Assembly (NCBI RefSeq): GCF_004363695.1
Contig: NZ_SNZC01000001.1
Location: 618,431 to 682,430 of the forward strand
Direction of reading: 5' to 3'
DNA: 64,000 bases
Origin: Flavobacterium cheniae
Lineage (GTDB): Bacteria; Bacteroidota; Bacteroidia; Flavobacteriales; Flavobacteriaceae
In this document: positions 1 through 64,000 of the stretch, piece after piece
Position numbering within the stretch: position 1 is the first letter of the stretch
Layout of the letters: each line of letters opens with the position of its first letter
Notes under the pieces: generated by a model
Databases searched by the model: none
What the model saw: only the letters and a program-made list of their open reading frames with translations
Told to the model about the DNA's origin: nothing
Program-made: the position numbers and the translations under genes

Positions 1-2
1 GA

Positions 3-638
3 TTCGTAAAGCTTTCTAAACAAGTTTTAGAATGGCAATGGTATAATGATCCAAATGTAGCAAGATTGTATTTTCATATCCTTTTAAAAGCTAATTTCAA
101 AGAAAACAATTGGAGAGGAATTGAAATAAAAATTGGAGAATTTGTAACATCTATCGATAAACTTCATGTAGAATTAAACATTTCGATTCAGACAATAAGA
201 ACAGCGCTGAAAAAATTAGAAAGAACAGGTTACATTCAGTTAAAACCAACTAACCAATTTACCTTGATAAAACTATTAAACTCTGATGTTTATAATAGTC
301 AATCAAACAATACTATTATACAATCTGACAAACAAAAAACAATCCATCAACACTCAAATAACAAACAATTAACAACAACTAATAAAGAAAAGAAAGAATT
401 AGAAACATTAGAAAGAAAAGAAATTTTTAAAAAACAAATTTTCCAATTTCAAAATCAATTTTCTAATAAAAAACTTGAGAGTTTCTTTAATTATTGGAGC
501 GAAGAATGTGAGCAAACTGGGCGGCTGAAATTTGAAGATGAAAAATTTTGGAATCTTGAAACCAGAATTTCAAATTGGAAAGTTTTTGTAAACGAAACAA
601 CTAAAAAAGAATCTAATAATTTTTATTTAAATCGATAA
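3..638 (+). CDS. Winged-helix replication-initiator-like protein of a mobile element (5' end outside window)
   Basis: The reading frame is open to the left edge, starting at codon 3 (FVKLSKQVLEW...), so the true start lies outside the window and the TTG at 66 is not it. The N-terminal part looks like a DNA-binding winged helix: it has a helix-turn-helix-like stretch (SIQTIRTALKKLERTGY) followed by a beta wing. A Q/N/K-rich linker and a charged C-terminal segment with several Trp residues follow. This layout is known from replication-initiator or replisome-organiser proteins of Bacteroidota prophages and integrated elements. The next gene, 3 nt downstream, is a DnaC-like ATPase, which supports a replication module. 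I infer a role in element replication; a transcriptional regulator is the alternative. Confidence 0.6.
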   Translation, partial: FVKLSKQVLEWQWYNDPNVARLYFHILLKANFKENNWRGIEIKIGEFVTSIDKLHVELNISIQTIRTALKKLERTGYIQLKPTNQFTLIKLLNSDVYNSQSNNTIIQSDKQKTIHQHSNNKQLTTTNKEKKELETLERKEIFKKQIFQFQNQFSNKKLESFFNYWSEECEQTGRLKFEDEKFWNLETRISNWKVFVNETTKKESNNFYLNR

Positions 639-641
639 ACT

Positions 642-1337
642 ATGAAATTAAACATTAATGAACTTGTCAATAATGCAAATGAAAGAAAAGCGTTATTAAA
701 CCAAACAACAGATCCGAAAAAATTATTTTTATTATTTCAATCAAAATTTCAAGAAATTGAAAAAGAAAAATTTATTTGCACTGAAGAAAGTAAAGCTTTA
801 GTCTACACTCTAATTTACTTCTTTCAAAAGAAAGATAATTTTAAAAATTCTTCATTACTTTTTCAACACCCTCTCTCTTCGACAAACTTAAACAAGGGTT
901 TAGTAATTGTTGGAGGCTTTGGTTGTGGGAAGACTTCTATATTAAGGGTTTTTCAACAAATTATAAATGAAAGTAATCAAGTGAATTTAAAATTTACCAC
1001 AACAGTTGATTCAGTATCAAAATTTGAATCGATGGAAGACGAAAACATGCATGATTTTAAAGAACGTCTTTACAAAGGTCATCTAATTATTGATGATTTA
1101 CTTGCAGAGAAACCAGCTTCTAGATATGGAAAATCAGAACTATTTGAAGAAGTTTTGTTTCAAAGATTGGAAAACAAAAAGATGAATTCCATTATTACTA
1201 TGAATTACGACAGTGAGCATCAAAATGACATCGAATATGCCATAAATAAACTTTCTAGATATGGAGGAAGAGTATTTGATAGAATCTTAGGGAATTTCAA
1301 TTTTATAGAATTACATGCTAAGAGTTTTAGAATTTAA
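642..1337 (+). CDS. DnaC/IstB-like AAA+ ATPase of a mobile element
   Basis: This is a 231-residue P-loop ATPase with Walker A GFGCGKTS near residues 92-99 and Walker B HLIIDD near 147-152. A later SIITMNY segment looks like sensor 1, and the basic tail contains an SRYGGRVFDRI arginine-finger-like motif. The order and size fit DnaC/IstB-type helicase loaders that accompany initiator genes in Bacteroidota phages and integrated elements. It follows the initiator-like gene with only a 3-nt gap, so the two are probably co-transcribed. The last 27 codons, including the stop, are echoed in a degenerate copy at 1467-1547, which suggests a recombination event just downstream. The general family is clear; the exact partner helicase is not in view. 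Confidence 0.72.
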   Translation: MKLNINELVNNANERKALLNQTTDPKKLFLLFQSKFQEIEKEKFICTEESKALVYTLIYFFQKKDNFKNSSLLFQHPLSSTNLNKGLVIVGGFGCGKTSILRVFQQIINESNQVNLKFTTTVDSVSKFESMEDENMHDFKERLYKGHLIIDDLLAEKPASRYGKSELFEEVLFQRLENKKMNSIITMNYDSEHQNDIEYAINKLSRYGGRVFDRILGNFNFIELHAKSFRI

Positions 1338-1344
1338 CTAGTTG

Positions 1345-1382
1345 TTTTAAAAGTAAATATGAGGCCTCATTTGCTTTTAAAA
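1345..1382. repeat. Near-perfect inverted repeat just after the DnaC-like gene, possible bidirectional terminator
   Basis: A long palindrome is centred on GAGGCCTC. TTTTAAAAG-T-AAAT on the left matches ATTT-G-CTTTTAAAA on the right, with two extra bases on the left arm and almost no loop. A smaller stem follows at 1403-1420 (AAGAGG, 6-nt loop, CCTCTT). Located 8 nt past the ATPase stop, it may terminate transcription of the plus-strand replication genes. The near-absent loop is atypical for a terminator, and a recombination scar is also possible. The rest of 1338-1587 holds only this, the small stem and the ATPase remnant. Confidence 0.5.
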
Positions 1383-1466
1383 AACATTAAATCTCATAAG
1401 AAAAGAGGACTAAGCCTCTTGATTTACTTCTTACCTTAAAATTCCTTATTATTAGAATTTTATTAA

Positions 1467-1547
1467 CGATATGGACAAAGAGTATTTGATCGCATATTAG
1501 GGAATTTTAATTTTATTATTCTAAAAGATAAAAGCTTTAGGAAGTAA
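1467..1547 (+). pseudogene. Remnant of a second copy of the DnaC-like ATPase 3' end
   Basis: Reading from 1467 gives RYGQRVFDRILGNFNFIIL...SFRK then a stop. The end of the intact upstream gene gives RYGGRVFDRILGNFNFIEL...SFRI then a stop. The match runs for 26 codons with only scattered changes and no gap, and it stops abruptly on the left, where an in-frame TAA sits at 1464. No start or body of a gene remains. It is a diverged duplicate tail left by recombination between related mobile elements, and lies 40 bp from the end of the defence block. Confidence 0.85.
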
Positions 1548-1587
1548 TAATATTTTATAATAACCCAAAGTAACAAATCAATAAAAA

Positions 1588-2286
1588 TTATTTATTTAAC
1601 TTTAATGTCTTAAAAGTATTATTCAAAACATTAACATAAAGTAAACCTCCATCAAAATTAGATTCAATACCGAGTATAATTTTGACTACCTCATTTGACA
1701 TTAAACTACCAATCATTCCACATACTGGACTATTTATACCCTTTGATTCACAAGAATCTGCTTGTAAAAGTGTTTTAATATCAAACAAATCCTGATACTG
1801 AAATTTATTTTTATAATGTAGAAGTGTAATATATCCTTGCCAATCTGAAACTGCTCCATGGACTAAAGGAATTTCGTTGGCAAAACAATTTTTATCGATT
1901 ATTAGTCTTGTATTTAAATTATCAGTACAGTCACAAACAATGGAATAATTTTTTATTATTTCATCAAAATTACTACTCGTTAACTCTTCATCATAAGCAC
2001 AAATAGTCAGATGTTCGTTTTGGTTTTTTAATTTTGAAGTCAACACTAATGCTTTACTCTTTCCCAAATCATTTGAAGAATATAAAAACTGTCGATGTAA
2101 ATTTGTCTCTTCAATTGTATCAAAATCAACAATTCCAATCTTACCAACCCCCATTGCAACCAAATAAGTAGCTACTACTGTTCCTAGCCCTCCTGCTCCA
2201 ACTACTAAAACGCTAGCTTGACTTATTTTTTGTTGCCCTTTTTCTCCAATTTCAGGTAATTGAATTTGTTGTTTATATCTTTTCAC
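1588..2286 (-). CDS. E1-like (ThiF/MoeB family) adenylyltransferase of a ubiquitin-like module
   Basis: This 232-residue protein has the complete Rossmann adenylation core. The glycine-rich loop VVGAGGLGT is near residues 28-36, with DFD at 54-56, NLHRQ at 62-66 and CDCTDN near 118-123, followed by HGAVSDWQG. ThiF/MoeB enzymes adenylate the C-terminal Gly-Gly of small beta-grasp proteins. The usual paired CxxC zinc cysteines are missing: only SCESKG...PVCG near 178-190 remains, and no CxxC lies near the C terminus, so the catalytic cysteine is uncertain. The start is GTG at 2286, overlapping the TAG stop of the preceding DUF4132 gene by one base (TAGTG), which implies translational coupling. 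Its likely substrate is the Gly-Gly-ending protein encoded two genes upstream. It is the last gene of the ten-gene operon. Confidence 0.85.
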   Translation of the reverse strand: MKRYKQQIQLPEIGEKGQQKISQASVLVVGAGGLGTVVATYLVAMGVGKIGIVDFDTIEETNLHRQFLYSSNDLGKSKALVLTSKLKNQNEHLTICAYDEELTSSNFDEIIKNYSIVCDCTDNLNTRLIIDKNCFANEIPLVHGAVSDWQGYITLLHYKNKFQYQDLFDIKTLLQADSCESKGINSPVCGMIGSLMSNEVVKIILGIESNFDGGLLYVNVLNNTFKTLKLNK

Positions 2287-4865
2287 TATCTATTAATTTG
2301 AGAAGTAATTGTAGTATCAGTTATTTTATCATCACTTGCTAAAAGAAAAGCCTTAGAAATAATTACAGACAAACCATTATCTCCTTCGAATGGCAAGAAC
2401 AGATTTTCGCTGAAGTCCTTTTTACTTCTATCAGCAACAATACATAAATACTGATCGTTTGGTTCCATTAAAATATTAGTACTTCCTATGTGAATTTTAT
2501 AAGTTCTTAGTTTTCCTTTGACCACAACAAACTTATCTTGTATAGATGTAACCCCTGAAATTTTTAATCGCGGTATTAGTCTTTGTAAAATCTCTTTTCT
2601 GTTTTTTGCAATTTCTGATAAATCGCCAAATGAATACGATTGCCAATAATCTCTATAAGTTGGTAATCCTCCAGAATCACTCCAAGTAGGGTCATTACCC
2701 ACACTGGCAACTCCTACAAATAAATCAACATCACGCATTGCTTCTGAAAAAGCAACTGGTGGAACATCGATTAAATCAAGTAATTCTCCAGAATTAGAAT
2801 CTAAAAATCTTATTTGGTCAGTTGATACATAATTCCATATTCCAGTGTCATTGAATTGATCTTCTGCATTTAAAGCATTTACCCAATATTCAACCCTGAT
2901 ATTATATTCAGGCATGTCTAATGTGGCTGTATCTTGATCTCCACCATCCCAAGAACCTATCAATCTCGCTTTCCAATTTCTTCCTTTAGCCAAAGTAACA
3001 TACTGATGTTGTTTCAGGATATGAGAAGCCATTCTATTGCTATAAGTACGAGTATTTACTTCTGCATCTGTTAGCAAGTAAATCTCCCTGAAAGCTTGTT
3101 TAAAGGGTTGTTGAATTTCTCCTTCCATTAAAAATTTACGCCACTCCTTAACTTCATTTGTTGTACTTATAACAGGATGCCATAATAATACATTGTCATA
3201 CTTTTCAATATCAACATTTGAATAATCCAGAGCAATCCATTGTTTATTGATGTATATAGCTAGAACATCATCATTTTCATTAGAAAATTTAAAAATTACT
3301 TTATTTATACAAAAAGAAAGTAATTCATGTTTCAAATACTTTTCTTTCAAATAATCTAATTTCATTACTCTGTTGCTTCGCAACATTCTATCAAATCGTT
3401 CCTTTTGTGCAGATGTAGTTTGATCTATTTGCTTTTGAACAGCTTTTAATTTTTTTAGCTTGACTGCAAATTTATCTTTTACAAATTGTGGAACTGACTT
3501 TTGCTCATTTCCATCTGGCTTAAACCATTTAATAACTGATTTACCAATACCAGTTAAAACCAAATTAGCGTTATATTCATCAAAAGAGTATATTAATTGA
3601 TGGTCTTTCAATTTAAAATCATCAACTGCTAAATCTTCAATTTCAATTGAAGATATACCTAATTTTTGAGCCGCTTCTTCAATATATTTCTCAATTAATG
3701 CCAATGTATTGTTTTGCTTAATTTTTAATCGTAATCTCGATAATTGAGCAATTCCATCTAAACCCTTAGAAGCATACAGACTATACAAACAAGCATTCCC
3801 AATTCCTGCAGCTGCAGGACCTTTCTCTGGAATTTTTTTAAAACAACGTTCCCCTAATTTACTTAAAGTTTGAATAGTTCCATTATCGTAAAACCACGAT
3901 GACATCCATACAAAACCTTTAATAGTATCAGCATTTAAGCTACTCAAAAATTCTATAACATTATAAGTATATTCTCTTTTGTCATAAATTTGAGTTTGAG
4001 TAATTACAGACTCTTTCATTTCTATAACATAAGTAAACCATTCTTGAGAAACTTTTTTAAATTTATCAGAGCCTAATTCATCAATTATCTTTTTAGCTTC
4101 ATTAAGATACTTCTGTGATGGTTTACTTCCATTTGCTTTTTGTGCTAATGAAACTAAGGCAAACCAATTCTTTTTATCTTCTTCTTTTTGTTTATCTAAT
4201 ACATCATTGGCATATTGCTGAAAACCATCTATACCTAAAAAATAAGTTGGTTTAATACTACCTTCATCTGAATTACTTGCATGCATGTAGGTTTTAATTC
4301 TTTCCTCTAGCTTTACTTGATCTTTGTAATGGTAAGTGTTAACGTCTTTTTTTATTTCTGTAATTTCATTTAAAATTTCTTTAATACTCTCCGGAATAGA
4401 GTCTGATTTAAAACTCCCTTCAATTTGTCTAAATAAGCCAGATATTGGCCACCAATACATACCTAAATAGTTTTTATCAGGATTATAACTTTTGAAAATT
4501 TGATAAATAGCCAAAATAGTCTCTTCAGAAAATTTCATTTTGCTTCTAAACATATTTTGAAGCATTTGTGAAGACATTTGATATTCATTACCGCTTTGTC
4601 TGTCTCCTTTTCTGTATGGTAAATAAGTTCTTTTTACCGTGTTTGAAAGAAAAATTGCAAACTCTCCTTTTTTCTCATTATCCCATTTTTTTATTATATC
4701 ATTATAAGTTGGAATTGCTGAAAAAGTGAACGTATAAAAGTATTGGCTTTCTTTTAGTTGTTCTTGAATTGTTTGCGAAAATATAGTTTTAAATTCGGAA
4801 ATTTCTTCACTTTTCGATTCATTACTAATACCAATTGCTGATTTAATTTTATTGAATAATCCCAT
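2286..4865 (-). CDS. DUF4132 (MolR/YehI-like) family protein in the Ubl/E1 module
   Basis: This 859-residue cytoplasmic protein has no signal peptide or membrane segment. The C-terminal third carries the segments I associate with DUF4132 and its trailing domain: VPPVAFSEAMRDVDLFVGVA, then PTWSDSGG, YRDYWQSYSFGDL, KLRTYKIHIGS and ILMEPNDQYLCIV. The N-terminal two thirds are helical and repeat-like, without recognisable catalytic motifs. Known relatives include E. coli YehI/MolR; their biochemical role is unclear, and from memory DUF4132 proteins often sit beside MoxR/VWA or other AAA+ genes. Here the gene lies between a Gly-Gly-ending ubiquitin-like gene (10-nt gap) and an E1-like gene (1-nt overlap). 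I infer it is the conjugation target, scaffold or effector of that pair. Confidence 0.75.
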   Translation of the reverse strand: MGLFNKIKSAIGISNESKSEEISEFKTIFSQTIQEQLKESQYFYTFTFSAIPTYNDIIKKWDNEKKGEFAIFLSNTVKRTYLPYRKGDRQSGNEYQMSSQMLQNMFRSKMKFSEETILAIYQIFKSYNPDKNYLGMYWWPISGLFRQIEGSFKSDSIPESIKEILNEITEIKKDVNTYHYKDQVKLEERIKTYMHASNSDEGSIKPTYFLGIDGFQQYANDVLDKQKEEDKKNWFALVSLAQKANGSKPSQKYLNEAKKIIDELGSDKFKKVSQEWFTYVIEMKESVITQTQIYDKREYTYNVIEFLSSLNADTIKGFVWMSSWFYDNGTIQTLSKLGERCFKKIPEKGPAAAGIGNACLYSLYASKGLDGIAQLSRLRLKIKQNNTLALIEKYIEEAAQKLGISSIEIEDLAVDDFKLKDHQLIYSFDEYNANLVLTGIGKSVIKWFKPDGNEQKSVPQFVKDKFAVKLKKLKAVQKQIDQTTSAQKERFDRMLRSNRVMKLDYLKEKYLKHELLSFCINKVIFKFSNENDDVLAIYINKQWIALDYSNVDIEKYDNVLLWHPVISTTNEVKEWRKFLMEGEIQQPFKQAFREIYLLTDAEVNTRTYSNRMASHILKQHQYVTLAKGRNWKARLIGSWDGGDQDTATLDMPEYNIRVEYWVNALNAEDQFNDTGIWNYVSTDQIRFLDSNSGELLDLIDVPPVAFSEAMRDVDLFVGVASVGNDPTWSDSGGLPTYRDYWQSYSFGDLSEIAKNRKEILQRLIPRLKISGVTSIQDKFVVVKGKLRTYKIHIGSTNILMEPNDQYLCIVADRSKKDFSENLFLPFEGDNGLSVIISKAFLLASDDKITDTTITSQINR

Positions 4866-4875
4866 GAATATTATT

Positions 4876-5265
4876 TTATCCTCCTACTAAAGGTGTTAAT
4901 TTTACAAAAGATATTTTGGATGTACTTTTAAGCACAACTTGTTGCTCTAATTCTTCTAATTGTTCATTATCAACCAAAACGAAAAATCCATTTTTTTGGA
5001 AAGCATCTAAAGCTATGTAAACTTGCTTTTCAACATCGATTAATTGTTTAGGTTTTAACTTGTAGCCATTTAAAGTCCGTTCAGCTTCTTTTGGTTCTAT
5101 TAAACCGTTAAAATATTGAGGCAAACGTTTGTTATAATTTTCAATTTCTATGGAAACTCGTTTAGTTATCAAATCTCTAACAGTCAATGAATCTGATTCT
5201 AACGATATTTCAAATTGATTAGTTATGGTTCCGTTTAAAAGCTCATCGCAAATTACTATATTCAT
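4876..5265 (-). CDS. Ubiquitin-like beta-grasp protein with exposed C-terminal Gly-Gly
   Basis: The frame also has a TTG two codons upstream (5271), but ATG at 5265, preceded by AAGGAATAAT, is the better start, giving 129 residues. An N-terminal strand-turn-strand (NQFEISLES) is followed by a helix (TVRDLITKRVSIEI), as in a beta-grasp fold. The C-terminal stretch FFVLVDNEQLEELEQ, then ISFVKLTPLVGG, has the ThiS/MoaD/ubiquitin-like pattern and ends exactly in Gly-Gly. No tail follows the Gly-Gly, so no processing peptidase should be needed. At about 129 residues it is longer than ThiS or MoaD, with an insert around residues 45-90. It lies 15 nt after mcrC and 10 nt before the DUF4132 gene. Sequence identity to known Ubls cannot be judged by eye; the call rests on the fold pattern, the tail and the E1 partner. 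Confidence 0.75.
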   Translation of the reverse strand: MNIVICDELLNGTITNQFEISLESDSLTVRDLITKRVSIEIENYNKRLPQYFNGLIEPKEAERTLNGYKLKPKQLIDVEKQVYIALDAFQKNGFFVLVDNEQLEELEQQVVLKSTSKISFVKLTPLVGG

Positions 5266-5280
5266 AAACAAAATTATTTA

Positions 5281-6699
5281 TTATTCCTTTTTTTGAATTA
5301 GAGGCAACATAACCCCTAATTTATAAACTTTATGGTAAGCTTTAATTTTATTTTCTTCTTTATTTTTTTGATTTATTATGTTTTCCAAACTAAAATCCAT
5401 AATACCCTTTTCCATATCAGGATAAATAATCAAACAATCAATGTTTCTATCATCTGTTACTTTTAACTTCTCTCTTACTTTATTCAGCCTTGCATAACCT
5501 GCAACTTGACGAATATCTTGATGTAAATGACCGTTTTGATAATGCAATTTATATTTAGCATCTATGACCATTTGAAAATCTGGTTTAGATACTAAAATAT
5601 CTAAAAAATTTCCATGAGTAGAAAATTGATAATGTATCGCTTTTCTATCGGTTGGGTTAGCTTCAATCATTTTACTATAGACATATAACTCAAACAATCT
5701 TGGCATATCTATCCAAAAAGGAGGAGTTGCTACTTTATCGTTAGTAGTTTGGGTAATGTTATAAGCAAATCTTTTCAATATCTTTTTTCCTAAATCTATT
5801 GCAGTTGCATAATCTTTATAAAATGGATTGTGCTTAATATGCTTTAATTCGTAATCATTGACTTGATTAGAAATAAGTTCAAAAGTAGGTCTACAATAAT
5901 TGATGGTATGTTGTAATTCTATAAATTTATCACCGAAAAGCTTTTCATGATTTTCGATATAGCTGCTGGCAAATTGCAATACTTTTTTTAGAAAACGATT
6001 TTCTGGATGATCTTCACCAAATTGTTGGTATTCACAAAAGGTATTCGTGAATCTATTTTTAAAAACATTTTGTTTAATGTGTTGACCCACTAAAATTTTA
6101 CCCTTAACTCTATTGTTTAAGTTTTCTTGAACTTTATAATAATTTTTCTTCAGCCCCTGCCTAACAATAGCTTTAACTAATTGAAGATACTGAACAATCA
6201 AAAACGGTGTTAGTTTGTCTTCTTTTTGTCTAATTTCAATTGGTTTAGCAACCCAATCTATTTGTACCAAACCCTTTAATTCATCATTACTTTCAGAAAC
6301 ATAAGTAACTTGTAATAACATTTTTAAATAATCCAATTCTTTAATTTCTGTTGGAATATTTTCAGAATCATCTTTTAAAATTTCTTCTTCAGAATCAGTA
6401 ATTGTATCAAATATTTTAGCTGTTTTGGTATTGAGTTTAGGTTCTACATATAAATATCTACCTGTGTTACCTAACCAATCTAAGCCAATACAATAATCGG
6501 CTTTTAAGCTAAAACCAAGCTCATTTTTTTCATAAACAAAACAATGACTACTATTATTAAAGACCTTTGAACTGAAAGAATCAAACAAATCATAATTGGA
6601 ATGATTGATTTTAATTATTCCATCAACTTCCTTTTCTTGATCCTTTTCATCAAAAAAATGAATTTTTAAATTCTTATGTTCATGTAAACGAAAGCCCAT
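5281..6699 (-). CDS. mcrC: McrC-like nuclease subunit of a McrBC system
   Basis: This 472-residue protein carries a PD-(D/E)XK nuclease core in its C-terminal third: FLDILVSKPDFQMVIDAKYK, with the catalytic Asp and the DxK pair, then QDIRQVAGYARL. The rest looks like the McrC N-terminal region that contacts the McrB ring. McrC is the DNA-cleaving partner of the GTP-driven McrB motor, which cuts DNA carrying modified bases. Its ATG overlaps the mcrB stop by one base (TAATG), so the pair is translationally coupled. The Ubl gene follows after 15 nt. Confidence 0.85.
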   Translation of the reverse strand: MGFRLHEHKNLKIHFFDEKDQEKEVDGIIKINHSNYDLFDSFSSKVFNNSSHCFVYEKNELGFSLKADYCIGLDWLGNTGRYLYVEPKLNTKTAKIFDTITDSEEEILKDDSENIPTEIKELDYLKMLLQVTYVSESNDELKGLVQIDWVAKPIEIRQKEDKLTPFLIVQYLQLVKAIVRQGLKKNYYKVQENLNNRVKGKILVGQHIKQNVFKNRFTNTFCEYQQFGEDHPENRFLKKVLQFASSYIENHEKLFGDKFIELQHTINYCRPTFELISNQVNDYELKHIKHNPFYKDYATAIDLGKKILKRFAYNITQTTNDKVATPPFWIDMPRLFELYVYSKMIEANPTDRKAIHYQFSTHGNFLDILVSKPDFQMVIDAKYKLHYQNGHLHQDIRQVAGYARLNKVREKLKVTDDRNIDCLIIYPDMEKGIMDFSLENIINQKNKEENKIKAYHKVYKLGVMLPLIQKKE

Positions 6700-8750
6700 T
6701 AAATAGATGTTTCTAATTGTTCTATCTTGTTAACGATGTCATTACCAATTAAAATACCATCTTTTACATACTCTAGTAAAATTGGTTTAATTTCATATTC
6801 TAAACGCATTTGGAAATCAATAGGCTTTGTTTTATCCTCTTTCCCTTTTTCATCTTTTTCGTATTGTTGAATAAAGTAAGAATGCCCCAATACAACATCT
6901 TTAGGATCAAACTCTTTGGATAAATTGACCGAATGCGTTTTATAGTCATCAGTTGTGAATAGTGATTTAACTGCTAAAAATAGTTGATTATCAAATACTA
7001 CCTCTTCATTACTTAAATCTTTAGGTAAAACATTTACAAAAGCAAAACGTCTTCTAATAGCATAATCAATATGTCCTACTGAGCGGTCGGCTGTGTTCAT
7101 AGTTCCTATGATGTACAAGTTTTGTGGCAATATTAACTCTTTTCCTTCTACATCATACATGCTTTCTACAGCTTCTCCTCTATATTCTAATGCATAAATT
7201 AACTCACCCAAAACAGAAGATAAGTTTGCGCGGTTAATTTCATCAACAATGAGAACGTAATTCTTCTGATCAATTTTTTTCTCAGTTTTTATTGAATTAT
7301 TTTCTAAATTTTCATCTTCAATAAACTTCTGAAAAAGATTAAGAACTCTAACAAAATAACTAGCATGCTGCCTTGCAAGACCTGAAATTTTTTGATTATT
7401 TTTTATATGCTTCCTAACAGAATCCCCAGCAAAATATGACTGTAATATATCTTTAAATAAAATCCTATTTCCATTTTTCAACCAACCATCATTTAAACCT
7501 TTATAACGAAACGCATATTCGTCGTCTGAAGAAATTAATCCTACATTATCCGTTAATGAATAAAAACCATTTGCTTTTTCAATTTCATCATTTAAATACT
7601 CAACAAAATTTTCAAAAAGTTCCTTAACCTTAACTTCTTTAGTAATAGCAACTACATCTTTATTACTATCAACAAAATTATCTAAAGCATTTTTTGCAAA
7701 AGCTCCCAAAGTTTTATTTTCTGCCTCATATAAAATTCCTTCGCCATCAGAATTTGGCTTTGCTACAATACCTCTTACAAAATCCTCATAAGTGTAAGAT
7801 GGATGAAATTGAATTATCTTAAATTGTTCTTCAAATAACTCTTCAAACTTGAATTCATTCAAATGTTTTGCAACCGCTAATGAATAAGGATCCATACCAT
7901 TTTTATTGGAGGGCTCTATTCCTTTAGTCAATTGATTATATTTCTCAATAATTTCATTGTAAGAAGGGTTCCAATCTTGAGTTGTTCTATCGCTTATTAA
8001 ACTAACAGAATCATCATTTAGAGCTTTAATGGTATAATACTCCTTTGCTCCGCTTGCATTAGCTATTTTGCTTCCTACAACAAGTTTGTTTTTTATTATA
8101 TCAGAAGTTAAACCAATCATTTCTTTAGCAATTAATTTTGCCTCTCTTGTTTTACCAGTTCCAGGAGGACCTTGTAAAATGATTTGTTTTTTGTATTTTA
8201 ATAAATCTCTGTTTTTATAGATACTAGACATTAACTTTTCTATTTTTTCGTTTTTTTGGAATGTTTCAAATCTTTGCTTAAAAGTTGTAAAAAAATCAAT
8301 AAATTCTTCTGAAATTTCATCTGCTTCAAATAACTTTAATTTTTCTAAAGAATACTCCTTACCAGAATTTACTCTTCTTGTTGGTTTTTCCCAATAAATA
8401 AACTCATCTTGATATAAACCAGTTATTTGATTATTTTTCCATCTTGCTAAAACATTTAAACCGGTACCATCCCAATTTAAATAACATTTAACAGATTTAT
8501 AATTATTTCCAAAATTACCCTGAACATTGATACAGATTTTACCACAAGAATATGATTCCCAACCTTTGATTTGATTTTGTATACCCGCACCATCATAACC
8601 TTGACCTGTCATTTTAAAACTTCCATCATCAACATATGATTTTATATACTTGTCGTAACCAATAAAAGTGCTTTGTTTATTTTGAATCCAATCTAAATGG
8701 GAAACAAAATATTCTAATAGTTTTTTAAATTTTAAATACTCTTCTAGCAT
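6699..8750 (-). CDS. mcrB: McrB-like AAA+ GTPase with an unusual N-terminal recognition domain
   Basis: This 683-residue protein has Walker A GPPGTGKT near 194-201, Walker B VLIVDEINRAN near 499-509 and the McrB/MoxR signature GTMNTADRS near 549-557, followed by an RRRF arginine segment. A characteristic HPSYTYEDFVRG lies near 316-327. Residues 1 to about 125 form a separate beta-rich domain (MTGQGYDGAGIQ, KGWESYSCGKICINV) that should set DNA specificity. I do not recognise it as the EVE or DUF3578-type domains common in McrB. The protein should form a GTP-powered ring that translocates DNA and activates McrC. It is 20 nt downstream of the HNH gene, in the same operon. Confidence 0.88.
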   Translation of the reverse strand: MLEEYLKFKKLLEYFVSHLDWIQNKQSTFIGYDKYIKSYVDDGSFKMTGQGYDGAGIQNQIKGWESYSCGKICINVQGNFGNNYKSVKCYLNWDGTGLNVLARWKNNQITGLYQDEFIYWEKPTRRVNSGKEYSLEKLKLFEADEISEEFIDFFTTFKQRFETFQKNEKIEKLMSSIYKNRDLLKYKKQIILQGPPGTGKTREAKLIAKEMIGLTSDIIKNKLVVGSKIANASGAKEYYTIKALNDDSVSLISDRTTQDWNPSYNEIIEKYNQLTKGIEPSNKNGMDPYSLAVAKHLNEFKFEELFEEQFKIIQFHPSYTYEDFVRGIVAKPNSDGEGILYEAENKTLGAFAKNALDNFVDSNKDVVAITKEVKVKELFENFVEYLNDEIEKANGFYSLTDNVGLISSDDEYAFRYKGLNDGWLKNGNRILFKDILQSYFAGDSVRKHIKNNQKISGLARQHASYFVRVLNLFQKFIEDENLENNSIKTEKKIDQKNYVLIVDEINRANLSSVLGELIYALEYRGEAVESMYDVEGKELILPQNLYIIGTMNTADRSVGHIDYAIRRRFAFVNVLPKDLSNEEVVFDNQLFLAVKSLFTTDDYKTHSVNLSKEFDPKDVVLGHSYFIQQYEKDEKGKEDKTKPIDFQMRLEYEIKPILLEYVKDGILIGNDIVNKIEQLETSI

Positions 8751-8770
8751 TTTATTTTATGTGGTAATTT

Positions 8771-9796
8771 TTATAATAATTTCATTTGCTTACAAACATC
8801 TCTTTTTATTTTTCCGAGATGTTTTTTATTTATCTGCTCAGGACCTAGTGGTACTCCTTGACTATTTAATAAAGTAATATTACTTAATTCCACACTACCA
8901 GCTAATCCTTTGAATTGACTTAATAAAGATCTTTGTACTTTGGGAGATCGATGTTTAAATAAATTTATTAAATCATATAATATATCTCTTGTAGCTCCTT
9001 GATTATATCTATCCAAAATATCAAAATCAACTATTTGATTTTCATCATGAGTTGTTAAGTTATTAACACTAATTAATATTTCAGAAGAATCATTAGGAAT
9101 TATTGAATTAACATAAAATTTAAAATGTTCATCAAAACTTTTATGAAATGGATTGAAGTGAGTTGTAATATTAAAATCTTTTTCACCTTTCAATGTAGCA
9201 TTACATGTTGAACAACCTGGAATTAAATTAAAAAAAGATAGCGATAAATATGGGTACCTTGATCTTGGGTAAAAATGATCAAGTTGATATAACCTATTAG
9301 TTAGTGCATAGCCCGTAACTAAATCAATTTTTTGAATATTTTGCACTTCATCTTTATTACAATAAGGACAATAATTTATATTAAATTGTCTAAAATGAAA
9401 TGCTGGTTTATCAGTATTGCGATACCATTCGTAACTAATTACATCTCTAACAATTTTTCCAAAATCATTTAAAGTTGCAGAATTATAACTAACATCATTA
9501 GATAAAAAATTAATACCAAACTCAGAATCAATATCAGAAATAATAGTTTGCAATTCATCAGGGCGAGAAATTATAATTCTCTTAAGATTTTCAAAATCAT
9601 TATCTAACAAATAGGTCCAAAACCTTACCCTTTGAGGAAAAAGAATATCTAAAATAAGTTGACTTTGGATTCTACCTATTAGAGATTCCCTTTTTTTATA
9701 GAATCCATTAGCATTTTTCTTGAAAGTCAAAAAAGTATAATGTTCAAGTGCTAGCTCATCCAATTCTACTGTTGTATTATCATCAATTTTTACCAT
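8771..9796 (-). CDS. HNH endonuclease, PtuB-like, of a Septu-like pair
   Basis: This is a 341-residue protein. Zinc-binding CPYC near 143-146, the catalytic LDHFYPRSRYP near 172-182 and a second zinc pair GCSTCN near 194-199 make a complete His-Asn-His nuclease of the type found in PtuB and related TIGR02646-like proteins. The N-terminal 130 residues are helical and unassigned. Its ATG overlaps the end of the upstream ATPase gene by 14 nt, a tight pairing typical of Septu PtuA-PtuB. It should be the DNA- or RNA-cleaving component controlled by the ATPase. At 341 residues it is longer than typical PtuB, so a Septu variant or another ATPase/HNH defence system is possible. Confidence 0.75.
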   Translation of the reverse strand: MVKIDDNTTVELDELALEHYTFLTFKKNANGFYKKRESLIGRIQSQLILDILFPQRVRFWTYLLDNDFENLKRIIISRPDELQTIISDIDSEFGINFLSNDVSYNSATLNDFGKIVRDVISYEWYRNTDKPAFHFRQFNINYCPYCNKDEVQNIQKIDLVTGYALTNRLYQLDHFYPRSRYPYLSLSFFNLIPGCSTCNATLKGEKDFNITTHFNPFHKSFDEHFKFYVNSIIPNDSSEILISVNNLTTHDENQIVDFDILDRYNQGATRDILYDLINLFKHRSPKVQRSLLSQFKGLAGSVELSNITLLNSQGVPLGPEQINKKHLGKIKRDVCKQMKLL

Positions 9797-11489
9797 CCCT
9801 CAAATTTTCTATATGAATGTTGATAAATTCATCACCAATACTATCTATAACTAACATATCCTCTTTACTTAATGGAATTTTATTGTTGATTTTATCGATT
9901 AATTTTTGAATTTTATTGGCAGCAAAACGACTAATTAATCCTCCTTCCATAAAAAATGCATCAATGTAAAGTTCTCCTATATTCCCGCCAAAAGTTTTTA
10001 CACTTTCATCATTATCAATAATAATTGAATGATTTTCAGAATCAACCCCTAAAAAAATTAAATTTTGCCTAGGTAAATCAGAAACTAAAAATGGAGAGTG
10101 AGATGTTAAAACAAATTGATAATTCGCAGAATTGAACATAGGTATTAATTTAACCAATTTATAAAAGAAATCAGCTTGCCACTTTGGATGTAAATATAAA
10201 TCTCCTTCATCAATACATATTAAAATATTATCAGCTTTAATACTTTTAATCTCAAAGCGTAATAATGAAAATAAGTCAAGATATGCCTTGTGTCCCGAAC
10301 TTAATCCAAGCCAATCAAGTTTGAATTTATTACTTGTATCTATAAAATTAAAAAAATCTTCATCGAGTCGACTAGCTGATTGATTAAATTCGAGAATATA
10401 ATCTTCAGTTTTTCTGTTTCTAGCTCCTTCAGTATTGATTTCCAATTTTTTTGAATCTATAAATTGTTCAAACTTCTCTAATAATTTTATATTTTCATGT
10501 ATTTTTTCTAGTTCTTTTAATTTTAGTTTGCTACTAAAAACACCTTCAAAACTTTCTATTATTATAGATTCAGTCCATTTTAACCATAATTTAGTAATAT
10601 CAAACTTACTTTTATACGTTAGTTTTATATTTTCAATTTCGTTAATAAGATTGTCTGTATGTTTATTAATTAAGTCATCAAAAAAAATATCATCAAAACG
10701 TGAATATCTAATTTCACTTAATAAATCTGTAACAATACTAAATAGTAAAAAATAATATAATTTTTGCTTTGAAGGTCTCGTTGATTTTATATCAGACCAT
10801 AAAGTTTTTAATTCTTTTGAAAAAAAATCATTTTTACTAAAATTTGAATTTATTCCTCTTTCAAAATATGCTGAATTAAAGAAATTTATTTTTGGAGTTA
10901 TAATTACTTTTGTTGGTAACGGAATTTCAGAACTTTCAAATAGATCGCTTCTAATAAACTGCAATTGTTTTACAAAATCTGAAGTTTTACTCCTATTTGG
11001 CCAATTGTACTTGGGATAACGATTATTTGCAGATAAGTTAGATACTTTATTATCAAAAATATGAGTTCTTTCATCATATACATTTGAAAAATAAATAACC
11101 TTTAAATTATCTAAGTCTCCTTTATACTCTATGAATGAAATTGGGAAATTTGCATCTATTTTTATAAGTTCTTCAAAACTATAATAACAAATGAATTTAT
11201 CGTCTTGTTTTATAATTATAAAAAAATCAGAATTTAAACTTGTTTTACCCCCTTTAACAAGTTTACATACTAATTCAAGTAAATTACTTTTACCAGTGCC
11301 GTTTTTTCCAATAAAACCTGTAACTTCACAAATATCGTTACCAAAAAAATTATCATTAATTTTATCTTCTTTACTTATGAATAATTCATTATTGATATAT
11401 CTAAATTTTTCATGACTAGATAAATTAACTCCAAAATTTTGAAAATTTCTAAATTCTGAAACCCATATGTAACAAATTTTAAAACTCAT
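9783..11489 (-). CDS. AAA_15/SMC-like ATPase, PtuA-like, of a Septu-like pair
   Basis: ATG at 11489 is preferred over the TTG three codons upstream (11498). The protein has an ABC/SMC-type head. Walker A GKNGTGKS (about residue 64 counting from the TTG) comes first. The signature WLGLSSGHKAYLDL, Walker B ILICIDEGDLYLHPKWQ and the switch histidine VLTSHSPFLVSDLP come after a long helical insert. Overlap with an HNH nuclease gene defines a PtuA/PtuB-like anti-phage pair, in which the ATPase senses infection and gates the nuclease. The start lies 5 nt after the hsdS stop, so it is expressed with the restriction genes. Confidence 0.78.
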   Translation of the reverse strand: MSFKICYIWVSEFRNFQNFGVNLSSHEKFRYINNELFISKEDKINDNFFGNDICEVTGFIGKNGTGKSNLLELVCKLVKGGKTSLNSDFFIIIKQDDKFICYYSFEELIKIDANFPISFIEYKGDLDNLKVIYFSNVYDERTHIFDNKVSNLSANNRYPKYNWPNRSKTSDFVKQLQFIRSDLFESSEIPLPTKVIITPKINFFNSAYFERGINSNFSKNDFFSKELKTLWSDIKSTRPSKQKLYYFLLFSIVTDLLSEIRYSRFDDIFFDDLINKHTDNLINEIENIKLTYKSKFDITKLWLKWTESIIIESFEGVFSSKLKLKELEKIHENIKLLEKFEQFIDSKKLEINTEGARNRKTEDYILEFNQSASRLDEDFFNFIDTSNKFKLDWLGLSSGHKAYLDLFSLLRFEIKSIKADNILICIDEGDLYLHPKWQADFFYKLVKLIPMFNSANYQFVLTSHSPFLVSDLPRQNLIFLGVDSENHSIIIDNDESVKTFGGNIGELYIDAFFMEGGLISRFAANKIQKLIDKINNKIPLSKEDMLVIDSIGDEFINIHIENLRDGKN

Positions 11490-11494
11490 TTTAA

Positions 11495-12850
11495 TCAATA
11501 TTTAGTTTTGTTCTCCGCAACCATCCCCAACTCTTCCTTAACATCACCCACCGTTACCTGACCATTCATCAACATAGGCAACAACCAATCACGAAGCGAA
11601 GCGAGTTCTTGGTTTTCTTTTAGATTTTTTTCTTTTTTAATTTGAATTGGCTTCATAAAATCGTAGAATTTCTCAGCTAATTCAATAGGTGGAATTGCTG
11701 TATAATGAGTACTTACAAATGATTCAAACAATAAATTCTTTATACCACTTGTTTTTCCTTCATAACCAAATAAAACGCCAGCATCATATATACTATTCCA
11801 TTGAAATACGAAATTGTAGAAATAGTATTTACTTTTTAATGTAACAGCTTTACAAAAGTTAGAACAAATTATTGGTGCATCAAAGCGATGAAGTGTTTCT
11901 TCTGTAATGTATGCTAATCTACCAGTTGATTGAACGGGACTTCCTCCTGAAATTTCTACAATTAAATCATAAGGATCTAATGTTTTGAATAAATTTTTTT
12001 CTAAAATATAACGTTCTGGAGTTTTTAATTCTCCTTTCCCATTTAAGCCATTGATGTCTGCTCCTCTAACGCAATATACTTTCTGATTATAGTTTCCTTC
12101 TTCTTGTTCTTTTCCCCAGTCACCACTTTTATCATTATTTATAAATGAAGATAAGGTATCAACTTCCCATCCCTCAGGAATCTCCGTTTTCAACTCCTCA
12201 TTCCAAACCATTTTACCACCTGAAGATTTATATGGTTTTCCATTCTCATTAGGAAAATCAAACTGCACAAACCAATAATCATACAAGGTCTTTGCCATAG
12301 CTTCTAACTCGGCGTTGATTTTGTTATTCAATTCAATTTTAGCATCTAAATCAGAAAGAACTTTGGCAATTTTTTGTTGCTCTAATAATGGTTTATATAT
12401 TATATCTATTTCACCAAAATTTTTTAGAATAATTCTTGGCAATGCACTACCAGAAACATATTTTTTTGCAACTGTTTCTTTTACAGAATTAGAATGTAAA
12501 TAGTATTTTAAATAATCAGGGGAGATTTTTTTTAGGTTAGGTCTAAGAATTCCTATAGATGATAAAATTGCTTGCTTTTTTTCTTCTTTAATTACAAAAA
12601 CATGTTTTAAATAACTTCCATCTTTTGCTATTAAGACATCATTCAGTAAGGGAACACAATCGTTCCTTAACATCTTTTCATATTCCTCCTCTGATATATA
12701 TTTACAATCAAGATATGAAAATCCATTGTGTTCCATATCTTTTACAGATAGCATGGGTAAACCATCAGTAATACCGACAGGACTATAATGAGAGCCGTCA
12801 GTAATTCTATCACAAACGGAATTTAATTTTACAAAGTTCAAATTACTCAT
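11495..12850 (-). CDS. hsdS: Type I restriction-modification specificity subunit HsdS
   Basis: This 451-residue protein has two target-recognition domains separated by conserved helical spacers. The first half ends with LEQQKIAKVLSDLDAKIELN, and EAMAKTLYDYWFVQFDFPNENGKP introduces the second domain (IPEGWEVDTLSSF). HsdS sets the bipartite DNA target and bridges two HsdM subunits. Its ATG overlaps the end of hsdM by 8 nt. The protein is full length with both TRDs, so the system looks intact. The two halves determine a target that cannot be predicted by eye. Confidence 0.93.
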   Translation of the reverse strand: MSNLNFVKLNSVCDRITDGSHYSPVGITDGLPMLSVKDMEHNGFSYLDCKYISEEEYEKMLRNDCVPLLNDVLIAKDGSYLKHVFVIKEEKKQAILSSIGILRPNLKKISPDYLKYYLHSNSVKETVAKKYVSGSALPRIILKNFGEIDIIYKPLLEQQKIAKVLSDLDAKIELNNKINAELEAMAKTLYDYWFVQFDFPNENGKPYKSSGGKMVWNEELKTEIPEGWEVDTLSSFINNDKSGDWGKEQEEGNYNQKVYCVRGADINGLNGKGELKTPERYILEKNLFKTLDPYDLIVEISGGSPVQSTGRLAYITEETLHRFDAPIICSNFCKAVTLKSKYYFYNFVFQWNSIYDAGVLFGYEGKTSGIKNLLFESFVSTHYTAIPPIELAEKFYDFMKPIQIKKEKNLKENQELASLRDWLLPMLMNGQVTVGDVKEELGMVAENKTKY

Positions 12851-14459
12851 ATTTCAAACCTTTCAAATTATTCTGTATTTCTTTTTCTAGCTCTTTACTT
12901 TCCGCAAATAAATTAGCCAGATTACTTTCAAAGGTTTTCATTTTAGCAGTAAACTCATCAGATGTTATATCCACATGTTCAATTTTCACTTCAAAATATT
13001 GTCCAGCGGAAAACGAATAATTTTTAGCTTCAATTTCGGCTTTGGTTACTACCACTGATAAATCTTCAACGACTTGTTTGTTATTAAACGTATCAATAAT
13101 TAATTGTTCTTCCTTTGGAGTTAAAACGGTACGTTGGTTTTTACCTTCTTTTACAGTTTCTCCTAATTTAGAAGCATCTAATAAAACTATATGCTCGCTA
13201 TCGGCTTCTTTGTCTAAAAACAATACGGAAACATTGGTTCCTGTGCTGGCAAAAATGTTAGATGGCATACTCACTACACCTCGTAACCAACCTTTGGTAA
13301 TCAAACGTTCTCTTATTTTCTTTTCAATACCACTTTGAGCTGTGATAAATCCTGTTGGTAACACAATAGCGGCTTTACCTGTATCACTCAAACTAAACAT
13401 GATGTGCTGGATGAATAACAAATAAATCGCCATCGATTCTTTTTTAGTTTTCGGGATATTGGGAATCCCTGCAAAGAATCGTTTTTTGAAGGCATCTTTA
13501 TCTAAATCGGCATGAAAATCAGAGAAATCCAATTTAAATGGAGGATTCGAAACTATATAATCAAACTTATCCTTTAAATACGTCGGTTGTGCTATGGTAT
13601 TGGTTTTAATGATATTCGGAATCGAATGCGTTAAATTATTCAACACCAAATTCAAACGCAACATATTACTCGATTTCTGCGAAATATCTTCCGAGTAAAT
13701 CGTACAATTTTCTTCTCCAATTTGGTGCGCTAAACTCATTAAAAGCGTCCCCGAACCCGCACTGGGGTCGTACACTTTTACTCCTTTTACAGGGGTTGGC
13801 ACCATAATTTGTGCCATTATACGCGCTACCGCATGAGGCGTATAGTATTCCGCATATTTCCCACCTGAGTCGGTATTGTAATCTTTAATTAAGTATTCAA
13901 AAATAGTAGCAAAGAAATCGTATTTTTGCTCGAACATTTCTTCAAAACTAAATTCAAACAACTTATTAATTAACGCTTTCGCAAAAGCATCACGTTGCGA
14001 ACTATCCGAAATAAACTGCGTTAATTCATCAAACAAAGTATCCTTTGCTCCCGAGAATGATTTTACCGAAAATACTTCGGCATTTTCTATCGAAATCTGA
14101 CGTAAGGTATCATCAAAGGTTTTCGCAAAATCACTGTCGTTTTGTTTCACAAACAAATGCGAAATCAAATGTTCTGGACGTAAACGAGGAATATTTGGGT
14201 CTAAACTTGCAATTAAGAATTGGTATTCGTCTTCGCTTAAATCCAATAAAGCTTTGGAGAAATTCTCCGCTTCGTCTAATTCTGGTTTTTCTCGTTTCAC
14301 CGCATAGCGAAACTTATCATTTAAGAACTTGTATAAAAATACTTGGGTAATAATTTTAAATTCGTTTCCATCATTGCCCAAGCCATAATTCGCACACACA
14401 CTTTTTAAGTTGTCAATAAGTGCTTTTGTTTTGGTCATGAAGTTAATATCCTGCGTCAT
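12843..14459 (-). CDS. hsdM: Type I restriction-modification DNA methyltransferase HsdM
   Basis: This 538-residue N6-adenine methyltransferase has an N-terminal helical HsdM domain, YYTP near 205-208, the SAM-binding motif I DPSAGSGTLL near 231-240 and catalytic NPPF near 305-308. It methylates adenines in the HsdS-specified site and forms the M2S core on which HsdR assembles. It starts 5 nt after the hsdR stop and overlaps hsdS by 8 nt. Gene order is R-M-S on the minus strand. No disruption is seen. Confidence 0.95.
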   Translation of the reverse strand: MTQDINFMTKTKALIDNLKSVCANYGLGNDGNEFKIITQVFLYKFLNDKFRYAVKREKPELDEAENFSKALLDLSEDEYQFLIASLDPNIPRLRPEHLISHLFVKQNDSDFAKTFDDTLRQISIENAEVFSVKSFSGAKDTLFDELTQFISDSSQRDAFAKALINKLFEFSFEEMFEQKYDFFATIFEYLIKDYNTDSGGKYAEYYTPHAVARIMAQIMVPTPVKGVKVYDPSAGSGTLLMSLAHQIGEENCTIYSEDISQKSSNMLRLNLVLNNLTHSIPNIIKTNTIAQPTYLKDKFDYIVSNPPFKLDFSDFHADLDKDAFKKRFFAGIPNIPKTKKESMAIYLLFIQHIMFSLSDTGKAAIVLPTGFITAQSGIEKKIRERLITKGWLRGVVSMPSNIFASTGTNVSVLFLDKEADSEHIVLLDASKLGETVKEGKNQRTVLTPKEEQLIIDTFNNKQVVEDLSVVVTKAEIEAKNYSFSAGQYFEVKIEHVDITSDEFTAKMKTFESNLANLFAESKELEKEIQNNLKGLKYE

Positions 14460-14464
14460 TTTTT

Positions 14465-17400
14465 CTATCGGTATTGGTATTGTTGTAAATATTCGTTCAC
14501 TATTAAATTATTGATGGTTTCAGTGGTTGAAAAATCCAACGGAATGTTTTCATTTTTCTTAAATTCCTGAACCACTAATTGCAATAAATAACGTTTAAAG
14601 AAAGCTTCATTCTTCATAATATCTTCTTGTCCTTCTAATTTGTTATCTACATGTTGTTTTACTTGCATTAAGGCATTATGCAATTGCATTTCTTTAGCGT
14701 TAAGTGTTCCTTTTTCACTCAAGCGCTTATGAATGCGTGTATATTTTTCATCATTGATATACTTAGCTTTTAACAGTGCATTTTTACGATTCAACTCTTT
14801 GGCTTGTTCGTATATTTTTTGGAGTAAATGCATGTTTTCAATCATGTCGGCTTGCGTAACTTCACTCAAATTTTTCTTTTTGAAAATACGTTCTAGCTCT
14901 TCACGCAAACTTACAAATTGTGGATCGATTTGGTCAAAATTATTTTGAAGAGATTCCCTTGTTTTGCGTAATATATTTTTGAACTCATCAGCTAATACTA
15001 ACTCGCTTTCATCAACTTTGATAAATTGAAAGATGACATCTTCTAAAGCGGTGTTCAATAAATTAGCGGAAGCTTCTTCATTACCAATGCTATCCACAAA
15101 ATTTAAGTTGTCTAATCGGCTTTGTGCTTCTAGTAATAAGCGATTCCAAATATCAAAATCAGCAACACCATCTAAAGCTTCATAACCGTTAACTGCAATA
15201 ATATTTTTCAATTCTTTTGCAGTACGCAAGGCTTTAATCAAGCGCAGCAACTCGTTTTTATCGGTAAGTTGTGCTATTTGCTGTGAGAACAACTCTCTAT
15301 TTTGCGTATCGTAATGGAAAAGCGTCTCTTTAATCTCCTGAATTTCCTGTTGAATTTCTTCTTCCGTTTTGAACAAGTGCGAATACATTTCCATTTCATC
15401 GCCTAGTTGTTCTTGCAACTCATCAAAGTACATTTTGTTGGTTCGGTCAAAAGCTTTTGAAATATCAGCAAAATCAACCACATAACCGTATTGATATTTT
15501 TTATATGGTCTGTTAACACGAGTCAAGGTTTGTAATAAATTGTGGTCTTGAATAACACGAGCCAAATACAATTTCTTTAATCGTTTGGCATCAAAACCAG
15601 TCAGCAACATGTTGTAAACAAATAACAAATCAACCTTTCCTTTTTTGTAGGTAGATATTAATTCTTTACGAATGGCTTTGTCGTTTTCATCATGTAAGAT
15701 TAAAGCAGCTGTTAATTTTGGTTCATCGTGATTACCATATCTTTCAGGCGGTTCGGCTGCCATCAAAATACTAGCATCGGTTTCTTGTTCTCCATACTTT
15801 TCCTCAAACAATCGAAACAATTCCTTCGCTTGATTCGCAGAATCACAAACTACCATTCCTCCTAAAGAAGTGTCTTGTTGTTCACGTCTGAATTTGATTA
15901 AATCAGTTACGATATAATCTAGTAATGGTTGCGCAAATTTTGGATGCGCATAAATCTGACGTGTGCTAATATCGCCTTGTAATACTTTGATTTGATCCAT
16001 TACTTCTTTCATTTCCATTTTGAAGTTACCTTCAATTTGTTCACGAATTAAACGTAACGTATAACCATCAGCAATCGACATGTTGTAGTAATACTTGTGA
16101 AAGTAATTACCAAACAACATTTTAGAATCGTATTCTTTAGCAACTTCTTTTAATAATGGCGTTCCAGTTAAAGCAATAATTACAGCAGAACGGTCTGAAT
16201 TAATCAGATTCGCTAAATAATTCCCTTTAGGATTATAACTTCTGTGTGCTTCATCTAAGAAATAAACACGTTGAATATTAATGTCATAGCTAATATCTTT
16301 ATTTGCAATGGCATCCTCCGAAAATTTCTGAATATTCACCACCGTAATTTCAGGAACTCCGCTATCATTATGAATAGCACCCACTACTTTTAAGTCAGCA
16401 ATAAAATCTTGTTTAGAATTAACTTGTTTTACTTTCAAACCTCTATTAGCAAATTCACTCGAAGCCTGAATTAATAAATCCAATCGGTCAACTATAAAAT
16501 AGAATTTTGGAATTACTTGTTTCTTGGCGTAATAATCCGTTAAGTGTTTAACGTTGTAATATGCAAGTGCAGTTTTTCCTGAACCTTGCGTATGCCAAAT
16601 AATTCCTTTGTTTTGTCCTGTGTCAATTTTAGTTGCAATTGCTTGTGTGGCAAACAACTGAGGATAACGCATGATATGCTTTTGATACGCTACTTTTCCT
16701 GTTACTTCTTCTTCCACATAAACAATAGCGTATTGTAAAATAAATTTCAAACGTTCTTTACTAAACAAAGAAGTTAAAATTCGATTCGTTGGCGTATTCG
16801 ATTGTTTATTAGTAATGTATTCAGGACTATTTTTAATAACAATCAAATTGTTATCTTTTAAAAGTTCGTTTTCGGTCTTATCGTCAATATCCTTCAACTT
16901 TTGTTGAACAGGATAATCAGCATCTTCTCTAAAATAATTGAAATTAACATTTTCATAAGCTGGCGTAGCATAGAAAGCTCCGAAAATCGGTTCTACTATT
17001 CCATCTTCATATTCCATATTGTTAGAGAAAACCAACAACTGTGTAATATTAGCAAAACGTCTAAAATGTTTATTTTTAAAACGCTGATTAATTCGAGTTC
17101 TTTCTTTGATAACGCCCTCTTGATTATGAGGTTTTTTCACTTCAATAAAAGCCAAAGGCATTCCATTGATTAAAACCGTAATATCAGGTCGAAATTCTTC
17201 GTCTTCAGATTTACAAGTTAATTCGGTGGTAACGTGAAATTCGTTGTTGCTGAAATTTTCAAAATCAATTAATTTAACTCCTGAAGTTGAAGTCAATCTC
17301 TCGTAAAACTTTTTTCCCAAGTCTTCATAATCTAACTCCAGATTGATTTCATCTAAAATTCGTTGCGCTTCTTGTTCAGTTATTCCATTCAAAGCCGAAA

Positions 17401-17539
17401 TCTTAGGAATGAAAATCGAATAGAAAATATTATTACTTTCAATTCTATTTTGCTCATTCAAAGGTAAATACTGATACCCCAAACGCATTAAATGTAATAA
17501 GGCTGGTATTTTTACACGAGAATCTTCGTTGAATTTCAT
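14465..17539 (-). CDS. hsdR: Type I restriction enzyme motor/nuclease subunit HsdR
   Basis: This 1024-residue protein has an N-terminal PD-(D/E)XK nuclease with Asp near 119 and FIEVKK near 131-136. An SF2 translocase follows, with Walker A TQGSGKT near 317-323, DEAHRSYNP as the DEAD-box motif and later helicase motifs (ALTGTPLL, LLTGFDAKRLKKLYLAR, QTLTRVNRPYKKYQYGYVVDF). A helical C-terminal domain docks on the methyltransferase. It cleaves unmodified DNA after translocation. It is the first gene of the ten-gene minus-strand operon; its ATG (17539) lies about 30 nt from a well-formed promoter at 17571-17601. Length and motif set are complete. Confidence 0.95.
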   Translation of the reverse strand: MKFNEDSRVKIPALLHLMRLGYQYLPLNEQNRIESNNIFYSIFIPKISALNGITEQEAQRILDEINLELDYEDLGKKFYERLTSTSGVKLIDFENFSNNEFHVTTELTCKSEDEEFRPDITVLINGMPLAFIEVKKPHNQEGVIKERTRINQRFKNKHFRRFANITQLLVFSNNMEYEDGIVEPIFGAFYATPAYENVNFNYFREDADYPVQQKLKDIDDKTENELLKDNNLIVIKNSPEYITNKQSNTPTNRILTSLFSKERLKFILQYAIVYVEEEVTGKVAYQKHIMRYPQLFATQAIATKIDTGQNKGIIWHTQGSGKTALAYYNVKHLTDYYAKKQVIPKFYFIVDRLDLLIQASSEFANRGLKVKQVNSKQDFIADLKVVGAIHNDSGVPEITVVNIQKFSEDAIANKDISYDINIQRVYFLDEAHRSYNPKGNYLANLINSDRSAVIIALTGTPLLKEVAKEYDSKMLFGNYFHKYYYNMSIADGYTLRLIREQIEGNFKMEMKEVMDQIKVLQGDISTRQIYAHPKFAQPLLDYIVTDLIKFRREQQDTSLGGMVVCDSANQAKELFRLFEEKYGEQETDASILMAAEPPERYGNHDEPKLTAALILHDENDKAIRKELISTYKKGKVDLLFVYNMLLTGFDAKRLKKLYLARVIQDHNLLQTLTRVNRPYKKYQYGYVVDFADISKAFDRTNKMYFDELQEQLGDEMEMYSHLFKTEEEIQQEIQEIKETLFHYDTQNRELFSQQIAQLTDKNELLRLIKALRTAKELKNIIAVNGYEALDGVADFDIWNRLLLEAQSRLDNLNFVDSIGNEEASANLLNTALEDVIFQFIKVDESELVLADEFKNILRKTRESLQNNFDQIDPQFVSLREELERIFKKKNLSEVTQADMIENMHLLQKIYEQAKELNRKNALLKAKYINDEKYTRIHKRLSEKGTLNAKEMQLHNALMQVKQHVDNKLEGQEDIMKNEAFFKRYLLQLVVQEFKKNENIPLDFSTTETINNLIVNEYLQQYQYR

Positions 17540-17570
17540 TTATTAATTTTAAATATGTAGTATAAACCCT

Positions 17571-17601
17571 CAAACATAACGAAAAAAAAGGGCTTTTGCA
17601 A
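17571..17601 (-). promoter_or_regulatory. Bacteroidota-type promoter for the defence operon
   Basis: On the minus strand, TTG at 17601-17599 and TATGTTTG at 17578-17571 are separated by 20 nt. This fits the Bacteroidota sigma-factor pattern of a -33 TTG and a -7 TAnnTTTG. The -7 box ends 31 nt before the hsdR ATG. No comparable promoter was noticed in the short gaps between the downstream genes, so this one may drive all ten. The -33 box touches a perfect inverted repeat at 17602-17643. Confidence 0.65.
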
Positions 17602-17643
17602 CCCGTAAAAATACCTGATTTTCAAACCAGGTATTTTTACGGG
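17602..17643. repeat. Perfect 16-bp inverted repeat upstream of the defence promoter, possible operator
   Basis: CCCGTAAAAATACCTG at 17602-17617 and its exact reverse complement at 17628-17643 are separated by 10 nt. The right end is followed by G-rich sequence rather than a T tract, so a terminator is unlikely on the plus strand. Sitting directly upstream of the -33 element of the hsdR promoter, it could bind a dimeric regulator. It could equally be a dispersed genomic repeat; I see no second copy in this window. The rest of 17540-17839 contains nothing else I can assign. Confidence 0.6.
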
Positions 17644-17839
17644 GGTACCTTCTAGAGCTAAAGTAAATATTGGGATTGATAAAAAAATGTGGAAATCCGT
17701 AAACAGGTCATTCTTTTATTTAATTTAATATTTTAATCTACTTTTTAGAATAATTTTTAAGATGTAGATACATTAAAAAAATTCAATCAAAAGGAAATAA
17801 TTAATCCTTTTTTCGTGTTTTTATAGATATGATTCAAAA

Positions 17840-18265
17840 ATGAAAAGTCAATTTACCGTAGGTCAGATAATTCGATACAAAAAACAAAGAAGATCTCTTT
17901 TGGAAGAAGATTTTTATTTTGTGGTGTTAGGATTCAAAGGTCAATCTTTATGGATTCAAGTTCTAAATACAAATCCACAATATAAAGCTGGATGTTGTAT
18001 TATACCTGAATCGGAAGATGATTTTGAACCTATTGAAATCTATGGTTATCATTTCATTAATTCAGAAGTTTTACTTTATGAATCCTATACTGATGAAATT
18101 GTAATAGGTGCCATTACTTATGTAGAAGATATAGATAATCCTATAACTTTTTATAGGTCAAAGAATGGTCTTGAATCTAATGTAACCTTTGGAATGGGTG
18201 ATGATAGTTATCCTACTTTACAAGGTAAACTTCTTGTAGAATTTCCAGATGTTTTCTATTCATAA
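17840..18265 (+). CDS. Hypothetical soluble protein, 141 residues
   Basis: I do not recognise the family. The protein is acidic, soluble and without a signal peptide. It begins with a beta-rich segment (FTVGQIIRYKK, FYFVVLGFKGQSLWIQVL) resembling small SH3-like barrels and has many aromatic residues. It stands alone on the plus strand, divergent from hsdR across a 300-bp gap. ATG at 17840 is the first in frame. The location invites a link to defence regulation, but nothing in the sequence proves it. Confidence 0.6.
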   Translation: MKSQFTVGQIIRYKKQRRSLLEEDFYFVVLGFKGQSLWIQVLNTNPQYKAGCCIIPESEDDFEPIEIYGYHFINSEVLLYESYTDEIVIGAITYVEDIDNPITFYRSKNGLESNVTFGMGDDSYPTLQGKLLVEFPDVFYS

Positions 18266-18402
18266 AACATTTTAAAGATATTAGTGCTTTTTTAAACGAA
18301 TTAAAACATTTTCAAACGTTTTTAATTTAATTAAACATCTAAATATCAAAACACTATACTGCTTTACTTGTATAGAAACGTGAATCTATATGAATACTTT
18401 AA

Positions 18403-18831
18403 TTATATCTTTTTCTCTAAGTAATCTTTAGCTTCACTATAATTATCAAAAATCCATTCTGTATCAGTAGCTTTTAATTTACTATTCATTCCATTTAGTA
18501 AAGTTCCTATTGAATTACTACAATTATCACCAATTATTACGACATTATGAATATCACTTTCTACACCTATATTGAATACTTTTTCTATAAGATCTCCCCA
18601 ATTATATTCAAGTTGTGAAAAATCAAGAATAATTCCAAAAGGATCATATAATTTACAACCTAATTCACCCTTTGCAAACATATATTTAGCATCATCATTT
18701 CCTTGAGAACCATCACGATATTTTCCAATGTATTTGATTACAAGTATTTTTTTATAACTTTCTATACTAGATTGATCTAAAAAATATTTTACATTAATTG
18801 AACTTAAATTTTCAGGAAATATTTCTATCAT
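18403..18831 (-). CDS. Hypothetical soluble immunity-like protein, 142 residues
   Basis: Small soluble alpha/beta protein with no signal peptide; family not recognised. A central segment GIILDFSQLEYNWGDLIEKV is followed by VVIIGDNCSN and a C-terminal helix (NYSEAKDYLEKKI). This resembles STAS-like or immunity-type folds found in Bacteroidota toxin-immunity clusters. It is the first of a long same-strand run of small unrelated genes. An immunity role is an inference from size and context only. Confidence 0.55.
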   Translation of the reverse strand: MIEIFPENLSSINVKYFLDQSSIESYKKILVIKYIGKYRDGSQGNDDAKYMFAKGELGCKLYDPFGIILDFSQLEYNWGDLIEKVFNIGVESDIHNVVIIGDNCSNSIGTLLNGMNSKLKATDTEWIFDNYSEAKDYLEKKI

Positions 18832-18872
18832 AAGGTTTAATTTTAGGGGATTATAGAATACATATTTTTATT

Positions 18873-19328
18873 CTAATTATGATATTCTAATTTAAAGAAA
18901 TCAGGATACTTTTCATCATTATTACTATTCCAACTATTAAATGTAAAATCTTCTAACTTACTTTTTAAATCAGAATGTAAATTTAAATTGGACTGTTCAC
19001 AAAATGCTAAAATAGTAACAAAACCAACAATTGTTGGATTGGTGTCGGTTGCAATTCTACCTTCTACTTTTTTAATCTTAACCTTCCATTTTTCATTACT
19101 CAGTGAAAAGGCAAATTCTAACCCTTTTATTGTAGCTTTTTTCCAATGCTCATATCCATTATTTGGAACACTTTCAATGTGTCCCTGCGTAATCCAACCT
19201 TCACCAGAATAATCTTCAATAATTTCATTATCAGCATCACTCCTACTTACTTCAAGATTTACTATTGCAAAAAATGGTTTTCCATTTTTTACTTTAAAAA
19301 ATTGATAGTCCAAATTATCATTAATCAT
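18873..19328 (-). CDS. Hypothetical soluble protein, 151 residues
   Basis: No family recognised. Soluble, with an N-terminal beta hairpin (QFFKVKNGKPFFAIVNLEV) and a W-rich middle (GEGWITQGHI, EHWKKATIKGLEFAF) resembling small immunity or SUKH-like proteins. The ATG at 19328 is the only good start. It lies 41 bp from the preceding gene on the same strand and may be co-transcribed with it. Base composition is like its AT-rich neighbours. Confidence 0.55.
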   Translation of the reverse strand: MINDNLDYQFFKVKNGKPFFAIVNLEVSRSDADNEIIEDYSGEGWITQGHIESVPNNGYEHWKKATIKGLEFAFSLSNEKWKVKIKKVEGRIATDTNPTIVGFVTILAFCEQSNLNLHSDLKSKLEDFTFNSWNSNNDEKYPDFFKLEYHN

Positions 19329-19418
19329 AAGTTGTATTTTGCTGTGATCAAAAGTAAAGTTTTACTTCCGAAATATATTAGGTAAGTACATAGTCAAAAA
19401 TTTTTGTTCTTATTTTTT

Positions 19419-20111
19419 TTAGCTTATCCACAATAGAGATTGGGTATAATATTCCCATCTTCCATTTCTTTTCAAATAAACATATATAGAGCTATTAGCT
19501 AATAAATAATCTGCAGATCTTTCAACATGTATAATTGCAACTGATTTATTTTTATCGAAAATTGGAATTGAGCAACTAGAATTTCCTTTTCCATATAATG
19601 TTTTATAATTTGTCCAGTAATCTTTACCATTGCTTTTTTCTAATTGATCAACTTTTTTCAAATCTGAAGGAGTTAAAACCCAAAATCCTTTTAGTTTAGT
19701 TTTATCCCAAAGCTTGGTTTTCTTATCCAATTGATTTATCAAATATTCTTTATTTTCAACATTTACAATAGTGTCTGGTAATTCATCAATTAAATTAATA
19801 AAACTATCTCCATGAGGTATTGAAAAACACATTAGCTTTCGAAATTTTAAAGAATCTTTTGTAACATTTTCAATACTTTCATTTGAATAAATTTCATTCA
19901 TGAAGTTATAAATATCATTATCCGAAATTACTTTTCTTGAATTCTTTAAAACAGTATAAGAGCCATTAATATAATTGTGAGTATATTTATATATATGATT
20001 TGCAAAGGCTACTATAGCTATAAAAGCAATACTCATAATTAAAATATTCCACTTATAATTTTTATTCCTTTTTTTCTTTAAAAATCTCACAATTAGCTTT
20101 TTTATGAACAT
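19419..20111 (-). CDS. Hypothetical single-pass membrane-anchored protein, 230 residues
   Basis: A very basic N terminus (KKLIVRFLKKKRNKNYKW) precedes one hydrophobic helix (ILIMSIAFIAIVAFA) near residues 24-38, so the protein should be inner-membrane anchored with a periplasmic C-terminal domain of about 185 residues. No enzymatic motif is visible. The C-terminal part, with VAIIHVERSADYL and VYLKRNGRW, is strand-rich. It lies about 25 bp downstream of the WG-repeat gene stop on the same strand. Confidence 0.55.
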   Translation of the reverse strand: MFIKKLIVRFLKKKRNKNYKWNILIMSIAFIAIVAFANHIYKYTHNYINGSYTVLKNSRKVISDNDIYNFMNEIYSNESIENVTKDSLKFRKLMCFSIPHGDSFINLIDELPDTIVNVENKEYLINQLDKKTKLWDKTKLKGFWVLTPSDLKKVDQLEKSNGKDYWTNYKTLYGKGNSSCSIPIFDKNKSVAIIHVERSADYLLANSSIYVYLKRNGRWEYYTQSLLWIS

Positions 20112-20136
20112 TCAACCCAAACTGTAATGAATTTAA

Positions 20137-22035
20137 TTATTCATTATAAGGATCCATAATTCCGTTTGGATAATATTCTAGTCTATTCCAAAATTGTCCA
20201 GGATTTATACTACCTTCATATTCATTACTATAAACAATTATATTTTTCTCTTCCGTTTCATTTTCATTACGATTTGTGATCATTAATTCAATTCTGAATT
20301 TTGTTTTGAAACCTCCAGAATAAATAGGTGTTTTAAAACTCCAATAATTATTTCTTTCAAGAGTCAGAGTATGATAACTGTTTCCACACCAACTATTCGG
20401 TAAATATTCAATATCTTTCCATATACCATCCTCATCTTTTGCTTGAACTTTCATATACAATCTACTATCCTGTGCTGAGAAATTAATTTCTTTATTAGTT
20501 AAATTTGAAAGTGTAACATTATAAGCGTTAAAATTGCTGAAAATTGTATCCTTTGAATCTACATGAACAATAAGACTTATTTTTTTGTTTGGAAATTTTT
20601 CATTCTTAATTTTCTTAGGGATATTTCTTGAAGTTCCATAACCTCCCAAATCGTTTTTATTTGGTTTTGAATAAGCACTAAAATAACCTCTATTCATAAA
20701 ATCAATATCAAGATTTTTTAGTTTTAGTTCTTTTGATTCTATTTCTTTCCAAATAATTTCACCCTTTTCATTAAAATAGACTAATTTATCGTCAATGGAT
20801 GTTTTTAATATACCATTTTTAAAACCTTCTACATCAAATTCTTTCAACTTTGGTTCAATTATAGTAATACCATTAATATTAGCAACACCCCATAATGTTG
20901 TTTCTTCATCGTTTTCAATCCCATAATAAAAATAACCATTAACGACACCAATCTCATTAATCAAATCATATTTAGGATTTACAATGTAATTTCCATTTAT
21001 ATCAATAATACCAAACTTTACATCATTACTAACAATCGCATAATTGTTTACGAACCCATTTCCTGAAATTTTTTTATATGTATTATTACCTATTTTATTT
21101 AAATTAGTATCAACAATTTTATAATCTCTGTTACTATCTAAAATAAAAGCTCTTCCACAAGAAAAATCTCTTAACCTTTCATTAATTGTATCATTTAAAA
21201 CAATTTTTCCTGTTTTATTAATATAACCATCGTAATAATTATAACTGGTTTCGCTTAATTTTTTCTTTATTGAAATTTTACCAATCCCATCATTAAAATA
21301 ATCAGGTAGTAAATACTTACCAGTATATTTTTCTTGAAATAATAAATTTCCTTTATCATCAATATACCCGTAAATTTCATCATTCGAATCTGTATTTTTA
21401 AAATATACCTTTGCTATTCCATCATTATAATCGTTAATTTCAATAAATTTATTGAAAGGCACTATTAAATTTCCAGTAATATCAATTACTGCAGGTTTAT
21501 GAATTAAATGATTTCCATTTTGAGAGATTTCTTTATTGGTAACTATCGCAACACCATTTTTAAAATTAGTAATTGAGCTATAAATTGTATCAATAACTAA
21601 GTTATTAGAAACAAGATTTAAAACCCCTTTTTTATCAGATGCTGTTGAAACAATAGCAAGGTCTTTATTTACAAATTCTAGAGATGTATATTTTTTACTA
21701 ATAACAATTTTTCCATTTTTATCAATAAAAAAAGGGGTTCCTTTTAAAAATACTTTAGCAATCCCATTATAAAAATTGAAAGCTAAATCATATTTTGGCT
21801 CGATTACATATTTTCCTTCGGAATCAATAAAACCATATTTATCATACTCTCTTACAGAAGCTAAGCCTTCAGAAAAATCATAACCAACGGTATAATTTGG
21901 TTTAATTACTATTTTACCATAATTATTGATATAACCAATTTTATCATCTTCTATGATTCTAATCAAATCATTTGATTGAGCAAATAGATTTATTTGAAAT
22001 AAAGTTAGAATCGAAACTAATATAATCTTATGCAT
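20137..22035 (-). CDS. Secreted WG-repeat protein
   Basis: The start is placed at ATG 22035, which gives a clean signal peptide (MHKIILVSILTLFQINLFAQ); the frame also has an ATG 25 codons upstream at 22110. The mature protein contains many degenerate WG beta-hairpin repeats of the form IGYINNYGKIVIKPNY, GFIDSEGKYVIEPKYD and GIIDINGNYIVNPKYD through about residue 440. A separate beta-sandwich-like C-terminal domain follows. WG-repeat proteins are common Bacteroidota surface or periplasmic proteins of unclear function and sometimes accompany toxin-immunity loci. At about 632 residues it is the largest product in this run. Confidence 0.8.
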   Translation of the reverse strand: MHKIILVSILTLFQINLFAQSNDLIRIIEDDKIGYINNYGKIVIKPNYTVGYDFSEGLASVREYDKYGFIDSEGKYVIEPKYDLAFNFYNGIAKVFLKGTPFFIDKNGKIVISKKYTSLEFVNKDLAIVSTASDKKGVLNLVSNNLVIDTIYSSITNFKNGVAIVTNKEISQNGNHLIHKPAVIDITGNLIVPFNKFIEINDYNDGIAKVYFKNTDSNDEIYGYIDDKGNLLFQEKYTGKYLLPDYFNDGIGKISIKKKLSETSYNYYDGYINKTGKIVLNDTINERLRDFSCGRAFILDSNRDYKIVDTNLNKIGNNTYKKISGNGFVNNYAIVSNDVKFGIIDINGNYIVNPKYDLINEIGVVNGYFYYGIENDEETTLWGVANINGITIIEPKLKEFDVEGFKNGILKTSIDDKLVYFNEKGEIIWKEIESKELKLKNLDIDFMNRGYFSAYSKPNKNDLGGYGTSRNIPKKIKNEKFPNKKISLIVHVDSKDTIFSNFNAYNVTLSNLTNKEINFSAQDSRLYMKVQAKDEDGIWKDIEYLPNSWCGNSYHTLTLERNNYWSFKTPIYSGGFKTKFRIELMITNRNENETEEKNIIVYSNEYEGSINPGQFWNRLEYYPNGIMDPYNE

Positions 22036-22184
22036 ATTAAAAAAATTATAATTCAATATAATAACATGATTTTTAAAATAATATTTTATTGAGGAAAAGT
22101 AAAATTGCAATTATTATTTTAACTGTTTGAAATGAGAATAAAAAAATTAATCTAATGTTTTAAATCATTTCATTCCACCAATTT

Positions 22185-22811
22185 TTATGATACTACATTT
22201 AAAATCACAATAATTTCACCATTTTTTGCTCTGTAAATAGAAATTTCAGATAAATCCATATCAGCAATATCATGCCCCCAAATTCCATATTTACCATCGG
22301 TTATATTCCTATTAGCCATCTTTGTTCTTTTGTTAATTGGAATTGTTTTAATAGTTGCTGTTTTTTCTTCTTCCGCAAAAAGTAAATAATAATGCTTACT
22401 AATTTCCATTAACAATTGCCCTCTAGAAAAACCTTTATTCGATTTAAGAACGAATTCATATTGATTTGTTAATGGATAATCGATAATTATTTTGATTTTA
22501 TTCTCAGGAATAATAATAACGTCTTTTTGATCTAGAAGTGGTAAATCATTTTGTGGATTTTCTATATCTGCCCAAGGGATATATCCATCTTCAAAATCTA
22601 TTTTATTATCTGTCTTAACTTTAAACTCAAACCTAGAAATAAATTCTCCTATGTCATTATAACTTTTTTCAGTTGACTGTTTTTCTCTTTCAATTATAAC
22701 TTCAATAGGGTTTTTCGAATTAACTTCTGAATTTGAATTTTCTTTTGATTGTCCTTTACAATTCAAAAATGAAATTAATATGGTAGTCGCAATTAGATAT
22801 TTACTTATCAT
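22185..22811 (-). CDS. Hypothetical lipoprotein, 208 residues
   Basis: The N terminus MISKYLIATTILISFLNCKGQ is a lipoprotein signal with the lipobox Cys at residue 18. A Ser/Asn-rich linker and a soluble domain with alternating strands follow. No known domain recognised. The protein ends with a strand-rich segment (EISIYRAKNGEIIVILNVV). It stands alone with gaps of about 50 and 150 bp to its neighbours. Likely located at the cell envelope. Confidence 0.6.
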   Translation of the reverse strand: MISKYLIATTILISFLNCKGQSKENSNSEVNSKNPIEVIIEREKQSTEKSYNDIGEFISRFEFKVKTDNKIDFEDGYIPWADIENPQNDLPLLDQKDVIIIPENKIKIIIDYPLTNQYEFVLKSNKGFSRGQLLMEISKHYYLLFAEEEKTATIKTIPINKRTKMANRNITDGKYGIWGHDIADMDLSEISIYRAKNGEIIVILNVVS

Positions 22812-22860
22812 GTTTGTTTAGTTTATATTTTAATGAAAGTAGCTAAAATAGTAAGATTTA

Positions 22861-23229
22861 TTATTCCAATATGTTATTTTTAATCAAAGAATCCAATTCT
22901 GCTTCGTATTTTTTTCTCCAACCCATTCCGTTTCTAGAATTTAGATATTTTTCAATTTCATTATTATACATGTCAATTCCTCTTATAGTTGGACCATTTA
23001 AAGTACAGCCAACATATGATTCATGAAATCCATATTTTTCCTTTAATCCAATACAAGGAACGCCACACGGATGACTTAAAAGCTCTGTTGTTACAATTCT
23101 TGCAGAATCTCTCCATGCATCAATTTTTGCAGTCAAATAATTAAATCTATTAAAGAATCCTAATTGCCAAGATATTATTGTAATTATTAAAATTACTATT
23201 CCGAGTTTTATTTTTACATTTCTAGTCAT
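22861..23229 (-). CDS. Hypothetical small membrane-anchored protein, 122 residues
   Basis: One N-terminal hydrophobic helix (IKLGIVILIITIISW, about residues 6-20) is followed by a soluble domain with three cysteines in the middle (HPCGVPCIGL, then YVGCTL), which may form disulfides outside the cytoplasm. The C terminus is helical and charged. Family not recognised. Same strand as its neighbours, with a 49-bp gap to the lipoprotein gene. Confidence 0.5.
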   Translation of the reverse strand: MTRNVKIKLGIVILIITIISWQLGFFNRFNYLTAKIDAWRDSARIVTTELLSHPCGVPCIGLKEKYGFHESYVGCTLNGPTIRGIDMYNNEIEKYLNSRNGMGWRKKYEAELDSLIKNNILE

Positions 23230-23306
23230 TTGTTACTCTCTAACTACTATTTATATAGATCTATGAAATCCAAGTTGTTTTGTTAATTTCTTCTCTATTT
23301 ACATTA

Positions 23307-23849
23307 TTAAATATGTGTGTGAACAATACATATTTCAAAACCTAATTTTTGTTGGAACTCCTCAATAAAATCTTCTTTAAATTCAGGCCAGTTCCAAAAA
23401 GTGAACCCGATATTGCTAAACCCCCATTGAGGCTTAAAACTATAGTTGTTTATTTCAGTTTGATTTCCACAATTTGAACAGGTCAAATTATTAGTCTTAT
23501 GTTCAAACCAATCGTCTAAAAAATCCCAAACATCAGATACAATATTTACTTTACAGTTTGGACAAATACATTCATCCATTCCATTTTGGCCAGTATGAAA
23601 AATTTGTCGTTTACTAGTAATTTCAAGGCCATTCACAATTAAATCAAATGGAAGATATTCGCTTTGCTCGACTATCTCAATAGCTCCTTCAGAAATTGCA
23701 TATCCTTTATCTGAACTTAAAATACAATCCGAAATTGATGATTTAATAATGTTTTTAGACACCAACCATTCTAAAATTTCTCTCGCTTTTATTTCACTAT
23801 CTGGATATACAGATTTTTTTGGTACTATTGAAATGCTGTGACTACTCAT
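23307..23849 (-). CDS. Hypothetical zinc-ribbon protein, 180 residues
   Basis: Two CxxC pairs (ECICPNCKV and LTCSNCG), separated by about 28 residues, form a zinc ribbon in the middle of the protein. The C-terminal FSNIGFTFWNWPEF segment is aromatic-rich. No signal peptide, so cytoplasmic. Proteins of this layout occur among Bacteroidota immunity-like genes, but I cannot name the family. The ATG at 23849 has no competing upstream start. Confidence 0.55.
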   Translation of the reverse strand: MSSHSISIVPKKSVYPDSEIKAREILEWLVSKNIIKSSISDCILSSDKGYAISEGAIEIVEQSEYLPFDLIVNGLEITSKRQIFHTGQNGMDECICPNCKVNIVSDVWDFLDDWFEHKTNNLTCSNCGNQTEINNYSFKPQWGFSNIGFTFWNWPEFKEDFIEEFQQKLGFEICIVHTHI

Positions 23850-23993
23850 TTTGCATATTATATAAGTTTACAATTTACTTTTGACGTATATTCTTGGTCA
23901 AGGTAATTTAGTAAATATTAGGTTAATTAAACTAACTATAGTTAGATATAAAAAAAAACAACGAAGTTATTCATGCTAAATGTATTTATAAAT

Positions 23994-24368
23994 TTATTTG
24001 ATTTTTTGAAGAGAGTTTTCATATACTTCATCAATATCTTTAAATTTAGAAATTATTTTATGGACATTTCCATTAATTTCTGTGATTTCAAATCTTATTG
24101 TATCTTGATGTTCAATATTGAAATCTAAATTACTCAGTACTTTTCGATTGTAAATTTCATACGAACATGGTGAAGTCCATTTTATATTGTATTGAACTAC
24201 AATATTAGAATCATTCAAATATTCAGTTTGATAAATTTCATTTCTTACGATTGTGTGAATAGTTCCATCAATCCCTTTCAATTCGAAAGTTCCAATTTTT
24301 AAATTTTTACAATCTTTTTCACATGAAATAATTAAAAAAGAAATTAATATTAAAAAATAGTGTTTCAT
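23994..24368 (-). CDS. Hypothetical lipoprotein, 124 residues
   Basis: The N terminus MKHYFLILISFLIISCEKDC is a lipoprotein signal with the lipobox Cys at residue 16. A short beta-rich domain (GTFELKGIDGTIHTIVR, DTIRFEITEINGNVHKIIS) fills the rest. Unknown function. Its start lies only 25 bp from the attC-like element at 24394-24526, so its upstream boundary may be a recombination junction. Confidence 0.6.
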   Translation of the reverse strand: MKHYFLILISFLIISCEKDCKNLKIGTFELKGIDGTIHTIVRNEIYQTEYLNDSNIVVQYNIKWTSPCSYEIYNRKVLSNLDFNIEHQDTIRFEITEINGNVHKIISKFKDIDEVYENSLQKIK

Positions 24369-24393
24369 TTTTATTTGATTTTATTTAAATCGC

Positions 24394-24526
24394 ATTTAAC
24401 GGTTTGCAGATTTGCGATGGGCGGGTTTTTCAGCACAAATGTTCATTCGAAGACTTGAGCTTTCGGCTGCAACTAATCTGTCTACGAAGCACGAAACCCC
24501 ACCTATTGCAAATGTGCTGTTATGAG
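24394..24526 (-). repeat. attC-like imperfect inverted repeat after the 24536-25120 gene
   Basis: The outer arms 24398-24428 and 24494-24522 are imperfect complements with single extrahelical bases (TTTGCAGATTTGCGATGGG against CACCTATTGCAAATGTGCTG). They flank a 65-bp middle. On the minus strand the far end reads GTTAAAT, which matches the integron core site GTTRRRY, and the near end reads ATAAC. Size, asymmetry and location directly after a gene stop match integron attC sites. The segment is richer in G+C than its neighbours. The near-end core site is imperfect and no integron integrase lies in the window. Confidence 0.55.
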
Positions 24527-24535
24527 GTCTTTTTT

Positions 24536-25120
24536 TTATTTCTTGTCGGGGTCAATCAGTTCTATCATGTTGTAAAGTACTTCTGCACTGTCAACTGGCA
24601 CATTGCATCTGTATTTGTCTGCTAAACTTATGTCAAGCATTTGTCTTTCAAATTTCATTGCATCTTGTCCTTTAATGTCCGCTCGAATAAAGACTTTATT
24701 GTCTTTTTGGAAAAAGCAAAAATTGTAGTCGTGTTGATGGCTACGATTAAACTTAAATTGTCTAAAGGAGAAATAATATTTGTTGTCATAAGTGATTAAG
24801 AAATCATTTTCTCCATACTCGTTTATCATAATGTCTTTTGCTTTGCCGTCAAACAAGACTGTATATTTTTCTCTCCTGCTAAATAAATCCGCGTCTGTCG
24901 AACGGTTAATGGTGTTGACACTAATTCCAAATTCAATTTTTACTTTGTCCGAGGTCAATGGGACATCTACTGTCACATTGATAGAATTATTGTCCCAAAT
25001 TGCGTAGTAGTCTTTGTTGATTTTCCTAAGACCAAGTCCGCCAAGAATGAGAATAAAAAGTCCTGTTATGATTAATATTCGTCTTTTCACTTTTCTGTCT
25101 AACGTTTTAGCATGCCGCAT
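24536..25120 (-). CDS. Hypothetical membrane-anchored protein on a cassette-like insert, 194 residues
   Basis: A basic N terminus is followed by one hydrophobic helix (ILIITGLFILILGGLGL, about residues 15-31), then a soluble domain without recognised motifs. The first codons overlap GTTAGAC at 25097-25103 (minus strand), a perfect GTTRRRY match, and the stop is followed by an attC-like inverted repeat. The ATG at 25120 therefore lies in the upstream junction; GTG at 25090 is an alternative start. Codon use is richer in G+C than neighbouring genes (Gly, Arg, Asp codons ending in C or G), a sign of separate origin. Confidence 0.6.
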   Translation of the reverse strand: MRHAKTLDRKVKRRILIITGLFILILGGLGLRKINKDYYAIWDNNSINVTVDVPLTSDKVKIEFGISVNTINRSTDADLFSRREKYTVLFDGKAKDIMINEYGENDFLITYDNKYYFSFRQFKFNRSHQHDYNFCFFQKDNKVFIRADIKGQDAMKFERQMLDISLADKYRCNVPVDSAEVLYNMIELIDPDKK

Positions 25121-25144
25121 AACTTGTATATATAGTAGTTTTTA

Positions 25145-25726
25145 TTAGGACTTATTTTTTTCAATTGCTATTAACAATATTTTTTTATCCCATTCATCCC
25201 ACATTATATTAATTCCTCTTTTTAAATCTTTAAAATCTGTTCTAAATAAAGTTCCATCATAATTTTCATAAATCAATTCAACATTCACATTATTACCTAA
25301 TAATCTTTTTAATTTAAATTTTGAATATTTATTAAATAAGGTCAACATTTTTTCATGTAAAGAAAATGAAGTGATTGTTTGGTTTTCTATTCTAAAACGT
25401 GCACCATTTTCATAACCCAACCATCCACCTCTTTCAATTACCGCTTTTTTTCTCTCCTCTAATGTAAATTCAATTTCTTTTCCATTTATTGTAACATATG
25501 TCTTTCCTTCCCGCCAAGAAGAAAAATCGATTTTTTGAGGATATATTTCCAATCCTGTCATATCAATTTTACTAAAATCAATTAAAGATACAGAATCACC
25601 TATTCGGTGCCCGTTTAATTTTAGTTCTTCTGCTACAACATTTTTATCAAAGAGTATTTTAGGATTTGAAATGATTTCATAATCCTTAATTTTATCATTC
25701 TTAAATATTTTGCCTATTAAATTCAA
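25145..25726 (-). CDS. Hypothetical soluble immunity-like protein, 193 residues
   Basis: It begins MNLIGKIFKND, the short amphipathic start seen in many Bacteroidota immunity-like proteins. No signal peptide. Middle motifs such as RGGWLGYENGARFRIEN and the final MWDEWDKKILLIAIEK suggest a compact alpha/beta protein. Family not recognised. It lies directly upstream of the G+C-richer cassette-like gene, and its composition returns to the AT-rich local norm. Confidence 0.55.
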   Translation of the reverse strand: MNLIGKIFKNDKIKDYEIISNPKILFDKNVVAEELKLNGHRIGDSVSLIDFSKIDMTGLEIYPQKIDFSSWREGKTYVTINGKEIEFTLEERKKAVIERGGWLGYENGARFRIENQTITSFSLHEKMLTLFNKYSKFKLKRLLGNNVNVELIYENYDGTLFRTDFKDLKRGINIMWDEWDKKILLIAIEKNKS

Positions 25727-25871
25727 ATTGAAGAAATATCTGAGATTAACGTTTAGAGGTTTTAATTAAATGTCAAGTAATTACAAATATAATAAACCAT
25801 CATACTTGTCTAATGATTTTAATTAGAAAAAACTAAAATTAAAAATTAAAGTTACCCTTTTTTATCTGCAT

Positions 25872-26486
25872 TTATAAATCAAGTAATTCATACTCATTAA
25901 GTGCGTCTATCCAGATATTCTCTTTATTAATTCTAATTGCTTTTTTTACTAGTGATCCAATAATATTTTGAAAGAATTCATCTTGATTTATGAATTGAAT
26001 AAAGATTTTCGAATCTTCAATGCTTAAAGGTTTTGACTTATCTTCAAAATTACAACACCCATATCCATCAAAAGATATTCTAATAAGATATACTAAATTT
26101 TCATCAGAAACATTAAAGTCGAGAAAAACAGCACTGTCTAAACATCCTAAATAGTAATCTGCCTCTCTAGTATCTGGCATTGTAGTTTTGAAAAAATTCA
26201 TTCCTCTATCCATTGGAATTTCAATTATTAAATTCATTTTTGAATCATAGAAAGAATTGTTATCTAAGATAATCTCTTCGTCCAAAGGCATTTTAGACAA
26301 TTGCTCAACAATTTTATTAGTAAACTCCTTGATTTTTTTACTTGGGTCTGTTATACCCAATTCTTGCATCTCTTTTCTGACGGTATAAATGTTCAGAAAA
26401 TGTTCTACATTTAAGTTTTTCATATTTTTAAGAGTAATTGTAGATAACACTTCCTCACATAGTGAAGTTTTGAAAACAATAAACAT
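25872..26486 (-). CDS. Hypothetical soluble protein, up to 204 residues
   Basis: ATG at 26486 gives 204 residues; an internal ATG at 26423 (MKNLNVEHFLN) gives 183 and may be the real start, since the first 21 residues look unlike the rest. The protein has a helical first half and a strand-rich second half with VYLIRISFDGYGCCNF. Family not recognised; no signal peptide or membrane segment. Same-strand neighbour of other immunity-like genes. Confidence 0.55.
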   Translation of the reverse strand: MFIVFKTSLCEEVLSTITLKNMKNLNVEHFLNIYTVRKEMQELGITDPSKKIKEFTNKIVEQLSKMPLDEEIILDNNSFYDSKMNLIIEIPMDRGMNFFKTTMPDTREADYYLGCLDSAVFLDFNVSDENLVYLIRISFDGYGCCNFEDKSKPLSIEDSKIFIQFINQDEFFQNIIGSLVKKAIRINKENIWIDALNEYELLDL

Positions 26487-26591
26487 TCTTTACATGCTAA
26501 GTTAAGATTTTCTTATTGAAAATCTAATTGATGTTTATTATAAATTTGACATTTAAAAGAATCTTTGATAAGTTTTAGTCATGTAATAACT

Positions 26592-27254
26592 TTACCAAAA
26601 TTCCCACCATCGTCTTGTTTTTTGTTGCTTTAATCTTGATGTATCTTCTAATGTTTCTCCATCAAAGTTGATGATGTATTCATTGTTTTCAAAATCAGTT
26701 AATAGAATTTTGTCATTTTCAATTATTACTTCTGGTTTTCCATTAATATTTACCCAAATGTCTTTGCCTCCATAACTCCATTTAACATTACCACATTTAT
26801 CAATACGATGGATTGCAAGTTCGCCACGTAACAAAAAATCGTCTTGAAGATTATAAAATTCAAAAATCTCTGCCAAATCAGGTCTAATTTTCCATTTTAT
26901 TTCAAGGTTAACCAAATCAAACATAAAGAAAGTAAAACCTAAACTAAACACAATTGTGTCCTCTAAAATTTTCACAGAATAAGAGTTTTTTTCACCATTT
27001 GCTGTATGCAAAAATATTCCTCCATCAATTCCTTTGATTAAAATTGATAATGGAATTTTAGATTGAAAATAAATTTTCAAAATCAATGAGCTTGATGAAT
27101 TCTCAATTTCATTAAGTTCTATGATTTTGTCATAACTATTTTTATAAAGAAATTCATTTTGATCATTAATTCTTTCAAATAAAATTTCAACAGTAACAAG
27201 TTCATTTTTAACTGTTAATGACTGTTTGTCAAAATTTGGAATTGTATTATTCAT
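26592..27254 (-). CDS. Hypothetical protein with PQQ-like propeller repeat features, 220 residues
   Basis: The second half has ELAIHRIDKCGNVKWSYGG followed by a short strand and NKILLTDFENNEYIINFDG-type elements (seen as DKILLTDFENNEYIINFDG). These resemble blades of PQQ-like or quinoprotein propellers. The protein ends KTRRWWEFW, an aromatic tail I have seen on Bacteroidota immunity-like proteins. No signal peptide, so probably cytoplasmic. At 220 residues it is too short for a full propeller, so it is a partial or divergent version. Confidence 0.55.
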   Translation of the reverse strand: MNNTIPNFDKQSLTVKNELVTVEILFERINDQNEFLYKNSYDKIIELNEIENSSSSLILKIYFQSKIPLSILIKGIDGGIFLHTANGEKNSYSVKILEDTIVFSLGFTFFMFDLVNLEIKWKIRPDLAEIFEFYNLQDDFLLRGELAIHRIDKCGNVKWSYGGKDIWVNINGKPEVIIENDKILLTDFENNEYIINFDGETLEDTSRLKQQKTRRWWEFW

Positions 27255-27364
27255 AAAGTTAGTAATTACTGTATGCTAAATAGTTGTAGTGTATTCATAG
27301 GACCAAAACAAATATAACTAAAACTTAAAAGTTTTCGGAATTGAACTGGACAAGACATTACTTT

Positions 27365-27937
27365 TTAATTTTTGTTGTGTAAAGTTCTTTTATTTGCTAA
27401 ACGTTCTATTATAGTAATCCCTCCTACTAAAATTAATGCTAAAATAAGTCCTTGAATCCAAATTAGATAAAATCCACCCCAAGGCGAAGTCAGCCAATCA
27501 AATTCTTTTTCTGGGTCGAATTGTCTAATATTATAATCAGCAAGAAAAATGATATATCTTTCAAAATACCAACCAATTTTCATCGTAATAGATACGAACA
27601 GGAGAAAAAGAGGTTTTAATCCTATTTTTTTATAAAATAGAAAAAACGGAAGAAAAAGAGATGAAAAAATCATAAACCAATAACTGAACCAATATTTTCC
27701 AGTTGCTCGATTTATAAAAGCTGACTTTTCATGATTAATTATTATAAGTATTATGAAGGAAATTAAATTGACTATTACATATCCAATTATTATCCATTTT
27801 ATTATTAGATAAGCTTTTTTAAATTGTAGTCTATCTTTAAAAAGTAATTGAAAAATTAACAAAGTTATAATCATTGCTGGTAAGCAATAAATCAGATTTG
27901 TGTCAATTAATTTTAGAATTCTGTCAAATATATCCAT
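27365..27937 (-). CDS. Multi-pass membrane protein, 190 residues
   Basis: Five hydrophobic segments are visible (about residues 15-33, 44-66, 86-101, 110-121 and 158-176). The middle, GKYWFSYWFMIFSSLFLPFFLFYKK split before KIGWYFERYIIF, recalls the last helices of NrfD/ActC-type integral membrane quinol-interacting subunits, but the protein is only half their length. It may be a truncated relative or a coincidence. No partner respiratory genes are nearby. Confidence 0.5.
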   Translation of the reverse strand: MDIFDRILKLIDTNLIYCLPAMIITLLIFQLLFKDRLQFKKAYLIIKWIIIGYVIVNLISFIILIIINHEKSAFINRATGKYWFSYWFMIFSSLFLPFFLFYKKIGLKPLFLLFVSITMKIGWYFERYIIFLADYNIRQFDPEKEFDWLTSPWGGFYLIWIQGLILALILVGGITIIERLANKRTLHNKN

Positions 27938-27982
27938 TCAAAATCTTGGCTTGGCCGATTTGTATTAAAAGTTTAGCTATTT

Positions 27983-28002
27983 TGGCAATTAAGTAAATTT
28001 AG
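27983..28002. repeat. 20-bp repeat, copy A (pair with 29072-29091)
   Basis: TGGCAATTAAGTAAATTTAG here and TGGCAGTTAAGTAAATTTAG at 29072-29091 differ at one base. Both lie just upstream of minus-strand hypothetical genes (46 and 50 bp from their starts). Copy B contains GTTAAGT, a GTTRRRY integron core-site match that is mutated in copy A. They may be old cassette boundaries. Confidence 0.5.
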
Positions 28003-28080
28003 TATAAAAGACAAATCAATTAAAAAATTCAGAAGTAGAAAAAGCCTTCCAATTTCTAAAATTATTGTTAAGTACTCGTT

Positions 28081-29022
28081 TTATTTTTTGTCAAAAATTG
28101 ATTTATATTCAGCTACATGAATTGGAAATTCTTCTTCATAGAATGGATATGGAATTCCGAAAATTTCTATTTGATATTCTTCATTATCCATTCCACTAAT
28201 TTGGTTTCCAACTCCTTTTATTTCAATTCCGACATTATTCGTAATTTTTAGTTTCGGAATACTCATTGTCGAAATCATTTTTACTTCTGGATAATCGTAA
28301 GCGAGTTCAATTTGATTATTCTCACAATATTCTTTAAGAAAACCATATCCAAATTTTGTATCAATAAAATTTAATTTACCAGTTACAACTCCCATTGGTG
28401 CATCAGCCTTTTCAAGTTCTGAAATTCCAATTTCTTTGTCATCTAGAAATATTCTATATATTTTATTTTGATGTAATATATTTAATTTTTCGTTATAAAA
28501 TTCTAATTCATGATCTGAAGCAAGACACTCAAAGGTTTCGTCTTTAAAAAAGAATATAAAATGTTTTTTTTCTGAGTTGTTATTTACAATTATCTCAATT
28601 GGATTTGGCATATTCTTGTCTAATCCGCTTATTATTTCATAAAATTCTCCCCAAGGTAATTCGCTTGGATTTGTTCTATATTGTCCGTAATAATAGCCTT
28701 CATCATTACAAGTGTTAAGAGAATATAAAGTACAGTTTTTAAATCGAATTTTAACTTTATCACCTTTTTTAAAATTATCAAAGACATAATAATTTAAATA
28801 AATATCCATTATCAATTCAGTTTGATCAATTTTTAATTCAATTTTTGGTAAAACTGGATCGGCATTCCAATTAGTAGTCAATTGAATATATTCAATTTTT
28901 GGTATAACTGACTCATCAATATGATTAAAATTCGATTGGATAATTTCATTTTTATGAATTGAAATTTCCTTATTAATTTCAGATTTATTTTTGTTTCCAA
29001 ATATTCTTTCTATCCAACTCAA
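28081..29022 (-). CDS. Hypothetical soluble protein, 313 residues
   Basis: The N terminus MSWIERIFGNKNKSEINKE is the short amphipathic leader common in Bacteroidota immunity-like proteins. The rest is beta-rich without a membrane segment and with no recognised domain. Distinct segments include KGDKVKIRFKNCTLYSL and a C-terminal VEIKGVGNQISG followed by FPIHVAEYKSIFDKK. Both flanks carry the 20-bp repeat described at 27983 and 29072, so the gene may have been mobilised as a unit. Confidence 0.55.
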   Translation of the reverse strand: MSWIERIFGNKNKSEINKEISIHKNEIIQSNFNHIDESVIPKIEYIQLTTNWNADPVLPKIELKIDQTELIMDIYLNYYVFDNFKKGDKVKIRFKNCTLYSLNTCNDEGYYYGQYRTNPSELPWGEFYEIISGLDKNMPNPIEIIVNNNSEKKHFIFFFKDETFECLASDHELEFYNEKLNILHQNKIYRIFLDDKEIGISELEKADAPMGVVTGKLNFIDTKFGYGFLKEYCENNQIELAYDYPEVKMISTMSIPKLKITNNVGIEIKGVGNQISGMDNEEYQIEIFGIPYPFYEEEFPIHVAEYKSIFDKK

Positions 29023-29071
29023 TTTTATTTGTATTACAGGTTTAAAATGACGAACAACGTTCCATTACTTG

Positions 29072-29091
29072 TGGCAGTTAAGTAAATTTAG
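29072..29091. repeat. 20-bp repeat, copy B, with a GTTRRRY-like core
   Basis: This copy matches copy A at 27983 in 19 of 20 bases. To its left the plus strand reads AACGTTCCATTACTTGTGGCAGTTAAG, a small AAC...CCA...TGG...GTT inverted arrangement recalling a minimal recombination core. It lies 50 bp upstream of the 28081-29022 gene start. Confidence 0.45.
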
Positions 29092-29098
29092 AACAAAT

Positions 29099-29185
29099 GA
29101 TTACAAGTACAAAACTACTCATGGGATTTTTGTAGGAGAATCAGAACACAAACTATCTCTAGCAATTGGAGATAAACAGCTATGA
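29099..29185 (+). pseudogene. Possible remnant of a plus-strand gene 3' end
   Basis: In one plus frame, 28 codons read DYKYKTTHGIFVGESEHK then LSLAIGDKQL and a stop at 29183-29185. The composition looks protein-like, unlike the surrounding non-coding DNA, and the piece sits in the gap 29023-29197. It lacks a start and could be chance. Orientation is opposite to all neighbours. Confidence 0.25.
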
Positions 29186-29197
29186 AGTTTGTTGTTT

Positions 29198-30595
29198 TTA
29201 GTCAATCGAAATGTTGTATTCTTTGAAAAGAATCCTAAAATGCTCAGACCAATTCCCGCTATCCCAATCTTCTTGTTTTGTTTTTAATATACTAACTATT
29301 TTTTCTATATCATTCGGATTTTTAAATGATAAAATCGTATCTGTTAAATGGAAAATTTCAAAAGGTATATTTTTTTGTTGTAAACGATTAAGAATTGCTT
29401 CATATGTTTCACTTAGTTTATTGTCTTTTATAAACATTAAAAAGGTAGCAAGTTCAATAAATTTAGTAGAATTGACATTAACTTTACAAATGGTAAGCAT
29501 TTTGTCATTTTGATATTTTTTTATGTTTTCCAAAATTAGAGGTAGTATCAATTCACTTTGACCATAATCACTGTCGAATTCTAAAAATCTATAATCATTG
29601 TTTGATAAAAGCCCATTTGCAAAAGAAATAGAAGCTTTTTCAGGTATATAATTAATTAAAAGTTTTGTTGCTGTTATGTCTATAATTTTATAATTTTCCC
29701 AAATGGATAGAATTAAAGATTGATAATGGCTACAATAATTTTTAGTAATTACTTCACTTAAATATGAGATGGATTCTTCATTAATATTTTTTAGTATATC
29801 TGTTAGAATTCCAGCAGATTTTTCACTTTTAAAAGCTGAAACAGCCAAAAGATAACTTTCTGATTCAAATTTTGATTTATATGAAAGTAAAAAGTCCCAA
29901 AATTTAGGATCCGGAAATTTAGCAATTCCAAAAAAAGCAAGTTCGCCAAGTTTTTTAAACTCAGGAATATCTTCTTCTCTTTTATAAATTGCCAAAGCCT
30001 CAATCGCTCCTATGTTTTTGTCTTTAAGAGCTAATTCTTTGATCCTTTCATATGTTTTTGGATTACCGTTATTGTTTTTAAGTGCATTAGATAGTAAATC
30101 AGTTTTATTTTTACCATAAAAAATTACACTATCGAGCTGTTTAATTTGAGATTGAAAGAATAAACTATCTTGTTCTGTAATTTTGTTATCGTAGTACTGG
30201 TATAATACTCTGTGATAAAATTCACGAGCCAATTCGTCCTTAGAAACTATGCAACCGTGTTGAGTGGTTGCTGATTCCCCAGTTCTTAGAAATTCAGCAA
30301 AGATGTTTGCTAGCTTAGGGTATTTATTATCGGCTAAAGCCCAACTGGTGTATCCTTTTACTACAGAATTTTTGTGGTTGAGAAGTTTTAAAAGTTCTTC
30401 CGTTGTAGCTTTGTTTTTAAGCTTTTCGAAGTTTCTGTATTGGTCTGTTGTCATACCAGCAATTCCAACGTGCTCGGATTGTAGTTCGTTATATTTTTCA
30501 ATTTTTTTAACAAGGTTCTTTATTTCAGGTCTTATTTTTTGGGCAGAAACTTGAAATGTATAAAATGTTAGTATAACTAATGCAATATTTCTCAT
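29198..30595 (-). CDS. Secreted or periplasmic HEAT-like repeat protein, 465 residues
   Basis: The signal peptide MRNIALVILTFYTFQVSAQ ends at about residue 19. A helical repeat region follows, with a HEAT-like unit ELLKLLNHKNSVVKGYTSWAL-type near residues 68-88 (ends in ALADNKYPK) and many further helix pairs, giving an extended alpha-solenoid. No catalytic motif recognised. It is the first gene on the right of the minus-strand run, about 100 bp from the integrase stop, and could be cargo of the element. Confidence 0.65.
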   Translation of the reverse strand: MRNIALVILTFYTFQVSAQKIRPEIKNLVKKIEKYNELQSEHVGIAGMTTDQYRNFEKLKNKATTEELLKLLNHKNSVVKGYTSWALADNKYPKLANIFAEFLRTGESATTQHGCIVSKDELAREFYHRVLYQYYDNKITEQDSLFFQSQIKQLDSVIFYGKNKTDLLSNALKNNNGNPKTYERIKELALKDKNIGAIEALAIYKREEDIPEFKKLGELAFFGIAKFPDPKFWDFLLSYKSKFESESYLLAVSAFKSEKSAGILTDILKNINEESISYLSEVITKNYCSHYQSLILSIWENYKIIDITATKLLINYIPEKASISFANGLLSNNDYRFLEFDSDYGQSELILPLILENIKKYQNDKMLTICKVNVNSTKFIELATFLMFIKDNKLSETYEAILNRLQQKNIPFEIFHLTDTILSFKNPNDIEKIVSILKTKQEDWDSGNWSEHFRILFKEYNISID

Positions 30596-30694
30596 AGTTT
30601 TTTAAAACGTTGCTTGTGACTTTTAATGTAATCAAATATAAGAAAGTTTATATATCAATAAAGACATATAGTTATAAATAATAAATATTATTCT

Positions 30695-31984
30695 TTATCT
30701 AAAAAATTCATGTTTCGCAATTCTTTTTGCATTTTCTACTTTTTGCACTTTTACATAATTTAGAAAAACACGTTCCGATTTATGTCCGCTAATCGCCATA
30801 ATATCTTGAATAGGCATACCAGCTTTAAATGCATTTGTACAAAAAGATCTTCTTGCTGTATGTGATGAAACAAATTTATATTTTGGCAAATTATACTCCT
30901 CCATCTTATTCCCTACTGTTCTCGTTAATGAATGATTATCTGTAATTTTTGCTTTCTTACAGATTGATTTAATGTGCTCATTAATCAATCCAGAGTAAAT
31001 ATAATCTGGCAATTTCCCCTCTCGTTTTTCTATTATTGAATTCACTATTGAATTCAATGGAATAATTACAGCATTAGATGTTTTCATTTGTCTTAGTTGA
31101 AAATATTTCACATCATCTTCTTCAAATATAACTTGGTATGGCTTTTTTAATAATCCTAACATGTCTGAAACTCTTAAACCAGTATAACTACTAATTAAAA
31201 AGATGTCTCTTACACCATCTAAAATTGGATCTTTTAAATCTAATTCTTGTATTCTCTTTAATTCCTCTACGGTTAAATAAACATGATCTATTTCCTCAGT
31301 CATCTTAGAAAAATAGCCTTTTTTGAATTCATTATTGTTATGAATACCTTCTTCATAAGCATAACCTAAAATTGTTTTTAATTTTTGAATAATTGTACCA
31401 AGATAGTTTTTAGAATAATTAAGAGAAGATAAATACAATACATAATCATTATAAAATTCTCTGTTACAATCATTAAATGAAAATTTTTTCAATTTTCTAT
31501 CTTCTATATATTCTTGCAATCTGGATAAACCTGTTTTATAGGTTTTTAGTGTTCCTTGACCTAATTTTTTCTTTGTGTATGGACTATTGTGAACGGAATA
31601 ATAATCTAAGAACCATGTATAATATGAGATCAAATTACTTTTATAACTCTCAACTTTCGCTTTTTCTTTATCAGAAACACTAGTTTTACAGAAAGCATCT
31701 AACATTATTTTCTGAACAATACCTTCTGAAATATCCGTTTCATCAATTGCCGAAATTGACTTATTGAATTTATACATAGCTTCAGATAATTTTGTATTAA
31801 TGTCTGCTGCTCCAAATACTGAAGATGGAATTTTTAATCTTTCTTTTCTACTATCCCACTCTTTTGAATTCTGAATCATGTATCCTGTAGAAGTTCTTAA
31901 TCGAATAGAACCATTTGAATTTCTGTATTCAAAATTTATTGAATACTTTTTTGTACTTTTGCGAAGGTAAAATCTAATTTTCAT
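30695..31984 (-). CDS. Tyrosine site-specific integrase
   Basis: This 429-residue integrase has an N-terminal arm-binding domain (IRFYLRKSTKKYSINFEYR) and a SAM-like core-binding domain (about residues 110-215). The catalytic domain has the first Arg in SSYTGLRVSDMLGL, the HxxR box in SHTARRSFCTNAF, the second His in ISGHKSERVFLNY, and the Tyr nucleophile in that same segment. This is the common Bacteroidota integrase type of phages, conjugative and genomic islands. Chromosomal housekeeping genes begin about 290 bp upstream of its start, so it marks the right end of the island. Gene is complete. Confidence 0.93.
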   Translation of the reverse strand: MKIRFYLRKSTKKYSINFEYRNSNGSIRLRTSTGYMIQNSKEWDSRKERLKIPSSVFGAADINTKLSEAMYKFNKSISAIDETDISEGIVQKIMLDAFCKTSVSDKEKAKVESYKSNLISYYTWFLDYYSVHNSPYTKKKLGQGTLKTYKTGLSRLQEYIEDRKLKKFSFNDCNREFYNDYVLYLSSLNYSKNYLGTIIQKLKTILGYAYEEGIHNNNEFKKGYFSKMTEEIDHVYLTVEELKRIQELDLKDPILDGVRDIFLISSYTGLRVSDMLGLLKKPYQVIFEEDDVKYFQLRQMKTSNAVIIPLNSIVNSIIEKREGKLPDYIYSGLINEHIKSICKKAKITDNHSLTRTVGNKMEEYNLPKYKFVSSHTARRSFCTNAFKAGMPIQDIMAISGHKSERVFLNYVKVQKVENAKRIAKHEFFR

Positions 31985-32207
31985 TACTGTCTTTTTTTAA
32001 AAATTAACATTATTGTAATATTAGATTTTGGCAAATTTTAATCAAAATATTGTGACCAAAATTGTGACCATTCTAAACCATTTGAGTCCATTTCTGTCCA
32101 CTTAAACAAAAAAATGATTTAAAAAAGCCTCTGAAAAACATCGAATTGACGCGAAAACAGTAAAAAAAGTGACTAAAAACCTCCTGCAGTCGAGGTCACT
32201 AAATACT
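31985..32207. other. Integrase upstream region and probable island right end (att zone)
   Basis: This gap of about 220 bp separates the integrase from chromosomal genes. It contains a hairpin-like stretch at 32169-32200 (AGTGAC...CCTC, 8-nt loop, GAGG...GTCACT). The attachment core cannot be fixed because the left end of the island lies outside the window. No tRNA can be folded here. Confidence 0.4.
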
Positions 32208-32239
32208 AAAGCGTTCAATCTTTTTGAACGCTTTTTTTT
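32208..32239 (+). terminator. Rho-independent terminator
   Basis: AAAGCGTTCA at 32208-32217 and TGAACGCTTT at 32225-32234 form a perfect 10-bp stem with a 7-nt loop, followed by a T tract. No plus-strand gene precedes it inside the window, so it probably belonged to a chromosomal gene whose body now lies beyond the inserted island. Confidence 0.7.
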
Positions 32240-32271
32240 ATATCTTAACTCAGTGTAAATCTACAAAAAAC

Positions 32272-32886
32272 ATGGATAATTCTATAGAAAATCGCGTAAG
32301 ATTAGTGGAAACATTGTTTCATAATCTCGATGTGGAAATTATAGATTTCCAAAAAGAAACGAAATTAGGTTGTATTGCAGGTTGCGGAAAATGTTGCTCA
32401 ACACCCGAAATTGATGCATCACCATTAGAGTTTTTGCCTTGGGCTTTTCATATATTTTTAAACGGTCAAGCCGAAGATACGCTTTTAGAATTAGAACAAA
32501 GCACAACAGCTACTTGCTTTTTATATCGCCCAAAATCGTTAGCAGAATTTACATCCGGAAATTGCAGTACGTATCAATATAGAGGATTAATCTGCAGACT
32601 TTTTGGTTTTGGTGCCACAACTGATAAATACGGAAAATTACGCATTGCAACGTGTAACATCATAAAAGAAGGACAAGCATCAAATTTTGAAAACGCTACT
32701 ATTGCTATAAATACTAATTTATCTGTACCTATTTTTACAGAATATTACATGCAACTTTCGCAAATAGATTTTAAACTTGGAAATGTTTTTCTGCCAGTAA
32801 ACAAAGCTATGAAAGCGGCTTTAGAAGAAGTTTTGCAATATTATGCGTACAGACCTTTTCCTGATAACTACAAAAAATCTATATAA
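32272..32886 (+). CDS. YkgJ-family cysteine-cluster protein (copy 1)
   Basis: ATG at 32272 (MDNSIENRV) aligns with the start of the tandem paralogue, so upstream in-frame codons from 32224 are not used; those fall in the terminator. The cysteine cluster CIAGCGKCC near residues 33-41 and later cysteines in GNCSTYQYRGLICRLFG are the metal-binding signature of YkgJ/Fliw-type CxxCxxCC proteins, which probably bind zinc or an Fe-S cluster. Function in the cell is not known. Next gene is a close paralogue. Confidence 0.8.
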   Translation: MDNSIENRVRLVETLFHNLDVEIIDFQKETKLGCIAGCGKCCSTPEIDASPLEFLPWAFHIFLNGQAEDTLLELEQSTTATCFLYRPKSLAEFTSGNCSTYQYRGLICRLFGFGATTDKYGKLRIATCNIIKEGQASNFENATIAINTNLSVPIFTEYYMQLSQIDFKLGNVFLPVNKAMKAALEEVLQYYAYRPFPDNYKKSI

Positions 32887-32967
32887 AAGATTTATTTTCA
32901 TTTTGTTGAATTAAAAGTAACAAATCAAACAAACTACCAAATTATAGTCTACCTTCGGTAAAAAATT

Positions 32968-33576
32968 ATGACCATCGAACAACGAGTTGTTTTGGTAGAA
33001 GAATTATTCCAAAATTTGGATGTTGAGATAAAAGAATTCCAATCACACACTAAATTAAATTGCGTAGCTGGCTGTGGCAAATGCTGCAATCATCCTGAAA
33101 TTGATGCGTCGCCATTAGAGTTTTTACCTTGGGCTTTTCACTTATTTTTAAATGGTGAAGCCGAAAAAGTATTAAACACCCTAAACAAATCCGATGTAAA
33201 CCGATGTTTTATCTATAATCCGCTTTCATTGTTGGATAAAAACAAAGGAAATTGTAGCAGTTACCAATATCGAGGTTTAATTTGTCGCCTTTTCGGATTT
33301 GGAGCCAATACCGACAAATATGGTCAATTGCGATTGGCAACTTGCAAAATCATTAAAGAAGGACAAGCCGAAAATTACAATAAATCAACCGAATTAATCA
33401 ACAAAGGTTTACCGGTTCCTATTTTTACAGACTACTACATGAATTTATCCCAAATCGATTTTCAATTGGGAAATGTAATTGTTCCAATAAATAAAGCACT
33501 CAAATTAGCTATTGAAGAAGTATTACAATATTACGCCTATCGTCCAATGCCAAATGGTCATTTTAATTGTGCTTAA
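32968..33576 (+). CDS. YkgJ-family cysteine-cluster protein (copy 2)
   Basis: This 202-residue protein is a tandem paralogue of the gene just upstream, sharing CVAGCGKCC, EIDASPLEFLPWAFH and SSYQYRGLICRLFGFGA almost unchanged. The same cysteine pattern implies metal binding. It has its own 81-bp leader. The end overlaps the convergent Nudix gene by 4 bp. The duplication looks old, since linkers have diverged while the metal site is kept. Confidence 0.8.
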   Translation: MTIEQRVVLVEELFQNLDVEIKEFQSHTKLNCVAGCGKCCNHPEIDASPLEFLPWAFHLFLNGEAEKVLNTLNKSDVNRCFIYNPLSLLDKNKGNCSSYQYRGLICRLFGFGANTDKYGQLRLATCKIIKEGQAENYNKSTELINKGLPVPIFTDYYMNLSQIDFQLGNVIVPINKALKLAIEEVLQYYAYRPMPNGHFNCA

Positions 33577-34085
33577 CCTAAATATTTTTCACCGATCACT
33601 TTTCGAATCGAAACAAAACCTATTTGATTCAAATCAATTTCCGAACGCTTTACCCAAATCAATTCCTGAATTTCGTCTTCTGCTTCTACTTTTATTACTT
33701 CGGAAGTTAATTCACATTCGTAAAAAATATCCATTGTTCTATAGGGAACGTTTTTATACAAATAATTGTTTGGAGATGTTGTGATGTATTTTAAATCGCT
33801 GTTTGAAATTTCTATTCCTAATTCTTCTTTGATTTCTCTACAAGCGGCTTCTTCTGCCGTTTCATTTGGGTCGATAAATTCCCCAGGTAAATCCCATTTT
33901 CCTTTGTCTGGGTCTACATTTCTAACCGTAAACAATACTTTGTCTTCAAACGTAAAAACAATCGCAACAGCGGCCGCTATGTTATGATAATACGTAAAAC
34001 CACAATCATCACATAAAAACCGACGATTATCAGGAAACGTAAAATGAGTTGAAGCACAACTTGGACAAAATTTAAAAAAAGTCAT
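33573..34085 (-). CDS. Nudix hydrolase with N-terminal zinc ribbon
   Basis: Two CxxC pairs (FCPSCAS and LCDDCGF) in the first 30 residues form a zinc ribbon. The complete Nudix box starts at GEFIDPNETAEEAACREIKE and continues ELGI, giving the GX5EX7REUXEEXGU pattern. The layout is like NudC/NADH-pyrophosphatase relatives, but at 170 residues it is short, so the substrate is uncertain. Its start faces an upstream region filled with 7-bp tandem repeats. Confidence 0.85.
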   Translation of the reverse strand: MTFFKFCPSCASTHFTFPDNRRFLCDDCGFTYYHNIAAAVAIVFTFEDKVLFTVRNVDPDKGKWDLPGEFIDPNETAEEAACREIKEELGIEISNSDLKYITTSPNNYLYKNVPYRTMDIFYECELTSEVIKVEAEDEIQELIWVKRSEIDLNQIGFVSIRKVIGEKYLG

Positions 34086-34089
34086 TTTT

Positions 34090-34143
34090 TAGTGATTAGT
34101 GATTAGTGATTAGTGATTAGTGATTAGTGATTAGTGATTAGTG
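34090..34143. repeat. Tandem 7-bp repeat TAGTGAT, about 7.7 copies
   Basis: Perfect head-to-tail copies of TAGTGAT run from 34090 to 34143, starting 5 bp from the Nudix start codon. A shorter relic (TAGTGATTAGTGAATAGT) occurs at 55607-55624. Confidence 0.9.
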
Positions 34144-34150
34144 CAAATTT

Positions 34151-34231
34151 ACTTTTTACTTTTTACTTTTTACTTTTTACTTTTTACTTTTTACTTTTTA
34201 CTTTTTACTTTTTACTTTTTACTTTTTACTT
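34151..34231. repeat. Tandem 7-bp repeat ACTTTTT, about 11.6 copies
   Basis: Perfect copies of ACTTTTT run from 34151 to 34231 and end 7 bp before the -7 box of the glycosyltransferase promoter, so they occupy the place of its -33 region. A change of copy number would move any upstream element in 7-bp steps. Confidence 0.9.
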
Positions 34232-34237
34232 AATAAC

Positions 34238-34245
34238 TATCTTTG
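34238..34245 (+). promoter_or_regulatory. TAnnTTTG -7 box of the glycosyltransferase gene
   Basis: TATCTTTG at 34238-34245 fits the Bacteroidota -7 consensus and ends 4 bp before the ATG at 34250. Transcription would start at or next to the start codon, so the mRNA would be nearly leaderless. The -33 position is taken by ACTTTTT repeats. Confidence 0.5.
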
Positions 34246-34249
34246 TCAC

Positions 34250-35467
34250 ATGAAGCATTTAGTCATCATAGGAGCCGTTTGGCCCGAACCTAATTCTACA
34301 GCAGCTGGAAGCAGAATGTTACAACTCATTTCGTTGTTTCAAAAGCAAGATTATGAAATTACGTTTTTGTGTTCAGCTTCTAAATCAGATTTTTCGTTTG
34401 ATTTGAGTACGATTTCGGTTCAAACTAAAGTTATTCAACTGAATGATAGCAGTTTTGATGGTGAAATTAAATCTTTGAATCCCGATGTTGTCCTTTTTGA
34501 CCGATTCATGCTTGAAGAACAATATGGTTGGCGTGTGATGGAAAACTGTCCGAATGCTCTACGAGTTTTAGACACTGAAGATTTACATTTTTTACGAAAA
34601 GCAAGAGAAATTGCTTTCAAACAAAATCGCGAGTTGGTTTTTGAAGATTATATTTCCGATATTTTTAAACGCGAAATGGCTTCCATTTACAGATGCGATT
34701 TGACTTTATTGATTTCAGAATACGAAATGGAATTGGCGATTGAAACTTTTAAAATTGATTCTTCTCTTTTGTACTATTTGCCTTTTCTATCGGAAGAAGT
34801 GAATACAAATGTTCCAAAGTTTGAAGAACGAAACCATTTTGTAAGCATTGGTAACTTTTTACACGAACCCAATTGGCAAACCGTTTTAAACTTAAAAAAA
34901 TATTGGAAATCGATTAAAAAGCAACTTCCCGAAGCAGAAATTCATGTTTATGGTGCATATGTTTCGGAAAAAGCCAAGCAATTGCACAACGAAAAAGAAG
35001 GCTTTCTAGTTAAAGGAAGAGCCGAAAGTGTTGCTGTTGCATATTCAAAAACAAGAGTTTTGTTAGCTCCAATTCCGTACGGAGCTGGTTTGAAAGGCAA
35101 ATTATTTGAAGCGATGCAATTTGGATTACCTTCAATAACCACAGAAATGGGAGCTGAAGCAATGAACGGAAAATTAGATTGGAACGGATTCATTACTACA
35201 GATGAAGCTGATTTTATTGAAAAAGCAGTCGAATTGTATACTAATAAATCGCTTTGGGAAAACGCTCAAAAAAACGGCTACGAAATAATTAAAAAACGAT
35301 TCAAAAAGGAATTATATGAAACTGACTTCATGAATCAAGTAGAAAATCTCAAAGAAAATTTAAACGCACATCGTAGCAAAAACTTCTTGGGACAAATTTT
35401 GCAACATCAAAGTTTACAAAGCACTAAATATATGAGTAAGTGGATTGAAGCGAAGAATGCAATTTAA
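34250..35467 (+). CDS. Glycosyltransferase, GT4-like
   Basis: This 405-residue protein has a GT-B layout. The N-terminal nucleotide-free Rossmann domain begins MKHLVIIGAVWPEPNSTAAG; the C-terminal donor-binding domain has VSIGNFLHEPNW, EIHVYGAY and the LLAPIPYGAGLKGKLFEAM then GLPSITTEMGAEA segment, where the GT4 family places its EX7E donor residues. It should transfer a sugar from a nucleotide-sugar during glycan synthesis. No glycan cluster surrounds it. Expression may depend on the tandem repeats in its promoter. Confidence 0.82.
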   Translation: MKHLVIIGAVWPEPNSTAAGSRMLQLISLFQKQDYEITFLCSASKSDFSFDLSTISVQTKVIQLNDSSFDGEIKSLNPDVVLFDRFMLEEQYGWRVMENCPNALRVLDTEDLHFLRKAREIAFKQNRELVFEDYISDIFKREMASIYRCDLTLLISEYEMELAIETFKIDSSLLYYLPFLSEEVNTNVPKFEERNHFVSIGNFLHEPNWQTVLNLKKYWKSIKKQLPEAEIHVYGAYVSEKAKQLHNEKEGFLVKGRAESVAVAYSKTRVLLAPIPYGAGLKGKLFEAMQFGLPSITTEMGAEAMNGKLDWNGFITTDEADFIEKAVELYTNKSLWENAQKNGYEIIKKRFKKELYETDFMNQVENLKENLNAHRSKNFLGQILQHQSLQSTKYMSKWIEAKNAI

Positions 35468-35883
35468 TTAACAAAAAGTTTATAAAGAAACATTATAATA
35501 AGTCCGGGTAAAATTAAAAATAAACAACCAAATAAGACATCAGCTTTTGTCACTTTTCTATTTTTTGGATATCCGTTACTACCACCAATTTTAAAGCCTA
35601 AACCTTCCATACGACTTGGCATATAAGGGTATTTGTCTATCCATGATTTTAAAATATTTTTTAAGAATTCATAACTCAATAAAACGATAATTGGAGTCAA
35701 TCCTAATATTGTATAGTTTATCCATTTTGGATTAAAAAATATTAAACTATACAGAACTGAAAAAAAGAAAAAAATAATTGAAACAATAATTCTATTCTTA
35801 TATCTATCTTTTTTCATTGTTTCAGCAATAAAGAAAACATATAAATAAACAATAAGAAAAATAATAAAATAGATTATTTCCAA
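35464..35883 (-). CDS. Hypothetical membrane protein, 139 residues
   Basis: Three to four hydrophobic helices are visible: residues 1-18, about 32-49, 54-70 and a C-terminal one (FGCLFLILPGLIIMFLYKLF). The start is a TTG at 35883; no ATG is available before residue 20, so TTG is accepted with caution. The hydrophilic loop contains PYMPSRMEGLGFKIGGSNGYP. Family not recognised. It converges on the glycosyltransferase gene with a 4-bp overlap. Confidence 0.5.
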   Translation of the reverse strand: MEIIYFIIFLIVYLYVFFIAETMKKDRYKNRIIVSIIFFFFSVLYSLIFFNPKWINYTILGLTPIIVLLSYEFLKNILKSWIDKYPYMPSRMEGLGFKIGGSNGYPKNRKVTKADVLFGCLFLILPGLIIMFLYKLFVN

Positions 35884-35899
35884 AATTCAAAAATTTAAA

Positions 35900-36481
35900 T
35901 TAACCATGAATCGTTTCTGATTTTCCGTAGCTTTCAATCACTTTAGCTTCAAATTCTAACCATTCTTCCCAACGTTTTTTAACGTCGTAACCTTCTTCTG
36001 CTAATTCGTGAGCAAATTGTAAAAATGAAGTATAATGATTGGCTTCCGAAATCATTAATTCTCTATAAAAAACAGCTAATTCTTCGTCTTTGATATTATC
36101 TGAAAGTACTTTAAAACGTTCGCAGCTTCTAGCTTCAATCATTGCAGCAAATAACATACGCTCAACAATTAAATGCTTGCGATTTCCAGGTTTCATAAAC
36201 TTGAATAAATCGTTTACATAACTGTCTTTTCGTTCACGTCCTAAAACCCAACCACGCGCTTTGATAATTTCATGCACTTGCTCAAAATGATCTAATTCTT
36301 CTTTCGCGATTGATGTTAACTCAGTAGTAATTTCTGTAAATTCAGGTAACAAATTAATTAACATCATTGCATTTGATGCCGCTTTGATTTCGCACCAAGC
36401 GTGATCAGTAAGAATTTCTTCTAAATTTCCTTCTGCTATGTTGGCCCATCTTGGATCTGTTGGTAGTTTTAAACGAAACAT
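35900..36481 (-). CDS. miaE: tRNA-(ms2io6A)-hydroxylase-like protein
   Basis: This 193-residue ferritin-like four-helix protein carries the paired Glu/ExxH iron ligands expected for a di-iron enzyme: DHAWCEIKAASNAM, then KEELDHFEQVHE, IEARSCERF and ISEANHYTSF. MiaE hydroxylates the isopentenyl group of modified A37 in certain tRNAs using oxygen. Length and motif order match the family. It has its own start 57 bp from menC. Confidence 0.9.
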   Translation of the reverse strand: MFRLKLPTDPRWANIAEGNLEEILTDHAWCEIKAASNAMMLINLLPEFTEITTELTSIAKEELDHFEQVHEIIKARGWVLGRERKDSYVNDLFKFMKPGNRKHLIVERMLFAAMIEARSCERFKVLSDNIKDEELAVFYRELMISEANHYTSFLQFAHELAEEGYDVKKRWEEWLEFEAKVIESYGKSETIHG

Positions 36482-36537
36482 TTGATTTATGAATGTAGAT
36501 TAACGATTTTTGATTTCAGATTACAAAATTAAGAAGA

Positions 36538-37587
36538 TTAAAGTTGTAAACCTAAATTAGAAATATCCCATTGTTTATCAACATTATACTGAATATGCCC
36601 ATTTTCAATTTCTAGTGTACAATCAAAATTATTGGTGTACAAACCACCAGTTCCTAAGCCTTGTGGCATTGGATTATTTAAGGTAAAAGTAAATTGGGTT
36701 ATCGCATTCAATCCAATATTACTTTCCAATGCGGAAGTAATCCACCAACCAATATTTAAACTTTCAGCAATAGAAATCCATTCTAAAGTTCCTTTGAAAC
36801 CACCAACTAAACTTGGTTTTAAAATGATGTATTGTGGTTGAATTTCTTCAAGTAATCTTCGCTTATTCTCAATTCCAAAAACACCAATTAACTCTTCGTC
36901 TAAAGCGATTGGAAAGGGCGTTTGATGGCAAAGTAATTTCATTTCTTGAATTTGATTGGCTCTTATAGGCTGTTCAATACTATGTAATTCAAATTCATTT
37001 AATTGATTCAACTTACTTAAAGCTTCATTTGAATTAAAAGCACCATTGGCATCTACCCGAATTTCGATGGTTTTAGCATCAAAATTTTGACGAATAAATC
37101 GCAATAATCCTAATTCTTTTTCAAAATCGATTGCTCCAATTTTTAGTTTTATACACGAAAATCCCTGCGCTAATTTTTCTTCGATTTGGGTTTTCATGAA
37201 GTGCTCCTCGCCCATCCAAACCAAACCATTTATCAACATGTTTTTTTTACCTTTTGAAAATTCTGAAGGAAACAAATCGAATGGTGTTTTTGATGCTAAA
37301 GATAAAAATGCCATTTCCACGCCAAATTGAATCGAAGGAAATTCCATTAATTCATCCCACAATTTATCTTTTCCTAAATGAATATTTTGACAAACCCATT
37401 GTAATTTCTCCTCGTAATCAGGTCGATCATCAAATGAAAGCGTTCTCAAAATACCACACTCACCTATTCCTGTTTTACCATTTTCTTGCAAAATTAAAAA
37501 CCAAGTTTCTTTCTCGGTCATAACGCCTCGAGAAGTCCCGCTAGGTCTTTTAAAAGTAAGGATGTATTTTTTATAGGTTGCTTTCAT
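36538..37587 (-). CDS. menC: o-Succinylbenzoate synthase
   Basis: The start at ATG 37587 (MKATYKKYILTF) fits the family; an upstream in-frame ATG adds ten unrelated residues. Enolase-superfamily catalytic residues are visible: KLKIG (Lys pair), RVDANGAF (first metal Asp), SIEQPI (Glu), ALDEELI (Asp) and ILKPSLVGG (Lys). MenC dehydrates SHCHC to o-succinylbenzoate in menaquinone synthesis. menA and menB lie further along the same strand, with unrelated genes between. Confidence 0.88.
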   Translation of the reverse strand: MKATYKKYILTFKRPSGTSRGVMTEKETWFLILQENGKTGIGECGILRTLSFDDRPDYEEKLQWVCQNIHLGKDKLWDELMEFPSIQFGVEMAFLSLASKTPFDLFPSEFSKGKKNMLINGLVWMGEEHFMKTQIEEKLAQGFSCIKLKIGAIDFEKELGLLRFIRQNFDAKTIEIRVDANGAFNSNEALSKLNQLNEFELHSIEQPIRANQIQEMKLLCHQTPFPIALDEELIGVFGIENKRRLLEEIQPQYIILKPSLVGGFKGTLEWISIAESLNIGWWITSALESNIGLNAITQFTFTLNNPMPQGLGTGGLYTNNFDCTLEIENGHIQYNVDKQWDISNLGLQL

Positions 37588-37662
37588 ATTCAAGTACAAT
37601 GACAATTTCAAGTACAAATTTCAAAATCTTGAAGTTGATTTTTGAAATTGAAATTGATTAAT

Positions 37663-38859
37663 TTAATCTAATATTCTCAATATTTTCTTGAAATCATCTA
37701 CATTCAAACCTTTTGATTTATAAAATTCTATATCAAATTTAGCCTGTTGAATCCATGAGGTTTTTACATCAATATTGTTACTCTTGTATTTTTTGTGTAT
37801 TTCTTTAGCCTCAGAAATATCTTCATTAAACACTAAAGCATTTGCATATTTTAACTGATACCAAAGTTGATTATTATCTAATTGAGTCGCTTTAAAATAG
37901 GATTCCTTAGCCTTAACAAATTGTTTCGTTTCTATATAAATATCTCCTAAAGCACTGTAATCTTTAGCTTGTGCCCATTTGTTATCTACAATTTCTTTTA
38001 AAATATAATCAATCGCTTTCTGATGTTGGTTTTTCTTATAAAAGTCCCAAGCTGTTTTTCTTTTAAATTCTAAAAAATCGTTCATCTGTTTGGTGTTTTG
38101 AACTGCTTGAATCGCAAGATTTTGAATACTATTTGCTTTTTCAGATGGCAATAAATCTTTAAATTCCTTGTATTTATATTTTCCAATTATTAAATCTATA
38201 AATTCTCCAGAAAAAATTTCTTTTTTAGAAAGTGAACTAACAAAATCCAGCCTTGCAATTTCTGCTTCAAGTTCTTTTTTGTTTTGTTTGGTCCAACCTC
38301 TACTTGCTTTATAATCCACCCAAGGCACGACTTCTAAAACAATTTTTTGGTTCATAACCCAATTCTGACTTTCGAATCCGAACCATAAATTAGGCAAATT
38401 AGTTAAACATAAAGAGGATGACGAAATCAACTTGGCGTCTTTGTTTACTTTTTCTTTTTGTTCCCAACACGCTCTATCCGTTTTTCCTTCTTTCAAAAAT
38501 AAATTAGCGGCATTTGCCTCTTGAAATAAAGCAAACGTACATTTATCATCTCCCGAAATTGCAGATGTTAAATGAATAGCTCCTGCTGTTCCTTGACTAA
38601 TTCCGGTTGGATCAGGAATGGCTTTTAACACCGAAACCAAACTTGATGTTAGTTTTTGATTTTCATCTAAAACGGTAATTCGGTATACGAATTCGGTGGT
38701 TCCAACGGGTAAATCTTCTGTTTTAATTAATGTTCGTTTTCCGGCAGAAAGTGTTATTTCTTTTGTAGTTGCACGTTCTTTGTCCCAAAACCCATCTTTT
38801 TGAGCAAAAAACGAAGTTGAAAATAATACGGCTGATACTAAATATAAAAGTTTGTTCAT
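37663..38859 (-). CDS. Secreted TPR-repeat protein
   Basis: This 398-residue protein has the signal peptide MNKLLYLVSAVLFSTSFFAQ. A beta-rich first half follows (TTEFVYRITVLDENQKLTSS), then a C-terminal tetratricopeptide region, including DYSALGDIYIETKQFVKAKE and YKYANALVFNEDISEAKEIH-like helix pairs. Probably periplasmic. Role not known; TPRs usually bind other proteins. Confidence 0.7.
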   Translation of the reverse strand: MNKLLYLVSAVLFSTSFFAQKDGFWDKERATTKEITLSAGKRTLIKTEDLPVGTTEFVYRITVLDENQKLTSSLVSVLKAIPDPTGISQGTAGAIHLTSAISGDDKCTFALFQEANAANLFLKEGKTDRACWEQKEKVNKDAKLISSSSLCLTNLPNLWFGFESQNWVMNQKIVLEVVPWVDYKASRGWTKQNKKELEAEIARLDFVSSLSKKEIFSGEFIDLIIGKYKYKEFKDLLPSEKANSIQNLAIQAVQNTKQMNDFLEFKRKTAWDFYKKNQHQKAIDYILKEIVDNKWAQAKDYSALGDIYIETKQFVKAKESYFKATQLDNNQLWYQLKYANALVFNEDISEAKEIHKKYKSNNIDVKTSWIQQAKFDIEFYKSKGLNVDDFKKILRILD

Positions 38860-38900
38860 TTTAATTTTTAATAGATAAATACAATTTGGGTGCCAAAGAA

Positions 38901-39578
38901 TTACAATTCTATACTTTGCCCAATTTCTAATAACATCAAATCTTTTCCTTTATCGAAAAATTTGCGTTTAGCGTCTTCATGATTGATTTCGATATACCCA
39001 AACGTATCAAAATGGTAACCCAATACTTTATCGCATTGTACAAAATCTGAAGCAATAATAGCATCTTCTACATCCATTGTGAAATTACTTCCAATAGGTA
39101 AAATGGCTAAATCCAACTTAGTTCGCATTGGAATTAATTTCATATCCATTGTTAAAGCGGTGTCGCCAGCAATGTATATATTTTTGTGTTCGCCCTCGAT
39201 TACAAATCCACCTGGTTGTCCTCCGTAGCTTCCATCAGGAAAAGAAGACGTGTGAATAGCGTTTACATATTTAACCGTTCCGAATTCAAAATCCCAACTT
39301 CCACCATGATTCATTGGATGGTAGTTAAACCCTTTATTTCCGTAATGTGATGCAATTTCGTAATTAGAAACAATAACCGCCTCTGTTCGTTTAGCGATTG
39401 CTTCCACATCTAAAATATGATCTTGATGTGCATGTGTTAGTAATATAAAATCGGCTTCCAACGTATTTATGTCAATATGAGAAGCCTTTGGATTACCCGA
39501 AATAAATGGGTCAACTAAAATGTGAACATCATTTACTGTAATTCCGATACAAGCGTGTCCATAAAATGTGATTTTCAT
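38901..39578 (-). CDS. Metal-dependent hydrolase, metallo-beta-lactamase fold (UPF0173-like)
   Basis: This 225-residue protein has TYGHACIGIT-like strand MKITFYGHACIGI, the metal motif THAHQDH near residues 48-54, and further ligands in NHGGSW, AGDTALT and GYHFDTFG. It lacks the extra domains of RNase Z or ribonuclease J. The substrate is not known. It sits between a TPR gene and menA on the same strand, 39 bp before menC-menA neighbours. Confidence 0.88.
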   Translation of the reverse strand: MKITFYGHACIGITVNDVHILVDPFISGNPKASHIDINTLEADFILLTHAHQDHILDVEAIAKRTEAVIVSNYEIASHYGNKGFNYHPMNHGGSWDFEFGTVKYVNAIHTSSFPDGSYGGQPGGFVIEGEHKNIYIAGDTALTMDMKLIPMRTKLDLAILPIGSNFTMDVEDAIIASDFVQCDKVLGYHFDTFGYIEINHEDAKRKFFDKGKDLMLLEIGQSIEL

Positions 39579-39617
39579 AATATTTTGGTATTAAAATTTG
39601 ATTATTAAGTAGTAAGA

Positions 39618-40508
39618 CTAAATTTTGAATATTAAAGTTAACCAAAATAATATACTTAATGCAAATGTACTTAAGGCTACTTTTTTAAGTTCTGGGTCGA
39701 AGTCTTCGTATTTTTTTGCAGCTCTAATTGTTCTCACATGTATAATTAATGGGAAACAAATAATCAAAATTGAATGTAAGGAAATTTTGGCCATCATTAA
39801 AAAAAATAAAAATGAAGTCCCAGCAATAATTAGCAATAATTCATGATAGTTTTTTGCGGTTTCTAATCCCATTTTCACCACCAATGTATTCTTTCCAGCG
39901 ATTTTATCATTTTCAATGTCGCGCATATTGTTTAAATTTAAAACAGCAACGCTAAGACAACCAATAGCAAATGCAGGTAAGAAAAGTAAACCATCTAATT
40001 CCTTCGTAAACAAAAAATTAGAACCAATAACAGAAACTAATCCAAAGAAAATAAATACAAATAAATCCCCAAAACCACTGTAACCGTATGCGCTTTTCCC
40101 AACAGTATATTTAATAGCTGCACCAATAGAACCAATTCCTAACAAGATAAAAATCAAACTCAGTGCAAAATTTTCTTTTCCGAATGCTACGTAAATTAAT
40201 AATAAAGCGATGATGAAGGTTAAAATTGCTGTAATAATAACTGCTTTTTTCATTTGCTCAGCGGTGATAATTCCAGCCGCTACCAAACGTTTTTCGCCAA
40301 TTCGATTAGCATCGGTTCCTTTTACGCCATCTCCGTAATCGTTGGCATAATTGGACAAAACTTGCAATCCCAAAGTAGTTAACAATGCTAAAACCACAAT
40401 TCTCCAGTCGGAAAATCCTTGATAATAGGCATAAGCGCTTCCCACGATGATTCCAGAAACGGAAAGAGGTAGGGTTCGTAATCGTGCGGCTTGTATCCAG
40501 TGTTTCAT
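39618..40508 (-). CDS. menA: 1,4-Dihydroxy-2-naphthoate polyprenyltransferase
   Basis: This 296-residue UbiA-superfamily membrane enzyme has the first Asp-rich motif NDYGDGVKGTD near residues 56-66 and a second NNMRDIENDKIAGK near 193-206, with about eight membrane helices between and after. It attaches the prenyl chain to DHNA in menaquinone synthesis at the inner membrane. It is 9 bp upstream of nothing unusual; the next gene on the strand is the MBL hydrolase. Start ATG at 40508. Confidence 0.93.
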   Translation of the reverse strand: MKHWIQAARLRTLPLSVSGIIVGSAYAYYQGFSDWRIVVLALLTTLGLQVLSNYANDYGDGVKGTDANRIGEKRLVAAGIITAEQMKKAVIITAILTFIIALLLIYVAFGKENFALSLIFILLGIGSIGAAIKYTVGKSAYGYSGFGDLFVFIFFGLVSVIGSNFLFTKELDGLLFLPAFAIGCLSVAVLNLNNMRDIENDKIAGKNTLVVKMGLETAKNYHELLLIIAGTSFLFFLMMAKISLHSILIICFPLIIHVRTIRAAKKYEDFDPELKKVALSTFALSILFWLTLIFKI

Positions 40509-40517
40509 TATATATTG

Positions 40518-40907
40518 TTATTTAAAAATTGCCATCAGTATCAAAATTCCAAAAGCTATTGAAAATGGCGCGCAAATTCTCAAGTATATTGGTCTTAATG
40601 TTTCAGCAGCTTTTGTTGAAAATTTGTGATGTGTTTTAATTGGTGTAAGCATCAAAATTACAGCAGAAATGATTAAAAAGTAGCCAAAAACGCGAAAATA
40701 TAATTCATAAGCATTCGATTTAGCGGAAATGACAAAACTTATTCCTAATAACAAACGAACAATCAATTCTCCATAATTAATTACAATAGTACTTCCAGCT
40801 TTACCAATTATAGCTCTTGCTCTTTCAGGATTAAAAAACATCAAAAAACCAGAATATATCAGAAATAATCCAAAGGCAAAAACGATATTTTTCGAAATTA
40901 ATTCCAT
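40518..40907 (-). CDS. Hypothetical four-helix membrane protein, 129 residues
   Basis: Four hydrophobic helices (about 8-24, 46-60, 68-87 and 109-127) span nearly the whole protein. Unknown function; the size and helix pattern resemble small DoxX-like or DUF4345-like proteins, but no motif decides. It is 9 bp from menA and 12 bp from the PH-domain gene, so it is likely co-transcribed. Confidence 0.6.
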   Translation of the reverse strand: MELISKNIVFAFGLFLIYSGFLMFFNPERARAIIGKAGSTIVINYGELIVRLLLGISFVISAKSNAYELYFRVFGYFLIISAVILMLTPIKTHHKFSTKAAETLRPIYLRICAPFSIAFGILILMAIFK

Positions 40908-40919
40908 TTATAAATTTAA

Positions 40920-42422
40920 TTACATCCAATTCTTATCAGAAGTTTCCACTTGATACAACCAATAATTAGTTAATTGCTTCACTTTAGAATAATTTGTTGT
41001 TGAAAAATTAACTGTTCCTCCAGCTGTTGAAAGACGAACTGAACCAATATCAGCTGGCTTTTGCCAAAAAAACTGTTGGGTTTCAATAGCCTGAATTTTA
41101 TAGGGTTCGATGATGATTGTATCAATATCCCAAGCTCCATTTTGCTTGATGATAAAATCATTTGAAACAAAAAGTTTATAATTTTTAAACGAAAACCATA
41201 TTAAAACAATAGCAAAAATGACGAAAAAACTTGTGTAAAGCAGCCATTCATTCCAAGTAACAAAGTGCAATTTAAAATTTATTGCTATTGAAATTAAAAC
41301 TGGTACTACAAGAAGAAAAAAGGTATTGACTGCAAATTTTCTCCAATTAGGTAAATACTTCTTCCCTTTTTCTGGCAATTGATTTAACAACAAATTCAGA
41401 ATAATATCGCGCTCGCTTGCGGAGCATCCTGGCACTTCGATTTGGTCTTTTTCCTTCACTTTTTCTACATCGCTAGAAGCCTGATGAACTCCAATAGTGG
41501 TAACATCTAACTTCTTTTGAAAATAGTTTTGCGTTATTTTAATTTTTTGAACTTTATTCGGATTCAACAATGTATTTTTTGTAGATAGTAATCCGTAAGA
41601 CAACACAATCGCTTGCTTGCTTTTTTGGATAGTAAAATCGAAATATTTTAGAATGGTACGAAATAAGTTTACTATCAAAATAAGCACAATAAAAATCCCG
41701 ACAACTATCATAAATGAAGTAATACTTGGTAATGTACCTAAATAATCAGTGACTTTATCTTCATCAATTACTTCTGTATTTAACTGTTGTAAATTCTCAA
41801 TAATTGTGGTAAAAAACAGAAAAATTAAAGCAAAACTTTTGATATAATTCGATGTAAAGCCAATCTTTACCAAACTCAATATTCCAATTTTAATGAAGGA
41901 AGTCGGACTTTCTTCAATTGCAACTTTTTCAGAATCGGTAATCGTTTCTTGTTGCGAATGATTGATTAATCGCTCTTTTAAAATAGTGGCTAAATCATGT
42001 GAAATAGCACTAATAGAAGCTTCTTTTTTATCACTTCCAGCAGTATCTATTTCTAGTTTATGAACTCCGACTAATCGTTGAATCAAACTCTGATTGATAT
42101 TAACTTGCTGAATTTTATGCAATTGTATCGTAATTCTCGTTTTATTAAAAACACCTTTTTGAATTACAAATTCGTTATTTTCTTCATCAATATGAAACGT
42201 AAAAAACAAATATTGCAAGTATGAAATTACTCCAATTATTATCACAACTCCTGCTATACTTCCAAAAAAAACAAGTTTATTTAAGGAATCAAACTTTACT
42301 AACCAAATCAACAACATAGGCCACAAAGCACGAACCGTCTTCTGCAAGGAATTGGCAAACATGACCAAAATCCCAGGAAGCGATTGACGTTGGGGTTGCG
42401 AGAAATCGGTTGGGTTATTCAT
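40920..42422 (-). CDS. Large PH-domain membrane protein (YdbT-like)
   Basis: This 500-residue protein has pairs of membrane helices followed by bacterial PH domains: the first has FVIQKGVFNKTRITIQLHKI-QQVNINQSLIQR, the second KQAIVLSYGLLSTKNTLLNPNKVQKIK, the third DFIIKQNGAWDIDTIIIEPYKI. This triple layout is that of Bacillus YdbT. The gene overlaps the preceding YdbS-like gene by 8 bp, as in the Bacillus pair. The pair is linked to envelope stress or bacteriocin resistance in Firmicutes; that role is not shown here. Confidence 0.85.
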   Translation of the reverse strand: MNNPTDFSQPQRQSLPGILVMFANSLQKTVRALWPMLLIWLVKFDSLNKLVFFGSIAGVVIIIGVISYLQYLFFTFHIDEENNEFVIQKGVFNKTRITIQLHKIQQVNINQSLIQRLVGVHKLEIDTAGSDKKEASISAISHDLATILKERLINHSQQETITDSEKVAIEESPTSFIKIGILSLVKIGFTSNYIKSFALIFLFFTTIIENLQQLNTEVIDEDKVTDYLGTLPSITSFMIVVGIFIVLILIVNLFRTILKYFDFTIQKSKQAIVLSYGLLSTKNTLLNPNKVQKIKITQNYFQKKLDVTTIGVHQASSDVEKVKEKDQIEVPGCSASERDIILNLLLNQLPEKGKKYLPNWRKFAVNTFFLLVVPVLISIAINFKLHFVTWNEWLLYTSFFVIFAIVLIWFSFKNYKLFVSNDFIIKQNGAWDIDTIIIEPYKIQAIETQQFFWQKPADIGSVRLSTAGGTVNFSTTNYSKVKQLTNYWLYQVETSDKNWM

Positions 42423-42993
42423 TTTCTGCAGTTAAGAATGATTCGTTTGAAAATGGTTCAATAACTTCTTCCTTTTTAGGTGGATTGATTTTTTGGGAAA
42501 CCAAATTTTTAATAATTTGGGCATCAGCCAAAAGCAAACCCGGAATTTCTAAATCCGAACTACTACCACCTGCGGTGAATAATTCGATGGAAGCCAAACC
42601 TAATTTTCGAGAAATAAATCCTTGGTGTAAAGCTACGTGTTGTACTCTGTTAAAAGGAATAATTGTAGTCGTTTCCGAAATTAAACCTGATTTATAAATG
42701 GTGTCATGTTCTCTAAAAGCATAACCTTTTTTATTGAAACTAAGCTTTGTATAAACTATTAATCCAGCAAGAAAAACCAAAATTCCAATAAGAATTAAAA
42801 TCCAAGTAGTACTTGAAAAAGCATCTTTTTTAAAGTAAAATAAGGTAGAAAATCCACCAATTATTAAAATAAAAAGCAATAAAAAATTAAAAAGTAAAAC
42901 GTTTATATACTTTGGATGAAGTCCTTTTAATTGAACTTCTTCAAATTTTGGAAGTTGGTCAATTTCGATTGGATTATTTGTGAATTCGTTCAT
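42415..42993 (-). CDS. Small PH-domain membrane protein (YdbS-like)
   Basis: Two membrane helices (FNFLLLFILIIGGFSTL and TWILILIGILVFLAGLIV) precede one bacterial PH domain with KGYAFREHDTIYKSGLISET, then TTIIPFNRVQHVALHQGFIS and a GGSSSDLEIPGL loop. It is the short partner of the YdbT-like protein just downstream, 8-bp overlap. Likely forms a complex with it in the inner membrane. Confidence 0.85.
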   Translation of the reverse strand: MNEFTNNPIEIDQLPKFEEVQLKGLHPKYINVLLFNFLLLFILIIGGFSTLFYFKKDAFSSTTWILILIGILVFLAGLIVYTKLSFNKKGYAFREHDTIYKSGLISETTTIIPFNRVQHVALHQGFISRKLGLASIELFTAGGSSSDLEIPGLLLADAQIIKNLVSQKINPPKKEEVIEPFSNESFLTAENE

Positions 42994-42996
42994 AGT

Positions 42997-43587
42997 TTAA
43001 AATTTAAAACCAAGACCTACATTAATAAAATGCGTATTTGCAGTTCCATCTATATCATTAGAATTTATAGGAAAATATTTGTAACTTCCTTCAATAAAAA
43101 GCAAATCAGAAACATGATATTTTAAACCTGGATTAATTGTAAATCCATTAAAATTAACTTTTCGTTCTCTTGGCATTAAAGCAGGATCCATTGGGTCAAA
43201 AATACCCGTAACGTATTCTATTTTATTAGAAAAGAAAGCGTATCCAATACCAAAGAAAGGTCTTAATTTACCTTTAAAAGCATCTACTTCTATACTTGCA
43301 TTTGGATTCCAAATTAAAATATGATTTGGAAGAAAATAATCTCTAGACTTTAAATAATCGATAGTTAAACCTCCAAAAACCGAAATTGTTTCGTCTTTAT
43401 AAATCGCGTAATTACCTGAAATTCCAACAACACCATTAAAGCCGTCGCTGATAATGTTTTCATTACGAAGATTCCCAACGTAGTGAACTCCTAGTTGAAA
43501 TTTACGCTCTTTTTTAACCTCTTGACTTTCTTGAGCCATTGATAAATTACTTAAGAATAGTAATAACCCGAATGCGATTTTTTTCAT
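42997..43587 (-). CDS. Outer-membrane beta-barrel protein
   Basis: ATG at 43587 (MKKIAFGLLLFLSNLSMAQ) gives a clear signal peptide; the in-frame start six codons earlier is less likely. Alternating strands such as QLGVHYVGNLRN, ISVFGGLTIDYLK and a last strand ending THFINVGLGFKF, with a terminal Phe, are typical of small OmpA/OmpW-type barrels of about eight strands. Function not known. Confidence 0.72.
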   Translation of the reverse strand: MKKIAFGLLLFLSNLSMAQESQEVKKERKFQLGVHYVGNLRNENIISDGFNGVVGISGNYAIYKDETISVFGGLTIDYLKSRDYFLPNHILIWNPNASIEVDAFKGKLRPFFGIGYAFFSNKIEYVTGIFDPMDPALMPRERKVNFNGFTINPGLKYHVSDLLFIEGSYKYFPINSNDIDGTANTHFINVGLGFKF

Positions 43588-43591
43588 GGTA

Positions 43592-44182
43592 TTATTTGTA
43601 ATCATTTAGATTTTGAACTTCAATAAATTGATTTAATACTTCTAACTCATTTTCTTTAAAATCTTTTATAGGAAAATTAAAAACCTTATCCGATTTCATA
43701 AGAGCAATAGCTAAATTATTATTTTCCATTGTGATATTTTTTATATCGGATTTTGAATAATCTTCAAAGTAATTATTTTCAATAATTGTTAAAAAATTTT
43801 GTTTAACTATCAAATGATAGTTTAATTGCTTGAGATTTATAAAACTTAAAAACAATATATTGTAAAAACTAAAATCTGGTAATTCTTTATCTCTTACAAA
43901 AACAAGAACTTGAGTTAAAGCTGCCAAAATAAGAAATACCATTAAAAAAAAATCAAACCCAGAAAATTTGTATTTATGTCTACCAATTATTGTCCAATCA
44001 TTTTTATAAATTTTCCATTTCAAATATGAGTAAAAAGATAATTCAATCAACAAGAATAAAATACAAAAAAACTTTCCAACATTATTTAATTCCAATGAAT
44101 CATTAATCCATAAAAAAAATGAATAAAGAATTGTTAGAAAAACAGTAAAAAGAATAAAATAATATGATTTGAATTTCAGCAT
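43592..44182 (-). CDS. Hypothetical membrane protein with PH-like tail
   Basis: ATG at 44182 is taken; a TTG lies one codon earlier. Four hydrophobic helices in the first 130 residues are followed by a short soluble tail (NFLTIIENNYFEDYSKSDIK, then FNFPIKDFKENELEVLNQFI) resembling a small PH-like fold. Unknown function. It lies between the barrel gene and menB, with gaps of 4 and 14 bp. Confidence 0.55.
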   Translation of the reverse strand: MLKFKSYYFILFTVFLTILYSFFLWINDSLELNNVGKFFCILFLLIELSFYSYLKWKIYKNDWTIIGRHKYKFSGFDFFLMVFLILAALTQVLVFVRDKELPDFSFYNILFLSFINLKQLNYHLIVKQNFLTIIENNYFEDYSKSDIKNITMENNNLAIALMKSDKVFNFPIKDFKENELEVLNQFIEVQNLNDYK

Positions 44183-44196
44183 CAAAATTTGATTGA

Positions 44197-45036
44197 TTAA
44201 GGCAAATATTTCTTTTCAAAATTAGGCTTACGTTTTTCTAAGAACGCATCTCTTCCTTCTTTTGCTTCGTCTGTCATGTAGGCTAAACGAGTAGCTTCAC
44301 CTGCAAAAACTTGTTGTCCTACCATGCCATCATCCGTTAAATTCATTGCGAATTTTAGCATTTTAATTGATGTTGGTGATTTCGCTAGAATTTCTTGTGC
44401 CCATTCATAAGCAGTATCTTCTAACTCAGCATGAGGAATTACGGCATTTACCATTCCCATTTCAAAAGCATCTTGCGCTGAGTAATTTCTACCTAAGAAG
44501 AAAATTTCTCTCGCTTTCTTTTGTCCTACCATTTTAGCTAAATAAGCCGAACCGTAACCACCATCAAAACTAGTTACATCTGCATCCGTTTGTTTGAAAA
44601 TAGCGTGTTCTTTACTCGCTAACGTTAAATCACAAACCACATGAAGCGAGTGTCCGCCACCAACAGCCCAACCCGGAACAACACAAATAACAGCTTTTGG
44701 CATGAAACGAATCATACGTTGTACTTCTAAAATATTCAATCTGTGGTAACCGTCATCTCCAACATAACCTTGGTGTCCACGAGCTTTTTGATCGCCACCA
44801 CTGCAAAAACTCCAAATTCCATCTTTAGAACTTGGTCCTTCCGCAGAAAGTAATACAACTCCAATTGACGTATCTTCTTGGGCATCATAAAATGCTTCAA
44901 TTAATTCTTTGGTTGTTTTAGGACGAAAGGCGTTTCTAACGTCTGGACGATTGAAAGCGATTCTTGCAACGCCATCACATTTTTTATAAGTTATATCTTC
45001 AAATTCTCTAACGGTTTTCCAATTGATATTGCTCAT
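44197..45036 (-). CDS. menB: 1,4-Dihydroxy-2-naphthoyl-CoA synthase
   Basis: This 279-residue crotonase-fold enzyme carries FNRPDVRNAFRP, the oxyanion region FCSGGDQKARG, VGGGHSLHVVCDLTLAS and the active-site segment TDADVTSFDGGYGSAYLA typical of MenB. It closes o-succinylbenzoyl-CoA to DHNA-CoA. It is the first gene of a long minus-strand run that ends with miaE and includes menA and menC, so menaquinone genes are scattered within one transcription direction. Confidence 0.94.
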   Translation of the reverse strand: MSNINWKTVREFEDITYKKCDGVARIAFNRPDVRNAFRPKTTKELIEAFYDAQEDTSIGVVLLSAEGPSSKDGIWSFCSGGDQKARGHQGYVGDDGYHRLNILEVQRMIRFMPKAVICVVPGWAVGGGHSLHVVCDLTLASKEHAIFKQTDADVTSFDGGYGSAYLAKMVGQKKAREIFFLGRNYSAQDAFEMGMVNAVIPHAELEDTAYEWAQEILAKSPTSIKMLKFAMNLTDDGMVGQQVFAGEATRLAYMTDEAKEGRDAFLEKRKPNFEKKYLP

Positions 45037-45140
45037 TTTTCAAATATTTAAAATAGATATTGTAATTTTTTTTAAATGTAAATTTCCGTAAAAATAATTC
45101 ATTTTTTGCATTATATTGCAAGTTCAAAACAATTAGATTC

Positions 45141-46259
45141 ATGAAAAAACTATATATAGGATTACTGTTTGCATCTGGGCTATTTTCGGCTTCGGCTCAA
45201 AACTATGAATTTCAGAAAGTTAATGATGTCGAATGTTTGCCGGTCATCTCTCAAGATATTACAGGAACGTGTTGGAGTTTCTCAACTTCTTCGTTTTTAG
45301 AATCCGAAATTATTCGCTTAACAGGAAAGAAAATCGACCTTTCAGAGATGTATCAAGCGAGAACTACCTATCCATTAAAAGCCGAAAACTATGTTTTACG
45401 ACAAGGAAAAGCAAATTTTAGTGAAGGCGCTTTGGCTCATGATGTAATCACTAGTGTAACAAAATACGGATTAGTTCCTAATAGCATTTATGATGGATTA
45501 AATGATGACGCCAGCAAACATAACCATGCAGAAATGGTTGCAGTTTTAGAAGCGATGTTAAAAACGTATGTTTCAAATCCAAGTGGTAAATTATCTAAAA
45601 ATTGGAAACAAGCGGTTAATGCTGTTTTGGATATTTATTTGGGAAGTATTCCAACCAAATTTGAATACGAAGGCAAAAATTATACTCCAAAATCATTTGC
45701 TGAATTCACTAAAATTAAGCCTGAAAATTATGTGACCTTGACTTCATTTACTCATGAAGCGAATTACAAACCGTTCATTTTGAATATTCCAGATAATTTT
45801 TCAAACGGTAGTATGTACAATTTGCCTTTAGATGAATTTATTGCCAATATTGATAATGCATTAGCAAACGGTTATTCCCTTTCATTAGATTGTGACGTTT
45901 CTGAACCAACATTTTCAGGAAAATATGGAGTGGCTTTTGTTCCAGAAAAAGAAGAAGATACTAAAACGGGGTTGGGTGAAATTATCATTGAAAAAAATAT
46001 CACACCTGAATATCGCCAACAAGAATTTGAAAATTTATCTACCACTGACGACCATTTAATGCACATCGTTGGAAAAGTAAAAGACCAAAAAGGAAATGTA
46101 TATTACAAAGTAAAAAATTCTTGGGGAAGCGACGAAAAGAAAGTGGCTAACGGTGGTTATGTTTACATGAGTGTGCCTTATATGAAATTAAAAGCAATAT
46201 CAGTTATGGTTCACAAAGATGGAATTTCAAAAGAAACTAAGAAGAAGTTAGGATTGTAA
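45141..46259 (+). CDS. Secreted C1-family cysteine peptidase (bleomycin hydrolase/PepC-like)
   Basis: The signal peptide MKKLYIGLLFASGLFSASAQ ends near residue 20. Catalytic Cys lies in ITGTCWSFSTSSF near residue 44, His in TDDHLMHIVG near 305 and Asn in KVKNSWGSD near 326, so the papain triad is complete. PepC relatives are cytoplasmic; here the signal peptide predicts export. It heads a plus-strand trio with the next two genes (1-bp gap and 11-bp overlap). A TATATTGC sequence just upstream is a weak promoter candidate. Confidence 0.9.
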   Translation: MKKLYIGLLFASGLFSASAQNYEFQKVNDVECLPVISQDITGTCWSFSTSSFLESEIIRLTGKKIDLSEMYQARTTYPLKAENYVLRQGKANFSEGALAHDVITSVTKYGLVPNSIYDGLNDDASKHNHAEMVAVLEAMLKTYVSNPSGKLSKNWKQAVNAVLDIYLGSIPTKFEYEGKNYTPKSFAEFTKIKPENYVTLTSFTHEANYKPFILNIPDNFSNGSMYNLPLDEFIANIDNALANGYSLSLDCDVSEPTFSGKYGVAFVPEKEEDTKTGLGEIIIEKNITPEYRQQEFENLSTTDDHLMHIVGKVKDQKGNVYYKVKNSWGSDEKKVANGGYVYMSVPYMKLKAISVMVHKDGISKETKKKLGL

Positions 46260-46260
46260 T

Positions 46261-46707
46261 ATGTTTTTTAAATCGGCCACAAGCAAAATAAATAAGTACA
46301 TTTTAATTGGTGCGATTGTTTTTATGTATTTAATGACAATTCCAACATTATATGACGATTCGATTGAGCCTTTCCTTATTATTTTTGGAATTAATCTAAT
46401 CATTACACTATTTTTGCTTTGGACATATAAAACTACTTTTTATATTTTAAAAAATGATACGCTAATATGGAAATCCGGCCCATTTAAGGGGACTATTGAA
46501 ATAAAGAATATCAATAAAATTGAATATCACAAAGGAATTATTGTGCCAACAATTTGGAAACCAGCATTAAGTCATATAGGTTTAATTATCACTTATAACA
46601 AATATGATGATATTTACATTTCGCCCGAAAAAAGCGAACAATTTATTACACAATTATTAGAAACAAACCCAAATATTACGATTAAGAATACCCCATATGA
46701 TTTATAA
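46261..46707 (+). CDS. Small PH-domain membrane protein
   Basis: Two N-terminal membrane helices (YILIGAIVFMYLMTIPTL and FLIIFGINLIITLFLLW) are followed by a PH-like beta domain: FYILKNDTLIWKSGPFKGTI, IKNINKIEYHKGI and a terminal helix with EQFITQLLE. It starts 1 bp after the peptidase stop. The fold resembles bPH_6/DUF1200-type proteins. Role unknown. Confidence 0.65.
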   Translation: MFFKSATSKINKYILIGAIVFMYLMTIPTLYDDSIEPFLIIFGINLIITLFLLWTYKTTFYILKNDTLIWKSGPFKGTIEIKNINKIEYHKGIIVPTIWKPALSHIGLIITYNKYDDIYISPEKSEQFITQLLETNPNITIKNTPYDL

Positions 46708-47878
46708 ATTACTCACCATAAGCCTATTATTTTTAGTTACAAGTTGCCAAGATAAGCCTGACAAAGCAAAAGAATCCACTATTAAAGATAAGGAAGGGAA
46801 TGTATCTGAATTTGCTGTTAATTTTTCACCTCTTACCACTATTTATAAAAAAAGAATGGGAAATGAAGTGGAAGCATTTTATGACTCAAAATTCAATTCA
46901 AAAGATTTTAGTGGTTCGTTTTTAGTAGCAAAAAATGGCGAAATTCTATATGAAAATTATAGCGGATATGCCTACAAAGAAAAAGGCGATTCCATCAAAC
47001 AAAATACACCTTTGCACATTGCTTCAGTGAGTAAAGTGATTACGGCTGTAACCATTTTAAAATTAGTTGATGCTAAAAAACTAAAATTAGACGATTTTGT
47101 AACTTCTATTTTACCTGAATTTCCACACGAAAAAACAACCGTAAGAATGTTGTTGAATCACAGAAGTGGTTTACGAAATTATGCCTATTTTACTGATGAT
47201 AAAGGCGTTTGGGATAAAAAGAAAACACTAACCAATCAAGATGTTTTAACACTTTTAGCTACAAAAAACATTGGTTTAGAATCAACACCTGGAACTCGTT
47301 TTGGGTATTGCAACACCAATTATGCTTTATTAGCTTTAATCATTGAAAAAGTTGAGAAAAAGACTTATCCAAAAGTGCTTCAAGAATTAATTTTTGATCC
47401 ATTAGGAATGAAAAACACTTTTGTTTTTGATGATTTAACAAAGCAAGACAGCGTGAGTCAGTCTTATAAAAATAATTATTTACGATTGGCTTTTGAATAT
47501 TTAGACCAAGTGTATGGAGATAAAAACATCTACTCCACACCTCGCGATTTATTACAATTTGATTTGGCTTTATATTCTGATAAATTTTTGAGCCCAGCTA
47601 TGAAAGCCGAAATGTTAAAAGGTTATAGCTATGAACGTAAAGGAACCAGAAATTATGGTTTAGGAATTCGTATGTTAGAATTTGAAACTGGACAACAATA
47701 TTTCTTTCACAACGGTTGGTGGCATGGAAATACTTCATCTTATGTAACACTGGTAAAAGATTCGGTTACGATAATAGCGATTTCTAATAAATTCACAAGA
47801 AAACCTTATCAAACAAAGAGATTGGCACCAAAATTTGGCGATTATCCGTTTAAATTTAATGACGAAGAAGGCGAATAA
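46697..47878 (+). CDS. Serine hydrolase, class C beta-lactamase/penicillin-binding-like lipoprotein
   Basis: The lipoprotein signal MIYKLLTISLLFLVTSCQD places the lipobox Cys at 17. Catalytic SxxK is SVSK near residues 110-113 (HIASVSKVITAV), the YxN motif is YCN within RFGYCNTNYALL, and HNGWWHGN replaces the third KTG-type box. This is the class C beta-lactamase/esterase family; substrate uncertain. It overlaps the PH-domain gene by 11 bp. Confidence 0.88.
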   Translation: MIYKLLTISLLFLVTSCQDKPDKAKESTIKDKEGNVSEFAVNFSPLTTIYKKRMGNEVEAFYDSKFNSKDFSGSFLVAKNGEILYENYSGYAYKEKGDSIKQNTPLHIASVSKVITAVTILKLVDAKKLKLDDFVTSILPEFPHEKTTVRMLLNHRSGLRNYAYFTDDKGVWDKKKTLTNQDVLTLLATKNIGLESTPGTRFGYCNTNYALLALIIEKVEKKTYPKVLQELIFDPLGMKNTFVFDDLTKQDSVSQSYKNNYLRLAFEYLDQVYGDKNIYSTPRDLLQFDLALYSDKFLSPAMKAEMLKGYSYERKGTRNYGLGIRMLEFETGQQYFFHNGWWHGNTSSYVTLVKDSVTIIAISNKFTRKPYQTKRLAPKFGDYPFKFNDEEGE

Positions 47879-48757
47879 TTAACCGATTTTCACCGAAGTC
47901 ATCGTTAACGAACCACCAACTGCTTTATCGTTAAAGAATTCTACTTTATCATTATCGGTTTGTAATGCCAAAATGTAGAGTAATGGATAATAATGATCTG
48001 GTGACGGAATGGCTAATATAGCTGATTTGTTTAGTTTTTCGTATTGAATTAATTCTTTATGAAAACCATTTGAAATTTTATTTTTGAAGATATCATTCAT
48101 TTCTAAAGCCCAATCAAATCCGTATTCGGGTTCATTTAATTTATCCCAAGCTACCATTCGTAAATTGTGCACCATATTACCACTTCCGATAATTAGAACT
48201 CCTTTTTTACGAAGTGAAAGTAATTGTTTTGCTAATTCATAATGATAAGCTGCTGGTTTATAATAATCGATACTTAATTGTAAAACTGGAATATCAGCAT
48301 CAGGATACATATGTTTTACAACCGACCAAGTACCGTGATCTAATCCCCAATCATGGTCCAATTCCACTGCCGGATTTGTAATTAGTTTTTGAATTTCTGT
48401 CGCTAATTCAGGACTTCCAGGTGCTGGATATTGCACATCAAATAACGCTTGTGGAAAACCTCCAAAATCGTGAATCGTTTTTGGATTTGGCATTGCGGTA
48501 ACTAATGTTCCTTTTGTTAACCAATGCGCCGAAATTACCACAACTGCTTTTGGTGTTGGAATTTCCTTACCCATTTGCTGCCAACGTTTTGAAAACTCAT
48601 TGTCTTCAATAGCATTCATAGGCGAACCGTGTCCTATGAATAAAACGGGCATCTTCTCCTCTTCTTCTCCTAATCCTTTTGTCCAATCATAGAACGGTTG
48701 TATACTTGCCATAGCGATTCCTCCTGAAAGTAATGTTATGAAATTCTTGCGATTCAT
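47879..48757 (-). CDS. ygiD: 4,5-DOPA dioxygenase extradiol-like protein
   Basis: This 292-residue protein belongs to the LigB-type extradiol dioxygenase family: FIGHGSPMNAI (metal His), VVISAHWLTKG, HDFGGFPQALFDVQYPAPG and DHGTWSVVKHMYP are the family's ligand and active-site segments. The first 20 residues (MNRKNFITLLSGGIAMASIQ) add a hydrophobic leader not found in E. coli YgiD, perhaps an export signal. It abuts the beta-lactamase gene tail to tail. Confidence 0.88.
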   Translation of the reverse strand: MNRKNFITLLSGGIAMASIQPFYDWTKGLGEEEEKMPVLFIGHGSPMNAIEDNEFSKRWQQMGKEIPTPKAVVVISAHWLTKGTLVTAMPNPKTIHDFGGFPQALFDVQYPAPGSPELATEIQKLITNPAVELDHDWGLDHGTWSVVKHMYPDADIPVLQLSIDYYKPAAYHYELAKQLLSLRKKGVLIIGSGNMVHNLRMVAWDKLNEPEYGFDWALEMNDIFKNKISNGFHKELIQYEKLNKSAILAIPSPDHYYPLLYILALQTDNDKVEFFNDKAVGGSLTMTSVKIG

Positions 48758-48847
48758 AAATTAATATTTGTATATACAAATATATTGATAAAATTAAAAT
48801 TAAATACTAATTGATTGTTAAAAACGTTATCTCTAAAATCATACGAA

Positions 48848-49495
48848 ATGAAAACCCTTATTTTATTACTAACTATCTCATTAACTAATTATTCAGTTAT
48901 AAAAACAAGCATTGAAAAAGATAGAAATTTGTTGCAAAAAAAATACATTTCAAATGAAAATAAATCAGAAACAATTGAAGAAGCCAAAACTAAATTAACA
49001 GCCTATTTATATAACGATATTTTTAATAATTGGTATTCAACTAAATGGAGCTTTGAAGGTCATTCTGAAACACCAAAACAAGGAACAATTGCTTGCGGAT
49101 ACTTTGTTTCAACCACTTTAAGAGATGTAGGATTCAATCTAAACCGATACAAATTAGCACAAAAAAGTCCTGAAGAAGAAGCAAAAGTAATTGCATGCGG
49201 GACTTCGATTGAGAAACGTGAAAACATTTCTAAACAAGAATTAAAAAAGTATTTTCTAAAACAAAAAGATGGTATCTACTTTATTGGCTTAGATTTTCAT
49301 GTTGGGTACATTTATAAAAATAATCAAGAAATTTATTTCATTCATTCCAATTATATTGATAATAAAGGCGTGATGAAAGAAACAATTGAAAATTCTAAAG
49401 CTATTGTGAGTTCAAAATACTTTATAGTAAATATTACTCACAATGATAAACTAATAAAGAAATGGCTAATGAAAGAAGTCGTAACTACAAATTAA
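48848..49495 (+). CDS. Exported protein with NlpC/P60- or CHAP-like amidase features
   Basis: ATG at 48848 (MKTLILLLTISLTNYS) gives a signal-like N terminus; the in-frame start at 48815 adds unrelated residues. A papain-like arrangement is visible: IACGYFVSTTLRDVG (Cys followed by a helix, like DCSGFV in NlpC/P60), then GLDFHVGYIYK (candidate His) and FIHSNY. This suggests a cell-wall amidase or peptidase fold, but the family is not one I can name. Stands alone. Confidence 0.6.
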   Translation: MKTLILLLTISLTNYSVIKTSIEKDRNLLQKKYISNENKSETIEEAKTKLTAYLYNDIFNNWYSTKWSFEGHSETPKQGTIACGYFVSTTLRDVGFNLNRYKLAQKSPEEEAKVIACGTSIEKRENISKQELKKYFLKQKDGIYFIGLDFHVGYIYKNNQEIYFIHSNYIDNKGVMKETIENSKAIVSSKYFIVNITHNDKLIKKWLMKEVVTTN

Positions 49496-49772
49496 GCAAT
49501 TCAATTTTGAAATGTCTCAAAATGAAGAAAATTGAAATCACATTACAAAATAATGAAAGCCAGTAATATTTGCTATAATCATCTTGATTAACAGCAATTT
49601 CATACAAATTTAAAAGTGGTAAAACTACGATAGCTATCCAAATTGGAATCCAAATGATTTCAGTTTCAAAACCAATAAAATGAATGGTATCAAAATTTTG
49701 AAAAATGCCAACAAACGTTAGTAATAAAACTAATATGCTTAGAAAAAGATATATTTTATTCTTTGTTGTCAT
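49485..49772 (-). CDS. Small three-helix membrane protein, 95 residues
   Basis: Three hydrophobic helices (about 8-24, 36-54 and 68-86) fill the protein. It overlaps the end of the convergent exported-protein gene by 11 bp and lies 1 bp from the CvfB-like gene stop. No family recognised. Confidence 0.55.
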   Translation of the reverse strand: MTTKNKIYLFLSILVLLLTFVGIFQNFDTIHFIGFETEIIWIPIWIAIVVLPLLNLYEIAVNQDDYSKYYWLSLFCNVISIFFILRHFKIELLNL

Positions 49773-49773
49773 T

Positions 49774-50610
49774 TTAAACCAAATAAATTCCGTCTTCCTT
49801 GATTTCGATTAACTTTTGTTTGTATAAATTTCCAACGGCTTTTTTGAAATTCTTTTTACTCATTTTCAATACCGTTTTAATGTCTTCTGGATGCGAATTA
49901 TCAGTTAAACGTAAGAAACCACGATTTGCTTTTAATTCGTCTAAAATAACTTGAGAAGAAGGTTCGATTGCCTCTACTCCTACTTTACGCAATAATACAT
50001 CAATTTTTCCGTCAGGGCGAATGTTTTTGATATAACCAACGGTTTTCATTCCTGGTTTTACATCCGTATATACCTCATTTTTATAAGCTAAGCCTTTGTA
50101 TTTCTGATTGATAATAACATTGATTCCACCATCTGTAATATGAGAAATTAAGATATTTACTTCTTCATTTGGTTCCAAATCAACATTTTCATTCGTCAAA
50201 TATTTATTGGTTCTACTTGAAGCTACCAAACGATTCGTTTTATCATCCATATGCATGTAAACCAAATAACGCTTTCCAACTTCCATTGGTCGCGCTTGTT
50301 CTTTGAATGGAACAAATAAATCTTTCTCTAATCCCCAATCTAAAAAAGCACCAAACTGATTCATGTAATTTACTTTTAAATGCGCAAATTCATTCAGTTT
50401 GATATAGGGTTTAAGCGTAGTTGCTACAGGACGTTCTTCATGATCAAGATAGATAAATACAGTTAAATCATCTCCAATAGAAAATTCTTTTGGCACGTAT
50501 TTATTCGGTAACAAAACATCATCTTCTTGTGTTTCTTCACTTCCTAAAAACAAACCAACTTTAGTATCTCTTAATATTTTTAACGTATTGAACTCTCCTA
50601 TATGTAACAT
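49774..50610 (-). CDS. S1-domain RNA-binding protein, CvfB-like
   Basis: ATG at 50610 (MLHIGEFNTLKILRDTKVGLFL) is the family's usual start; in-frame codons before it are extra. S1-like beta barrels are visible in series: KVNYMNQFGAFLDWGLEKDL, then NILISHITDGGINVIINQKYKG and VGYIKNIRPDGKIDVLL, followed by a C-terminal winged helix (MSKKNFKKAVGNLYKQKLI). This is the layout of CvfB/YitL regulators known from Firmicutes and Bacteroidota. Target RNAs unknown. Confidence 0.88.
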   Translation of the reverse strand: MLHIGEFNTLKILRDTKVGLFLGSEETQEDDVLLPNKYVPKEFSIGDDLTVFIYLDHEERPVATTLKPYIKLNEFAHLKVNYMNQFGAFLDWGLEKDLFVPFKEQARPMEVGKRYLVYMHMDDKTNRLVASSRTNKYLTNENVDLEPNEEVNILISHITDGGINVIINQKYKGLAYKNEVYTDVKPGMKTVGYIKNIRPDGKIDVLLRKVGVEAIEPSSQVILDELKANRGFLRLTDNSHPEDIKTVLKMSKKNFKKAVGNLYKQKLIEIKEDGIYLV

Positions 50611-50683
50611 AATAAAATAAATAAAGTGCAAAGGTAAGCATTTTAAAAATTAGAATTTAGAAATCGGAAATCCAGAAAATGAA

Positions 50684-50716
50684 AAAACCACAAATCATTA
50701 ACTGACTTGTGGTTTT
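50684..50716 (-). terminator. Terminator after the porin gene
   Basis: AAAACCACAA at 50684-50693 pairs with TTGTGGTTTT at 50707-50716, leaving a 13-nt loop. On the minus strand it lies 20 bp after the porin stop and ends in a short T run. Confidence 0.65.
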
Positions 50717-50735
50717 ATGTTATATTTTCTAAGAC

Positions 50736-51953
50736 TTAGATTCCTATTTCTAATTGAAAACGAACGTACCAATTTTGTTTATTACTTCCATCTAAATAAT
50801 CTAAATCAGATAACGTAACTTCACCTTGTAATTTGAAAGCATGTTCCCATAAATATTTAGTAACACCTAACGAATATTGTTTCGAATCAGGAGTCAAAGC
50901 CTGAATATCTTCGTGCATTTTTTGAGTAGAAAAACGACCAATGATTTCGTAGTTTGTTGGAAAAACATAACTTAATTGATAATCCATTCCGCTTCCAACT
51001 GGCACATAGTTAAACTCTGTAATATCATCTGGATTAAAAGCAATTGGATCTTTCGCTGAACGAGACATATAACTTGACATAAAAGCCCAACCGTTATATT
51101 TGAACATTGCATCTAACAATACCGATTTCATTGTTTTTTGTTCGAATAAATCGCCACCTAGTTGACCTTGTGTTCTTCTAGCTAAATTATTTTGATGAAA
51201 TGCACCTGATAATAATAATCTTGGCTTTTCTTCACGAGCTACATCTCCTTCAAAATTAGTTCCGTCTTTTTTAAATGAACCAAAAGGCATTAACTCTAAT
51301 TTTCCAGTTAAAGCTACTCCATCATCAGCAGATTTTGTCCAGTTTCTTCCTTCTCCAGTAGTTACTGCCGTTTTTACATTATATGAAAATTTATCTTTGT
51401 TTTCATTCAAATAGTAGGCTTGAAAACCAAAATCTCTATCGATTGTAAAACGAGCATTATTAATACTTCTATCTGTTAATTGTAAAGCTCCTGATGAATT
51501 TACACGTTGTCGATTTCCTGGTAATTTCGTTTGTCCAAAAAGGAAACTCCAATGCTTATTTGGACGATAAAAAACAGCAGCATCACGAATAATATTGATA
51601 TTTTCTCCGTCTTGAATTTCGCCCACATCACCTGGCGCAAAGGACAATTGAATTACATATAAAAAGTGTGGATTACCTACATAACCATCAAAACGCAAAC
51701 GTAAACGTCTAATTTCTCCTGAATAAGCTGGATCAGCATCTTCATTTTGAATGTAAGTAACTCGGTTTTGCATTCTAAAACGAATATTCAATTGAAATAA
51801 ACTATCTGGTGATGTTATTCCTAATCCTTTTCCATAGCTATAATATGGAAGTGCTGCCAACTTTAAATCGTTGTCTTTTGTGGTTACTTTTATATCTTGA
51901 GCAACAGCAATAGTGCTGATTACAAGTAATAAAAGAGTTACTATTTTTTTCAT
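50736..51953 (-). CDS. Phosphate-selective porin-like outer-membrane protein
   Basis: The signal peptide MKKIVTLLLLVISTIAVAQ precedes a strand-rich beta barrel. Conserved porin OprP/O-like segments include NIRFRMQNRVTYIQ, RRLRLRFDGYVGNPHFLY and NKHWSFLFGQTKLPGNRQR, and the last strand ends NWYVRFQLEIGI. This is the Bacteroidota OprP/O family, trimeric channels for anions such as phosphate. No pho genes are adjacent, so the substrate is an inference. Confidence 0.85.
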   Translation of the reverse strand: MKKIVTLLLLVISTIAVAQDIKVTTKDNDLKLAALPYYSYGKGLGITSPDSLFQLNIRFRMQNRVTYIQNEDADPAYSGEIRRLRLRFDGYVGNPHFLYVIQLSFAPGDVGEIQDGENINIIRDAAVFYRPNKHWSFLFGQTKLPGNRQRVNSSGALQLTDRSINNARFTIDRDFGFQAYYLNENKDKFSYNVKTAVTTGEGRNWTKSADDGVALTGKLELMPFGSFKKDGTNFEGDVAREEKPRLLLSGAFHQNNLARRTQGQLGGDLFEQKTMKSVLLDAMFKYNGWAFMSSYMSRSAKDPIAFNPDDITEFNYVPVGSGMDYQLSYVFPTNYEIIGRFSTQKMHEDIQALTPDSKQYSLGVTKYLWEHAFKLQGEVTLSDLDYLDGSNKQNWYVRFQLEIGI

Positions 51954-52021
51954 TTGTTATGTTGTTGTTTATTTTGCGCAAACTTAACATTAAAACAAGG
52001 TTAAGTATGTTAAGTAAATAT

Positions 52022-52029
52022 TACCTTTG
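52022..52029 (+). promoter_or_regulatory. -7 box of prmA
   Basis: TACCTTTG at 52022-52029 fits TAnnTTTG and lies 15 bp before the prmA ATG. The -33 region contains TTAAG sequences rather than a clear TTG. It also shows that the in-frame TTG at 52027 lies inside the promoter and is not the gene start. Confidence 0.6.
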
Positions 52030-52044
52030 CAAAAAATTAACGTT

Positions 52045-52878
52045 ATGTCAAATATATACATTGGATATCATTTTACAATAGAACCTATTGAATTAGGTAG
52101 CGAAATTTTAATTGCTGAATTAGGAGAAAAAGCTTTTGAAAGTTTTATTGAAACTGAAACAGGGATTTCTGCTTATGTTCAAAAAGATTTATGGAGCGAA
52201 ACTATTTTAGAAGATATTCAAATTTTAGATAATCCTGAATTTAAAATCAATTATACTTTTGAAGAAATTGAGCAGGTAAATTGGAATGAAGAATGGGAAA
52301 AAAACTTCGAAGCCATTGAAGTAGACGGAAAATGTCATGTGAGAGCGCCATTTCATGAAAAAACAAATGCTGAATACGATATTGTAATTGAACCAAAAAT
52401 GAGTTTTGGAACGGGTCACCATGAAACAACTCACATGATGATTCAACATATTTTGGAAACCGATTTTACCAATAAAAAAACCTTAGACATGGGTTGCGGA
52501 ACTGCCATTTTAGCCATTTTAGCTGAGATGAAAGGTGCACAACCTATTGATGCCATTGATATTGATAATTGGTGTTATTTAAACTCAATTGAAAATGCAG
52601 AACGTAATAATTGCAAGCATATTTCGGTTTATGAAGGTGATGCTTCTTTATTAGTTGGAAAAAAATACGATATTATTATTGCAAACATCAATCGTAATAT
52701 TCTTTTAAACGATATGCAACAATATGTAAATTGTTTAAACGATAATGGAATTTTATTCTTAAGCGGATTTTATACAGAAGATATTCCAGTAATTTTAGAA
52801 AGTTGTACGTCTAAAGGATTAACCTATGTAAAACAATTTGAAAGAAACAATTGGGTTGCATTGAAATTTGTGAAATAG
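52045..52878 (+). CDS. prmA: Ribosomal protein L11 methyltransferase
   Basis: ATG at 52045 (MSNIYIGYHF) is chosen because a -7 promoter box lies over the earlier in-frame TTG. The C-terminal methyltransferase domain has MSFGTGHHETTHMM, the SAM motif DMGCGTAILAILAEM and IIIANINRNILL. PrmA trimethylates ribosomal protein L11. The N-terminal domain is divergent, as usual in this phylum. clpS follows on the same strand. Confidence 0.93.
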   Translation: MSNIYIGYHFTIEPIELGSEILIAELGEKAFESFIETETGISAYVQKDLWSETILEDIQILDNPEFKINYTFEEIEQVNWNEEWEKNFEAIEVDGKCHVRAPFHEKTNAEYDIVIEPKMSFGTGHHETTHMMIQHILETDFTNKKTLDMGCGTAILAILAEMKGAQPIDAIDIDNWCYLNSIENAERNNCKHISVYEGDASLLVGKKYDIIIANINRNILLNDMQQYVNCLNDNGILFLSGFYTEDIPVILESCTSKGLTYVKQFERNNWVALKFVK

Positions 52879-52989
52879 TTAGGAGTTAGGAGATGGAAGT
52901 TGGAAGTTTAACTTTTTTAAATCTTAAATTTGATTTTTGAACTTGAACTTGAATTTTGAATTTGATTTTTGAATTTGAATTTGATTCAG

Positions 52990-52997
52990 TATTTTTG
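52990..52997 (+). promoter_or_regulatory. -7 box of clpS
   Basis: TATTTTTG at 52990-52997 is a TAnnTTTG match, 25 bp before the clpS ATG. Upstream lies a TTTGAATTTGAATTTGA-type stretch of imperfect short repeats that provides TTG triplets near the -33 position. Confidence 0.55.
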
Positions 52998-53022
52998 CAA
53001 AGAACTTTCAAACGTAAAGAAA

Positions 53023-53298
53023 ATGAGCACGATAGAAAAAGTACAAGAAGAAGTTTTAGTAGCAGAAGCTGTTGGTGTTAATAACGAAATTGTATTACAT
53101 AATGACGATGTAAATACATTTGACCATGTTATTGATACATTAATGAGAGTTTGCCAACATGATGAATTGCAAGCCGAACAATGTGCTTTATTAGTACATT
53201 ATAAAGGCCAATGCACGGTTAAAACGGGTCCGATTGACCAATTAAAACCACAATGTTCCGCATTACTAGATGCTGGATTAAGTGCAGAAATTATATAA
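53023..53298 (+). CDS. clpS: ATP-dependent Clp protease adaptor
   Basis: The start is ATG 53023 (MSTIEKVQEEVL); earlier in-frame codons lie in the promoter. The 91-residue protein has VLHNDDVNTFDHVIDTL and CALLVHYKGQCTVKTG, the ClpS core that binds N-degron substrates and ClpA/ClpC. A terminator follows at once. Confidence 0.92.
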   Translation: MSTIEKVQEEVLVAEAVGVNNEIVLHNDDVNTFDHVIDTLMRVCQHDELQAEQCALLVHYKGQCTVKTGPIDQLKPQCSALLDAGLSAEII

Positions 53299-53300
53299 AT

Positions 53301-53329
53301 AAAAAATCCCGCAAATAGCGGGATTTTTT
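53301..53329. terminator. Bidirectional terminator between clpS and sucD
   Basis: AAAAAATCCCGC (53301-53312) and GCGGGATTTTTT (53318-53329) form a perfect 12-bp stem with a 5-nt loop. A-rich and T-rich ends let it work for clpS and for the convergent sucD gene. Confidence 0.9.
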
Positions 53330-53348
53330 ATATCTAAAAGTTAAAGGA

Positions 53349-54221
53349 TTATCCTAAAACTTCTTTTACTTTTTTACCAATTTCAGCTGGAGAATCAACT
53401 ACGTGAATACCGTTTTCTCTCATGATGCGTTTTTTAGCTTCTGCTGTATCATCAGCACCACCAACGATTGCACCTGCGTGACCCATTGTTCTTCCTTTTG
53501 GAGCCGTTTCACCTGCGATGAATCCAACAACTGGTTTACGGTTTCCATCAGCTTTTACCCATTTAGCAGCGTCAGCTTCTAATTGACCTCCGATTTCACC
53601 AATCATGATGATTATTTCAGTTTCTGGATCGTTCATTAATAATTCTACTGCTTCTTTAGTTGTTGTTCCAATGATTGGATCACCACCAATTCCAATAGCT
53701 GTAGTAATTCCTAAACCTTGTTTTACTACTTGGTCAGCAGCTTCGTATGTTAAAGTACCTGATTTAGATACAATACCAACTGTTCCTTTTTTGAAAACGA
53801 AACCTGGCATAATACCAACTTTAGCTTCTCCTGGAGTAATTACACCTGGACAGTTAGGACCAACTAAACGACAATCTTTTCCTTTAATATAATCATAAGC
53901 TTTAATCATATCTGCCACCGGAATACCTTCAGTAATACAAATGATTACTTTGATTCCAGCTTCAGCAGCTTCCATAATTGCATCAGCAGCAAATGCTGGC
54001 GGAACGAAAATAATTGAAGTATCAGCACCCGCTTTTTCAACAGCATCTTTAACTGTATTAAAAACTGGCCTGTCTAAATGTGTTGAACCACCTTTTCCTG
54101 GAGTTACACCACCTACAACATTAGTTCCGTACTCAATCATTTGAGAAGCGTGGAAAGTTCCTTCGCTACCTGTAAATCCTTGTACAATTATTTTTGAATT
54201 TTTATTTACTAAAACGCTCAT
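53349..54221 (-). CDS. sucD: Succinyl-CoA ligase alpha subunit
   Basis: This 290-residue protein has the CoA-binding [37 protein letters not shown] and the catalytic phospho-His segment [15 protein letters not shown]. It interconverts succinyl-CoA and succinate in the TCA cycle with the beta subunit, which is not in the window. It is the last gene of the lipid A/efp run on this strand, after an 84-bp gap. Confidence 0.96.
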
Positions 54222-54305
54222 GATATATGAATTAAATTGTGTTTAAATTTGTGATGCAAAAGTAAGTTTTTTACCAAATAATCACATATTTTTTATTGTA
54301 TTTTT

Positions 54306-54668
54306 TTAATTAGGTTTGCTAATTTGGTATCCTTTTTTGATTTTTCCTTCTTCAAATTCCCAAATGGCTACTATTTTAGCTATTAAAACGAATTCTTTTG
54401 GGTTTTCGATAGTTGTTACCTTGTGATTGTATTTTACTACAATTTGATTTTCTTGTTCAATGAAATGCGAAATTTCCATGAAAGAATCAATGTAATTTTG
54501 TTTCAATTCGTTAGCCAAATTGATGATTGCACTTTTTTGAAGTAATAATTTTCCTTCTGAACTGTCCCATTCTAAAATAAAATCGTCGTGCAAAAGTGTA
54601 TCAAGAAATGATGCATTTCTTATTCCGTCTTCTTTGTACAAAAACTCAATGCGTTCTTTATTTGTCAT
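54306..54668 (-). CDS. NTF2-like (SnoaL-type) small protein
   Basis: This 120-residue alpha+beta protein has [20 protein letters not shown] and a beta sheet of four strands ([32 protein letters not shown]), typical of the NTF2/SnoaL fold. Function unknown; such proteins bind small molecules or act as isomerases. It overlaps the lpxD-like gene by 11 bp. Confidence 0.65.
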
Positions 54669-55599
54669 TTTGTTTTAATTTTTCAATAATTTCTGGAATG
54701 CGTTTCACATTAGCCAATTGTTTCAACTTTTCTCTTGATTCTTCAATTGGAGTACCAAAATAGGTTTTTCCTCCTTCAATAGATTTAGTAACACCAGTTT
54801 GTCCCATTACTACTGCTTTTGTTCCTATAGTAATACCACTTGTTGTACCAACTTGTCCCCAAAGTGTTACTTCGTCTTCAATAACCACACAACCTGCTAT
54901 TCCAGTTTGTGAAGCGATTAAACATTTTTTCCCAATCACAGTATCATGCCCAACATGCACTTGATTGTCAATTTTAGTTCCAGCTCCAATGGTTGTATCG
55001 CCAGTAACTCCTTTATCAATAGTACAAAGAGCGCCAATACCGACATTATCTTCAATCACTACTCGCCCACCCGATAACAATTGGTCAAAACCTTCAGGAC
55101 GTTTTTTATAATAGAAAGCATCAGCTCCTAAAATAGTTCCAGCATGAATCATTACGTTATCGCCAATTACTGTATTATCGTAAATCGTAACATTAGCATG
55201 AATCAAACAATTTTTACCAATTTGAACATTATGTCCAATAAAACAATTTGGTTGAATAACCGTTCCTTCTCCTATTTTAGCTGAATCCGAAATTGCAACA
55301 TTTGAAGACTGAAATGGTCTGAAATGTTTGGTAAGTTTATTGAAATCTCTGAAAGGATCATCTGAAATCAACAATGCTTTTCCTTCCGGACATTCTACTT
55401 CTTTGTTGATTAAAACAATAGTAGCTGCCGATTGAAGTGCTTTGTCATAATATTTTGGATGATCTACAAATACGATATCTCCAGGTTCAACTACATGAAT
55501 TTCATTCATACCGTGAACTGGAAAATCAGCATCACCCACAAAATTACAATTGATAATTTGGGCTATTTCTTTTAGAGGATAAACTTTTGGAAATTTCAT
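54658..55599 (-). CDS. Second LpxD-like left-handed beta-helix acyltransferase
   Basis: The N-terminal domain ([21 protein letters not shown]) is like that of LpxD. Hexapeptide repeats follow, from [17 protein letters not shown] to VEIDEVTLW-like [18 protein letters not shown], including the region [14 protein letters not shown], where LpxD has its catalytic His. It is shorter (313 residues) and diverged from the lpxD at 58497-59516. It probably N-acylates a related UDP-sugar or has a modified acyl specificity. It is in the same run as lpxA, lpxC/fabZ and efp. Confidence 0.75.
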
Positions 55600-55630
55600 T
55601 TAATAGTGATTAGTGAATAGTAAAACATAA

Positions 55631-55669
55631 AAGAGTAATTAGTTGCTTGGCTATTTACTAATTACTCTT
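55631..55669. repeat. Perfect 13-bp inverted repeat between efp and the lpxD-like gene
   Basis: AAGAGTAATTAGT at 55631-55643 and ACTAATTACTCTT at 55657-55669 flank a 13-nt loop. On the minus strand no T tract follows, so a processing site or weak attenuator is more likely than a strong terminator. Confidence 0.6.
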
Positions 55670-55685
55670 CCCTTTTTACTAATAA

Positions 55686-56252
55686 TTATTCTTTTACTCT
55701 TTCCATGTAGTTTCCTGAAGCTGTATCAATTTTGATTTTATCACCTTCATTGATAAACAACGGAACGTTTACTGTAGCTCCTGTTTCAACAGTTGCTGGT
55801 TTTGTAGCATTTGTTGCTGTATTTCCTTTAACTCCTGGTTCAGCATAAGTAACTTCTAAAACGATAGAAGCTGGCATATCTACTGATAATGGTGCTTCAG
55901 TTTCAGCGTTAATCTGAATCATTACGTTTGTTCCTTCTTTTAATAAATCTGGAGCATCTAAAACTTTTTTGTCTAACGTAATTTGTTCAAATGATTCGTT
56001 ATTCATAAAGTGAAATTGATCTCCTTCAGCATATAAATATTGGAATGTATGTGTTTCAACACGTACTTCATCAATTTTGTGTCCAGCAGAAAATGTGTTA
56101 TCTAATACTTTTCCGTTAGTTAACGATTTTAATTTTGTTCTTACGAAAGCTGGCCCTTTACCTGGTTTTACGTGAAGAAATTCGATGATTTTATAAATAT
56201 CGTTATTGTATTTGATACATAATCCGTTTCTAATATCTGATGTACTTGCCAT
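55686..56252 (-). CDS. efp: Elongation factor P
   Basis: This 188-residue protein has the KOW-like N-terminal domain with PGKGPAFVRTK, where Lys near position 32 is the tip residue in the ribosome. Two OB-fold domains follow, ending with INEGDKIKIDTASGNYMERV. EF-P relieves stalling at polyproline. It lies between lpxA and the lpxD-like gene, 41 bp after lpxA. Confidence 0.96.
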   Translation of the reverse strand: MASTSDIRNGLCIKYNNDIYKIIEFLHVKPGKGPAFVRTKLKSLTNGKVLDNTFSAGHKIDEVRVETHTFQYLYAEGDQFHFMNNESFEQITLDKKVLDAPDLLKEGTNVMIQINAETEAPLSVDMPASIVLEVTYAEPGVKGNTATNATKPATVETGATVNVPLFINEGDKIKIDTASGNYMERVKE

Positions 56253-56293
56253 TTTGTTTTTATTTGATGTTTATTTATTCTTTTATTTTGAGA

Positions 56294-57079
56294 TTACATT
56301 GAACTTGTATATCCTTTCATGATACCACGTGAAGAATTTCTAATGAAATCTAAAATTTCATCTCTTTCTGTTGTAGCTTCCATTTCGGCCTCAATGATGC
56401 TTAATGCTTGCGTTGTATTGTAATTTTTTTGATATAAAATTCTGTAAATATCTTGAATTTCTCTGATTTTATCTGTTGAAAAACCTCTTCTTCTTAATCC
56501 TACAGAGTTAATTCCTACATAAGACAAAGGTTCTTTCGCCGCTTTTGTAAAAGGAGGAACATCTTTTCTTACTAATGAACCACCTGAAATCATCGCATGA
56601 TCACCAATAGAAATAAACTGATGAACCGCAGCTAAACCTCCAATGATTGCAAAATCTCCCACAGTTACGTGTCCAGCCAAAGCAACACCATTTACAATAA
56701 TAGCATTATCACCAATATGGCAATCGTGTGCAATATGCGCTGTAGCCATAATCAAACAGTTTTTTCCAATTTTTGTTTGACCAGAAGCAACTGTTCCTCT
56801 ATTGATAGTAACACATTCTCTGATTGTGGTATTGTCTCCGATAACCGCTAACGATTCTTCTCCACCAAATTTTAAATCTTGAGGAACCGCTGAAATTACC
56901 GCACCTGGAAAAATATTACAATTTTTACCAATACGAGCGCCTTCCATGATGGTAACGTTTGAACCAATCCAAGTTCCTTCACCAATTTCAACATTATTAT
57001 GTATGGTTGTAAAAGGATCAATTACAACGTTTCTTGCTATTTTGGCACCTGGATGCACATAAGCTAATGGTTGATTCAT
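56294..57079 (-). CDS. lpxA: UDP-N-acetylglucosamine O-acyltransferase
   Basis: This 261-residue left-handed beta-helix enzyme carries hexapeptide repeats from HPGAKIARNVVI on. The catalytic-His region is LIMATAHIAHDCHIG and the C-terminal helices bind the acyl carrier. It catalyses the first step of lipid A synthesis. It lies 9 bp after lpxC/fabZ. Confidence 0.95.
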   Translation of the reverse strand: MNQPLAYVHPGAKIARNVVIDPFTTIHNNVEIGEGTWIGSNVTIMEGARIGKNCNIFPGAVISAVPQDLKFGGEESLAVIGDNTTIRECVTINRGTVASGQTKIGKNCLIMATAHIAHDCHIGDNAIIVNGVALAGHVTVGDFAIIGGLAAVHQFISIGDHAMISGGSLVRKDVPPFTKAAKEPLSYVGINSVGLRRRGFSTDKIREIQDIYRILYQKNYNTTQALSIIEAEMEATTERDEILDFIRNSSRGIMKGYTSSM

Positions 57080-57088
57080 ATTTTTAAA

Positions 57089-58477
57089 TTATTTTACTTT
57101 AACTATTTGCGCCATTAATTCGGCTTCTGAAACTAATTTTCCGTTTGCATACGCATACGCTTGCATGTGACAAATTCCTCTTCTAATTGGAGAAATTAAA
57201 TCGCATTTAAAGAATAAGGTATCACCTGGTAAGACTTTATTTTTAAACTTAACATTATCAATTTTCATGAAATAAGTTAAGTAATTTTCTGGATCTGGAA
57301 CAGTACTTAAAATTAAGATTCCTCCTGTTTGCGCCATTGCTTCTACTTGTAAAACTCCTGGCATTACTGGAGCTCCTGGAAAATGTCCAACGAAAAAATC
57401 TTCATTCATCGTAACATTTTTCAATCCAACTACATGTGTTTCGGAAAGTTCTAAAATCTTATCTACTAACAAGAATGGTGGTCTATGAGGTAATAAATTC
57501 ATAATACCATGAATATCCATTACAGGTTCTTTGTTAATATCATAACTAGGAACATTGTTACGTTCTTCAATCTTAATTAATTTAGCCATTTTCTTAGCAA
57601 ACTGAGTGTTTACGTAATGTCCAGGCTTGTTAGCAATAATTTTTCCTTGAATACGAGTTCCAATTAAAGATAAATCACCAATAATATCCAATAATTTATG
57701 TCTTGCAGCCTCATTCGGATAATGTAATGTTAGGTTGTCTAAAATTCCATTTTCTTTAACCGAAATGGTATCTTTATTGAAAGCTGTCTTTAAGTTTTCC
57801 ATTGTTTCAGCTGAAATTTCTTTATCAACATAAACAATGGCATTATTTAAATCACCACCTTTAATTAAACCATTATTCAAAAGTGATTCTAATTCATGTA
57901 AAAAACTAAAAGTTCTACAATTTGAAATTTCTTTTTTAAATTCTTTAATTCCTTTCATTGTAGCGTTTTGTGTACCTAAAACTTTAGTACCAAAATCAAC
58001 CATTGCTGTGACACAATATTCATCTGAAGGAATTACCGTAATTTCACTTCCTGTAGCTTCATCTAGGTAAGAAATTACATCTTTAACTACAAATATTTTT
58101 CTTTCTGCTTCTTGCTCAACAACTCCAACTTTTTCAATGGCTTCAACAAAATATTTTGAAGAACCATCCATAATAGGAAGTTCAGAAGCATTTAATTCTA
58201 TAATAACGTTATCTAAATCGCAACCCACAAGCGCCGCTAATACGTGCTCTGGTGTTTGAATCATTACTCCTAATTTTTCTAAATTAGTGCCTCGTTGCGT
58301 ATTTACAACATAATTTGCATCAGCTTCAATAATTGGTTGGCCTTCCAAATCTACACGTACAAATGTAAATCCGTTGTTTACAGGAGCCGGTTTAAAAGTC
58401 ATTGCAACTTCTTGACCTGTGTGTAAACCTACACCTTTTAATGATATTTCTGCAGCAATTGTTGTTTGCTTCGCCAT
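57089..58477 (-). CDS. lpxC/fabZ: Bifunctional UDP-3-O-acyl-GlcNAc deacetylase / hydroxyacyl-ACP dehydratase
   Basis: This 462-residue fusion is characteristic of Bacteroidota. The first about 310 residues are LpxC (TIAAEISLKGVGLHTGQ, PEHVLAALVGCDLDN, a zinc-site NEAARHKLLDIIGDLSLIG). The last about 140 are FabZ (MNLLPHRPPFLLVDKIL, GHFPGAPVMPGVLQVEAMAQ). It provides the committed lipid A step and supplies hydroxyacyl chains. Sits between lpxD and lpxA. Confidence 0.97.
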   Translation of the reverse strand: MAKQTTIAAEISLKGVGLHTGQEVAMTFKPAPVNNGFTFVRVDLEGQPIIEADANYVVNTQRGTNLEKLGVMIQTPEHVLAALVGCDLDNVIIELNASELPIMDGSSKYFVEAIEKVGVVEQEAERKIFVVKDVISYLDEATGSEITVIPSDEYCVTAMVDFGTKVLGTQNATMKGIKEFKKEISNCRTFSFLHELESLLNNGLIKGGDLNNAIVYVDKEISAETMENLKTAFNKDTISVKENGILDNLTLHYPNEAARHKLLDIIGDLSLIGTRIQGKIIANKPGHYVNTQFAKKMAKLIKIEERNNVPSYDINKEPVMDIHGIMNLLPHRPPFLLVDKILELSETHVVGLKNVTMNEDFFVGHFPGAPVMPGVLQVEAMAQTGGILILSTVPDPENYLTYFMKIDNVKFKNKVLPGDTLFFKCDLISPIRRGICHMQAYAYANGKLVSEAELMAQIVKVK

Positions 58478-58496
58478 GATAAAAATGGTTTTAAAA

Positions 58497-59516
58497 TTAT
58501 TTAATTGTATTTTTTAATTCTTCTAAATCGGAAACAATTTTAGGTAAATTTCTAAAATGTACAAAGGCTTTAGCAAAATCTCCATAATTAAAAGCGGGAC
58601 TACCTTGAACAACTTCGCCTGCTTCTAAATTTTTTCCGATACCTGATTGCGCTTGAATTTTAACTCCATCACCAATAGTTAAATGCCCCGCAAATCCGAC
58701 TTGACCACCAATTAAACAGTTTTTACCTATTTTGGTAGTTCCTGCAATTCCGGTTTGTGCAGCGATGACAGTGTTTTCACCAATTTCAACATTATGTGCT
58801 ACTTGAATGTGATTATCAAGTTTTACTCCTTTTCTAATAATTGTTGAACCTAAAGTAGCTCTATCAACGGTTGTACAAGCACCAATTTCAACATCATCTT
58901 CAATAATTACATTTCCAATTTGTGGTACTTTCACATAACTTCCATCTTCTTGAGGCGCAAAACCAAATCCATCTGAACCGATAATGGTTCCTGAATGAAT
59001 GGTACATCTGTTTCCAATAACCGTTTCAGAATAAATTCGAACACCTGCAAAGAAAACACAATTGTCACCAATAGTTACGTTATCTCCAATGAAACTATTC
59101 GGATAAATTTTTACATTATTTCCTATGGTTACATTCTTCCCAACATAACAAAAACTTCCTAAATACAAATCAGAACCATAAGTTACACCATCAGAAATTA
59201 CTGAAGGTTGCTCAATACCTGATTTCATCAGTTTTACTTGATTGTAGTATTCTAACAACTTTGAAAATGATTGATAAGCATCTTCTACCTTAATTAAAGT
59301 AGTTGTTATTTCTTGTTCTGGCTCAAATGTATTGTTAACTATTGTAACAGATGCTTGAGTAGAATAAATGTAATTGATATATTTTGGGTTGGCCAAAAAC
59401 GTCAAAGACCCTTCTGTTCCTTCCTCTATTTTAGACAATTTAAAAACTTCAGCATCTGGATTTCCAACTACTTCGCCCTCTAAAATGCCTGCTATTTGCG
59501 CTGCTGTAAACTTCAT
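58497..59516 (-). CDS. lpxD: UDP-3-O-acylglucosamine N-acyltransferase
   Basis: This 339-residue protein has the LpxD N-terminal uridine-binding domain ([27 protein letters not shown]), then hexapeptide repeats and [20 protein letters not shown], with the catalytic His. It is the first lipid A gene on the strand, followed by lpxC/fabZ after 19 bp. Confidence 0.95.
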
Positions 59517-59636
59517 TTTAAAATTTTATTACTATCTAATTAGATAGATTTTGGGATATAAAAATACTCATTTTCATTTAATACAATGTATTGATTCCAC
59601 TTCATCTTGGCAAAAATATGAAATTAAATTAAAAAG

Positions 59637-60872
59637 CTATGCTTCTAAGACCACTTTTGGAAAACATATAAAGTATTTTGTTACTGGTTTTGATAAAGCT
59701 TTTAAATGTAATTGGTCAGATGCTTCTACTACATCTTCAATAGTTTTATCCTTTTTCAAAATACGAATAGGCTCACTTGATTTGCTATACGCTTGATTTT
59801 TTAACTTGCCTTTGAATACAAAATAATCCGCTTCTTTATCGGAAATTCCAGCAAGAGCAATGTATTTATTCTTAATTGCTAATAGATTCTCTTTGTTTGG
59901 TTTATCATCTGTCATTTGAATCTTTAGTAAATCACGATTTAATATCATTCTACATAACGATTGTAAAACAAAATCATCATGAAAATGCCATGATTTAATC
60001 GCGCCCATCACATCATAATCATCCAAATAAGAAAATTTATTTAAAACACTTTTATCAAAATCAGACAAAGAAATTTTGTTTTGCATGAAAAATTGCAACG
60101 ATTCGCTGCAAGGTAATACAATTCCTTTTTGAGTTAATTCTTTGGCACGTTTTAGAATTTTGGTCAAGATTAATTCCGCTACAACGCTAGTTTTATGCAA
60201 ATACGCTTGCCAATACATTAATCTTCGGGCAACTAAAAACTTTTCAACCGAATAAATTCCTTTTTCCTCAATAACTAAATAATCATCTTGCACGTTCATC
60301 ATTTGAATCAAACGCTCGCTGTTGATATTTCCTTCGGCTACACCGCTGTAAAAACTATCGCGTTTTAGATAATCCATTCTATCCATATCTAACTGACTTG
60401 AAATCAATTGCAACATGAATTTTCTATGATATTCGCCTTTAAAAACTTGAATCGCAAGCGCTAATTTTCCATCAAATTCTTTATTCAATTGCTCCATGAA
60501 CAACAACGATAATTCTTCATGATGCACTTCTTCCACAATACTATGTTCCATGGCATGACTGTAGGGACCGTGACCAATATCGTGCAACAAAATAGCAATA
60601 TACAATGCATTTTCTTCTTCTTCCGAAATTGCAACACCTTTAAACTGCAAGGTTTGAACCGCTTTTTGCATAATATGCATACAACCTAACGCATGATGAA
60701 AACGCGTATGATGCGCACCCGGATAAACCAAATACGACATTCCCATTTGAGAAATTCTTCGCAAACGTTGAAAGTAAGGATGCTGAATTAAATCGTAAAT
60801 TAAAGAATTAGGAATGGTAATAAAACCATAAATTGGATCGTTGAATATTTTGAGTTTGTTGGTTTGGCTCAC
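59637..60872 (-). CDS. HD-domain phosphohydrolase
   Basis: This 411-residue protein has the metal ligands of an HD domain: HTRFHHALGCMHIM, then LLHDIGHGPYSHAME and QLDMDRMDYLKRD. The layout is that of dGTPase-like or (p)ppGpp-unrelated HD proteins common in Bacteroidota. The substrate is probably a deoxynucleoside triphosphate or another nucleotide; not proved. It may be co-transcribed with lpxD after a 120-bp gap. Confidence 0.85.
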   Translation of the reverse strand: MSQTNKLKIFNDPIYGFITIPNSLIYDLIQHPYFQRLRRISQMGMSYLVYPGAHHTRFHHALGCMHIMQKAVQTLQFKGVAISEEEENALYIAILLHDIGHGPYSHAMEHSIVEEVHHEELSLLFMEQLNKEFDGKLALAIQVFKGEYHRKFMLQLISSQLDMDRMDYLKRDSFYSGVAEGNINSERLIQMMNVQDDYLVIEEKGIYSVEKFLVARRLMYWQAYLHKTSVVAELILTKILKRAKELTQKGIVLPCSESLQFFMQNKISLSDFDKSVLNKFSYLDDYDVMGAIKSWHFHDDFVLQSLCRMILNRDLLKIQMTDDKPNKENLLAIKNKYIALAGISDKEADYFVFKGKLKNQAYSKSSEPIRILKKDKTIEDVVEASDQLHLKALSKPVTKYFICFPKVVLEA

Positions 60873-61005
60873 AAGTATAAATTTTGAGTAACAAATGTAG
60901 CGATTTTTTACAAAAAGAATTGTTTAAAACTAATGGGAAATTTTATACTAAATTTAATACAATGGTCGTTTAATAAATACTAACTTGCACACAAATTAAG
61001 AAGAA

Positions 61006-62559
61006 ATGAGCCAGATAAAAATCCTTTGGGTTGATGATGAAATTGATTTATTAAAACCACATATCCTTTTTTTAGAAAAGAAGAATTATCATGTAACTAC
61101 CTGTAATAACGGGCAAGATGCTATTGATTTGTTTGATGAAAACAATTTTGATGTGGTGTTTTTAGATGAAAACATGCCGGGTTTAAGTGGTTTAGAAACT
61201 TTATCTGAATTAAAAGAAAAGAAATCTTCGGTTCCGGTGATTATGATTACCAAAAGTGAAGAAGAATATATTATGGAAGAAGCTATCGGTTCTAAAATTG
61301 CCGATTATTTGATAAAACCTGTAAATCCAAATCAGATTTTATTGAGTTTAAAAAAGAATTTAGATCATTCACGATTGATTTCTGAGAAAACAACTTTGGA
61401 TTATCAGAAAGAATTCCGAAAAATTGCGATGGATATGGCAATGGTTCGTACCTATGAAGATTGGGTGGAATTGTATAAAAAATTATTGTTCTGGGAATTA
61501 GAGTTGGAAAACATCGAAGACCAAAGCATGGTTGAAATTTTGGAAAGTCAAAAAGCCGAAGCCAATATGCAATTTGGTAAATTCATCGAGCGTAATTACG
61601 AAGATTGGTTCCAACCAAAAGCCGATAAACCGATTCTTTCACATGAAATCTTTGGGGAATTAGTCGCGCCTGAAATCCGTAAAAAAGACAAGCCTATTCT
61701 ATTCGTGGTGATTGACAACTTACGTTATGATCAATGGAAAGCATTTGAAAGCGTTGTAAATAATCACTACAAACTGGAAAAAGAAGTCAGCTACTTCTCT
61801 ATTTTACCAACAGCAACTCAATATGCTCGTAATGCGATATTTTCGGGTTTAACGCCTTTAGATATGGAAAAGAAATTTCCTCAATATTGGAAAAACGATC
61901 CAGATGAAGGTGGAAAAAATCTGTATGAAGGTGAATTTTTAACCGAACAACTAAAACGTTTAGGATTAAACATCAAGCAAGAATATTATAAGATAACCAA
62001 TTTTACAGCTGGAAAAAAATTAGCAGACAACTTCAAATCATTAAAAAACAATGATTTAACGACTATTGTTTATAATTTCGTAGACATGTTATCGCACGCT
62101 AAAACCGAAATGGATGTAGTAAAAGAATTAGCTTCAAACGATAAAGCATATCGCTCTTTAACGGCGAGTTGGTTTAAGAATTCTCCACTTTTAGACATGA
62201 TTCAACAAGCACAACAACTTGGTTTTAGATTGATTATAACTACCGACCATGGAACTATCAATTGTAAAAATCCATCGAAAGTTATTGGTGATAAAAACAC
62301 AAGTTTAAATCTTCGCTACAAAACCGGAAGAAGTTTAACCTATGAAGACAAAGACGTTTATGCTGTGAAAGATCCGAAAAAAATTGGTTTACCAGCTCTA
62401 AACATGAGTAGCTCTTTTATTTTTGCGAAAAACGATTTATTTTTGGCTTACGTTAATAACTACAATCATTATGTGAGTTATTACCGAAATACCTATCAAC
62501 ACGGAGGAATTTCATTAGAAGAAATGGTGATTCCGTTTTTAGTTTTAGAACCAAGATAA
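61006..62559 (+). CDS. porX: PorX response regulator with PglZ-type phosphodiesterase domain
   Basis: This 517-residue protein has a receiver domain with the acidic pocket WVDDE near 8-12, the phospho-Asp VVFLDENMPG at residue 54 and MITKSEE with the conserved Lys. A helical linker follows, then a PglZ/alkaline-phosphatase-like domain with LFVVIDNLRYDQWKA, ILPTATQYARNA and ITTDHGTINC. PorX works with PorY in the type IX secretion system. The start has an AAGAAG ribosome-binding site. Confidence 0.95.
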   Translation: MSQIKILWVDDEIDLLKPHILFLEKKNYHVTTCNNGQDAIDLFDENNFDVVFLDENMPGLSGLETLSELKEKKSSVPVIMITKSEEEYIMEEAIGSKIADYLIKPVNPNQILLSLKKNLDHSRLISEKTTLDYQKEFRKIAMDMAMVRTYEDWVELYKKLLFWELELENIEDQSMVEILESQKAEANMQFGKFIERNYEDWFQPKADKPILSHEIFGELVAPEIRKKDKPILFVVIDNLRYDQWKAFESVVNNHYKLEKEVSYFSILPTATQYARNAIFSGLTPLDMEKKFPQYWKNDPDEGGKNLYEGEFLTEQLKRLGLNIKQEYYKITNFTAGKKLADNFKSLKNNDLTTIVYNFVDMLSHAKTEMDVVKELASNDKAYRSLTASWFKNSPLLDMIQQAQQLGFRLIITTDHGTINCKNPSKVIGDKNTSLNLRYKTGRSLTYEDKDVYAVKDPKKIGLPALNMSSSFIFAKNDLFLAYVNNYNHYVSYYRNTYQHGGISLEEMVIPFLVLEPR

Positions 62560-62585
62560 TAGTGTTCAGTTAACTTAGAATATAT

Positions 62586-62999
62586 ATGACGATAATTTTT
62601 TCATTAGACGAAATCACAAACGTTGCCAAGCAAATATTAGCCACGCCATCATTAAAAAAAGTAATTACATTTCACGCTCAAATGGGTGCTGGAAAAACCA
62701 CTTTAATTAAAGAATTGGTGAAAGAATTAGGCGTAAAAGATAATTCAAGTAGTCCTACATTTTCTTTAGTGAATGAATATCGCACGTTTGAAGGTGAAAT
62801 CGTATATCATTTTGATTTGTACCGATTAAATTCAGAAGAAGAAGGTTACGACATGGGATTAGACGAATATTTCTATTCTGATAATTGGTGTTTTATCGAA
62901 TGGCCAGAAAAAACACCCAATTTAATTCCGATAGACCACGCCAGTATTTCAATAAAAGTAATGGCGGACGGTAAAAGAGAATTGACCTTGAAGAACTAA
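62586..62999 (+). CDS. tsaE: tRNA threonylcarbamoyladenosine biosynthesis ATPase
   Basis: This 137-residue P-loop protein has HAQMGAGKTTLIKELVKELG (Walker A) and the TsaE segments SPTFSLVNEY, HFDLYRL and FIEWPEK. TsaE works with TsaB and TsaD to make t6A in tRNA. It follows porX after 26 bp. Confidence 0.95.
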   Translation: MTIIFSLDEITNVAKQILATPSLKKVITFHAQMGAGKTTLIKELVKELGVKDNSSSPTFSLVNEYRTFEGEIVYHFDLYRLNSEEEGYDMGLDEYFYSDNWCFIEWPEKTPNLIPIDHASISIKVMADGKRELTLKN

Positions 63000-63058
63000 A
63001 AGATTCTTTTCTATTTTAAAAAATATTCCTAAATTGGTACCACAAAAAACAACGCAAC

Positions 63059-64000
63059 ATGTCCATTTATAGTCCATTTTCGAAATCACAACTATTACCA
63101 CAAGAAGAAAAGCTAGAAGTGGCGCGTCATAAAAGTGAGTTGTTTATAGGAATTCCTAAAGAAACTTCTTATCAAGAACGTCGTATTTGCTTAACACCAG
63201 ATGCCGTTTCTTCATTAGTTTCACATGGACATCGCGTAATGTTAGAAGCTGGTGCTGGAGAATGTTCAAGTTATAGCGATAAAGAATATAGCGATGCAGG
63301 TGCCGAAATAACTCAAGACACAAAAAAAGTATTGGGTTGCCCAATGATTTTAAAAGTGGAACCACCTACTCTAGCCGAACTAGAAATGATGAATCCGCAA
63401 ACTATCGTTATTTCAGCAATTCAATTAAAAACTCAGAAAAAAGAATATTTTGAAGCCTTAGCTACTAAAAGAATTACTGCCTTAGCTTTCGAATTTATAA
63501 AAGATGAAGATGGTTCCTATCCAGCAGTAAAATCACTATCTGAAATTGCAGGAACTGCTTCGGTTTTGATCGCATCAGAATTGATGATTGGAGAAAACAT
63601 TGGAAAAGGATTATTGTTTGGAAATATTACAGGAGTTCCACCTACAAAAGTTGTCATAATTGGTGCAGGAACAGTTGCAGAATATGCTGCCAGAACCGCT
63701 TTAGGACTAGGCGCAACTGTGAAAGTATTTGATAATTCGATTACCAAATTACGTCGTTTACAAAACACATTAAATCAAAGAATATTTACTTCTACTATTC
63801 AAGAAAAATCGCTTTTAAAAGCCTTACGTCGTTGTGATGTTGCTATTGGTGCTATGAAAGGTAAAAACCGTGCTCCAATTGTAGTTACTGAAACTATGGT
63901 GGAACACATGAAAAAAGGAGCTGTTATTGTAGATGTTAGTATTGATACGGGAGGTTGTTTTGAAACTTCAGAAGTCACCACACACGAAAAACCAACCTTT
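63059..64000 (+). CDS. ald: Alanine dehydrogenase (3' end outside window)
   Basis: ATG at 63059 opens a frame with no stop to the right edge, 314 codons. Recognisable segments are IGIPKETSYQERRICLTPDA, LILKVEPP-like MILKVEPPTLAELEMM, VVIIGAGTVAEYAARTALG (NAD-binding loop) and VIVDVSIDTGGCFETSE. It reversibly deaminates L-alanine to pyruvate using NAD. It lies 59 bp after tsaE and is cut by the window edge. Confidence 0.9.
   Translation, partial: MSIYSPFSKSQLLPQEEKLEVARHKSELFIGIPKETSYQERRICLTPDAVSSLVSHGHRVMLEAGAGECSSYSDKEYSDAGAEITQDTKKVLGCPMILKVEPPTLAELEMMNPQTIVISAIQLKTQKKEYFEALATKRITALAFEFIKDEDGSYPAVKSLSEIAGTASVLIASELMIGENIGKGLLFGNITGVPPTKVVIIGAGTVAEYAARTALGLGATVKVFDNSITKLRRLQNTLNQRIFTSTIQEKSLLKALRRCDVAIGAMKGKNRAPIVVTETMVEHMKKGAVIVDVSIDTGGCFETSEVTTHEKPTF

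Follow-up and report, generated by a model that had tools for sequence, protein, structure and literature searches.

The window, the stretch of 64,000 nucleotides of Flavobacterium cheniae analysed here, likely holds a stranded single gene cassette. Judged by sequence, this cassette would belong to an integron-like system of the Bacteroidota whose recombinase, found at the head of cassette arrays in related genomes, does not appear to be an IntI. The cassette's minus-strand gene (24536-25120) has a stop codon that adjoins an imperfect inverted repeat. An earlier note on this DNA had described this repeat as 125 bp long, with GTTAAAT at its far end; we found it to span 126 bp (24397-24522), with that far end in place. 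The features of the unit are as follows.

24397 to 24522, minus strand: attC-like site of 126 bp, forming the cassette's 3' end; a member of a family spread over genus and phylum, with covariation in 30 sites and a bottom-strand fold with a 4-nt bulge.
24394 to 24400, minus strand: far-end core GTTAAAT, read on the minus strand; its TTAAAT would be host sequence.
24400 to 25122, minus strand: proposed cassette of 723 bp, with G/TT at both edges (the slash marks the edge); supported by the best start at 25123, by G+C contrast and by a length near the family median.
24536 to 25120, minus strand: cassette gene for 194 aa, with an N-terminal hydrophobic stretch (by eye) and no Pfam family; three distant homologues, two of them beside sites.
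25109 to 25123, minus strand: 5' arm GTTATGCGGCATGCT, carrying the A at position 11 that is nearly invariant in cassette starts (272 of 275 distinct starts).
24519 to 24533, minus strand: 3' arm, reverse complement GTTATGAGGTCTTTT; it pairs only partially with the 5' arm.
25123 to 25135, minus strand: host sequence CTATATATACAAG ahead of the cassette, resembling an attI core (rank 7 of 2484, score 4.5).
25097 to 25103, minus strand: GTTAGAC, the boundary given in the earlier note; present, judged a chance match and not complementary to the unit's other end.

The unit had also been described as richer in G+C than its surroundings. This holds: the cassette has 36.5% and the site 45.2%, against 26.1% and 26.0% in the 2-kb flanks, which puts the cassette at the 98th percentile among 723-bp stretches of the window. 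GTTAGAC fared less well as the 5' boundary, since the likely boundary is 25122/25123. When upstream GTT starts were compared with the reverse complement of the other end, the best was GTTATGCGGCATGCT at 25123, with 7 of 12 positions matching, and the runner-up reached 5. The window's cassette is thus most likely 24400-25122, starting with GTTATGCGG. The earlier proposal of one gene plus an attC in a cassette of about 700 bp was therefore right in kind, and it erred in the 5' boundary, in the core motif and in expecting an IntI as partner.

The repeat belongs to a large family. With the window's site as the sole query, BLAST detected copies in 13 of 60 genomes, the window's own included, and seven of 22 further BLAST matches span query base 7-9 to 133-134, which is exactly TAAC to GTTA. 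We built a covariance model (R1) from 30 sites; it gives 114 bits to the window's site, which is itself one of the 30 building sequences. In these 30 sites, 91.2% of the cells in paired columns are paired and the covariation score is 0.759, compared with a mean of 0.184 over 500 shuffles, none of which scored as high, and a maximum of 0.128 in slid controls. R1 finds sites in at least 124 of 150 genomes of the genus (E <= 1e-3; 23 candidates scored per genome) and in at least 168 of 395 genomes of the phylum (E <= 1e-6; 8 candidates scored per genome). Seven other genomes were counted too: 13 sites in G055, 23 in G155, 27 in G083, 37 in both G067 and G021, 43 in G141 and at least 150 in G095, where 143 lie within 100 kb. 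The earlier reading depended on further copies of the repeat, and these turned up both in the window's own genome, which has 10 sites (covariance model; 150 candidates scored), and as arrays in relatives. An Rfam scan of the window gave nothing at gathering scores, and blastn with the window's repeat gave one weak match in plasmids (Sphingobacterium faecium, E 6e-4) and none in phages. In two loci, L045 (genome G011) and L175 (Flavobacterium enshiense DK69), the sites in a row are about 155-160 bp long instead of 126, so that genomes seem to have site sub-families of their own.

In the relatives, genes alternate with sites, a single gene between each two, in arrays that run in one direction, as integron arrays do. 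From 383 sites we obtained 320 usable cassettes, after setting aside 10 starts and 11 ends that could not be placed and one cassette that contained Ns. Because the 383 sites come partly from overlapping stretches, we also give distinct counts, of 275 start/end pairs and 306 cassettes. The median length of the 306 distinct cassettes is 700 bp. An open reading frame of at least 50 aa is present in 275 cassettes, and in 267 of these the longest one is on the strand of the site; 31 cassettes have no reading frame of that length, and three cassettes were each seen three times among the stretches analysed. A Pfam search with 60 of 260 cassette proteins gave ParE toxins in two, plus 32 further families, those shown having one member each and including AIPR, FRG, DinB and the integron-associated Cass2.

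The two ends of a cassette are complementary to each other across the gene. For each cassette, the bases that follow the upstream site were set against the reverse-complemented bases that precede the cassette's own site. Over the 320 cassettes these arms agree in 94-97% at positions 5-9 and in 83-89% at positions 12-15, against 25-72% and 34-43% in shuffled pairs; position 16 is at background, so that the complementarity covers about 15 positions. The arm score is 11 or 12 of 12 in 218 of the 275 distinct pairs. Position 11 is peculiar, with 1% agreement: in 244 of the 275 distinct pairs the start has A where the reverse-complemented end has G, which makes an A.C on the gene strand and a T.G on the other. 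Because the variable letters of start and end match across the gene, we infer that the crossover falls before them, within G/TT, as in integrons. The core GTTRRRY proposed in the earlier note is borne out in its first four bases, as GTTR begins all 275 distinct starts. Its remainder is not, as a purine stands at position 5 in 124 of the 275 and a pyrimidine at position 7 in 111; with such variable bases after GTTR, the sites lack the R core GTTRRRY / RYYYAAC of integrons.

An attC site is also expected to fold on the bottom strand with extrahelical bases, a fold on which the earlier reading had staked itself. At the window's site the bottom strand of the gene is the plus strand, which folds at -20.6 kcal/mol (z = -1.78, 9 of 200 shuffles as good), compared with -17.1 kcal/mol for the gene strand (z = -0.76, 45 of 200 shuffles as good). 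Taken alone, then, the folding of the window's site is not unusual, and the suggested check of the bottom strand was not decisive there. The sites of the relatives do share a fold with bulges. When the circular form was modelled, the bottom strand folded more stably than the top in 295 of the 306 distinct cassettes and tied with it in one; the mean energies are -31.6 (bottom) and -26.1 kcal/mol (top). Loops were counted in the computed folds of 294 sites, 12 of the 306 cassettes having been omitted as too long. A 4-nt bulge at position 16 is found in 261 of them, a 1x1 mismatch at 24, mostly C/A, in 243, and a one-base bulge at 31 or 32 in 166. G.T pairs make up 944 of 9550 long-range pairs on the bottom strand versus 263 of 8639 on the top.

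The array of genome G067 is headed by P0001, a tyrosine recombinase of 347 aa. P0001 or relatives of 37-77% identity are present in all 12 site-bearing genomes tested, the window's own genome aside, and seven of seven genomes without listed sites have Xer-level matches only (29-36% identity). In 11 of the 12, a site follows the recombinase on the same contig within 4 kb; in the other, G009, the contig ends. Among the 395 phylum genomes, 98 have both sites and recombinase, 70 sites only, 21 the recombinase only and 206 neither (odds ratio 13.7). Proximity was counted with all 150 listed sites, part of the listed recombinases and 22 IntI entries (three of them below the cut-off), the recombinase and IntI entries being a selection made by eye to represent genomes that have listed sites. 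Counts of sites near a recombinase are minimum values: at least 38 of the 150 sites lie within 15 kb of one. For 41 of the 42 sites within 20 kb of one, the recombinase is on the 5' side. We also considered 80 named loci that encode a relative of the recombinase. Sites are present in 21, among them loci of Flavobacterium enshiense DK69, F. aciduliphilum, Algoriphagus ornithinivorans and Winogradskyella ursingii, and 45 of the 47 sites there are downstream of the recombinase on its strand; the other 59 have no site in the stretch covered. Two Chryseobacterium plasmids carry the recombinase as well (67-68% identity).

Several comparisons separate this recombinase from known types. P0001 passes the NF040815 model (230.8 against a cut-off of 220 bits) and fails TIGR02249, the integron integrase model (210.6 against 265 bits). 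The spacing between the motifs KGxKxR and HxLRHS is 58-59 residues in the array-head type (36 of 36 measured), 66 in Xer (16 of 16) and 100 in IntI (11 of 11), and the alignment of P0001 to 2a3v is interrupted at the IntI insert. In a phylogenetic tree, from which three too-short sequences were skipped and in which the branch of L146 is absurdly long, probably because of a wrong reading frame, IntI and Xer each form one well-supported group, with no array-head protein inside either; the long branches to IntI and Xer make the order of the groups unsure. A model of the F. aciduliphilum recombinase (mean pLDDT 89) has VchIntIA as its nearest structure in Foldseek, and a second fold comparison gives Z scores of 24.9 for XerA and 22.2 for VchIntIA. 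By these sequence features, the presumed partner recombinase of the sites is not an IntI.

Further recombinases were seen around the arrays. At L104 (genome G025), 9017-9241 encodes a 75-residue C-terminal remnant of the recombinase near cassettes, which looks as if it were a decayed array head. G067 has five near-equal recombinases of 328 aa, 34% identical to P0001, two of which adjoin sites (G067:C1:199653-200489 and 2170710-2171546); similar-looking tyrosine recombinases are annotated beside IS91 transposases in plasmid NZ_CP094530.1. The 328-aa recombinases are perhaps an element that targets the array.

The start of the arrays resembles an attI. In seven of ten heads the first cassette begins 81-107 bp past the stop codon of the recombinase, after a conserved CATATAAACAAG-like sequence, three of the seven having a weak start match (6-8 of 12); in the remaining three heads it begins at 178-276 bp. 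The two Chryseobacterium plasmids, NZ_CP041688.1 and NZ_CP094530.1, share 95.9% identity from the recombinase through the 107 bp that follow it, and diverge exactly after CATATAAACAAGTT, that is, at CATATAAACAAG/TT. Six sites follow downstream in NZ_CP041688.1, and none is found within the 25 kb examined in NZ_CP094530.1. These sequences suggest that, as in integrons, an attI beside the recombinase gene acts as the entry point. On plasmid L086 the attI lies about 107 bp past the recombinase, and the first matched cassette follows a short insert, at 276 bp. This insert (16152-16320), a palindrome-rich stretch of about 169 bp between the attI and the first site-bearing cassette that has no R1 match, is perhaps a gene-less cassette or another type of site.

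We therefore envisage the following for these cassettes, whose recombination we deduce from sequence patterns. The 3' site of about 126 bp, joined in the circular cassette to that cassette's first 15 or so bases, would fold as single-stranded bottom DNA into the long stem computed from the sequences, with its 4-nt bulge, C.A mismatch and, often, one-base bulge. The array-head tyrosine recombinase, distinct from both IntI and Xer, would cut and join between G and TT, and would either insert the cassette at the attI beside its own gene (CATATAAACAAG/TT) or swap cassettes between sites. Repeated insertion could build the observed arrays of one-gene cassettes in the same direction. Cassettes also occur in genomes where no recombinase gene is detected at our threshold, as in that of the window; there the gene may have been lost or may have acted from elsewhere.

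Three other explanations deserve consideration. The window could hold a canonical integron cassette, made of an attC and moved by an IntI that was lost or not assembled here. The attC-like layout, G/TT edge, bottom-strand fold and bulges all agree with this, and IntI is common elsewhere in the phylum, being above the cut-off in 105 of the 395 genomes. In addition, 10 of the 70 genomes with sites and no detected array-head recombinase do have an IntI, the other 60 having neither. Against this, IntI and sites are negatively associated (32 genomes with both, 136 with sites only, 73 with IntI only and 154 with neither; odds ratio 0.50), and no listed site, out of 150, is within 40 kb of the 22 IntI entries compared. 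Moreover, just one of the 105 IntI genomes, G502, is labelled as nearer to the window's than same phylum, and G502 is not one of the site-bearing genomes. With a core that also departs from GTTRRRY, we consider a canonical cassette unlikely.

It is somewhat less probable still that the sites are dispersed palindromic repeats or transcription terminators that follow genes and have no part in recombination. Sites do lie directly past stop codons, on the strand of the gene, and scattered single copies exist, for instance in the window's own genome. Yet a terminator has no need for a cassette start and end that are complementary across a whole gene, nor would it account for a recombinase 5' of nearly every site near one, for plasmids that diverge at the predicted base, or for whole cassettes repeated in one array. 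Least probable, in our estimation, is that the cell's own XerC/XerD move the cassettes, in the way they move the pdif modules of Acinetobacter plasmids. The window's genome, with its Xer-level proteins, 10 sites and no detected array-head recombinase, would suit this idea; but Xer-level proteins are equally present in the seven tested genomes without listed sites, whereas the array-head recombinase tracks the sites, and pdif sites, which are short, are not known to form stems of about 126 bp.

We return to the preferred reading, that of a cassette from an array-head system, and to its state in the window. No array-head recombinase was found in the window's genome at E <= 1e-55, the best match being Xer-level at 31% identity. 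The search for an IntI gene proposed in the earlier note likewise gave none above the curated cut-off; as sub-cut-off matches to the integron-integrase family occur in 14 of 14 control genomes, only the cut-off itself is informative. A genome with 10 sites and no array-head recombinase found makes the window's cassette a stranded one. Its arms match at 7 of 12 positions, compared with the 11 or 12 seen in most distinct cassettes. Ahead of it, CTATATATACAAG ranks 7th among the 2484 GTT contexts of the window in likeness to 11 attI-like sequences, with a score of 4.5 that is far below the 11.9-20.2 of the training set. The cassette protein has no Pfam family at E <= 0.01 and three distant homologues (30-36% identity) in 299 genomes of the family: one, in L110, sits in a row of four sites, another, in L111, follows a single weak site (E 1.7e-4), and the third, in L109, has no site beside its gene. 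No relatives of the protein were found in viral contigs. From all this we read the window's cassette as stranded and probably ageing. A search for an empty site, using the joined flanks as an AT-rich query against 249 genomes of the genus, returned the window itself and short or low-identity matches, none of which we read as an empty site.

Other cassettes of the same genome are similarly placed. Those in L054 and L107 begin directly after the attI-like sequences ACATATAAACGAG and ACATATAAACAAG, and no recombinase fragments were found in these two stretches; the high attI scores of both are not independent, since both sequences are included in the position matrix. In L055 (5713-8533, minus strand) four sites stand in a row without a recombinase. 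One of the L055 cassettes resembles, by eye, a ParD/ParE toxin-antitoxin pair.

Many of the array-head recombinases have an additional module. About 60 extra N-terminal residues are present in 26 of 35 readable recombinases, as recognised by a simple W..W..P motif, and they are modelled as strand-strand-helix-strand-strand-helix (pLDDT 87.5). A 580-aa protein of G104 has, by eye, three copies of the module, with a mutual identity of 16-30% and a poor alignment. Of 16 N-terminal segments, three match HARP (PF07443, best E 5.9e-7), 13 match no HARP model and 10 match DUF5710. The best PDB match of the module profile is 4o66, the HARP domain of SMARCAL1 (E 0.044), which is also first in Foldseek for the modelled module, at a non-significant level (E 0.7, prob 0.35). 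In a second fold comparison 4o66 is absent among the 50 entries listed, which shows neither presence nor absence of HARP. Whole recombinases searched against Pfam up to E 10 gave no HARP in six of six, the matches having arisen from N-terminal pieces alone. At L101, the recombinase encoded at 4302-6044 has an N-terminal module that is weakly HARP- and DUF5710-like. HARP binds structured DNA, and the module might take over from the IntI insert the reading of the folded site. We tentatively propose, while leaning somewhat against it ourselves, that the Bacteroidota have an integron lineage of their own. Its recombinases would read folded single-stranded DNA through a HARP-like module at the N-terminus, which one protein seems to carry as three tandem copies, rather than through the IntI insert, and would choose the strand by the A.C/G.T asymmetry built into the site. 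Such a HARP-like reading, if true, would be a second protein solution for structure-reading cassette capture, in a group where canonical integrons are scarce.

How does this system relate to those already known? With integrons, including the large chromosomal ones of Vibrio, it shares one-gene cassettes in one direction, the G/TT edge, complementary ends, a bottom strand that folds better and has bulged bases, a recombinase at the head with an attI-like site, and cargo of toxin-antitoxin and Cass2-like genes. It differs from them in a GTTR core followed by variable bases, in arms that are complementary over about 15 bp and almost always mismatched at position 11, and in a recombinase that scores under the IntI cut-off and often has an extra N-terminal module. 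A description in PMC9668308 has IntI as a tyrosine recombinase with an extra domain around patch III; the array-head recombinases lack this insert, as their 58-59 residues in place of 100 indicate. To judge by sequence, the window's unit is thus one that would work like an integron cassette and that stands outside the IntI-based family by both integrase insert and core. Like the CALIN and single attC sites of IntegronFinder, as these terms are used in PMC9024848, the window's site lies in a genome where no recombinase gene for it was found, and it differs from CALIN in that the partner recombinase here would not be an IntI. A CALIN comprises at least two clustered attC sites without an integrase; the window has one site and L055 four, these being called by R1 and CALIN being defined by the attC model. 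The NCBIfam entry NF040815, "site-specific tyrosine recombinase/integron integrase", includes P0001 above its cut-off, and among structural matches the archaeal XerA 5hxy ranks first or nearly so; the name covers general XerA-like recombinases, and arrays, sites and attI are not described in that entry. The likeness to the SMARCAL1 HARP domain (PF07443, 4o66) is shared by the three matching N-terminal segments and not by the other 13.

The Bacteroidota integron-like system is apparently undescribed: searches of open-licence papers gave no description of one. One account (PMC9024848) has only In0 elements seen before in Bacteroidetes, to which it adds Salinibacter ruber, besides Chlorobi and Ignavibacteriae. 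If our reading is true, a cassette-capturing system is present in about two fifths of the sampled Bacteroidota genomes (at least 168 of 395), plasmids carry it too, and a search that relies on IntI would overlook it. It would open up a large stock of cassette genes, many of which fall into no known family, and the protein feature that enables the use of folded single strands would become directly testable, with two unlike solutions to compare.

The window has other features of mobile and defence-related kinds. A second type of tyrosine recombinase, a 429-aa protein with Phage_int_SAM_5, is encoded on the minus strand at 30695-31984; it scores 45.8 bits to NF040815 and is not of the array-head type. 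A defence-like cluster identified with PADLOC models occupies 1588-17539 on the minus strand. It consists of an E1/ThiF-like protein (1588-2286), a PDC-M62A/B-like pair (8771-11498) and a type I restriction-modification set (11495-17539), and 5281-8750 is, by eye, McrBC-like.
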